Source: Bryobacteraceae bacterium (lineage in GTDB: Bacteria > Acidobacteriota > Terriglobia > Bryobacterales > Bryobacteraceae). From it: 33,476 bases of DNA. Shown here one piece after another: positions 1 to 33,476 of this stretch. The stretch spans positions 1 through 33,476 of the forward strand of contig JASHQT010000102.1 in assembly GCA_030039005.1 (NCBI GenBank). The letters run 5' to 3'. A program made the translations under genes and the position numbers. The notes beneath the pieces were generated by a model. The model was given only the letters and a program-made list of their open reading frames with translations. It searched no databases and was not told the origin of the DNA. Numbering within the stretch: position 1 is the first letter of the stretch; each line of letters begins with the position of its first letter.

Positions 1-33
1 TAGGATACTCAACAGGGTGAGGACCGGGTCATT

Positions 34-1308
34 TCAGCCCTGGAGGCCCTTGAACGGCACTGAAAACAAAAGCCTTTCGGTAGCGCTCCAATTCGTTCCG
101 TCAGGCAAGGATCGGGGCCTTGCTTCAAACCACTCTCGCGAGTGCGTAGAGATCATGCGGCCTTCCAGTAATCCCAATGTGGGCCGGCGGCTGAGCAGGA
201 AAACGCTCGCCAGTTGCCCCGCTCCATTTGTGTTACTCACCGACATACTGCATTCATCGTCTAGTTCCTGAGAGTTGACAAAAAGCTGGTGTACTGTCTG
301 CCCGCGCGAACTGTTGCTCTTAACTGGAGTCTGCTGCCAAAACCACGCGGAAGGGACGATATCCGACGGGTCTGATTTTTTGTGGCCGCAAAGATCGTGG
401 CCGCCGAAAATTCCGAATAAGTTTGACCAGGTGTTTATTCCTACAGTGCTCCACGCTTCGGCGGCGGAATTCGAGTAGGGTGCGCCAGACATTTTGTAAA
501 AATCGGGCCCATAACCGTCCGTTCTCTCGTATTGTGTTCCACGAGCCGTCAGCCACGCATGGGTCGTGATGTAGCATTCGCAATCGGCATTGGCCTGCAT
601 AACGTCATACGCCCAGGACAAGGCGGCGTTGCCGGCAAAGAAATCCATTGCCAAGACAAGCAGTGGTATGCCGGAAATCACGAACTTTACCGCTGTGTTA
701 GCTCCCGTAGTGTCATAAGATCCCACCCAGTAAGCCATGTCTCCTTCCCCAAGATTAATGCCGGAGCCGTAAACGGAGGAGCGGTTGCTTGCCGAGAAAT
801 AGCCGGTTGCGAATTGCGCTCCCAGTTTGCTTCGGGAAGTAGGGTTGCCTATATAGTCATGGTTCCCAGGAGGCGTAGTGAAGGCAATGCCATTGGCGTC
901 AAGAATCGACCAGGCGTTCTGTGCGTTCGTAAACTGGAAAGCCGTTGCGCCGTTCACGCAGTCGCCGACGCCCACTACAGCCTTGATGTTCGCGCTGAAC
1001 GATGGCGCGCTGGCCGTGAAAACAATATTCTTGTTCTCCACGATCCACTTCATCAGAGCAACGTAATACCCACCGAGATGGTCGGGGCACGTATCAGCCA
1101 GGTATTGAGGATCGGGAATAATGGCAATCGTAAAATCGGCGCCAGGTGGTACTTGTGCGGCCACGGAAGAAGTATTCGCGAGACGCCATGCCGCTCGACT
1201 CGCCAGGCCACCCAGAACAGCAGCGCCGAACCCGCGTCTAGTGATCTTTTTCAACAGTCGTTTGGGAGCCAGCCCTCCATGTCTGATTACGTATTCCAGT
1301 TCCGTCAT
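34..1308 (-). CDS. Tat-exported calcineurin-like metallophosphoesterase
   Basis: The 424-residue protein begins with a twin-arginine signal (ITRRGF near residues 22-27, then a hydrophobic stretch), so it should cross the membrane folded, probably with its metals bound. The metallophosphoesterase order is visible: PDPQ at 65-68, GDCVNG at 115-120, GNHD at 148-151, a later TTHAW and a terminal GGHDLCGH. The usual D-x-H is D-x-Q here and the last G-H-x-H is stretched. Such changes occur in this superfamily, but they leave the substrate open (phosphodiester, phosphomonoester or nucleotide). The stop codon is inside the window, so the gene is complete. The next gene diverges from it after about 280 bases with no recognised content. 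The family is fairly sure; the substrate is unknown. Confidence 0.8.
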   Translation of the reverse strand: MTELEYVIRHGGLAPKRLLKKITRRGFGAAVLGGLASRAAWRLANTSSVAAQVPPGADFTIAIIPDPQYLADTCPDHLGGYYVALMKWIVENKNIVFTASAPSFSANIKAVVGVGDCVNGATAFQFTNAQNAWSILDANGIAFTTPPGNHDYIGNPTSRSKLGAQFATGYFSASNRSSVYGSGINLGEGDMAYWVGSYDTTGANTAVKFVISGIPLLVLAMDFFAGNAALSWAYDVMQANADCECYITTHAWLTARGTQYERTDGYGPDFYKMSGAPYSNSAAEAWSTVGINTWSNLFGIFGGHDLCGHKKSDPSDIVPSAWFWQQTPVKSNSSRGQTVHQLFVNSQELDDECSMSVSNTNGAGQLASVFLLSRRPTLGLLEGRMISTHSREWFEARPRSLPDGTNWSATERLLFSVPFKGLQG

Positions 1309-1591
1309 ACCATGCCCTAACCTACTTGACGGTTTGAGCAGCTAAAACCTGACATTAGTTATTACACTACCCGATAGCGAACTCGCGAATCTTATCGGCC
1401 GACTTGAGGGAGCCAATAGAGCGGGTTTCGCACAACCTCGCTAAGCATCCTATCGGCTACGCTGGAGAATGTTCTTGCCGAGGTCTGTTGCAAATCCGGG
1501 TCTCGCAGCTATACACGCAAGCCAACCTTTCCGAACCTGTAGCGTCTGTTGTTCGTAGGGATTTTCGTACCGATCGAGAAGGAGCACAGTT

Positions 1592-4108
1592 ATGGACTTT
1601 TTACATTGGGGCGATCGGGCGGCCCAAGACTTTCGCTACGGGCTCCGCCAGCTTCGTCTGAATCCCAGTTTTGCCCTAGTGGCAGTCCTTTCACTGGCCT
1701 TGGGTATCGGCGCCAACACTGCCATGTTTCAGTTGGTGGATGCAGTGCGTCTCCGCACACTGCCGGTAGCCCACCCGCAGCAGTTGGCTTCCATCGACTT
1801 CCCGGACGGTGCCATGCGTAGCGGCTGGCATTCAACCCGCAGTTCCCGGTTGACCTACCCGCAGTGGGAGCAGATCCAGCAACAGCAGCAGGCCTTCAGT
1901 TCGGTACTGGCCTGGAGCGCTACCCAATTCGATCTGTCGCCCGGTGGAGAAGTGCGCAACGCCCAGGGACTATTCGTCAGCGGCACGTTCTTTCGCGCGC
2001 TGGGAGTGCAACCCGTGATCGGCCGCACGTTCACCTCGGAAGATGACCGCATCGGCTGTTCGCCCGGTGCCGTGATTGGATATGCCTTCTGGCAGCGCGA
2101 GCTCGCGGGAGACCCCCACGTTCTCGGCCGCAACCTGACGCTGAATAGCAAGTCAGTGCCCATTATCGGAGTAACGCCGGCAGGGTTTTTTGGCGTTGAG
2201 CCAGGGTTTCGCTACGACGTTGCTTTACCTTTGTGCGCGGACGACCTGTTCATCAGCGACCCGTCGGGCTTAGGAAGGATCAAGACACGGCACGCCTGGT
2301 GGCTCTCGGCCATGGGCCGTCTCAAGCCCGGCTGGACCGTGGAGCGCGCCAACGCCCAAATAGAGGCCGTCTCTCCGGGCATCATGCAGGCGACACTTCC
2401 TCCTCTCTACCGGCCGGATGACGCCAAGCGCTACCTGCAAAACAAATTGGTAGTCCGCGTGGGCGGCACCGGCGTGTCCCAATTGCGGGAGCAGTATGAG
2501 ACACCCTTATGGCTGCTGTTGGCTGCTACGGGCCTGGTGCTGCTGATTGCTTGCGCTAATCTCGCCAATTTACTGCTGGCACGCGCCAGCGTCCGCGAGC
2601 GCGAGATCGCGATTCGCCAAGCCATCGGCGCCGCGCGCGGAACTCTGATAGGGCAACTGATGGCCGAAAGCCTCCTGCTCAGCGCAGCTGGCGCGCTATT
2701 GGGCGTTCTGTTGGCGCTGGGGATCAGCCATGCGCTGGTCGCCTTCCTCAGCCGGCCGGACTATCCGGTGTTCGTCGGCCTGGGCTTGGACGCGCGCATA
2801 TTGGGCTTCACGGGTGCCGCTGCGGTAGGAACCTGTCTGCTGTTCGGTTTGGCGCCGGCGCTACGGGCTACGCGCGTTCCGCCTACCGCCGCCATGCGCT
2901 CCGGCGGCCGCGGCCTCACCTCCGGGCGGGAGCGTTTCAGCTTGCGCCGGGCTCTGGTGGTCGCGCAGGTTTCGCTATCTCTGGTGCTTTTGGTGGGCGC
3001 GCTGTTGTTTGGAAGCAGTCTCGAAAAGCTGCTCCATGTGGACACCGGCTTCCGGCCCGACGGCGTCGTTGCCGTCAGCATGTACGCAGGAAACCGTTAC
3101 TCGAAAGAGCGGCTCCCGCTCGTCTTTCACGATCTCCTGGATCGTTTCCGCGCGATTCCGGGTGTAGAATCGGCGGCACAAGTCTGGTTCACGCCCGTGA
3201 GCGGTGCAGGCTGGGACGAACGAGTCTACGCGGAAGGCGGCCGTAACGGCGTGCATCCCGACGTGAATTTCGATCGCATCGGGCCGGGCTATTTCCGGAC
3301 CATGGCTACTCCACTGCTCGCCGGGCGCGATTTCGACGCACGCGACACGCTGGGCTCTCCTAAGGTTGCGATCGTGAATGAAGCCTTCGCAAAAAAACTC
3401 TTTGGGGGCGCGAATCCTGTCGGCCACTCGTTCTTCAAGGAGGGCTCCGCCGGCAAGCCCGACGACCAGTATCAGATCGTCGGGTTGGTGCGCAACACCA
3501 AGTATTACGAGATTCGGGAGGATTTCAGACCCATCGGCTTCTTCCCCATGGATCAGGACGCGGAGCCCAATGCCGGAACCACCTTCATTTTGCGGTTCTC
3601 GGGCCCGCAGGCGGACGTGTTCCGCGAAGTCAAACAGACTGCCGGTCAAGTGAATCCCGCCATCGTTCTCCAGTTCAGCGTTCTGCGTCAGCAATTGGAT
3701 GAGTCACTCCAGCGCGACCGCCTGATGGCCTCGCTCGCCGGCGGCTTCGGACTGCTGGGCGGGTTGCTCGCGACGCTCGGACTCTACGGCGTGATCGCGT
3801 ATCTGGTGGAACGCCGCCGCAATGAGATCGGGATTCGCATCGCACTAGGCGCCGGACGGGCGCGCGTTGTACGTCTGGTCTTGCGCGAGGCCGCAGCGTT
3901 GCTGGCATCCGGACTACTTATCGGCGGCGCGTTGGCGCTTTGGACGGGCCGTGCGGCGAGTGCCTTGCTGTTCGGTCTGAAGCCGACCGATCCGGTCACC
4001 TTCCTGGCCGCCATGTCGCTGCTGGCCGCGGTCGCGCTCGCCGCCAGTTACGTCCCGGCCTGGCGCGCGGCGCGCCTGGAACCCATGCAGGCCTTGCGCG
4101 AGGAATAA
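1592..4108 (+). CDS. ADOP-type duplicated orphan ABC permease (MacB/FtsX-like)
   Basis: This 838-residue membrane protein has the layout of acidobacterial duplicated orphan permeases. A short N-terminal lead (DFRYGLRQLRLNPSF) precedes the first transmembrane helix (about 25-50), followed by a periplasmic MacB-type core domain. Three helices follow (about 305-425) with the FtsX-like block REREIAIRQAIGAARG. A second helix/core/three-helix module then ends with RRNEIGIRIALGAGRARV and AARLEPMQALREE. A clean AAGGAG lies 8 bases before the ATG. MacB-type permeases normally work with an ATPase and a membrane-fusion protein in efflux or lipoprotein-related transport. No ATPase gene is in the window, which is usual for this orphan family. 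Substrate unknown. Confidence 0.9.
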   Translation: MDFLHWGDRAAQDFRYGLRQLRLNPSFALVAVLSLALGIGANTAMFQLVDAVRLRTLPVAHPQQLASIDFPDGAMRSGWHSTRSSRLTYPQWEQIQQQQQAFSSVLAWSATQFDLSPGGEVRNAQGLFVSGTFFRALGVQPVIGRTFTSEDDRIGCSPGAVIGYAFWQRELAGDPHVLGRNLTLNSKSVPIIGVTPAGFFGVEPGFRYDVALPLCADDLFISDPSGLGRIKTRHAWWLSAMGRLKPGWTVERANAQIEAVSPGIMQATLPPLYRPDDAKRYLQNKLVVRVGGTGVSQLREQYETPLWLLLAATGLVLLIACANLANLLLARASVREREIAIRQAIGAARGTLIGQLMAESLLLSAAGALLGVLLALGISHALVAFLSRPDYPVFVGLGLDARILGFTGAAAVGTCLLFGLAPALRATRVPPTAAMRSGGRGLTSGRERFSLRRALVVAQVSLSLVLLVGALLFGSSLEKLLHVDTGFRPDGVVAVSMYAGNRYSKERLPLVFHDLLDRFRAIPGVESAAQVWFTPVSGAGWDERVYAEGGRNGVHPDVNFDRIGPGYFRTMATPLLAGRDFDARDTLGSPKVAIVNEAFAKKLFGGANPVGHSFFKEGSAGKPDDQYQIVGLVRNTKYYEIREDFRPIGFFPMDQDAEPNAGTTFILRFSGPQADVFREVKQTAGQVNPAIVLQFSVLRQQLDESLQRDRLMASLAGGFGLLGGLLATLGLYGVIAYLVERRRNEIGIRIALGAGRARVVRLVLREAAALLASGLLIGGALALWTGRAASALLFGLKPTDPVTFLAAMSLLAAVALAASYVPAWRAARLEPMQALREE

Positions 4109-4428
4109 GGCGCGCCGCCAAGCTGCAACGCGCGGCGGATCGCTGCCGATAGTTTTTAACGGGATGTCTTTGTGAGAGTGTTTCGACCGCCCCATCCGCC
4201 GGCAAGTAGAGGTTCAGATACCGAGTCGGGCTGAGGAGTCACACCGCCGAAGCTATCGGGCCTTTCAAAGATTCGCTGATGTTGGTTTATAATTTCGAGA
4301 ATCGGCTTGTTTCGCCTGATTCCCGTTCAGGAGGCAGCAGCGGGGTGTAGAGCTGCGTGCCTTTTGGGGTGGGGCGCATGGGCGCGAGGCAGCACTATCG
4401 GCGGGAAGGTTCCGCACAGGAGGAATCT
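4109..4428. other. Intergenic region upstream of the Solibacter-domain gene
   Basis: No credible gene lies in these 320 bases. Visible elements are a consensus -10 hexamer at 4288-4293 and, just after it, an imperfect hairpin at about 4300-4323 (GAATC-GGC paired with GCC-T-GATTC around a 7-base loop). A strong AGGAGG lies at 4418-4423, five bases before the TTG taken here as the start of the next gene. A GTG at 4357 gives a longer reading frame, but the extra residues look like leader rather than protein. Confidence 0.5.
4264..4293 (+). promoter_or_regulatory. Candidate sigma-70 promoter
   Basis: A perfect TATAAT sits at 4288-4293, with a weak -35-like TTCAAA at 4264-4269 and an 18-base spacer. 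It would give a leader of roughly 130 bases before the TTG start at 4429, containing the small hairpin near 4300-4323. The -35 match is poor (three of six), so only the -10 is persuasive. Confidence 0.35.
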
Positions 4429-7017
4429 TTGACGCGTTTCCAGACGATCGCTATTCCACGCTTCGGCATTCTGATACAGGTGCTGTTTTGGTTACTTCTC
4501 GCCAACTCCGCCTGGGCGCAAACCACCACATTCATGAACCTGGCCGCCTACACGGCCGCAACTTCCAACACAACTCTGATCGGCTTCAATGGCATTTTGC
4601 CGGCCGGTACCACTTACCAGGACTTTAATCCCCTCACGGTTTCGGGAGTCAACTTCGCGACACCCACCTCGGGCGCCAAAGTGAACGTGACGGCGGCCAA
4701 TTACTATAGCCCGCACAACTACTCGGCCGCGTTCATCGTGGACGCGAATTCCTCAGTCACTGGTACGCTGAACATCACTCTCCCTTCGCCTACCTACGCG
4801 CTGGCACTGGACTATGGCCAGTTGTTCGGGGGCGGGACTGGTTCGATCAAACTTTCGAATGGATTCGTCTTCAATGCCCCTAGTCCACCGACCGTCGGGA
4901 ACACCGCGTTCATCGGCTTTGTCTCCACTGACGCGATCACCAGCGTTTCTTATACCGTCACTGGCGATTACTGGGTTCTTCTCGATCTCAGGCTCAGTTC
5001 TCCGGCGCCGCTGAGCTTGTCGTTGAGCAACCCCATCGTTGCCGTGGGACAAGGCGCAACGCTCACATGGTCGTCACAAAACGTAAGTTCCTGTACCGCG
5101 TCGGGTGCCTGGAACGGATCGCAAGCCTCCAGCGGTACCGAAACCGTCACCGCTTCGTCGCCGGGCTATTACATCTACACTTTGAGCTGTACCGGCTCTA
5201 CGGGCGTGAACACTCAGTCTGTCGAGCTGACCGTCTATGGCCCGACTCCCAGCATCGCCGAGCCCCCAAATGAACTGGGCTACCAAGCTTCGTTCTACAT
5301 CGCGCCGCCCAATCAAATCGTCGGGCTCCAGACCACACTGACCGTCCCGCCTTACCCTCCCGTTCCGAATAACACCGACGCATCGCTCTTCTTATGGCCA
5401 GGCCTTGACCCGGCAACCAATAGCAGCAATTTCCTACCTATTAATAACGGCGTTCTGCAGCCGGTGCTGTCCTGGGGACCATCGTGTGCTCCAACCTCGC
5501 AGCCAGCGCCGTTTACATCCTGGTGGATCTCGGGTCAATATGTGAACACCTTCGGCAGCGATCCGGGTTTCACGGGGTGCTTCTCCGGTAGTTCAATGCT
5601 TGTAAGCCCCGGCGACCAGCTTCTCGTCAATATCTCGCTGGATTCGACTACCGAAGTCTGGACCGAGACCGTTACCGACTCCGCTTCGCATCAGAGTGTC
5701 AGCTTCACCATGAACCTCCAGGGCCAAGGCCAAAACTGGGCTTATTTTGCGATGGAAGCATGGTACGGGGAGAAGATCTCGACGCCCGTTACCTTTTTGA
5801 ACACCACACTTACATTCCAGTCCGCCGATACTGCCGGTTGGTGCTCCAACTCGCAAGGCGCCGATAACACCTACATCATGACGCCTCCCACGCCGCAGAA
5901 CTCGGCCTCGCAGTGTTTCATAGGCACTATTGTCTTAACCCAGCCTGCGAACCCGCCGGTCCTGACCATTGCCTTGACCCATAACGGCAGCTTTATACAG
6001 GGACAGCAGGGCGCAAACTACACCGTCATCGTCTCGAACACCGCTGGAACGGGATCCACCAGCGGGACCGTTTACGTGACCGATACGGTTCCGCAAGGCC
6101 TGACACTCGTTTCGATGGCCGGCGCGGGATGGTCCTGTACCGGCAATACTTGTAGCCGCAGCGACGTCCTGGGTGCTGGATCGAGTTATCCGCCCATCAC
6201 GGTGACGGTGAACGTCGACGCCTCGGCTACTTCTCCCCTGGTCAATCAGGCGAGTGTCTCCGGTGGTACCTCCGGAGCCGCGACTGCGTCGGATTCCACA
6301 AACATCAACACGGCGAATGGATCCGGTCCGGCCATCCGGCAAGATGGGGTTGTCAACGCCGCCAGTTTCGAACCATCGATCGCCCCAGGTTCCTTGTTCA
6401 CCATTTTCGGTACGGGACTGTCTGCGCAGGCGGCGAGCGCTTCGTCCACTCCGCTACCCAGTAATCTGGACGAGACGCAGGTGCTGGTAAATGGAGTACA
6501 GACGCCGCTGGTGTACGTGTCCGGCACACAAATTAATGCCCAAATGCCCATTGGTCTACCGACGGGCCAGGCTGTCACCGTTGCCGTCACCAACGCGGCC
6601 CAGCAAAGCAACATAGTGACCGTGAACCTCGCCTCGGCCGCTCCCGGCATTTTCACCTACAACGATAATCTCGCTGTCGCCCAGAATCCGAATGGCGCGG
6701 TTAACTCTCCGACCGTGCCAGCACATCCAGGAGATGTTCTCGTGGCGTACCTCACTGGAGGAGGTGCGGTCAACGCAGCCGGCCCGTGGATCACTGGCGC
6801 AGCGTCACCGGCAGGGCTCTCTGGTGTAACGGGCACGTATTCGGTCACGTTGGGCGGTGTTGCTGCGCAGGTCGAGTACCTTGGACTTACCCCGGGATTC
6901 GTCGGTTTATACCAGGCGAACTTCACCGTCCCATCGCTTGCGCCCGGAAACTACCCGCTCGTCGTGGTTATCGAGGGTGAATCCAGCAATGCGCCCATGA
7001 TTGCAGTGAACGAGTAA
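4429..7017 (+). CDS. Secreted multidomain protein with Solibacter C-terminal domain (TIGR03437-like)
   Basis: I place the start at TTG 4429, because AGGAGG lies five bases upstream and the product then opens with a clean signal peptide ending ANSAWAQ. This gives 862 residues. In order: an N-terminal beta domain (about 35-190); an Ig-like segment (about 195-280); a central domain (about 290-500) with repeated Trp, Cys and Gly blocks; a DUF11-type repeat (about 510-625); and a C-terminal domain (about 645-862) with GVVNAASF, APGSLFTIFGTGL and the closing APGNYPLVV. That last domain is the uncharacterised Solibacter C-terminal type. The central domain has Gln344 in GVLQPVLSWG and Glu443 in AYFAMEAW, which might be the Gln/Glu pair of a G1 peptidase-like fold. 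That is a weak inference. Probably a cell-surface or secreted protein. Confidence 0.8.
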   Translation: MTRFQTIAIPRFGILIQVLFWLLLANSAWAQTTTFMNLAAYTAATSNTTLIGFNGILPAGTTYQDFNPLTVSGVNFATPTSGAKVNVTAANYYSPHNYSAAFIVDANSSVTGTLNITLPSPTYALALDYGQLFGGGTGSIKLSNGFVFNAPSPPTVGNTAFIGFVSTDAITSVSYTVTGDYWVLLDLRLSSPAPLSLSLSNPIVAVGQGATLTWSSQNVSSCTASGAWNGSQASSGTETVTASSPGYYIYTLSCTGSTGVNTQSVELTVYGPTPSIAEPPNELGYQASFYIAPPNQIVGLQTTLTVPPYPPVPNNTDASLFLWPGLDPATNSSNFLPINNGVLQPVLSWGPSCAPTSQPAPFTSWWISGQYVNTFGSDPGFTGCFSGSSMLVSPGDQLLVNISLDSTTEVWTETVTDSASHQSVSFTMNLQGQGQNWAYFAMEAWYGEKISTPVTFLNTTLTFQSADTAGWCSNSQGADNTYIMTPPTPQNSASQCFIGTIVLTQPANPPVLTIALTHNGSFIQGQQGANYTVIVSNTAGTGSTSGTVYVTDTVPQGLTLVSMAGAGWSCTGNTCSRSDVLGAGSSYPPITVTVNVDASATSPLVNQASVSGGTSGAATASDSTNINTANGSGPAIRQDGVVNAASFEPSIAPGSLFTIFGTGLSAQAASASSTPLPSNLDETQVLVNGVQTPLVYVSGTQINAQMPIGLPTGQAVTVAVTNAAQQSNIVTVNLASAAPGIFTYNDNLAVAQNPNGAVNSPTVPAHPGDVLVAYLTGGGAVNAAGPWITGAASPAGLSGVTGTYSVTLGGVAAQVEYLGLTPGFVGLYQANFTVPSLAPGNYPLVVVIEGESSNAPMIAVNE

Positions 7018-7105
7018 AACGAAGCAAGCTGTACCGAAAATACTTAATCAGCGGTAGCTCGAAGGGAGCGACGACTGCTGGAGGCCAAGAAGGGCGCCAG
7101 GGTAG

Positions 7106-7133
7106 CTTCCGATGACAAGCATTCTATCGGAAG
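7106..7133. terminator. Inverted repeat between convergent genes
   Basis: CTTCCGAT at 7106-7113 pairs perfectly with ATCGGAAG at 7126-7133 around a 12-base loop. It lies between the end of the Solibacter-domain gene and the end of pqqE, where a shared terminator would be expected. No T-run follows on either strand and the loop is long, so it may equally be a protein-binding palindrome or chance. Confidence 0.3.
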
Positions 7134-7167
7134 TGCCCAGCTGCAATGCGTGTTCACGGGTGAGAAG

Positions 7168-8268
7168 TCAACTTCGCGCGTTTGCTGGATTGATTCGATA
7201 CACCCAGTGCGCCTCTTCCACCGCTCCAATCCTGGTATCGGCCGCAATGACGGCGTCAATCAAACCGCGCTGGGGGGCCAGCGAACATACGGGATCGGTG
7301 GCATTGGCGTCACCCGTGTATAGGAACGCTTGGCAGCGGCAACCACCGAAATCGCGCGTCCTGCGCTCGCAGGAGCGGCACGGCTCCTGCATCCATTCTT
7401 CGCCCCGAAAACGCTGGAATGCTTCCGACTGTTCCCAAATCCAACCGAGCGGCTTCGATCGTACATCCTCGAAACTCAAACCCGGAATGACACGTGCCGC
7501 GTGGCACGGCAACACCACTCCGGCAGGGTCCACCAATAGGAGCCCTTGCCCCCAGCCGCCCATGCAAGCCTTGGGGTACCGCGCATAATAGTCCGGCAGC
7601 ACGCAGTCGATGCGCATGCGGCCTCTTAATCGTTCTCGTGCGGCGTCCACAATCGAAATAGTTTCGTGTACCTGTTCCCGCGTGGGCAACAACCGGCCGC
7701 GGTTCTCGAAGGCCCAGCCATAGTATTGAACGTTGGCCACTTCGAGTCTGTCAACCTGCAACTCCTCGGCCAACGCGATCATCTGGGGCAAGCGAGCGAG
7801 ATTCCCGCGGTGCACCACGATGTTCATGGTGAAGGCCACTCGATGCTTGCGCATGCGCCGCGCCAGTTCCAGTTTGGCGAAATGCGCGCGCGTGCCGGCG
7901 ATCTCATCGGCTGGCCCTTGTTCGGAATCCTGAAAACTGAGCTGAACATGATCCAGACCGGCCGCCAGCAGTGCGTCCAGACGCGCCTCGGTAAGTCCGA
8001 TGCCGGAAGTGATCAAATTCACGTACAGTCCGGCATCGCGCCCGGATTTCACCAACTGCTCCGTATCGGCTCGCGCCAGCGGCTCGCCGCCGGTCAAGTG
8101 CAACTGCAGTACCCCCAGAGCCGCGGCCTCACCGAACACGCGTTGCCAGTCCGCGGTGCTTAGTTCCTCGGAGCGCGAACGCATCTCCACCGGATTCGAA
8201 CAATACACGCATCGCAACGGGCAACGATGAGTGACTTCGGCGATGAGAGCGCGGGGAACAAACGTCAT
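7168..8268 (-). CDS. pqqE: PqqE, radical SAM PqqA cross-linking enzyme
   Basis: PqqE uses S-adenosylmethionine and iron-sulfur clusters to join the Glu and Tyr side chains of PqqA by a carbon-carbon bond, the first committed step of PQQ synthesis. The radical SAM triad is C16-x3-C20-x2-C23, followed by HLTGGEPL. The C-terminal SPASM region keeps the family cysteines in CMGGWGQG, LPCHAA, EPCRSCERR, GGCRCQA and DPVCSLAP. The 366-residue length is close to normal for the family. It is the last gene of the pqqABCDE operon, starting 9 bases after pqqD. Only a weak AAAGAAA precedes its ATG, so translation may depend on coupling. Confidence 0.97.
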   Translation of the reverse strand: MTFVPRALIAEVTHRCPLRCVYCSNPVEMRSRSEELSTADWQRVFGEAAALGVLQLHLTGGEPLARADTEQLVKSGRDAGLYVNLITSGIGLTEARLDALLAAGLDHVQLSFQDSEQGPADEIAGTRAHFAKLELARRMRKHRVAFTMNIVVHRGNLARLPQMIALAEELQVDRLEVANVQYYGWAFENRGRLLPTREQVHETISIVDAARERLRGRMRIDCVLPDYYARYPKACMGGWGQGLLLVDPAGVVLPCHAARVIPGLSFEDVRSKPLGWIWEQSEAFQRFRGEEWMQEPCRSCERRTRDFGGCRCQAFLYTGDANATDPVCSLAPQRGLIDAVIAADTRIGAVEEAHWVYRINPANARS

Positions 8269-8277
8269 GCGATTTCT

Positions 8278-8559
8278 TTACGTGAGGTCGAGTGCCCGCC
8301 GGTCCTGCAGCGACAGGAGAAACGCAACCACTTCTCTACGAATGATTTCAGGATCGGTCTGCTGGAACTCGGACTGCAATGTTGAGACGAGGTCCGCTAG
8401 CGTTCTTGTACCATCGCAGAGTTCCACGATGCGCGGGCCGGGACCGGTCAGCCGAAGCATGGTTTCCGGCAATAACAGCACGGGACCGAGATCCGCTGCC
8501 TGACTCATCCGGCATCCACGCGCAAGACGCGGAATACTGGTTAGCGCCGGTTCGTTCAT
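8278..8559 (-). CDS. pqqD: PqqD, PqqA-binding chaperone
   Basis: PqqD binds the PqqA peptide and presents it to PqqE. The 93-residue product shows the family pattern: PRLARGCRM near the N-terminus, an LLLPE block, then IVELCDGTRTLADLV, and a C-terminal helix ending FLLSLQDRRALDL. The frame stays open further upstream, but I chose the ATG at 8559. It gives the normal length for a free-standing PqqD and overlaps the pqqC stop codon by four bases (ATGA), the same arrangement as pqqB/pqqC. Confidence 0.95.
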   Translation of the reverse strand: MNEPALTSIPRLARGCRMSQAADLGPVLLLPETMLRLTGPGPRIVELCDGTRTLADLVSTLQSEFQQTDPEIIRREVVAFLLSLQDRRALDLT

Positions 8560-9299
8560 GCGACCTCGGGACGGAACGCCCCTGGCGGCGGCCAGCCGGG
8601 TTCCACGTAAGCGAAATACAGCGCGTCCAATTGGGCCCAAAGGATGTCGCACTTTGCCCGCAACGCACCGATCGCGAGTTCCTGTTCCGCGCGCGTGTGG
8701 GTATTTTCCTTTACCCAATTCAGGGCGAAGTTCGCATCTTCGGGCGCCTGTGAAAGGCGGGATTCAAAATAGCCTAAGCTCGACGCGAGGTAGGGATAGT
8801 GCGCCAGCATCCGATCCATGCGCAAAGAGATCAGGTTCTTGGAAAACATCTCCGTCAGCGAAGATGCCACGGATTCGATAAAGGAGTGTTTGCTGACCAA
8901 GGCCGAATACGCGTCCACGGCGTAACGCACCGCCGGGAGGACGCCCACTTCTGAAACCACCAGATCGCGAGAGAGCCCGGTGGCTTCCGCCAGCTTAATC
9001 CATTTTTCGATCCCGCCCGGTGTGCCAGGTTCGCCATCGTGATCGACGATGCGCTTGCGCCAGGCGCGGCGGAACTCGGGCGAATCGCTGCGCGCGAGGA
9101 TCAATGCATCTTTGATCGGAATGGTTTTTTGATAGTAATACCGATTGAATGCCCAAGCCTGAAGTTGGCCCCGCGTTAGCTTCCCTTCGTGCATCAGGCG
9201 GTGAAACGGGTGCAGGTGATGATAGCGCTCCTCGCCGACGGCGCGCAGCTTCTCTTCCAACGCCCCAGGGCTCAGTACGGCCTCTTGCGTTGAGATCAT
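8556..9299 (-). CDS. pqqC: PqqC, pyrroloquinoline-quinone synthase
   Basis: PqqC is the cofactor-free oxidase that performs the last ring closure and oxidation to PQQ. The 247-residue protein has the family length and an all-helical pattern. Recognisable blocks are AFNRYYYQKTIPIKDA, RIVDHDGEPGTPGG (containing the active-site His region), SLTEMFSKNLISLR, and KCDILWAQLDALYFAY near the end. Both its start and its stop overlap neighbouring pqq genes by ATGA, so B, C and D are probably translated in a coupled manner. Confidence 0.97.
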   Translation of the reverse strand: MISTQEAVLSPGALEEKLRAVGEERYHHLHPFHRLMHEGKLTRGQLQAWAFNRYYYQKTIPIKDALILARSDSPEFRRAWRKRIVDHDGEPGTPGGIEKWIKLAEATGLSRDLVVSEVGVLPAVRYAVDAYSALVSKHSFIESVASSLTEMFSKNLISLRMDRMLAHYPYLASSLGYFESRLSQAPEDANFALNWVKENTHTRAEQELAIGALRAKCDILWAQLDALYFAYVEPGWPPPGAFRPEVA

Positions 9300-10204
9300 A
9301 TTTCGATCTCCATGCCGTCATGAGCCACTTCCCAGCCCGCGTCACGAACTTGGCCGAAAGCTTCGCTCGACTCGTCGAGGATCGGGTTGGTGTTGTTGAT
9401 GTGAAAGAAGATTTTGCGAGGGCGCGCCAGTTCACGTAGCGCCTCGATCGAACCGGACGCTCCCGATAAGGGCAAGTGGCCCATCTGAGACGCCAGTTTG
9501 CCGCCGCCGCGGACGCGACAAAGTTCATCCTCGGTCCAAAATGTTCCGTCGAAAAACAGGACATCGCATTCGTCCAGCCGATCACGCCAGCAGTCTTCGA
9601 TTCTCGCCACGCCGGGTAAGTACGCCATTCTCGCACCCGCAGGTGTCTCGACGATCAAACCGAGGACGGCTTCGCGGGCGTCCAGCTGCGATCGGCGTTC
9701 CGGTTTCACAAAGGCAGGAAAATCGCCGGGCAGCGAAAATGGTTGAAATTTCAACCCTCCAATGGAAAAATCGGCGCCCGGCCGGATCTCCTTCCACACG
9801 ACCTGCCGGGGGACGCGATTCAGCAGCGCAAACAAGCTATTGTCTTCACGCAGAATCTGCGACGCGGAGGCTGTGGCGTAAATCTCGAGGGGTTGAAACT
9901 CGCGCAGGGACAACAAACCTACTACTGTGTCTGCCTCGACCGACGTGATTACAGCGGCCTGAATCGGCGAGTCGAGAGATTCACCCGATGGCCACAGCTG
10001 CGGTGTTGCCTCAATCTGGACTCTCAGATCGGGGGAAGCGTTCAGCAGAATCCAGCGCCCGCCTTCTTCGCTAATCGCAATTTGAGCTTGGGTGCGCGGA
10101 TGGCCGGCGAAGGTTCCCAACCGCAGCCGTGTGCACTGCGGGCAAGCACAATTCCACTGAGGAAATGCGCCGCCCGCGGCCGCGCCGAGAACCTTCACCC
10201 GCAT
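9296..10204 (-). CDS. pqqB: PqqB, metallo-beta-lactamase-fold PQQ biosynthesis protein
   Basis: PqqB is thought to hydroxylate the tyrosine ring of the cross-linked PqqA-derived intermediate. The 302-residue protein opens with the family signature VKVLGAAAGGAFPQWNC and a C19-x-C21-x2-C24 zinc knuckle. It ends with the GHLPLSG and FFHINNTNPIL blocks. The metal-loop segment usually read as D-x3-D-H-x2-G-L is S88-x3-D92-T93-V-V-G-L here, so one Asp and one His are replaced. The ATG at 10204 is 14 bases after the pqqA stop, with AAGG six bases upstream. Confidence 0.95.
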   Translation of the reverse strand: MRVKVLGAAAGGAFPQWNCACPQCTRLRLGTFAGHPRTQAQIAISEEGGRWILLNASPDLRVQIEATPQLWPSGESLDSPIQAAVITSVEADTVVGLLSLREFQPLEIYATASASQILREDNSLFALLNRVPRQVVWKEIRPGADFSIGGLKFQPFSLPGDFPAFVKPERRSQLDAREAVLGLIVETPAGARMAYLPGVARIEDCWRDRLDECDVLFFDGTFWTEDELCRVRGGGKLASQMGHLPLSGASGSIEALRELARPRKIFFHINNTNPILDESSEAFGQVRDAGWEVAHDGMEIEI

Positions 10205-10218
10205 TTAAGCCTTGATGT

Positions 10219-10296
10219 TTAGAAATCGCCGTTGCTGTAGGAGTTAATCTCACAGCTGCAGGAAATCTCTTCAACCTTCGGTGTCTGCCAAGTCAT
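10219..10296 (-). CDS. pqqA: PqqA, PQQ precursor peptide
   Basis: This is a 25-codon gene on the minus strand. The peptide starts MTWQTPKVEEI, carries the conserved Glu-x3-Tyr as E16-INS-Y20, and ends NGDF. Glu16 and Tyr20 are the residues that become PQQ. A strong ribosome site (AAGGAG, plus-strand 10304-10309) lies seven bases before the ATG, fitting the high expression expected of a substrate peptide. It is the first gene of the operon. Two cysteines (C13 and C15) lie just before the Glu, which I note as a feature of this copy. Its 5' region is shared with the diverging MFS gene, only 50 bases away. Confidence 0.95.
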   Translation of the reverse strand: MTWQTPKVEEISCSCEINSYSNGDF

Positions 10297-10346
10297 CTGT
10301 ACGCTCCTTAAGGATACAGCTAGATTCGCCTGGAAGGTTATCATAA

Positions 10347-11612
10347 ATGCACGTGCGACGCAATGGCCCCCGTAGAGAGCCCGTCTGGACCGTCACCTGG
10401 GGGACCTTCCAGGCCCTCCGCCATCCGCAGTACCGCACGCTCTGGATCGGCATTTTCGCATCCGCTCTCGGGACTTGGATGCAGATCGTCGCTCAAAGTC
10501 TGCTGGTCTTGCGGATAACGGGCAACTCGGCGATCGCTCTGGGAACTGTATCGCTCGCTCAAGCTTCCGCGTTCTTTCTGTTTGCTCCCATGGGCGGCAC
10601 GTTCGCGGATCGCCACGACAAGAGAAAGCTGCTGTTTCGAACGCAGACGCTATTGATGCTTTCGGCGTTCACGCTCGCCGCCTTGACCGCGTCAGGGGCT
10701 GTCAGGTTGTGGATGGTGGTGGCGCTGGCGTTCACATCGGGCAGCCTCCTCAGTTTCGATCAACCGGCACGCGCCGCTCTGCTGCCGCTGCTCGCGCCTC
10801 CGCAAGATCTGACGAATGCAATTTCGCTGCAGACGCTCGCATTTAATACCGCTTTCATAGCGGGACCGCCGCTGGGCGGCGCGATCGCCACGATCTCAGG
10901 ATTAGCGACCGACTTCGCTCTCAACGGATGTAGCTACCTGGCCGTCATTGGGGCTCTGTTTTTGTTGCCCCCGGCTTCGACCGCTTCGCCGCCCGGATCA
11001 ACGAGCCATTCCCGCACTTGGCCGGCGGTTCTGGAAATGCTTGCGGTGGTCAAGAGGCAGCGGGCGGTTTGGGCTGCCGTGCTCGTTTATGCCGTACTTC
11101 TGTTCGTCGCGCCCTCGCAGGCACTCCTGGTTCCCATATTCGTAACGAACATCTTGGGTGGTGGCGCGAACCGGATGGGCTTCCTGTTCGCGGCATCCGG
11201 CATCGGAACGGTGATCGGCTCGCTCTTTGTCGCCTCGCTGGGTGATTCCCGCTCGAAAGGGCGTCTGCTAGTTTCGTCGAATGCGATTTGGGTCGCCGCT
11301 CTCGCGGCCTTCGCGTTCACGCGCAGCTTCGTGCCGTCGTTCGTGACGTTATTGCTGGCGGCAGCCGCACAAAGCGTTTTCACGATCCTCGTCGTGTCCC
11401 TGATGCAGGCGAGCGTGGAAGCCAAAATGCGCGGTCGAATTATGAGCCTGAACACACTGCTCAACATGGGGATGCGCCCGCTCGGCGACTTCCCGATCAG
11501 TGTCGCGATTTCCTTCTACGGTATCGCCAATGTCCTGCTGCTTTCGGCCTCCATCGTGGGCCTGGCCGGAACGATCGTCTTCAGCCTCCGTCGAGAGGTT
11601 TGGCGCGTCTAG
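10347..11612 (+). CDS. MFS exporter of the EntS-like (MFS_3) type
   Basis: This 421-residue polytopic protein should span the inner membrane about twelve times. It has the hallmarks of the enterobactin-exporter-like branch: FQALRHPQYRTLWIGIFASALGTWMQIVAQSLLVL at the first helix, GGTFADRHDKRK in the loop between helices 2 and 3, and SFDQPARAALLP after helix 4. GGAAGG lies about nine bases before the ATG. It diverges from pqqA with a 50-base gap, so it may share control with PQQ synthesis. Export of PQQ or of an unrelated compound is possible, but nothing in the sequence fixes the substrate. Confidence 0.88.
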   Translation: MHVRRNGPRREPVWTVTWGTFQALRHPQYRTLWIGIFASALGTWMQIVAQSLLVLRITGNSAIALGTVSLAQASAFFLFAPMGGTFADRHDKRKLLFRTQTLLMLSAFTLAALTASGAVRLWMVVALAFTSGSLLSFDQPARAALLPLLAPPQDLTNAISLQTLAFNTAFIAGPPLGGAIATISGLATDFALNGCSYLAVIGALFLLPPASTASPPGSTSHSRTWPAVLEMLAVVKRQRAVWAAVLVYAVLLFVAPSQALLVPIFVTNILGGGANRMGFLFAASGIGTVIGSLFVASLGDSRSKGRLLVSSNAIWVAALAAFAFTRSFVPSFVTLLLAAAAQSVFTILVVSLMQASVEAKMRGRIMSLNTLLNMGMRPLGDFPISVAISFYGIANVLLLSASIVGLAGTIVFSLRREVWRV

Positions 11613-11666
11613 CTCGGCACCGGGAACGTCCCTTGACGAGCGGGCGCCCAAGGAACTCCCGGGCAG

Positions 11667-12770
11667 TTATTGCGCCGTCATTCCTTTGTAAGTCCACCGG
11701 TACACTCTCCGTCCGGTGTCGACTTCGCCCAGGTAGATGTTGCCCTTCGAGTCGGTCGCGATGCTGTGAATATGCGAAAATTCCCCAACGCCGTGACCGC
11801 CATGCCCGCCAAAAAAACCCACCACTTCCATCTTCTTGCGGTCCACAATCTGTACTTTCTTGTTGCTGCCGTCCGGGACGTAGAAGAAACGCTGGTCTTT
11901 GTCGCGTGAGAAGGCTGCCCCGAATCCGGTGCCGAACGGCGCGCTTGTCTGGCGCTCGATGAAAACCTCTTTGAGGAACGTTCCGTCAATGCGGAAGGAT
12001 TGAATGCGGTTGTTCACGCGGTCACCCACGTAGACGATGCCGTCGTTCGAAATCGCTATGCCATGAACAGTATGAAATTGCGCCGGACCCGGGCCCTCAT
12101 AGATCCGTGTGAGCGGGGCGCCATCGTCTGGCCGATTGCCATACGCGCCCCAATGCCGCTTATACGCGCCAGTATCCGCATCGAACACAATCACGCGACG
12201 ATTCCCGTACCCGTCGGCGACAAACACCTCATTGGAAGGCGCCCAAACGGCGACGGCCGCAGCCTGATTCACGTTCGCGGTGTCATTGCTCCCTCCGGTG
12301 GTCCCGTGCTTTCCGATCTGCAACAGGAATTTTCCGGAGCTGGAGAATTTCAGAATGTTCGTATCTTTGGCCCCATTGCCGGTCACCCACACGTTGTCCT
12401 TCTGATCGACAAAGATCCCGTGCTCTGTATCCGGCCAATCGTAACCTTGGCCGGGACCGCCCCAGGCTTGCATCACATTGCCTGCCTGGTCGAACTCCAG
12501 AACCGCGGGGGCCGGCGTGCAGCAATCCGCCTTGCCATCCCGGAGGTAATTGTCGTACGCATCGGTTGTGCGTGGCCGGTGAATCACCCAGACATGGTCA
12601 TGGCTATCGACAGCCACCCCGGATACCTGGCCTAGAACCCAGTTGTTGGGTAAAGGCTTCGGCCAGTACGGGTCTGGTTCGAACTTTGGAATACCGGGCG
12701 ATGCGGCCGGAGCGTGCCACGGGAGAAGAATTCCGGAGAAGGCGACGATCGCGAAAATTTTCGGCCGCAT
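11667..12770 (-). CDS. Secreted NHL-repeat beta-propeller protein
   Basis: The 367-residue product starts with a signal peptide (hydrophobic core after MRPKIFAIVAF, cleavage near APAASP). It then carries repeated NHL-type units: VSGVAVDSHDHVWVI, HGIFVDQKDNVWVTG, AAVAVWAPSNEVFVADGYGNRRVIVFD, VHGIAISNDGIVYVGDRVNNRIQSF and IHSIATDSKGNIYLGE. The architecture resembles the peptidyl-hydroxyglycine amidating lyase fold, often annotated as an NHL-repeat protein in acidobacteria. Lyase activity cannot be claimed from this. It ends 54 bases from the converging MFS gene and faces the small secreted gene at 12930 across a divergent spacer. Confidence 0.82.
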   Translation of the reverse strand: MRPKIFAIVAFSGILLPWHAPAASPGIPKFEPDPYWPKPLPNNWVLGQVSGVAVDSHDHVWVIHRPRTTDAYDNYLRDGKADCCTPAPAVLEFDQAGNVMQAWGGPGQGYDWPDTEHGIFVDQKDNVWVTGNGAKDTNILKFSSSGKFLLQIGKHGTTGGSNDTANVNQAAAVAVWAPSNEVFVADGYGNRRVIVFDADTGAYKRHWGAYGNRPDDGAPLTRIYEGPGPAQFHTVHGIAISNDGIVYVGDRVNNRIQSFRIDGTFLKEVFIERQTSAPFGTGFGAAFSRDKDQRFFYVPDGSNKKVQIVDRKKMEVVGFFGGHGGHGVGEFSHIHSIATDSKGNIYLGEVDTGRRVYRWTYKGMTAQ

Positions 12771-12929
12771 GGTAAGCGCAGATAGTATATCAGCACCGCG
12801 CCACGATTGGTCACGCTAAGCGGATAAAATCGCCATTTCAAGAAGTACACTGTGGTATACATGCGGCTTGGATGCGCGAGCGTTACGACGCAGCTAGCTG
12901 TGCGCCACAGCCAACCCGAAGGAGGCTCT

Positions 12930-13397
12930 ATGAACAAAGTAATTTATCCGGCCCTGTTGCTGGCGACCGCGGGGATCCTGTTGGCCGCGGGCCCGGAAGG
13001 CTTCGTGGGCACATGGAAGAGTGATCCCGGCACCCCCACCATGACGCGCGATCTGGCGCTCGATGGCAAAGTGATCGTGATGACCGAGCACATACCCGCC
13101 AGCAACGGCAGGCCGGAAATGACCATGATTCGCAAGTACCCCACCGACGGCAGCACCGCGACGATGGACAAAGGCTTTTGGGCCGGTGCCACGGCCACTG
13201 GAAGAATGGAAGGGAACGTCCTCACCGTGGACACCACCCAGGCCAACGGCACGAAATGGCATGATGTCTGGACGCTCTCGGAAGACGGCCACCACTACAC
13301 CGATGAAATGTCGAGCACTCCTGCTCCGGGTGGCGCACAAGGCGGCCGTGAAGGCCGTGGCCGCGGGCCCAACAAGTTCAGCTATACCAAGGAGTAG
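12930..13397 (+). CDS. Small secreted G-x-W protein, function unknown
   Basis: I start this 155-residue protein at the ATG 12930, because AAGGAGG lies six bases upstream and a signal peptide follows (MNKVIYPALLLATAGILLAAG). The frame is open further upstream, but that part does not look like protein. The mature protein opens GFVGTWKSDPG and is rich in short beta-type blocks. It ends in a Gly/Arg-rich tail (GGAQGGREGRGRG). I do not recognise a named family. The G-x-W start resembles the secreted paralogs further along the window. Its last 16 bases overlap, tail to tail, the end of the esterase on the other strand. Confidence 0.72.
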   Translation: MNKVIYPALLLATAGILLAAGPEGFVGTWKSDPGTPTMTRDLALDGKVIVMTEHIPASNGRPEMTMIRKYPTDGSTATMDKGFWAGATATGRMEGNVLTVDTTQANGTKWHDVWTLSEDGHHYTDEMSSTPAPGGAQGGREGRGRGPNKFSYTKE

Positions 13398-14314
13398 CGA
13401 TCTTTGGCGACGGACTCATCGCGAACTGTGTGAATGAACCGCAGCAACTCGGGGCCGAGCGTGTCGAGAGAACTGCCGATTTGCAGCACGCTCGACAGAT
13501 GATTATGGCCGGCTAACTGCGCCAAGCGAGGCCACCGTCCGTGGCGGGCCGTATGCGCTTCCACCAGCCAAGCGGCCTGGCGTTGGAAATCGGGAGGGTC
13601 GAATTCGGAGACGGTATAAAAGCAGGGAATGGAGGTCTCCGCCAGCCTGTTCAAAGTTGACTGCTCGGGCCAGCGCGATGCGTTTTCGCCGAAATAGGCG
13701 CTCTGAAACGGGTTGCGATCGGCGCGAGTGACATCGTAGAGGCCCGAAACCAGGATGGCTCCTGCGATTCCGCCGTTCGGGGCCGCGTGCAACCGCGACA
13801 TCGCGACGTATCCCGCGACGTGCACTGCGCCCGCGGACTGCCCTATCAGGAAAATGCCATTGGGGTCGCCGCCCCATCGCTCGACACCGGAACGAAGAAA
13901 TCGGACGGCCGCGGCAACATCTTCACTGCCGGCCGGCCAAGGCGCGACGGGGGCCAGGCGATAGGTCATCGTGGCGCCGATACAGCCCGACCGGGCCGCC
14001 CAGAATCCCACGTTGTTGTAAAACGGCGCGTCCGGAGCGCCCTTGTCTCCTGCTACGAATCCACCGCCGTGAACAAACAGGATGACGGGGGCGCGTGCAA
14101 CGCCGGAGGCGGGCACAAAAACGTCCAGCCGGTGCCGCGGGTCGGGCCCGTACGCTACATCCCGCTGCACTTCGACATCGGGACCGGCGCGCGGTGCGAG
14201 CGGCGCCAGGAGTGCGCGGGTCGCTTCGATTTGGGCAAGCGTCAAATCGTATCCGAGGCTCCCGAGCTGTGCGAACAAATCGCCAGTGAAATCGTTAGCA
14301 GCCGGGGCGCTCAT
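13382..14314 (-). CDS. Alpha/beta hydrolase, HSL-like carboxylesterase
   Basis: The 310-residue enzyme has the oxyanion motif HGGG at 82-85, the nucleophile elbow GQSAG with Ser160, an acid candidate Asp239 in EFDPPD, and a His at 270 or 272 in AGHNHLSS. It fits the hormone-sensitive-lipase/kynurenine-formamidase side of the fold. I chose the ATG at 14314 because it overlaps the stop of the upstream dioxygenase gene by ATGA, although an upstream in-frame start at 14368 exists. No signal peptide is visible, so it is probably cytoplasmic. As the last gene of the flavoprotein/cytochrome/dioxygenase operon it may hydrolyse an ester substrate or product of that pathway. Confidence 0.85.
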   Translation of the reverse strand: MSAPAANDFTGDLFAQLGSLGYDLTLAQIEATRALLAPLAPRAGPDVEVQRDVAYGPDPRHRLDVFVPASGVARAPVILFVHGGGFVAGDKGAPDAPFYNNVGFWAARSGCIGATMTYRLAPVAPWPAGSEDVAAAVRFLRSGVERWGGDPNGIFLIGQSAGAVHVAGYVAMSRLHAAPNGGIAGAILVSGLYDVTRADRNPFQSAYFGENASRWPEQSTLNRLAETSIPCFYTVSEFDPPDFQRQAAWLVEAHTARHGRWPRLAQLAGHNHLSSVLQIGSSLDTLGPELLRFIHTVRDESVAKDRYSLV

Positions 14315-15756
14315 TGGGAAATTGCCATACCGTAGCTGCGCGTGCGGAATGTCTCGGCCGGAACCCATGTCCCATGGAACGCCATGCGCACCCGCACCGG
14401 CAGGCGGAATAGTGCAACCGGTCCCGCGCTCACGTTGCGCGCATCCAGCACAGCGAGGTCACTGTGGTTCTCCGCCAGCCGGTTGACCACTGTCAGTAAA
14501 TAGCCGTCGCCTTCTTTGGAATCCGGACGGCGCGGAACGAACTGCGATTCCTGCACCGCGCTCGCTGGGCCGGGATTCCAGCACTCCATCTTTCCCGTGT
14601 TGTGATCCACGTGGCCGATGGACGAACTGCCGTCTGGCCCGCGCCCAGCCACCATGTATCCATGTTGGTAGCCGTGTCCCTGGTAACGGTCGTCCGTGCG
14701 AGGCAGTTCTCCGGGGATGCGCGCCAGAGGGCGTAGGGCGTATCCATCATTGCCGTTCGCCAGGTCAAAAGTGAACTGCGTCAGGATCGGCGGCGGAATC
14801 GGGAAAGATTGGCCTGACGGAGTGGGAAAGAAGTCGAAACACGGGCCGTCATACAAACAGACATCTAGGTGAAGCTTCGACCCATCCTCGTACGCATTCA
14901 TCATGTGGCCGGCGCTCATCGTGGGACCGCGGAACCAGCGGACATCCTTTGCGGTGCCGTGTCGCGGAACAATCGCCACCTGGGTTTCTTGCTCCGGATG
15001 CCACTGGTAGAAGGGCCCGCCGCGCTTCACCACTTCCATGTCGGTGATGAACGGAAAGAACGGGAAAACTGCGTAGTTCGGCGTCACGGCGAAATCGTGC
15101 ACCATGCCGGGCCAAGGCATCTCGAACCAGATCTCGTCCACCACGCGGCCGTCGCGATTAAGAGCGTAAAACACGATGTCTTTCGTGCCATCGCCCTTAG
15201 CCTGATAGGAGAACGTCAGCATCTCATCGTGAACCAAGTCGAGCTTGGGATGGGCGCTTAAGCTCACGCTGCTGATCGCTCCGCTGAAATCGAAATGACC
15301 GCGGGTTTCCAGCGTATCCGGGTCAAGCTCGTACGGCAAATCGTCTTCCTTGAGGGCGAGCAGCTTGCCCGCATGGAACACCAGGTTGGTGTTGGCAGTT
15401 CCCATGCGAGCGCCCCCGGCGGCGGAGTCATTCGTGAAGCGGTTGCGATAACGCCCAAACAGCGAGCGCCGGGCCTTTTCCTGGAGCAGGAAGCGCTCCG
15501 TGCGCACCCAGCGGCTCATGTAGTCGACCTGTCCGCCCGAGAAGCGAAACGTATGCACCATACCTTCGCCATCGATGAAGACGTCGCCACCGTCACGCGG
15601 CGGGTACTGGCGATCGGGACCGCAACGGAGCAACGTCCCTTCGATTTCCGCGGGCAAGTGACCTTCCACCAGCTCCAATCCTTGAACGGTGGCCTCGACA
15701 CGATAAGGATGGCCCCAGCCTTTATACAGTTCTATGTCCGGAAATCGAATCTCCAC
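14311..15756 (-). CDS. Carotenoid cleavage oxygenase family dioxygenase (lignostilbene/isoeugenol-type candidate)
   Basis: The start is GTG 15756, preceded by AAGGAGG at seven bases, giving 481 residues. The same frame stays open to 16368, but that part is only the shadow of the cytochrome gene. The four iron-binding histidines of the family are visible: H169 (AHPKLD), H220 (GMVHDF), H284 (GHMMNAYED) and H461 (AFHGTW). The family splits carbon-carbon double bonds in carotenoids, stilbenes or phenylpropenes. The length matches bacterial lignostilbene dioxygenases and isoeugenol monooxygenases. Operon partners that oxidise 4-alkylphenols point to a phenolic rather than a carotenoid substrate. 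No signal peptide is seen. Confidence 0.88.
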   Translation of the reverse strand: MEIRFPDIELYKGWGHPYRVEATVQGLELVEGHLPAEIEGTLLRCGPDRQYPPRDGGDVFIDGEGMVHTFRFSGGQVDYMSRWVRTERFLLQEKARRSLFGRYRNRFTNDSAAGGARMGTANTNLVFHAGKLLALKEDDLPYELDPDTLETRGHFDFSGAISSVSLSAHPKLDLVHDEMLTFSYQAKGDGTKDIVFYALNRDGRVVDEIWFEMPWPGMVHDFAVTPNYAVFPFFPFITDMEVVKRGGPFYQWHPEQETQVAIVPRHGTAKDVRWFRGPTMSAGHMMNAYEDGSKLHLDVCLYDGPCFDFFPTPSGQSFPIPPPILTQFTFDLANGNDGYALRPLARIPGELPRTDDRYQGHGYQHGYMVAGRGPDGSSSIGHVDHNTGKMECWNPGPASAVQESQFVPRRPDSKEGDGYLLTVVNRLAENHSDLAVLDARNVSAGPVALFRLPVRVRMAFHGTWVPAETFRTRSYGMAISQ

Positions 15757-15821
15757 GGGTTCACCTCCTTGTTGAGTGTACCTCTGGAGGCTCAATCGAG
15801 CTTCTTTGGGGCCGGTGTGAG

Positions 15822-16148
15822 TTACTTGTGGACCAGGTAGGCGACAATCGCCGCGAGATCCGCGTTCGAAATTTCCGTCTTGCGGAAGCGGGGCATGAAG
15901 TTCGTCCCATGGCGCACGGCCGTTTCGATTGTTTCGGCGGTCAGATCGGTGCGTTCTTCCAGGACCGCGGGCTTCACGCCGTGTGCGGCGATGGCGCTCG
16001 TTCCCGGCTTTCCCAGCCCCGTTCCATGACAAGGCGTGCACCACTTCTGGTAGACCTCCCGGCCGCGGTCCGCTGGAGGCTGATTTTGCGCAAATGCGGG
16101 AAGGGTGATCGGCGCCAGCAGAACCACCACGAGCCGTACGCTCTTCAT
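15822..16148 (-). CDS. Periplasmic c-type cytochrome, electron acceptor of the adjacent flavoprotein
   Basis: This 108-residue protein has a signal peptide (cleavage after PAFA, residue 20), one haem-attachment motif C37-TP-C40-H41 and a likely axial Met85 in NFMPRFR. Its size and the F-M-P-x-[FR] block fit the small cytochrome subunit that takes electrons from p-cresol methylhydroxylase-like flavoproteins. Its ATG overlaps the end of the flavoprotein gene by four bases, as expected for two subunits made together. Confidence 0.9.
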   Translation of the reverse strand: MKSVRLVVVLLAPITLPAFAQNQPPADRGREVYQKWCTPCHGTGLGKPGTSAIAAHGVKPAVLEERTDLTAETIETAVRHGTNFMPRFRKTEISNADLAAIVAYLVHK

Positions 16149-17728
16149 GCGCGCGCCTTCCGCATGTGCTTCGGCCAGATGCCGCTCTTGCCGGGCGCCA
16201 GAATGCCATTGGGATCGAGGGCATCTTTGAGCGTTTCGTGCAGCCGCAGCAGCGCATGATGATTGAACGAATAGGTATTGGCCACGTCGTCCATAAACGC
16301 CAAATGCGTGCGATATTCGCCCCAGCCGTGCTCACCCCCCACCTCCACCAGGCGCTTAAAGGCCGCACGCATCTTGCGGTTCTTTTCCACGTCGTGTTCG
16401 ATGCGGAACGTGAACAGGAAGAAGAAGGAGCGGGGATAGTAGGTGCCGGCGATCACCGAAGGCACGTTGTCGATGCCCATTTCGTTCATGACCTTGTCGA
16501 ACACGTCCATCATTTCGAACACCGCTTCGCCGGTCATCGGCGTGATCGGCGAAAAATCGATATGGCCATAGCTACTCGGCAAGAGCGCGGAAAAGATAGC
16601 CAGACTGGGCACGCCGAGCGGCACCGGGTTGGCCACTTTTGCCAGGTCTTCGGGACTCGGCGGCAGCTTGTTCGATGCGCCATCGCGAAATTGCACGCCG
16701 GGGATCGCGGAAAACTTCCTCTTGGCAAACGCCCACTGCGCCGGCACTACTTCGGTGGGCCCGTAAAATGGCAACTCGATGCTCCAGTAGGGAAGATTCT
16801 TCCCCCGCAGATAATCTTCCAGCTCCGCTATGCTGGCTCCGCCCGGTTTGGAGCGCAGCGCGATCAGCTCCGAATCGCGGGCACGCGCTCTTAGCGAACT
16901 GGCGACGCTCGTCGTGCCTAGAACGATGTTCGAATTCATCAGGTACGCGAGCGTGTCCACCATGGGAATCAGATCGTCATGTTTCGGCACGCTGACGACG
17001 CCGGTGAAGCGCATTTCCGGCATGGGGTAAAGCCACACGCCCATTTTGGTGACGATTCCAAAGTTGGACTGCGTGAAGATCCCATCCACGTACGGTCCGA
17101 AGCCATACTTGTATTGCTGCCAGGTGCGCGAATTGGGAAGCGCACCCATTCCCGTGCGCACCACGTCGCCATTGGCCAGCACCACCTCCATGCCGCACAG
17201 CGTCGAAAAGTGATCGCGCAGCGGAGTATGCCCGCCGCCGCGATCCAGCGTGTTCCCCACCGGGCTTCCCCAGCCGGGATCGGGCGCATCGATGAACACG
17301 TTCAGACCTTTTTCCTGGATGTACCGGTAGAGATCGAAGTAACTCACGCCCGGTTCGACGAGCGCGTAGTGATTTCGGTCGTTTACTTCCAGAACGCGGT
17401 TCATCCGCTTCAAATCGAGAACTACGGAGCCCGAAAGCCGCGGCGCGGAACCACCGTACGCCAGATTCTTGCCGGTGGAAACCGTCCACAAAGGAACCTT
17501 ATATTTATTGGCAATCCGAACGATCTGCTGGATCTGTTCGACGCCGTCGGGGGCAACCGCAGCCGAAGGCACCGGATCTTCCGGTTCGTGCCAGAACGGC
17601 GAATACGAATCGCGATATAGTTCGACGTCTTCGTCGGACGAAAAAACCCATTCCTTACCGACCACGCCTTCGAACTGGCGAAGGGCGGTTTGGAAGTCGC
17701 TGGCGCTGACGCCTGGAGGAAGCGGCAT
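16145..17728 (-). CDS. FAD-dependent 4-alkylphenol oxidase/hydroxylase (PCMH/VAO family flavoprotein)
   Basis: The protein belongs to the vanillyl-alcohol-oxidase/p-cresol-methylhydroxylase flavoenzymes, which oxidise para-alkyl phenols such as cresol or eugenol through a quinone methide. I start it at ATG 17728 (AGGAG seven bases upstream), giving 527 residues. The FAD-binding half shows PLWTVSTGKNLAYGG, GNTLDRGGGHTPLRDH, MEVVLANGDVVRTGMGALP and FTQSNFGIVTKMGVWLYP. The C-terminal half ends in EHGWGEYRTHLAFMD and ALDPNGILAPGKSGIWP, both typical of this family. The adjoining cytochrome c argues for a dehydrogenase/hydroxylase rather than an oxygen-using oxidase. I could not decide which residue would bind FAD covalently. 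Confidence 0.92.
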   Translation of the reverse strand: MPLPPGVSASDFQTALRQFEGVVGKEWVFSSDEDVELYRDSYSPFWHEPEDPVPSAAVAPDGVEQIQQIVRIANKYKVPLWTVSTGKNLAYGGSAPRLSGSVVLDLKRMNRVLEVNDRNHYALVEPGVSYFDLYRYIQEKGLNVFIDAPDPGWGSPVGNTLDRGGGHTPLRDHFSTLCGMEVVLANGDVVRTGMGALPNSRTWQQYKYGFGPYVDGIFTQSNFGIVTKMGVWLYPMPEMRFTGVVSVPKHDDLIPMVDTLAYLMNSNIVLGTTSVASSLRARARDSELIALRSKPGGASIAELEDYLRGKNLPYWSIELPFYGPTEVVPAQWAFAKRKFSAIPGVQFRDGASNKLPPSPEDLAKVANPVPLGVPSLAIFSALLPSSYGHIDFSPITPMTGEAVFEMMDVFDKVMNEMGIDNVPSVIAGTYYPRSFFFLFTFRIEHDVEKNRKMRAAFKRLVEVGGEHGWGEYRTHLAFMDDVANTYSFNHHALLRLHETLKDALDPNGILAPGKSGIWPKHMRKARA

Positions 17729-17784
17729 GAATGCTCCTGAATCGGCCAGTATACACCGCGAGGAAGCAAGCCACTGCACAAGGC

Positions 17785-17790
17785 TATAAT
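17785..17790 (+). promoter_or_regulatory. Candidate -10 box in a divergent spacer
   Basis: A perfect TATAAT lies 17 bases before the ATG at 17808. No convincing -35 is seen at 16-18 bases upstream. If used, the transcript would have an almost absent leader. Confidence 0.25.
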
Positions 17791-17807
17791 CGGAAAGCGT
17801 TTCGAAT

Positions 17808-18290
17808 ATGGCTAGCCGCCGCAGATTTCTGGAAGTCGGTTTGGGCGCCTGCGCCGCGGGCGCCGTGATTCGCCCTCTGTTGGGCCAGGCACCCGTTGTT
17901 CCCTACTACAAGGCAGTTTTCGACGAGCGATTCGAGCCTGCTTGTGCCTTTGGAGCTGGCGCCGCCGAACGCGGCATATCGACGGCTGCAATTCGTGGGG
18001 ACATCACGCGTCTCTTCTTCGACGACCTCGACCTGCGCTGGAGACGGGGTCCGATCCTGTTCGCGGGTTACACAACACCGGCCTCACTGTTTTGCTTGGA
18101 TCTGCTGGCACGAGACCGGGGCATGCGTATCAGGCACTGTGTGTGGAAGCCCAGTGTCGAGGTAGCGCTGGATGTTCTGAACGGCGCGCTGCCACGGCAT
18201 CCGACGACCGCACTCGTGCCGTCAAGCGACCCCCTGGTCTTCTGGATCATTGCACCGAGTGTCCGCACCTCGACTCAGCAGCAAGTCTGA
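17808..18290 (+). CDS. Tat-signal protein of unknown function, divergent from the phenol-oxidation operon
   Basis: The 160-residue product begins with a twin-arginine signal (SRRRFLEVG, then a hydrophobic stretch, with cleavage near LLGQA). The mature part has a compact pattern: KAVFDERF, AAERGISTAAIRGDITRLFFDDLDLRW, and RGPILFAGYTTPASLFCLDLLARDRGMRI. I recall similar short Tat proteins beside redox enzymes in proteobacteria but cannot name a function. The gene is separated from the flavoprotein gene only by a 79-base divergent spacer, so a role as an accessory or sensor of that pathway is a reasonable guess. The ribosome site is weak (GGAAAG). A Tat signal suggests a folded or cofactor-carrying export substrate. 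Confidence 0.65.
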   Translation: MASRRRFLEVGLGACAAGAVIRPLLGQAPVVPYYKAVFDERFEPACAFGAGAAERGISTAAIRGDITRLFFDDLDLRWRRGPILFAGYTTPASLFCLDLLARDRGMRIRHCVWKPSVEVALDVLNGALPRHPTTALVPSSDPLVFWIIAPSVRTSTQQQV

Positions 18291-18306
18291 CGCCCCAAGG
18301 TTTTGA

Positions 18307-18338
18307 ACGCGCGCCTCAGGCCACGCGCGCCTCAGGCC
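18307..18338 (+). repeat. Perfect 16-base tandem duplication
   Basis: ACGCGCGCCTCAGGCC occurs twice head to tail (18307-18322 and 18323-18338), followed by one more A. It lies in the short spacer between the Tat protein and the first secreted paralog. Confidence 0.9.
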
Positions 18339-18375
18339 ATTGACGGTCCGCGCTCTCTGGCGTAATTTTGAGTGG

Positions 18376-19239
18376 ATGCACTCGATGCACGGGCTCAATC
18401 GCAGCAAGGTTTTCGGCATGGCGACAATGTTTGCGGCAGCTTCGGGCCTATGGGCTCAGTGGCCGGCGTACCCCACTCCGGGGGTTCCAAGAACCGCTGC
18501 TGGAAAGCCGGACCTGACGGCGCCTCCACCCAGGACTCCGGACGGCAAGCCAAATTTCTCGGGGATCTGGAGATTCGTCGACAGTCCCGATGCGCGGCCC
18601 GGCCCACCAACTCCCGCGCAGGCGAGATCTTTCGGCATCGGCTTGCGGGTTCCGGGGCTGATTCAGTTTTTTGATATCGGGTCGACGCTCAAGGACGGTC
18701 TGCCGTTCCAACCATGGGCCGCGGAGCTCCGGCGCCAACGGGTTGCGCGGAACAACCAGGATAATCCCGACGCCCATTGTTTGCCCATCGGTTTAATGCA
18801 ATTGCACACGCATCCGGAACCGAGGAAAATCATCCAGACGCCTGGATTGATCGTCATTTTGTATGAAGCGAACGCCGGCATCCGGCAGATCTTCACTGAT
18901 GGGCGGTCATTGCCCGGCAATGACGCGGAACCCTGGTGGTTCGGCTACTCGATCGGCAAGTGGGACGGAGACACGCTGGTGGTAGAGACCAAAGGATTCC
19001 GGGATGATGTCTGGCTGGATGTCGAGGGCAGCCCGCTCACGGAATCGGGAAGAATGACGGAGAGGTTTCGCCGGATCAATTACGGGACCATGGAAATCGA
19101 GATCACCGTCGATGATCCGAAAGCCTATACCAAGCCCTGGACTGTCAAAGTGATACATCGCATTATGCTCGACACCGAATTAATAGAGTTCGTGTGCCAG
19201 GAAAATGAACGAGATGTGCAACACATGACCGGCCACTAA
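18376..19239 (+). CDS. Secreted two-cysteine paralog 1 (unnamed family)
   Basis: From ATG 18376 the product has 287 residues. A TTG at 18340 and an ATG at 18385 are alternatives, and no good ribosome site decides. A signal peptide (ending near GLWAQ) is followed by the family pattern: PDGKPNFSGIW (G-x-W at 63-65), a Cys block AHCLPIG (C135), KIIQTPGLIVILYE, TDGR, GKWDGDTLVVET, MTERF, TVDDPKAYTKPW, and a terminal FVCQENERD (C274). The mature protein has only these two cysteines. I cannot name a function. It is closest to paralog 7 at 24481-25257, sharing the opening P-G-x-P-R-T-A-x-G-K-x-D-L. It heads a same-strand group of four genes. Confidence 0.8.
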   Translation: MHSMHGLNRSKVFGMATMFAAASGLWAQWPAYPTPGVPRTAAGKPDLTAPPPRTPDGKPNFSGIWRFVDSPDARPGPPTPAQARSFGIGLRVPGLIQFFDIGSTLKDGLPFQPWAAELRRQRVARNNQDNPDAHCLPIGLMQLHTHPEPRKIIQTPGLIVILYEANAGIRQIFTDGRSLPGNDAEPWWFGYSIGKWDGDTLVVETKGFRDDVWLDVEGSPLTESGRMTERFRRINYGTMEIEITVDDPKAYTKPWTVKVIHRIMLDTELIEFVCQENERDVQHMTGH

Positions 19240-19355
19240 CCTTACTATGGCTGGCTCGGACCACACTGCGGCTCAATCCTCGCTCGAGATGCTCCCCCGC
19301 TCGCACCACTTTGCCAGCAATCTGGTATAGAATCTCCCCCCAGGAGACCTCACGT

Positions 19356-20183
19356 ATGTCTTTTCTTCGGCGGAACGCGATGGCGCTGCTCGCGACGGCC
19401 GTTTTCCTCTTGACCGCGGCGGCTGGTTTCAGCCAAACTTCCAGCAGAACAGCGACGCGGACAACCGCCCAAATTCCCCGTATGCGGGATGGCAAGCCCA
19501 ATTTCACCGGCCTTTGGCAGGCGCTCGGCACGGCCGACTGGGACATCAAGCCGCACTACGCCCACGCTGGTCCGTTCTTCCAGCTTGGCGCGGAAGGCGC
19601 GGAGCCGGCCGGGGCGGGAATCGTCGAAGGCGACGTCATTCCGTACACGCCCGAAGCAGCGGAGAAAGCGAAGGAAAATCTTGCCAATCGCATGAAGCTC
19701 GATCCCGAGGTCAAGTGCTACATGCCTGGCATTCCACGCGCGAATTACCTGCCGTTCCCATTCCAGATCGTGCAGGGCAACAAAGACATCGCATTCGCTT
19801 ACGAATATGCGACGTCGAATCGCGCCGTCAACATGGGCCAGTTCCGCGAAGGGCAGGTCGACACTTGGATGGGCACCTCCAACGGCCATTGGGAAGGCGA
19901 CACGCTGGTCATCGATGTCAGCAGCCTCAACGGGAGCAGTTGGTACGATCGCGTGGGCGACTTCCAAACCGAAAACACTCACGTGGTGGAACGCTTCACG
20001 CTGTCCGACGCCGACCACATTGACTACGAGGCCGCGATTGAGGATAAAAGCATATATACCCGGCCCTGGAAGATTTCGACGGTGTTTTACAGGCGCAAGG
20101 AAAAGAACGCGCAGCTCAATGAGTTCAAGTGCGTGGAATTCGCCGAGGAGTTAATCTACGGAGACTTGAGAAAGAAGAAGTAG
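19356..20183 (+). CDS. Secreted two-cysteine paralog 2
   Basis: I start at ATG 19356 (AGGAG ten bases upstream, then signal peptide MSFLRRNAMALLATAVFLL), giving 275 residues. The family marks are RDGKPNFTGLW, C121 in VKCYMPGIPR, FQIVQGNKDIAFAYEY, GHWEGDTLVIDV, VVERF, a D-K-x-x-Y-T-R-P-W form of the usual D-P-x-x-Y block, and C259 in EFKCVEF. The two cysteines are 138 residues apart and are the only ones in the mature chain. It lacks the D-G-R block of the other members. The C-terminus is basic (DLRKKK). It lies 116 bases after paralog 1 and 98 bases before paralog 3. Function unknown. Confidence 0.8.
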   Translation: MSFLRRNAMALLATAVFLLTAAAGFSQTSSRTATRTTAQIPRMRDGKPNFTGLWQALGTADWDIKPHYAHAGPFFQLGAEGAEPAGAGIVEGDVIPYTPEAAEKAKENLANRMKLDPEVKCYMPGIPRANYLPFPFQIVQGNKDIAFAYEYATSNRAVNMGQFREGQVDTWMGTSNGHWEGDTLVIDVSSLNGSSWYDRVGDFQTENTHVVERFTLSDADHIDYEAAIEDKSIYTRPWKISTVFYRRKEKNAQLNEFKCVEFAEELIYGDLRKKK

Positions 20184-20281
20184 GTTTGAGCGCACAGCGC
20201 CGGGACGCGCTCGATGTAATCGGTGGAAGCTCGCGCCCGGTTGCGTTGCGCGCGATTACTGGACAGTAAGGAGGAGATCGT

Positions 20282-21322
20282 ATGAGATTGTTTCGCATTG
20301 CCGTGATGCTCATGCCCGCCGGTATAGCGCTGCTCGGGGCCGCGTCCGCGCTCGCACAGTCAGCGCCGCATGCACTTCCCACCGCACCGAAGAACTGGGT
20401 GCAGCCCGAAACGCCCTGGGGCGATCCGGATATCCAAGGCACCTGGACCAGCGACGACTGCATCGGCACGCCGATGAACCGTCCCGCCACTTTCGGCGAC
20501 CGCGCGTCTCTCACCGATCAGGAGCTGGCGGAGCGTATGAAGCGCCTCGAGCAGCAGCATGAGGGCGATCTGAAACAAACGGTCGATGCAAATCAACGCG
20601 TGGGCACTGGCCCGCCGGGCAACTGGGGCGAACGCGCGCGGCGTCCTTGCACCCAGACGTCGCTGGTCGTCGACCCGCCCAACGGCCGCATGCCCGATCT
20701 GCTGCCGGAAGCAAAGACGCGTCCCGTCCCCGAGGGCGCGGGCAACAATAATCCAAAAGCCGATTCGTGGGAGGATTTTAGCTGGTACATTCGCTGCATC
20801 ACCCGCGGAGTGACCGGTTCCATCCTGCCGGTGATTTACGGCAACGGCCAGCAGATCATTCAAGGGCCGGGCTATGTGACCATCCTGGAGGAGATGGTGC
20901 ATGAAGCCCGCGTGATTCCCCTGGACGGACGTCCGCATGAAAGTTCAGAGGTTCGTTCTTACATGGGCGATGCGCGCGGCCACTGGGAGGGGAACACCTT
21001 GGTGGTGGAAACCACCAATTTTCTCGGTGGGCGTACGGGCATCGGCCTGAATGGCGGCGGAACGCCGACGTCGGAAGCGTTAAAGCTGACCGAGCGGTTT
21101 ACGCGCATCAGCCCGGACGAAATGAAATATGAAGTGACGGTGGATGATCCGAAGACTTACGTGCAGCCGTTCAAAATCGCGTTCCCGCTGACACAGGAAG
21201 ACGGCTATCAGAACTTTGAGTATGCCTGCCACGAAGGAAACTATGCGATGTTCGATTCGTTGAGCGGCGCGCGCGCCAAGGAGAAAGCGGCTGCCGCCAA
21301 AGCCGCGGAGAAAGGTCAGTGA
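20282..21322 (+). CDS. Secreted paralog 3, longer form with four cysteines
   Basis: The 346-residue protein has AGGAGG before its ATG and a clear signal peptide (ending ASALAQ). It carries G-x-W in PDIQGTWTSDDC, then an inserted stretch of about 70 residues compared with the others. The family core follows: C172 in IRCITRG, IIQGPGYVTILEE, LDGRPHE, GHWEGNTLVVETTNF, LTERF, TVDDPKTYVQPF and C316 in EYACHEG. Two extra cysteines (C60 and C123) lie in the N-terminal half and could form a second disulfide. The tail is Ala/Lys-rich. A DUF6152-type gene starts 14 bases downstream, so the two are almost certainly co-transcribed. Confidence 0.82.
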   Translation: MRLFRIAVMLMPAGIALLGAASALAQSAPHALPTAPKNWVQPETPWGDPDIQGTWTSDDCIGTPMNRPATFGDRASLTDQELAERMKRLEQQHEGDLKQTVDANQRVGTGPPGNWGERARRPCTQTSLVVDPPNGRMPDLLPEAKTRPVPEGAGNNNPKADSWEDFSWYIRCITRGVTGSILPVIYGNGQQIIQGPGYVTILEEMVHEARVIPLDGRPHESSEVRSYMGDARGHWEGNTLVVETTNFLGGRTGIGLNGGGTPTSEALKLTERFTRISPDEMKYEVTVDDPKTYVQPFKIAFPLTQEDGYQNFEYACHEGNYAMFDSLSGARAKEKAAAAKAAEKGQ

Positions 21323-21336
21323 GCGAGGAGATGGAT

Positions 21337-21759
21337 ATGAAGAAAGCATTATTGGTTCTGGCTACCGCTGGTCTAGCACTGCTTGCCGCCGCGCCCGCAC
21401 GGGCCCATCATGCATTCGCGGCGGAGTTCGATGCCGACAAGCCGGTCAAGTTGAAAGGCACGGTGACGAAAATGGAGTGGATCAATCCGCACGCCTGGAT
21501 CCATATCGACGTCAAGGACGAGGACGGCACAGTGACGAGCTGGATGATCGAAGCCGCCGCGCCGAATTCGCTCCTTCGCCGCGGGTGGAACAAGAATTCG
21601 CTGCCGGCTGGAACCGAGATTCTGATCGAAGGCTTCCAGGCGAAGGATCAATCGCACCGCGCGAACGGCAGCGTGATTACGTTCACCGACGGCAGGAAGC
21701 TATTTGTCGGCAATGCGGCTGGAGATCCGGGAGCTGCGCCCAGCGCGCCGAAGCAGTAG
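21337..21759 (+). CDS. Small secreted DUF6152-type protein
   Basis: From ATG 21337 the product has 140 residues. GAGGAG sits directly before an earlier in-frame ATG at 21331 and at proper distance for 21337. A signal peptide runs to APARA, so the predicted mature N-terminus is His24-His25 (HHAFAAEFD). The DUF6152 pattern follows: PVKLKGTVTKMEWINPHAWIHIDVKDEDG, a W-x-I-E strand, LLRRGWNKNSL, and a final GRKLFVG. It is beta-rich and looks like a small OB-type fold. Its function is not established to my knowledge. It follows paralog 3 by 14 bases and ends a plus-strand cluster 77 bases from the converging minus-strand cluster. Confidence 0.85.
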   Translation: MKKALLVLATAGLALLAAAPARAHHAFAAEFDADKPVKLKGTVTKMEWINPHAWIHIDVKDEDGTVTSWMIEAAAPNSLLRRGWNKNSLPAGTEILIEGFQAKDQSHRANGSVITFTDGRKLFVGNAAGDPGAAPSAPKQ

Positions 21760-21836
21760 GAGATCCCGGGCCGCGGGGGCGATCCCGGTTTTCCGCTGGA
21801 GCAGTTCTGCCGGCTTCCCATTAGGGATGTAGCGCG

Positions 21837-22682
21837 CTACTTACCGGCAGCAGCTTGCACCATTTTCTTGCGATACTCCGGATAAAGCGTTTCGGGCATT
21901 CCGACGGCCGCGTCGCGGGGAACCCCATACTTTTTGGTCATCTCATTGACGAATGGATTCTTTTCGGGCAGGTAATGCGGAGCCGTAGACCCCACGCTGC
22001 CTTCATACGCGGTGATGCACGGCGGCCCGATGGGCGGCTGAGGCGTCGCGCTCAGTTGGAAGCTCCTCGATAGGATCCAGGGTTCCGCAAGATAAATCGG
22101 ATCCTGGATGAACTCGAGTATCGTCAGGATGTCGCCGTGACGGTAAAAGCGCATGGTCACAGTGGCTTCATCGCTCGAGGGCGCGCCCGTTTTTCGCAAA
22201 AAACCGGCCTTCATATGCGTAGTGTACGTGACCAGTGTATTGCCCTCCCAAGTCCCCGTGGTGAAGCCGGAGCGCGTGTGCAAGGCATATTCGGACGGGT
22301 GCGGGCGCCCGTCCATCCAGATCGTCATGGGCGCGCGGTCCTCCCACGCTCCGATCGTGTAGGAAATCACGTTGCCTTTCAGCGGATCTGTTTCGCTCCA
22401 GATTTTCAGGCCGAATGGTCCTTGGACCAAATAGAACGCAGGCCAACCTTGGCATTGATGTTCCGGCATCTCGAATTGCGACTCGGAATAGCTCAACGCT
22501 CGAATTCTGCCTTCCTCGCTCAGGGGGATTCCCGTGAAGTCAACCGGCAGCCCGTCGCCGGTCAGGAACTCGTGGTTTCGCGGCGTCCAGGAGCCCGTCA
22601 GTTCCACCTGCGCGAAAACGGGTGCGCACAACAACAGGCACGCGCAAACGGTTGCGACAACCGGAGCGGGTGAACGGCTCAT
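21837..22682 (-). CDS. Secreted two-cysteine paralog 4
   Basis: I take ATG 22682, which overlaps the stop of the preceding gene by ATGA. Two in-frame ATGs lie slightly upstream at 22694 and 22709. The 281-residue product has a Cys-containing signal peptide ending APVFAQ, then LTGSW (29-32), C77 in EHQCQGW, MDGRPHPSEY, GTWEGNTLVTYT, a TMRF version of T-E-R-F, QDPIYLAEPW, and C222 in GPPCITAYEG. A further 59 residues after the second cysteine are unique to this member. It is closest to paralog 5, sharing the G-[FY]-L-R-K-[TN]-G-[AV]-P block. Function unknown. It is last in a minus-strand operon. Confidence 0.78.
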   Translation of the reverse strand: MSRSPAPVVATVCACLLLCAPVFAQVELTGSWTPRNHEFLTGDGLPVDFTGIPLSEEGRIRALSYSESQFEMPEHQCQGWPAFYLVQGPFGLKIWSETDPLKGNVISYTIGAWEDRAPMTIWMDGRPHPSEYALHTRSGFTTGTWEGNTLVTYTTHMKAGFLRKTGAPSSDEATVTMRFYRHGDILTILEFIQDPIYLAEPWILSRSFQLSATPQPPIGPPCITAYEGSVGSTAPHYLPEKNPFVNEMTKKYGVPRDAAVGMPETLYPEYRKKMVQAAAGK

Positions 22683-23395
22683 TTTGCGGTGCATGGCGTG
22701 GGATCCCATTTCGAACCGTCGGCCTCCTTCTTGAATTGCGAGCTCACCGTGAAGGGCTGCCGGAGATATTGCGGATCGTCGACGATGGTGGTCACCAGCA
22801 GCACCTGGCCGCCGCCCGGGTTCGGTGCGACATCAAAATACTCGGTGACGATCGCGTTCTCACTGTAGGGAACGCCATTCTTGCGCAAATATCCGGAGAG
22901 CAAGTTTTTGGTTACCACTTTGAGCGATGCCGGTTGCTCCCACTGCGCGGTGGAATCACCTTGCCATGTTCGCTTACCCGGCGCCGGAGAATTGAAATGC
23001 AAGAGCCGCGTCTGCATGCCGTAATCGCTGTCGATTCGCAGCGTGTCATCGCCGGCCCAGGTAATGTGAAATCGTGACGCCAGGCGCATGATGGCGCCCG
23101 CGCCGTACGCCTTGCATTGATTGCCGGCCGCTTCGTCCGCCGCGGGATCCCACGCATCGGCCACCTTGCGCGCCTGTTCCGTCATGGGGACGGCTTGATA
23201 GTCGCCTTTGCGAGGGGTAATCATCCGGAAACGCCAGTCTTCCGACACGAAAGCGACCCAATAACCGGTGATATCGACAGGCGCGGCGGCTTTGGCCGTA
23301 TTGGGAGCCGCCGGCGAGCCGCGATCCTGGCCGTTTGCATACGGCACGGCGCAGAGCAGCAGCGTAAGAGGGACGGCGAGCAGATACAGCTTCAT
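22679..23395 (-). CDS. Secreted two-cysteine paralog 5, divergent member
   Basis: The start is ATG 23395, which overlaps the stop of the metallo-beta-lactamase-fold gene (ATGA). The open frame upstream of it is a shadow of that gene. The product has 238 residues with signal peptide MKLYLLAVPLTLLLCAVPYA. It has ITGYW (42-46), C94 in GNQCKAYG, GYLRKNGVPYSENAIVTEYF, TIVDDPQYLRQPF, and C235 three residues from the end. The G-x-W-x-G-D-T-L-V block is degenerate here (AQWEQPASLKV), so this is the most altered paralog. It still keeps both cysteines, 141 residues apart. Confidence 0.78.
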   Translation of the reverse strand: MKLYLLAVPLTLLLCAVPYANGQDRGSPAAPNTAKAAAPVDITGYWVAFVSEDWRFRMITPRKGDYQAVPMTEQARKVADAWDPAADEAAGNQCKAYGAGAIMRLASRFHITWAGDDTLRIDSDYGMQTRLLHFNSPAPGKRTWQGDSTAQWEQPASLKVVTKNLLSGYLRKNGVPYSENAIVTEYFDVAPNPGGGQVLLVTTIVDDPQYLRQPFTVSSQFKKEADGSKWDPTPCTAK

Positions 23396-24405
23396 TGCGC
23401 TTTCTCGTTCATGCTGAGATACACTGCTTCGACGAAATCGTTCGTGGTCCAGGGGCCGGTGTCCGAACCGTAGCGGCGTATATAGCCTCGCGCGGGCGAT
23501 GCCGCTTTGATCTGTTCCAGCGTGAGCCCCTGTTTCATCAAATCGCGGACGCGGTCGCGAATGATGGTCACCATATCGCGATAGTCCACGACGTCGAGCT
23601 GATCGCATATGCGGCCGTGGCCCGGAATGATTAGCGTGCCCTCCTCGCGCGAGACGATCGGTACCGATGGGATCGCGGTATCCACCAGCTTCTGCAAGGC
23701 TGCGATTTCGCCTGGAATGCTTCCGCCCTTGGCGACGTTGATCACGGGAAATCGTCTGGTATCGAAGACCTCACCGGCTACGACAACATCGGAACGTCGA
23801 AAGAAGACGATGGCATCGCCATCGGTGTGTGCTGCCGGCTCGTGGAAAATTTCGATGCCTTCTCCGTTGAGGTACATGTATTTTCGGGCTTGGTTGAACG
23901 TCTCGGTTGGCCACGCCTCGACCGGGAAAGGCGAGGGCTTCCCGGTTGGCCCGCTCATTCTCGCTAGCACCTGCTCGGCCGAAAGGATGGATGCCCCGCC
24001 ACCCAGAAAGTTTGTAGCCAGTCCCGCCCCGCCGTTCCCGGTAAACAACGTCTGTCCGGCCTTGGCGACGATAGCGTTGCCGCCGACATGATCCGGGTCG
24101 GCGCTGGTGTTGATGATGTAGCGGATGGGTTTGGCCGTGATTTTTTTGATTGCCGCCACGACAGCATCCGCGCTCTCCACAGTACCGGAGTCGACCACTA
24201 CGACGCCATCCGCTCCCACCTGCACGCCAATATTGCCGCCCGCACCCGCGATCATAAAGAAGTTAGGGCGCAGTTCCAGCACTTCCAGATTCGCGGCTCG
24301 AGCTGGCTGTGCCAGCACGCCGCTGAAAGTGATGATGGCGGCAGCCGCTACCGCGAGCACACGCGGGATGCAAAGCTCATCGCAGGATCGGCCGGAAACC
24401 AGCAT
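23392..24405 (-). CDS. Secreted metallo-beta-lactamase-fold protein with altered metal motif
   Basis: The 337-residue protein has an N-terminal hydrophobic signal (about 14-38, ending QPARAA) and the metallo-beta-lactamase fold. It keeps NIGVQVGADGVVVVDSG, then S101-A-D103-P-D105-H106-VGGN where active members have H-x-H-x-D-H, then H193 (AAHTDGD), GEVFD and H263 (PGHG). Two of the first three histidine-type ligands are therefore missing, leaving at most a reduced metal site. It sits between paralogs 7 and 5 in one minus-strand run and overlaps the latter by ATGA, so it probably serves the same process. Hydrolase activity is doubtful. A binding or redox role is possible. Confidence 0.82.
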   Translation of the reverse strand: MLVSGRSCDELCIPRVLAVAAAAIITFSGVLAQPARAANLEVLELRPNFFMIAGAGGNIGVQVGADGVVVVDSGTVESADAVVAAIKKITAKPIRYIINTSADPDHVGGNAIVAKAGQTLFTGNGGAGLATNFLGGGASILSAEQVLARMSGPTGKPSPFPVEAWPTETFNQARKYMYLNGEGIEIFHEPAAHTDGDAIVFFRRSDVVVAGEVFDTRRFPVINVAKGGSIPGEIAALQKLVDTAIPSVPIVSREEGTLIIPGHGRICDQLDVVDYRDMVTIIRDRVRDLMKQGLTLEQIKAASPARGYIRRYGSDTGPWTTNDFVEAVYLSMNEKAQ

Positions 24406-24480
24406 AGGTCTCGAACGATTGTATTCCAGTGGCGGCAGGCGCGAAACCGCGGCGGCAGACCGGGTCCGGGACGCCGTCGC

Positions 24481-25257
24481 TTACTTGCCCTCGTGCACCT
24501 CGTCACGCTCGTTCTCGCAATAGGTCTCGATGAGATCCGTATCCGCGAGTAGATGGAAAGGCACTGACGCTCGCCAGGGCTTCTCGTACGCACCGGGGTC
24601 GTCGATCGTGATGTCAATGTCCATGTGCCCGAAATCGCGCCGGGTGAAGCGCTCGGTCACGTATCCGCGGTCGGTCTGCGGATGGCCTTTCGCCGTATCC
24701 ACCCACGTCCTGCCGTTGAATCCGGTGGTTTCCACCACCAGCGTTCCGCCGTCCCAGCGGCCGACCGAGTAGCCCAGCCACGTTGGCTGCGGATCTTTGG
24801 GCCACGCCCGGCCGTCCAAGAACACCTGCCGAAACGTCGAATTCGTGGAGGTCTCGTACAGCAGAACCACCAGCGCCGGCGTCTGCACGATCTTCATGGG
24901 ATGCGGCGCGTTCCCCGTGGTCATGTCGATGCGCGGAACCCCAGGCGGCATGCAGTGGTTCAGGGGATCGTCCCGATGGTCCCTCGCCTCGCGCTCGGCC
25001 TGCAGATTCTTCGCCCAGGGCAACATGGCCAATTCGCCCGGCTTCAGGTCCTTTCCGAGGTCGTTGAAGTATTGCAAGCCGCTCTCCCAGACTCCGGACA
25101 AATCGGGGCGTCCGTCCGGCGCCTTGGGTGCGGGAGCGGAGAGGTCCACCTTGCCGTCCGCTGTGCGCGGAGCTCCCGGGGTGCGATAGTTCAGCCACTG
25201 CGCGCCCGAGTGCGTGCTCGCAACCAAGATCGCCGCGGCGACAATCAAAAGTTTCAT
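24481..25257 (-). CDS. Secreted two-cysteine paralog 7
   Basis: The start is ATG 25257, where a signal peptide begins (MKLLIVAAAILVASTHSGAQ). The frame is open a further 207 bases upstream, but that stretch does not look like a secreted protein. The 258-residue product shows APDGRPDLSGVW, C102 in NHCMPPGVPR, MKIVQTPALVVLLYET, LDGRAW, GYSVGRWDGGTLVVETTGF, VTERF, TIDDPGAYEKPW and C247 in ETYCENERDEVH. These are the only two cysteines. It resembles paralog 1 most. It starts the minus-strand run that continues, after 75 bases, with the metallo-beta-lactamase-fold gene. Function unknown. Confidence 0.82.
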   Translation of the reverse strand: MKLLIVAAAILVASTHSGAQWLNYRTPGAPRTADGKVDLSAPAPKAPDGRPDLSGVWESGLQYFNDLGKDLKPGELAMLPWAKNLQAEREARDHRDDPLNHCMPPGVPRIDMTTGNAPHPMKIVQTPALVVLLYETSTNSTFRQVFLDGRAWPKDPQPTWLGYSVGRWDGGTLVVETTGFNGRTWVDTAKGHPQTDRGYVTERFTRRDFGHMDIDITIDDPGAYEKPWRASVPFHLLADTDLIETYCENERDEVHEGK

Positions 25258-25571
25258 AGCGTCATTCCGGCCGCAAATGCGGAGGCTCCACCGCGCCCCT
25301 GCCTGGAGCGGGTGACGAGTCTCCGGCCGCGACCCTGCTCTCATCGAGCGACTGCCCTGCGCGACGAGCTCTTTGATCGTCACGCGCTTTGCCTCCGTAA
25401 CGCTGAGGCGCTTCCCGATGCCATACTCCAGACGGGCGGACGAGGCCGGACGGAATTTAATCATCTGCTCAGTTTAATCGGGCGATGGAACCGAGGCAAG
25501 CCAATACTTGGAGGCCGGAATCCATTACCGCCGTCGACCTTTGCGTCCCTCGAGGCTAATCTGAAACGGAG
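25258..25571. other. Intergenic region between divergent genes
   Basis: These 314 bases separate paralog 7 (minus) from the VOC protein (plus). A minus-strand frame stays open to 25464 in phase with paralog 7. It has no convincing ribosome site, and the conserved part of paralog 7 begins only at its internal signal peptide, so I treat it as leader. No promoter consensus, terminator or RNA gene was recognised. Confidence 0.4.
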
Positions 25572-26027
25572 ATGGTCATTAAATACGTACATGTGAACTT
25601 GGTAGCGCGGGACTGGCAACGTTTAGCCGCATTTTATGAGGATGCGCTTGGATGCAGGCGCATTTTACCCGAGCGCGATCTGGCAGGCGAGTCCATTGAA
25701 CGTGGTACGGGTGTTTCCGGCGCGCACATCCGGGGAGTTCATCTGCTTTTGCCAGGCTATGACGAGAACGGCCCAACCTTGGAGCTTTTTCAATATTCGG
25801 AGATGCAGGATTCTCCGCAGCCGGTAGCCAACCGGGCTGGGTTTGGGCACCTGGCGTTTGCGGTGGAGGACGTTGCGGCGGCCCGAGCGGCAATCCTCGC
25901 CCGTGGCGGATCGGTGCTTGGCAGCATTGAGAGCGTGAATGTTCCGGGAGTCGGCGTAATCACGTGGACCTATGTGCGGGATCCAGAAGGTAACATTATT
26001 GAGCTTCAGCACCGCACGGGCCTCTAA
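25572..26027 (+). CDS. VOC-family (glyoxalase/bleomycin-resistance fold) metalloprotein
   Basis: The 151-residue cytoplasmic protein is a vicinal-oxygen-chelate fold with two beta-alpha-beta-beta-beta halves. The four metal ligands expected for active members are present: H7 (KYVHVNL), E71 (TLELFQYS), H93 (GFGHLAF) and E144 (IIELQH). It also keeps FYEDALGCRR and DPEGNIIEL. It could be a lactoylglutathione-lyase-like enzyme, an epimerase or a small dioxygenase. The sequence does not decide which. It stands alone between the secreted-paralog cluster and a decayed segment. The ATG at 25572 is preceded by GGAGATGGTC-type sequence and is the only start that keeps the first ligand. Confidence 0.85.
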   Translation: MVIKYVHVNLVARDWQRLAAFYEDALGCRRILPERDLAGESIERGTGVSGAHIRGVHLLLPGYDENGPTLELFQYSEMQDSPQPVANRAGFGHLAFAVEDVAAARAAILARGGSVLGSIESVNVPGVGVITWTYVRDPEGNIIELQHRTGL

Positions 26028-26058
26028 GACCGTCGCCCGGCACATAACGCGCCGCGCG

Positions 26059-26620
26059 CTAGAAAGAAAGCCGCAAGCTGAGCTCCGCCGATCGCGATCC
26101 ACCCGCCTGAAACAGCGGCGGCATGCCCGTATTCGGCGACCCGGTTCCCAGCATCAGATTTTGCATCGATGTCGACTGGCCGATCCACGGGCTCGATAAG
26201 AACGCCACCGGATCGGCGAATTGCGGGTGGTTGAGCACATTGAAAATATTCAGACCCGCGTCCATCTCCATCCGCGAAACAAAACGAAGCTGCGCCGCAG
26301 AGTGGCATCGATCTGCGTTAGGCCATTTCCATAAGTCGCGTTACGCCCGAGCGTCCCCGATTCGCCGGAAACCGATGCGCTAAACGCCGCCGGATTCAAT
26401 CGCCGCCCGCCCGCCGCAGTGGGATCGCTGATCCAGATCGGCTGCCCCGCCACCAGGTTCGGCCGGTCGGCATTGTCGAATTCCTCGCCTATGGCCTGCT
26501 CGTCATCCGTGACGTTGATCGGAAACCCGCTGCGCACGCGAAGAATCCCGCTTACCGTCCATGCGGCCGACCAATCCGGCAGGCTGTGCGAGCGATACCG
26601 ACATCAATCTCGTGACCGTG
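26059..26620 (-). pseudogene. Remnant of a TonB-dependent (Oar-like) outer-membrane receptor, frameshifted
   Basis: On the minus strand two frames together reproduce the C-terminal end of an acidobacterial TonB-dependent receptor. The upstream piece reads SLPDWSAAWTVSGILRVRSGFPINV and runs through RPNLVAGQPIW and NGLTQIDATLRRSF to a stop at 26250. The downstream piece, in another frame, begins near 26285 with MEMDAGLNIFNVLNHPQFADP and ends SLRLSF, a typical barrel-closing C-terminus. The switch near 26272-26285 is a frameshift, and a further in-frame stop appears near 26610. The N-terminal plug and most of the barrel are missing. This is a dead fragment of a protein normally about 1000 residues long. 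Confidence 0.8.
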
Positions 26621-26659
26621 CTGCTCGGCGTCACGTTCTGAGCTTCACGAGCCACGCCC

Positions 26660-27283
26660 TTGAGCATCCGGCGCAGTGCGCTGCTGATTGCAGCCATCTT
26701 TGTGAGCATTGCGATTCTCGTCTCCACCATTCGCCCTCTCTCGCTGGACAAGATTCTGCAACTGATCGAAAGACGCCAGCGTTCCGCGATGCGCCTGATC
26801 CTGGGTGTCCGCCAAACCCCCGGGGCAGCGCCTCTCGGGTATCTGGTTCAGCAAAGCGCCCTGCGGATCACTGGATATTCCACGCTTCTCGCCTGTCTCC
26901 CCTCGGCGCTGTTTGAAGCAGCCGCTGTGTTCTTTGTGGCGCTCATCGCATGCCAGTGCGGTCTGAAGAGGCCGTGGTGCGCAGCCGTGATTTTCGCTGG
27001 GTTCCCGCAAACGCTGCGCTATGCGGCAGAGTCCCGTACTTATGCGCAAGCGCTGTTCTTTCCGGTGCTAGGAACCTACCTCTACTTGCGCATGGCCAGG
27101 AGTCCAACGCAGGCCGCCGCGGGGCGGTATTGCTTAGCCCTAACGTTAGCCGTCTACACGCAGAATTGCGATCCATACCGTCGGGCGCCAATTGGAGCGA
27201 GAGTTTCTGGCTACGAGCCGATACTATGCCGAGATGAGGTGTTCGTAGGCACATTCTCGTCGGCGTGGCCGGTCGACCGATAG
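26660..27283 (+). pseudogene. Truncated GT39-like membrane glycosyltransferase fragment
   Basis: The frame encodes about 207 residues. Only the first 165 or so look like protein: a first transmembrane helix (SALLIAAIFVSIAILVSTI), an SLDKI block where intact relatives have Asp-Glu, then GAAPLGYLVQQSALRITG and further helices. These fit the N-terminal part of the ArnT/PMT (GT39) type, normally 450 or more residues. After AVYTQ (about 27170) the frame loses hydrophobic character, while another frame reads QLEREFLATSRYYAEM to a stop near 27248, so a frameshift or deletion is likely. The only starts are TTG 26660 or later, without a ribosome site. I call it a gene remnant, next to the receptor remnant. 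Confidence 0.65.
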
Positions 27284-27430
27284 CCGCACTCTATCGGCTC
27301 ACCCGCTGCACAGGCATCTGCCGACATGTTGCATGCGATGGCGCCGAGAATTGAGCGCAAGGCGATCTTCGTTTGCACCGACAGGATGCCGCGATTCAGC
27401 AGCAAGCCAATACCGGCAAGTAACTCCGGT

Positions 27431-28228
27431 TCATTGCCTGCCTTCTTGATCAGCATCCTCGCAGATGTACTCGAACATTTCGCCGCCGGCGATCCACGAT
27501 GAACTCGTCTTTTGATTGATACTCCAACGCACAGACCAAGGTTGGGTGTACGCGCCGGGATCGTCGATCGTCGCTTCGTAGTTGAGCGTCTTGAGATTGG
27601 GGCGTGAAAAGCGCTCGGTCAGGTGCAACCGCCGGGTGGTGGGGTACGCTCCGGCGATCCACTGCTTTTCATTGAAGCCGACGGTATCGATCACCAGAGT
27701 GTCCCCGTCCCAGTGGCCGATGGAATGGCCCAAGAAAGTCAGCCGAAGGTTTTCCCTCGACGGATGGGGACGCCCGTCCATATAGACCACCCGCCAGGAA
27801 TGCGGGCCGGCGATATTGAGGATGAAGATCCGCTTGAGCTCGGGCGCATCCACGATTTCGAAGCCAGGCGCGTTGAAAAACGAAGGGCCTCCGGCGGGCT
27901 TGCAAGCCACTAGCGGCGGGTACAGATCCCGCTTTGAAATCCGGTATTGATACAGTGCTTTCGCCCACAGCTGGAAGGGCACATCCGCTGCACGGGGCCC
28001 TCCGCCGAGGCCCGGCCGCACTTCCCAATACCCTTTTTGTTCGGAGGTGGATCCTAAATTCGGGTGGCCGTCAGGAAAGCGCGGGGTCGCCAGATCCCCG
28101 GACGCGCTGTTCGCGGGCTTCGCCTGCGCGAACGTAAGCACCGGCAGCACAATCCACGCCGCCATGGGGACCATCGAAATTTTCGGGGCGCGGCGTGCCT
28201 GCGCCCGCTTCAGGTGTAGGAGCGGCAC
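27431..28228 (-). CDS. Secreted two-cysteine paralog 8
   Basis: I place the start at GTG 28228, two bases after the preceding DUF6152-type gene stops, with a partial GAGA-type ribosome site. ATG 28174 or 28165 would also keep the signal peptide (MVPMAAWIVLPVLTFAQA). From the GTG there are 265 residues. The family pattern reads FPDGHPNLG, KGYW, C109 in VACKPAGGPSFF, FEIVDAPELKRIFIL, MDGRPHPSRE, GHWDGDTLVIDTVGFNEKQW, LTERFSRPNLKTL, TIDDPGAYTQPW and C256 in EYICEDADQEG. It is clearly closest to the C-terminal half of the fusion protein at 28681-29793, with nearly identical spacing. Function unknown. Confidence 0.8.
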   Translation of the reverse strand: MPLLHLKRAQARRAPKISMVPMAAWIVLPVLTFAQAKPANSASGDLATPRFPDGHPNLGSTSEQKGYWEVRPGLGGGPRAADVPFQLWAKALYQYRISKRDLYPPLVACKPAGGPSFFNAPGFEIVDAPELKRIFILNIAGPHSWRVVYMDGRPHPSRENLRLTFLGHSIGHWDGDTLVIDTVGFNEKQWIAGAYPTTRRLHLTERFSRPNLKTLNYEATIDDPGAYTQPWSVRWSINQKTSSSWIAGGEMFEYICEDADQEGRQ

Positions 28229-28230
28229 GG

Positions 28231-28635
28231 CTATCTCATGACCAGCTTTTGGCCGCTCGCCGAAATCATGGAGGTGCTGGGCATGGAGCCCGCGCCGTTG
28301 CTGCCATCCTTGGCTCTCGCGGCGTTCTCCACGGTAACCTTGTCGCCGATCTTCACGGTGTCGTGCTTCCAACCGCCGCGAACAAGCGCGTACGGAGGCC
28401 CCATCTCGATCTTGTAGCTGCGCACCGTGCCGTCTGGATCCTTCGAATCGATATAAACAAAGGCGTGCGGATTCACCCAATCCAGCTTGGTCACGATCCC
28501 GGTGATGGTCACCGGTTTGGTCTCGTCGTACTCCGCATCGAAGGAATGATGCGCGAACGCCGGAGCGGCCGTCAGAATCAGCAGACCGATGGCTGCGAAT
28601 AAACTGGCCCTGGAACTAAGTTTGCTGAGCGTCAT
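28231..28635 (-). CDS. Small secreted DUF6152-type protein, second copy
   Basis: The 134-residue product has AGGAGG ten bases before its ATG. Its signal peptide ends TAAPAFA, so cleavage would expose His29-His30 (HHSFDAEYD), exactly as in the copy at 21337. The core reads PVTITGIVTKLDWVNPHAFVYIDSKDPDG, then VRSYKIEMG, ALVRGGWKHDTVKIGDKVTVE. It sits between the fusion protein (45 bases upstream) and paralog 8 (two bases downstream). In this cluster too, therefore, a DUF6152-type protein is encoded with the two-cysteine family. Confidence 0.85.
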   Translation of the reverse strand: MTLSKLSSRASLFAAIGLLILTAAPAFAHHSFDAEYDETKPVTITGIVTKLDWVNPHAFVYIDSKDPDGTVRSYKIEMGPPYALVRGGWKHDTVKIGDKVTVENAARAKDGSNGAGSMPSTSMISASGQKLVMR

Positions 28636-28680
28636 CGCCGTTCTGCCTCCTATTGCTCATTAGACATGCTTTCGATTGGC

Positions 28681-29793
28681 TTAGCGGATGAACTCGGACT
28701 CCACGTTCTCCTCGCAGAAGTATTCGGGAAGGTCTTTATCCGCGACCCACTGGATCGTCCAACCTGCTTTCCACGGACGAGTGTACGTCCGCGGATCGTC
28801 CACCGTGACCTCGTATTTCAATGTGTTCAGGTTGGGCCGCGAAAAGCGTTCGGTCAAATGAAGAGCGCTGGTATGCGGAAGGCCTCCTCCGCTCAACCAG
28901 AAGCGCTCATTGTACCCGACCGAATCTACCACCAGCGTGTCTTTCTCCCAATGGCCGACCGACGTGCCGTAGTAACCCAGAACGGCCTCCGCACTCTGGG
29001 CTACCGGCCGCCCATCGGTGTAGATGATGCGCCAATTCCGATCGCCGCCGCCCAGCAACACCAGAATGCGGCCCAACTGGCGCTGTTCCACGAACTCGAA
29101 TCCGGGAGGACTCTGAAACTGGCGCGGGCCGCCAGGGGGAATGCAGTGCGCCATGGGATCGTCTTTCAGCAGCGTGCGTTGCCTGTACTCATACAGGGCC
29201 TTGGCCCAAGGTTGGAACGGCGCCACGCGGCCGGCGTCAGCCAGGTTGAGCAACAGGCCATCCTCGTTCATCGGAATCTTGCGGCCCGTATACTCAAACA
29301 ATGTTTTCTCGCTCGCGACGCCCCAGTAGCCTGTTCTACCGGGCGGAGGCCCCAGGCGGATCTGTCCGTCCGGCCAGTGCGGAGTGGGAGCGGCAGCCGG
29401 CCCGGCCTTTTGCGCCGCTCGCGGAGTGAACAATCGCTCGTTCGTACGGACCAGCACCACGGATTTCGCGAAAGCCTGGCTGGCATTTCCTCTCGCTGGG
29501 AATCCCTGCACCGCGACGACATCGCCGATCTTGAGGGAATCGCGCCTCCATCCCTCGGCCTCCAGCTCCAGGGGATTGCCGAACTCGACCGCCCAAGTCC
29601 CCACAATTCCGGCTTCATCCCGGACGTCGATGAACAAATAAGCATGCGGATTCACCCATGCAATGCGTGTGACCGGCCCCTGGAGCGTCACCTGCCGGCT
29701 GGAATCGTAGACGGCCGTGAAAGACTCCTGAGCGAACGCCACCGAGCCGGCGCAAGCCAACCCGATCAGGATTCCAGAGTATACGCGCTTCAT
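28681..29793 (-). CDS. Fusion of a DUF6152-type domain with the two-cysteine family
   Basis: From ATG 29793 the product has 370 residues: signal peptide (ending AFAQ), a DUF6152-type domain (about 23-125: ESFTAVYD, VTRIAWVNPHAYLFIDVRDEAG, GWRRDSLKIGDVVAV), and an Ala/Pro linker (about 126-140). A complete two-cysteine module follows: TGYW at 154-157, C217 in AHCIPPGGPR, TDGRPVAQ, VGHWEKDTLVVDSVGYNERFW, LTERFSRPNLNTLKYEVTVDDPRTYTRPW and C360 in EYFCEEN. The DUF6152 part has lost the leading His-His (QES). Elsewhere in the window these two modules are separate neighbouring genes, so the fusion suggests they act together. No stop or frameshift interrupts the junction. Confidence 0.87.
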   Translation of the reverse strand: MKRVYSGILIGLACAGSVAFAQESFTAVYDSSRQVTLQGPVTRIAWVNPHAYLFIDVRDEAGIVGTWAVEFGNPLELEAEGWRRDSLKIGDVVAVQGFPARGNASQAFAKSVVLVRTNERLFTPRAAQKAGPAAAPTPHWPDGQIRLGPPPGRTGYWGVASEKTLFEYTGRKIPMNEDGLLLNLADAGRVAPFQPWAKALYEYRQRTLLKDDPMAHCIPPGGPRQFQSPPGFEFVEQRQLGRILVLLGGGDRNWRIIYTDGRPVAQSAEAVLGYYGTSVGHWEKDTLVVDSVGYNERFWLSGGGLPHTSALHLTERFSRPNLNTLKYEVTVDDPRTYTRPWKAGWTIQWVADKDLPEYFCEENVESEFIR

Positions 29794-29812
29794 GACTGCT
29801 TGCCCTAATCTC

Positions 29813-30211
29813 TTAATCTCTCTCAATCGCGAAGTCGCCTTGCTTTTCACCCTGGCGCCAGGTCCCCACGATCTTTCGATGGGGCGAGCTCAAATCCTGG
29901 AGCCTGCCTTCGGCCACGATGTGAACCAGATTGCCGGCGGCATCCTTGGTGTCGGCTTGGATGCGGACGGTCCAGGTGGCGACATCGAGATAGATGCTTT
30001 TGATGGGGATCGCATCGGGTCCGGGATTGATCGTGCCCGTGAGATTGTCGCCGTCCCAGTCCATCACGATGGTCAGATGATGCCGCTCGGTTGCCGTCAC
30101 ACCATTGTCCCCAGCCCAGGTGCCCGTCAGCGGATGCCCCTCCTGTGCTAATCCCGAAAGGGCGGCGCTTAGACACAACCCGCAAACCCAAACGAGAGCT
30201 CGACTCCGCAT
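29813..30211 (-). CDS. Small secreted G-x-W beta-rich protein
   Basis: The 132-residue protein has GGAGG just before its ATG and a signal peptide (MRSRALVWVCGLCLSAALSGLAQ). The mature part opens HPLTGTWAGDNG and continues with alternating strands (HHLTIVMDWDGDNLTGTINPG, KSIYLDVATWTVRIQADTKD, KIVGTWRQGEKQGDFAIERD). The repeated G-T-W blocks and the size suggest a small beta-barrel. I do not recognise a named family. It starts the minus-strand run that leads into the fusion protein (19 bases), the second DUF6152-type gene and paralog 8. A weak TACAAT -10-like hexamer lies about 55 bases upstream. Confidence 0.75.
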   Translation of the reverse strand: MRSRALVWVCGLCLSAALSGLAQEGHPLTGTWAGDNGVTATERHHLTIVMDWDGDNLTGTINPGPDAIPIKSIYLDVATWTVRIQADTKDAAGNLVHIVAEGRLQDLSSPHRKIVGTWRQGEKQGDFAIERD

Positions 30212-30634
30212 TCATCCTCCACGCTGGCGACTTGGGTAATCCGCTCGGCCAGCTGCGTATAGTGATTGTATTCCACTGAAAGTTACTCTTAGGGGCCGCG
30301 AGGACCTCACCGGCACGGTCTTTTGCCGGGGCTGCGTTCCTGCTTGTGTGAGCGCTGCTGAGATCTTGGCGGTGAGCGAAGCCCTGTGGTAGGTCGCAGC
30401 TGCGGCCATCTCCAGAGCAGAATGCTGCCGATAATAGGGCAACAGCCCGGTTGAACTCCTCCCGTCTGCGAGATGGCGACAAGAACGAAGCCGCTGGCCC
30501 GGCGTGCGAGGTAATTATCGTTAATGCGACACATCGAGAATGCGACACATCGAGCTTTCTTCGGTCGCGTCAAACGCGGAGATATAGACGCTTTGTTTAG
30601 CGACGCCGGACATATCGGCAACCGCCAGGATTAA
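30212..30634. other. Intergenic region with a tandem duplication
   Basis: No credible gene was found in 423 bases. Short open frames on both strands give low-complexity translations with no recognisable domain. Contents that can be named are the minus-strand -10-like TACAAT (plus-strand 30265-30270) ahead of the gene ending at 29813, and a perfect 16-base tandem duplication at 30523-30554. Confidence 0.4.
30523..30554 (+). repeat. Perfect 16-base tandem duplication
   Basis: AATGCGACACATCGAG occurs twice head to tail (30523-30538 and 30539-30554) in a gene-free stretch. The unit differs in sequence from the 16-base duplication at 18307-18338 but has the same length. Confidence 0.9.
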
Positions 30635-31660
30635 CTACTTGACGCTATTCATCCACTTGAGGATCGGCCCGGTGACACTTTTATCGGCCGTGTCTGGCGA
30701 CATCACCTCGGAGATGTGGCTGTGGTCCTTATACACGACGTAGCTTACGTTGCGGTTCGACTTCTTTAGCTCATCCCGCAGCGTCTCAGCGAACCCGATG
30801 ATGTTGGGGGGATCGAGCTCTGCTGTCGAGATCATGAAAGGTATCTTCGAACCCGTCAGCCCCGGCAGATTCGAACGGGCTAGCTGAGTGGCAGGGTCCG
30901 GAGGCGTCGCACCTCCCCTGCCAAAACCGCGGCCGCCCGGCCCGCCTCCGGCCGCCGGAACGGCGGGAGAGCCTCCATTCGGAGATCCGCAGGGGGCGAA
31001 TGCAGCACCCTGTACTGGCGGCGGGACTACAGGGAGAATGTCGAAGGCTGGTGGCGACATGAAGATCACGCCCTTGAGACCAATGCCTTGGCTTCCCCAA
31101 AACTCGGAGTGGGCGACATAGGTGCTGAGGGGAATGTTCCCGGCGGACTGCGACCAGGCGAAAACCCGCTCCGGATTCCCTTTGTGCTGGGCGATGTTTT
31201 TGTTCACCCACTCGACCACGAGGCTCACGTCTTTCGCTGGATCGTCCCAAGCCTCGCCGCTGCGCCGTTGCATGTTCACTCCGACCATGCCGCTCTTCAC
31301 TGCCCACACCATGATGTTGTCGTAGAAAGCCGCGCCGTTTGGACCACCCTGTTGCTTGTTACCGGCGCCACCGGATAGATAGATCAGCACGGACCGCGAT
31401 CCGCCACCTGTTTCCGGCTCTGCCACGTCGAGGACGTTCTTGGCGTCGGGCCCGAAAGAGACGTCACGGGTAAACTTCACACCCGCATAGGGAGCTTTCG
31501 GCTGCAACGGCGCATAGAGTTCCGCGGTTTCCGGAACGCATACCCCCCGTCCGATCGCAATCAGTTTCGTCGCGACGTCCGGCGGCACCTGCGCCGGCAA
31601 TGTTCCAGCCGCAAAGGCGACTGCGCCGATCACCCACCACACCATTCGTTCAGTCCCCAC
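30635..31660 (-). CDS. Secreted alpha/beta hydrolase with altered active-site motifs
   Basis: The start is GTG 31660, preceded by GGAGG at six bases. The product has 341 residues with a signal peptide (VWWVIGAVAFAAGTLPAQ). It belongs to the carboxylesterase side of the alpha/beta fold. The oxyanion HGGG is replaced by YLSGGAG (95-100), and the nucleophile elbow reads S170-Q-S172-A-G instead of G-x-S-x-G. The acid (AELDPPN) and His (KDHSHISE) are in the expected order. A Gly/Pro-rich insertion (about 225-255) separates the two halves. It shares the E-x-D-P-P and H-x-H patterns with the esterase at 13382-14314. Activity is plausible but uncertain. Confidence 0.8.
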   Translation of the reverse strand: MGTERMVWWVIGAVAFAAGTLPAQVPPDVATKLIAIGRGVCVPETAELYAPLQPKAPYAGVKFTRDVSFGPDAKNVLDVAEPETGGGSRSVLIYLSGGAGNKQQGGPNGAAFYDNIMVWAVKSGMVGVNMQRRSGEAWDDPAKDVSLVVEWVNKNIAQHKGNPERVFAWSQSAGNIPLSTYVAHSEFWGSQGIGLKGVIFMSPPAFDILPVVPPPVQGAAFAPCGSPNGGSPAVPAAGGGPGGRGFGRGGATPPDPATQLARSNLPGLTGSKIPFMISTAELDPPNIIGFAETLRDELKKSNRNVSYVVYKDHSHISEVMSPDTADKSVTGPILKWMNSVK

Positions 31661-31854
31661 GCAAACCTCCAGGGGTCATTGTATATCGCACGCTTGATTC
31701 AGTTTAGCGAGGGCGTGTCGTCGGGGTAGTTTAACGATGGGTCCCCTGGAATCGCGCCAAACTGTTCGTGCGTTCGCTTGATGTCAGCAGCCGGTCGGAG
31801 CTAATGTCCCGACCGTCTGAAGGCGCTTGTGCTCGACAGCCGTCAGCGTTCATC

Positions 31855-32916
31855 TCATTGTCCCGATGCGGCCTTCCAGGCCTTCACCTGTACGCCGCCG
31901 TGAATCATCCCCTGGATCATCCCGCCGAAGAAAACATACGGATGCACGGCTTCGAGCGCGCTCGCTTCGTCTAAGCGCTTGCGCAGGTCGGCTGGGATGG
32001 TGAAGTCGAGCGATCCCAGATTGTCGTTGAGCTGCGCCAGGCTGCTCGCGCCCAGGATGGTGGACGTGATCCCCGGCTGCGTCGCGCACCATTGAATCGC
32101 CACTTGCGCCGGCGTTTTCCCCAGCTCGCGGCTCGCTTCGAGCAGAACATTCAGGATGCGCCAGTTGTTTTCGGTGAATTTGTTGAACGGGCTGCCCTTG
32201 GTGAGCCGGCCGTCGCCAGTTCCGGTATCGCCCTGGCGCTTGTATTTTCCGGTCAGGAATCCGCCGCCGAGCGGGCTCCACGGACAGATCGCGATTCCGA
32301 GCTCCTGCGCCACCGGAATGTGCTCGCGCTCGATATTACGCTCGATGAGGGAATACTCCAGTTGCAGCGCCGCGACGCGCTCTTTCGCTTGCTGCTCGGC
32401 CAGCGTATAGGCGCGCGCGACGTACCACGCTGGCGTATCGGAAAAGCCGTAATGCCGGATCTTGCCAGCGTGAACCAGGTCCGTCAGCGTGTTCACCACC
32501 TCTTCCACTGGTGTGACGGTATCCCAGGCGTGCAGCCAATACAGGTCCACGTAATCCAGGTTCAGGCGCTTCAAAGATGCGTCGATGGCGCGATAGATGT
32601 TCTTGCGGCCGTTGCCGCCCGAGTTCGGATTTCCCGGCGAGCCGTTGAAGGTGAACTTGGTGGCGAGCACGATCTGATCGCGCAGCTTGCGCTCGCTGAT
32701 GAACTTGCCGCACATCTGTTCGCTTTGGCCGCCTTGGTAGCCATCGGCCGTGTCGATGAAATTGCCTCCAGCGTCGACGTAGCGGTCGAAGAGGGAGCGC
32801 GCCACGGTCTCATCGGCGCCCCAGCCCCACTGGGTTCCAAAAGTCATCGCGCCGAGACACAGCGGGCTGACGCGCAGGCCGGTGCGGCCTAATGTCGTGT
32901 AGCTTTTCAGGTCCAT
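31855..32916 (-). CDS. Aldo/keto reductase, YghZ/voltage-gated-potassium-channel-beta-like
   Basis: I start at ATG 32916, where the family begins (LGRTGLRVSPLCLGAMTFGTQWGWG), giving 353 residues. The frame upstream to 33237 is only the shadow of the diverging gene. The catalytic set of this NADPH-dependent barrel is present: Asp and Tyr in NFIDTADGYQGGQSE, Lys in VLATKFTFNG, and His in YWLHAWD. Coenzyme-binding blocks are GFSDTPAWYV, LQLEYSLIERNIEREH, CPWSPLGGGFLTGKY and STILGASSLAQLNDN. It reduces an aldehyde or ketone in the cytoplasm. The natural substrate is unknown. Confidence 0.93.
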   Translation of the reverse strand: MDLKSYTTLGRTGLRVSPLCLGAMTFGTQWGWGADETVARSLFDRYVDAGGNFIDTADGYQGGQSEQMCGKFISERKLRDQIVLATKFTFNGSPGNPNSGGNGRKNIYRAIDASLKRLNLDYVDLYWLHAWDTVTPVEEVVNTLTDLVHAGKIRHYGFSDTPAWYVARAYTLAEQQAKERVAALQLEYSLIERNIEREHIPVAQELGIAICPWSPLGGGFLTGKYKRQGDTGTGDGRLTKGSPFNKFTENNWRILNVLLEASRELGKTPAQVAIQWCATQPGITSTILGASSLAQLNDNLGSLDFTIPADLRKRLDEASALEAVHPYVFFGGMIQGMIHGGVQVKAWKAASGQ

Positions 32917-32973
32917 GTTTCGATGATACAGGGCGCCCGCGCGCGATTGACGGTTGGCGCGGTAGGCTGAGTC

Positions 32974-33476
32974 GTGGACACTCCGACCCAGCGCGGCACC
33001 GCGGACCGTCTGCTGGCGTTCCTGGCGGGCCTCTTCGTGGCCGGACTGTTCGTTTACTTCACTCGCCGCGCGCCTTTCGTCTACTACAGCCACGACGATT
33101 TGATGAACTTGTACGGCTATTGGAGCAAGCCGTTTCCGCTCTTCAAAGCAATCGTTTTCTTTTGGGCGCCTTACTATCGGCCCATCGGCGCGCTGGTGTA
33201 CCGCAGCGTCTTTGCCATTTGGGGTTTTAATCCTCAACCGCTTTATGCGATCTATTACGCGGCGATCTTCCTGAATTTAGGAATCGCCTACCTGTTATTC
33301 AAACGGCTCAGCGGATCACGCGAAATCGCCGGAATCGCGCTGTTGCTCTTCGCGTTTCATGGCAAACTCGCCAGCCTCTATTACAGCGCGGGCGCGATGT
33401 ACGACGTCTTCTGCTTTCTCTTTTTCAGTTCGGCTCTCATCATCTACTTGCAGCCGCGAACGCAAAATCGCTTACC
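32974..33476 (+). CDS. Polytopic membrane protein, GT39-like, 5' part only
   Basis: The frame is open from GTG 32974 to the window edge, giving 167 codons. The translation starts VDTPTQRGTADRLLAFLAG and has at least three or four membrane helices. A short conserved-looking loop HDDLMNLYGYW follows the first helix, where GT39/ArnT-type enzymes place their catalytic acidic pair. YYRPIGALVYR comes next. The rest of the protein lies outside the window. It diverges from the aldo/keto reductase across 57 bases. The GTG has only a weak GGTAGG upstream. Glycosyltransferase is a family-level guess. Membrane protein is certain. Confidence 0.7.
   Translation, partial: MDTPTQRGTADRLLAFLAGLFVAGLFVYFTRRAPFVYYSHDDLMNLYGYWSKPFPLFKAIVFFWAPYYRPIGALVYRSVFAIWGFNPQPLYAIYYAAIFLNLGIAYLLFKRLSGSREIAGIALLLFAFHGKLASLYYSAGAMYDVFCFLFFSSALIIYLQPRTQNRL

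Follow-up and report, generated by a model that had tools for sequence, protein, structure and literature searches.

A very large unnamed family of exported two-cysteine proteins and its partners point to an undescribed envelope unit in Bryobacteraceae and other bacteria

The eight secreted two-cysteine proteins encoded in the window, i.e., the whole stretch of DNA analyzed here (33,476 nucleotides of a Bryobacteraceae bacterium, contig JASHQT010000102.1), belong to a very large and as yet unnamed family of proteins that bacteria export, for which we use the label FAM. Together with three partner protein types of obscure role, FAM points to an undescribed working unit of the cell envelope, perhaps one that handles copper or electrons. 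That FAM, DUF6152, and DUF6644 are members of one envelope module is very likely. The best reading, to which we give a probability of about 0.3 as a whole statement, is that this undescribed module handles copper or electrons and that FAM proteins serve as its specificity partners.

All eight open reading frames listed by an earlier, sequence-only reading of this DNA are present, and two same-strand runs do converge on the gap at 21760 to 21836, as it had stated. The forward-strand run comprises copy g18 (18376 to 19239; QW type), without a DUF6152 or metallo-beta-lactamase-fold (MBL) neighbor; g19 (19356 to 20183; A type), which falls in a group with module genes from Acidobacteriota and Gemmatimonadota; g20 (20282 to 21322; B type, 346 aa); and a stand-alone DUF6152 protein (21319 to 21759; likely start, ATG at 21337). 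Facing it on the reverse strand are g21 (21837 to 22694) and g22 (22679 to 23395; the most diverged copy), both of the MBL-coupled branch, then an MBL protein (23392 to 24405; PF00753, E = 7e-11) of a type that a relative carries fused to g21-type copies, and g24 (24481 to 25257; QW type), the first gene of this MBL run. Another reverse-strand run holds g27 (27431 to 28228; start, GTG at 28228 or ATG at 28174), the sister of g28; a second stand-alone DUF6152 protein (28231 to 28635); a fusion (28681 to 29793) of an N-terminal DUF6152 domain, which keeps the NPH motif and is without His-His, to copy g28; and, upstream of g28, a small putative secreted protein (29813 to 30211; 132 aa) whose link to the module is one of position only. 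The three DUF6152 domains match PF19649 at E values of 1e-34, 2e-29, and 6e-26 (118.7, 102, and 90.8 bits; cut-off, 27 bits), and both stand-alone proteins have a mature end predicted to be His-His. Neither these partners (21319 to 21759, 28231 to 28635, and the N-terminal half of 28681) nor the MBL protein figured in the earlier reading; DUF6644 was not found among the window genes scanned.

Pairwise and HMM searches confirmed that the eight proteins form one homologous family with two conserved cysteines. Identity is 45% between g18 and g24 and 43% between g27 and g28, and every copy has at least one partner copy at an E value of ~2e-10 or better (fixed search space, 5e6). The most distant copy, 22679, is linked through 21837 (~1e-10) and 20282 (~1e-5), and some pairs, taken alone, are without significant similarity. 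When the proposed HMM check was run, the profile of the eight copies matched 7947 of 7998 candidates at an E value of ≤1e-3 (among the matches listed), and the copies fell in one family rather than in unrelated ones. They are indeed too diverged for recent duplicates, yet 27431 and 28681 are mutual sisters (SH-aLRT, 100).

The shared motif order had been described correctly in that D-G-R is missing only from 19356 and 22679, but altered blocks were under-listed. The GxW-[DE]-G-[DN]-TLV block shows changes in 28681 (K for G) and in 24481 (GG), both previously unlisted, and cannot be recognized in 22679. T-E-R-F deviates in both 21837 and 22679, and the D-P block deviates in 19356 and has a different spacing in 21837 and 22679. 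Across all six frames, the window contains 8 instances of a loose W-[DE] block, compared with a mean of 0.035 in 200 shuffles. Signal peptides had been claimed for all eight copies. By a simple rule, the features are found in seven, but 27431 is without the full set: its hydrophobic stretch is preceded by a basic residue only from the GTG at 28228 and not from the ATG at 28174.

No known family accommodates these proteins in the databases searched. Pfam gave no FAM match in the eight window open reading frames, in which only the DUF6152 half of the g28 fusion matched, and two stray matches (E = 0.09 and 0.29) among 38 aligned FAM members. NCBIfam gave a single match to the window copies, under its cut-off (E = 0.019), and no relative was found among PDB sequences (best E values, 0.13 for a single sequence and 1.3 for the profile). 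Lipocalins, such as Lipocalin_2 (PF08212), typically open a beta-like pattern with a G-x-W, which FAM shares, and the amphipathic periodicity of FAM is beta-like (128 of 201 windows along the sequence, which is weak evidence). However, no profile match to Lipocalin_2 was found (10 lipocalin rows; probability, 0.1%), and FAM was not assigned to the lipocalins or calycins at the profile level. Among publications on expansions of this type, supplementary tables aside, none was found to describe the family, and no published text was found that uses the names DUF6152 or DUF6644.

Searches from two copies each returned at least ~8,000 proteins. In the contigs sampled from a related genome of the Bryobacterales (G001), no family is larger than FAM (42 of 1,072 genes, or 3.9%), which outsizes the clusters resembling kinases, TonB receptors, and ABC transporters. 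Among 18 relative genomes, picked because they hold close relatives, 17 had 43 to 145 scored FAM matches and the remaining one had 9, and the suggestion of a dense, secreted, multicopy system was, if anything, understated. Eight copies in 12 kb is a high density but not a unique one, as locus L029 has nine; the other loci have up to five each (counted over 79 relative loci plus the G001 sample). The idea that copies may assemble together gains indirect support from two-domain chains and side-by-side genes: two FAM domains share one chain in P0121 and P0127, a 22679-type domain is fused to a QW-type domain in P0130, and adjacent FAM genes are paired in 13 of 20 distant loci, all chosen for holding FAM. 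Four of the thirteen listed long proteins (≥480 aa) were inspected; in P0124, two genes may have been read through as one.

The association of FAM with the secreted DUF6152 and, in most cases, a pair of DUF6644 membrane proteins carries the argument for a module. In the G001 sample (1.19 Mb), 11 of 12 DUF6152 genes are adjacent to FAM, against 1.26 under a rotation null (0 of 5000), and all 12 lie within two genes of FAM (null, 2.08; 0 of 5000). All four DUF6644 genes likewise lie within two genes of FAM (P = 0.015), two of them directly adjacent (P = 0.10). In Gemmatimonadota, 32 of 37 DUF6152 places are ≤1 kb from a listed FAM place. Co-occurrence across genomes is nearly perfect: a draw of 149 genomes (G001 included) has FAM in 13, DUF6152 in 12, and DUF6644 in the same 12, and 121 Gemmatimonadota (G012 included) have FAM in 28, DUF6152 in 29, DUF6644 in 30, and all three in 27, although independent events are fewer than these counts because several positive genomes look closely related. 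The exceptions are G098 (one FAM gene without either DUF), G012 (FAM and DUF6152 without DUF6644), and, without FAM, G256 (both DUFs) and G167 and G189 (borderline DUF6644). In these phylum searches, 17 to 21 candidates per genome (13 in one) were scored with the FAM profile, and because they are few, a weak FAM copy may be missed.

The composition of the set is also regular. At least two FAM and at least two DUF6644 genes lie within 12 kb on either side of DUF6152 in 25 of 28 Gemmatimonadota, with an exact ratio of 2 FAM to 1 DUF6152 to 2 DUF6644 in 13 of the 28. FAM, DUF6152, and a DUF6644 pair occur on three Sphingomonadales plasmids (L160, L161, and L163), and FAM with two DUF6152 genes occurs on a fourth (L162); a cytochrome c'-like lipoprotein joins the set in part of the loci. 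In G001 the relationship is one of many to few, with at least 129 FAM, at least 31 DUF6152, and 15 DUF6644 genes. Gene calls were made by a simple caller, which lost the FAM genes of L142, although the genome search lists them, and mis-started the DUF6152 gene of L156.

The proposal that each copy handles a different partner held at the level of branches only. In a FAM tree of 83 of 85 rows (L159_9 and L158_18 being too short), one branch goes with MBL, several go with DUF6152, and one goes mostly with neither; partner labels require 16 changes, compared with 35.7 when shuffled (0 of 200 as low). The MBL-coupled branch (21837 and 22679) is paired or fused with the MBL-fold protein, with five such fusions in G001. 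The best NCBIfam match of this protein is the quinoprotein relay zinc metallohydrolase (TIGR04559), of which it falls short (82.9 bits versus a cut-off of 280). In the G001 sample, 19 of 42 FAM genes have no adjoining DUF6152 or MBL gene, among them all 10 of the QW type (assigned by a text rule). Quinoproteins, cytochromes c, and TonB receptors were suggested as general partners by the 79 loci and rejected on the G001 sample, in which 1 of 8, 0 of 7, and 0 of 17, respectively, are adjacent to FAM. Of the 9 loci in which the amidohydrolase cluster is represented, 8 have it ≤1.5 kb from FAM; a G001 query with a different amidohydrolase found only 2 in the sample, neither adjacent to FAM. A comparison with HemJ (UPF0093) was also dropped, with matches in 5 of 60 genomes and none above cut-off.

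Several features of the partners hint at a chemistry. First, A-H-H directly follows the hydrophobic stretch of DUF6152, at a predicted cleavage site, in 36 of 36 proteins of one set and in 16 of 19 of a second, which has one G-H-H in addition, and an NPH-type histidine is present throughout (36/36 and 19/19). The DUF6152 alignment left out one of the 36 rows, and the end of the L043 protein is not clearly readable for His-His. Second, DUF6152 resembles CcmE (PF03100) at the profile level over 111 to 123 columns, with scores of 32.8 to 36.4 versus ≤19.5 in 60 shuffles, which may be inflated because the alignment takes in the signal/anchor region. It differs from CcmE in its cleavable-looking signal and usual HH end. 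The haem-binding motif of CcmE, a C-terminal His/Cys-x-x-x-Tyr, is unmatched in DUF6152 in the hhalign alignment, and the likeness is one of fold only. Third, DUF6644 (~150 to 190 aa) has a histidine conserved in 39 of 39 proteins and scores 34.2 to 36.5 against the CopD profile (≤16.6 in 60 shuffles; probability, 70 to 78%). The CopD HMM (PF05425) gave 23.9 and 23.2 bits on two DUF6644 places, below its cut-off of 32.1, and no match to a known transporter was found beyond this weak similarity.

A comparable layout is known from the copper system of Bacillus subtilis, formed by YcnI (DUF1775) and YcnJ (CopC-CopD) (PMC8424229, PMC12362106), in which a secreted protein with a conserved histidine at its mature N terminus is encoded with a CopD-type membrane protein. 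DUF6152 and DUF6644 would share this arrangement, with copper binding as a candidate property. The systems differ in that the DUF6152 profile resembles CcmE (DUF1775 being outside the comparison), DUF6644 is below the CopD cut-off, and the available parts of both papers mention no FAM-like protein.

In the mechanism that we favor, DUF6152 would be an OB-fold protein holding copper by its mature N-terminal His-His and its NPH histidine and would trade copper (or electrons) with the DUF6644 pair, which is CopD-like; the cytochrome c'-like lipoprotein is a possible redox partner. FAM itself is no obvious copper protein, because no histidine reaches 80% conservation among the 59 members aligned; these proteins would instead be periplasmic partners, closed by a disulfide, that have diversified to set specificity for a ligand or client, with many copies sharing few membrane units. 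The module is well supported; its chemistry and the partner role of FAM we infer. A role for FAM as an exchangeable specificity partner is quite possible, if somewhat short of an even chance, and a copper or redox role for DUF6152 and DUF6644 is more tentative. Confidence in the whole is held down because the fused DUF6152 of the window is without His-His and because a whole is never likelier than its parts. The boldest form, a copper-dependent oxidizing or uptake machine of soil bacteria, in which a DUF6152 His-brace on an OB fold and a CopD-like DUF6644 pair would move copper or electrons with cytochrome c' while at least 100 FAM proteins per genome present different compounds as exchangeable subunits, is unlikely.

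Alternatively, FAM proteins could be periplasmic enzymes, each for one soil compound (aromatic, lactone, or terpenoid), with the partners supplying or clearing the reaction. Charged residues are near-invariant in the shorter members (R314 in 57, E412 in 56, and D434 in 54 of 59; these counts cover 59 of 84 proteins, the 25 of ≥330 aa, B type and Ig and MBL fusions included, being left out), an MBL-fold protein is fused to or adjoins FAM, and oxidative catabolic genes neighbor the window copies (an RPE65/lignostilbene-type oxygenase, an FAD oxidase with a small cytochrome c, and PQQ genes). However, FAM matches no enzyme family in Pfam or NCBIfam, neighbors differ by locus, and the G001 sample shows no enrichment of quinoproteins, cytochromes c, or TonB receptors next to FAM; we regard this explanation as rather unlikely.

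Expansions of the TTT/Bug solute-binding proteins have few membrane partners. FAM proteins might similarly be exported binding proteins for uptake or signaling, with DUF6152 and DUF6644 as a shared, metal-free membrane end. The many-to-few relationship in G001 fits this view, TonB receptors are nearby in 4 of 4 Sphingomonadales loci examined (annotated in L161 and L162; recognized by visual inspection in L160 and L163, in which the TonB HMM left them unlabeled), and PMC5994714 provides a precedent in such orphan proteins, very numerous as exported paralogues, with 434 solute-binding proteins in a single bacterial genome. But TTT/Bug is a different family with unrelated partners, no solute-binding Pfam domain was found in the eight window copies or 38 aligned members, DUF6644 is small and matches no transporter apart from the weak CopD similarity, and the near-invariant His-His and NPH of DUF6152 would be left without a reason; ligand binding by FAM is a candidate only, and this account is doubtful as a whole. 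Largely redundant drift of an ordinary secreted family (ecoparalogues) with no common machine is highly improbable: gene order is not kept around the g24 orthologue in L001 (84%; of the remaining window genes, only a second family copy reaches ≥45% identity in its 11 kb), and large genomes of this kind are rich in paralogues generally (PMC3174227), but the near-perfect co-occurrence in two phylum draws, the exact 2:1:2 sets, and the branch-specific partners all argue against it.

A module of the envelope, perhaps handling copper or electrons with FAM as specificity partners, remains the preferred reading. A family amounting to 3.9% of the sampled genes of a Bryobacterales genome is without a Pfam or NCBIfam model or a relative among PDB sequences. 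Linking it with DUF6152 and DUF6644 makes a single testable unit out of three unknowns, for which simpler test cases are offered by the small unit with two FAM genes found in many Gemmatimonadota and by the copies on Sphingomonadales plasmids.

All eight reading frames that the sequence-only reading had placed in one family, at 18376, 19356, 20282, 21837, 22679, 24481, 27431 and 28681 (g18, g19, g20, g21, g22, g24, g27 and g28), are present and belong to a single large family of secreted two-cysteine proteins (FAM); BLAST connects all of them, some copies only via others, and g22 is the most distant. The motif list proposed for them proved nearly right, with small deviations in the motif check. 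Signal peptides, claimed for all eight, were recognized by a simple feature rule in seven; those of g27 require the GTG start at 28228 chosen by the gene caller used here. The three same-strand runs are also as described. The first (18376-21759, +) contains g18, g19, g20 and DUF6152 (PF19649, a secreted protein). The second (25257-21837, -) contains g24, a metallo-beta-lactamase-fold protein (MBL, 23392-24405), g22 and g21, the last joints overlapping. The third (30211-27431, -) contains a small secreted protein, a DUF6152-g28 fusion (28681-29793), DUF6152 and g27. A density above that of the window, nine FAM copies in 12 kb, was found at locus L029.

Elsewhere in the window, pqqE, pqqC and pqqB of PQQ synthesis (7168-10204) scored over NCBIfam cut-offs, and a small open reading frame (8278-8508) occupies the position expected of pqqD; no quinoprotein was identified among the scanned window genes. 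At 14311-17779, an FAD oxidase shares one run with an RPE65/lignostilbene-type oxygenase and a small cytochrome c recognized by eye (15822-16148), an arrangement that resembles 4-alkylphenol flavocytochrome oxidation. Visual reading of two short frames at 26059-26537 suggests the C terminus of an Oar-like TonB receptor, perhaps a gene remnant between clusters two and three.

Conservation counts for FAM cover 59 of 84 members: each of two cysteines is retained in 57/59, as is one arginine, and one glutamate is retained in 56/59, while no histidine is conserved in 80% of these 59 aligned members. Comparison with Pfam, NCBIfam, PDB sequences and Lipocalin_2 placed FAM in none of them. Searches at an E value of ≤1e-3 returned at least 7929 FAM proteins with g24 and at least 7999 with g20 (7999 candidates scored in each); the best 120 matches of either search contained no Pfam domain and were named “hypothetical protein.” A literature search, with supplementary tables outside its reach, found no description of FAM among the papers listed, and a full-text search of the available papers found no mention of “DUF6152” or “DUF6644.” General paralogy is described for Solibacter, with other groups named there (Challacombe et al., PMC3174227), and another paper likewise reports a large paralogue share in soil Acidobacteria (PMC5900883).

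FAM is patchy across the phylum, yet large where present, since 13 of the 149 genomes of a phylum draw carry it. In 18 genomes picked for carrying close relatives, it was present in all and gave ≥100 matches in 13 (lower bounds, with ≤145 scored per genome). Bryobacterales bacterium palsa_144 (G001; 84% to g24), included in the phylum draw, has 42 copies among 1,072 called genes in 1.194 Mb, unchanged through three HMM rounds; scaling to 6.7 Mb gives ∼236, which is too high if the sampled contigs, picked for carrying FAM, are copy-rich. Under single linkage, the G001 cluster holding all 42 comprises 48 to 49 genes and the second-largest 13; TonB receptors number up to 17 (iterated HMM) and DUF6152 12. 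FAM also occurs in 28 of 121 Gemmatimonadota, 23 of them with two to four copies, and in eight Sphingomonadales plasmid records. One metagenome-assembled genome titled Bordetella parapertussis has 86 FAM matches, and its title is probably wrong because it shares the phylum draw with Bryobacterales, including G001; another, titled Acidimicrobiia (L043), has 103 scored matches in 4.2 Mb, unexpected under that label, and may be misnamed.

In a quick tree of 83 rows, the window copies cluster mostly with copies of other genomes rather than with one another, the exception being g27 and g28 (support 100). g21 and g22 fall in an MBL-coupled branch (support 100) of 14 rows, all from the window and G001; 13 of these rows are beside or fused to MBL, and the g21-g22-MBL run mirrors fused FAM-MBL chains of G001. 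The B type with g20 (support 97) and the A type with g19 (support 95) are followed by a weak QW type with g18 and g24 (support 81). By this placement, every one of these types therefore occurs in the window. Neighbor labels change 16 times on the tree versus 35.7 when shuffled (0/200).

The FAM module emerges from computed gene neighborhoods. In G001, DUF6152 adjoins FAM in 11 of 12 cases and lies ≤2 genes away in all 12 (rotation null, 1.26 and 2.08; 0/5000 rotations). MBL is adjacent in 5/7 (null, 0.63; P = 0.0002), with five more each fused to FAM in a single chain, and DUF6644, a CopD-like membrane protein often found as a pair, lies ≤2 genes away in 4/4 (P = 0.015) and directly adjacent in 2/4 (P = 0.10). 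No enrichment beside FAM was seen in the G001 sample for quinoproteins, cytochromes c or TonB receptors. Two G001 FAM copies (C12:379918-383271) are extended at the N terminus by what looks like an Ig-type domain and adjoin DUF6152 and two DUF6644 genes. Across the 149 genomes, DUF6152 and DUF6644 occur in the identical 12, all within the 13 FAM-positive ones. Among the 121 Gemmatimonadota, FAM occurs in 28, DUF6152 in 29 and DUF6644 in 30 (three borderline, 27.1 to 27.8 bits versus a cut-off of 27), 27 being common to all. At least two FAM places and at least two DUF6644 genes lie within 12 kb either side of DUF6152 in 25/28; 13/28 genomes hold exactly two FAM, one DUF6152 and two DUF6644. 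Fisher tests of FAM against DUF6152 gave tiny P values, inflated by genome relatedness; neither DUF was found in 14 control genomes. At 20 distant loci, fetched for holding FAM and with genes from our own gene call, DUF6152 (16/20) and DUF6644 (15/20) lie ≤4 genes from FAM. A small C-terminal-CxxCH protein, weakly cytochrome c'-like (best, 25.7 bits versus a cut-off of 26.5), occurs at eight of these and at L160. Three of four Sphingomonadales plasmid loci carry FAM, DUF6152 and a DUF6644 pair, and the fourth two DUF6152 genes and one FAM gene.

Ala-His-His follows a hydrophobic stretch in 36/36 DUF6152 proteins from G001, distant and plasmid loci; among 19 more (79 loci plus the window), 16 have Ala-His-His, one has Gly-His-His, that of L043 is illegible and the 28681 fusion lacks it. 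An NPH-type histidine is present in 36/36 and 19/19; the DUF6152 half of the fusion thus has NPH without the His-His seen in nearly all others. The DUF6152 profile matches CcmE (PF03100), in an alignment lying partly over the signal region, with scores of 32.8 to 36.4 and probabilities of 50 to 70% (60 column shuffles, ≤19.5 in score; control pairs, ≤2.1%). DUF6644 has one histidine and one tryptophan, each in 39/39, and its profile matches CopD (PF05425) at 70 to 78% (shuffles, ≤16.6 in score); the CopD HMM matches two DUF6644 places, both under the cut-off. In Bacillus subtilis, YcnI, a secreted N-terminal-histidine protein, and YcnJ, a CopC-CopD protein, handle copper together, according to PMC8424229 and PMC12362106. 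On these residues and profiles and this precedent, we put a copper/redox reading first: DUF6152 and DUF6644 may have a copper or redox role, and FAM would be their exchangeable periplasmic partner. We infer the metal, how electrons would pass and the part that FAM plays, and hold the whole chain tentatively, at roughly 0.3. If right, the chemistry of the FAM module would resemble that of the CopC/CopD kind.
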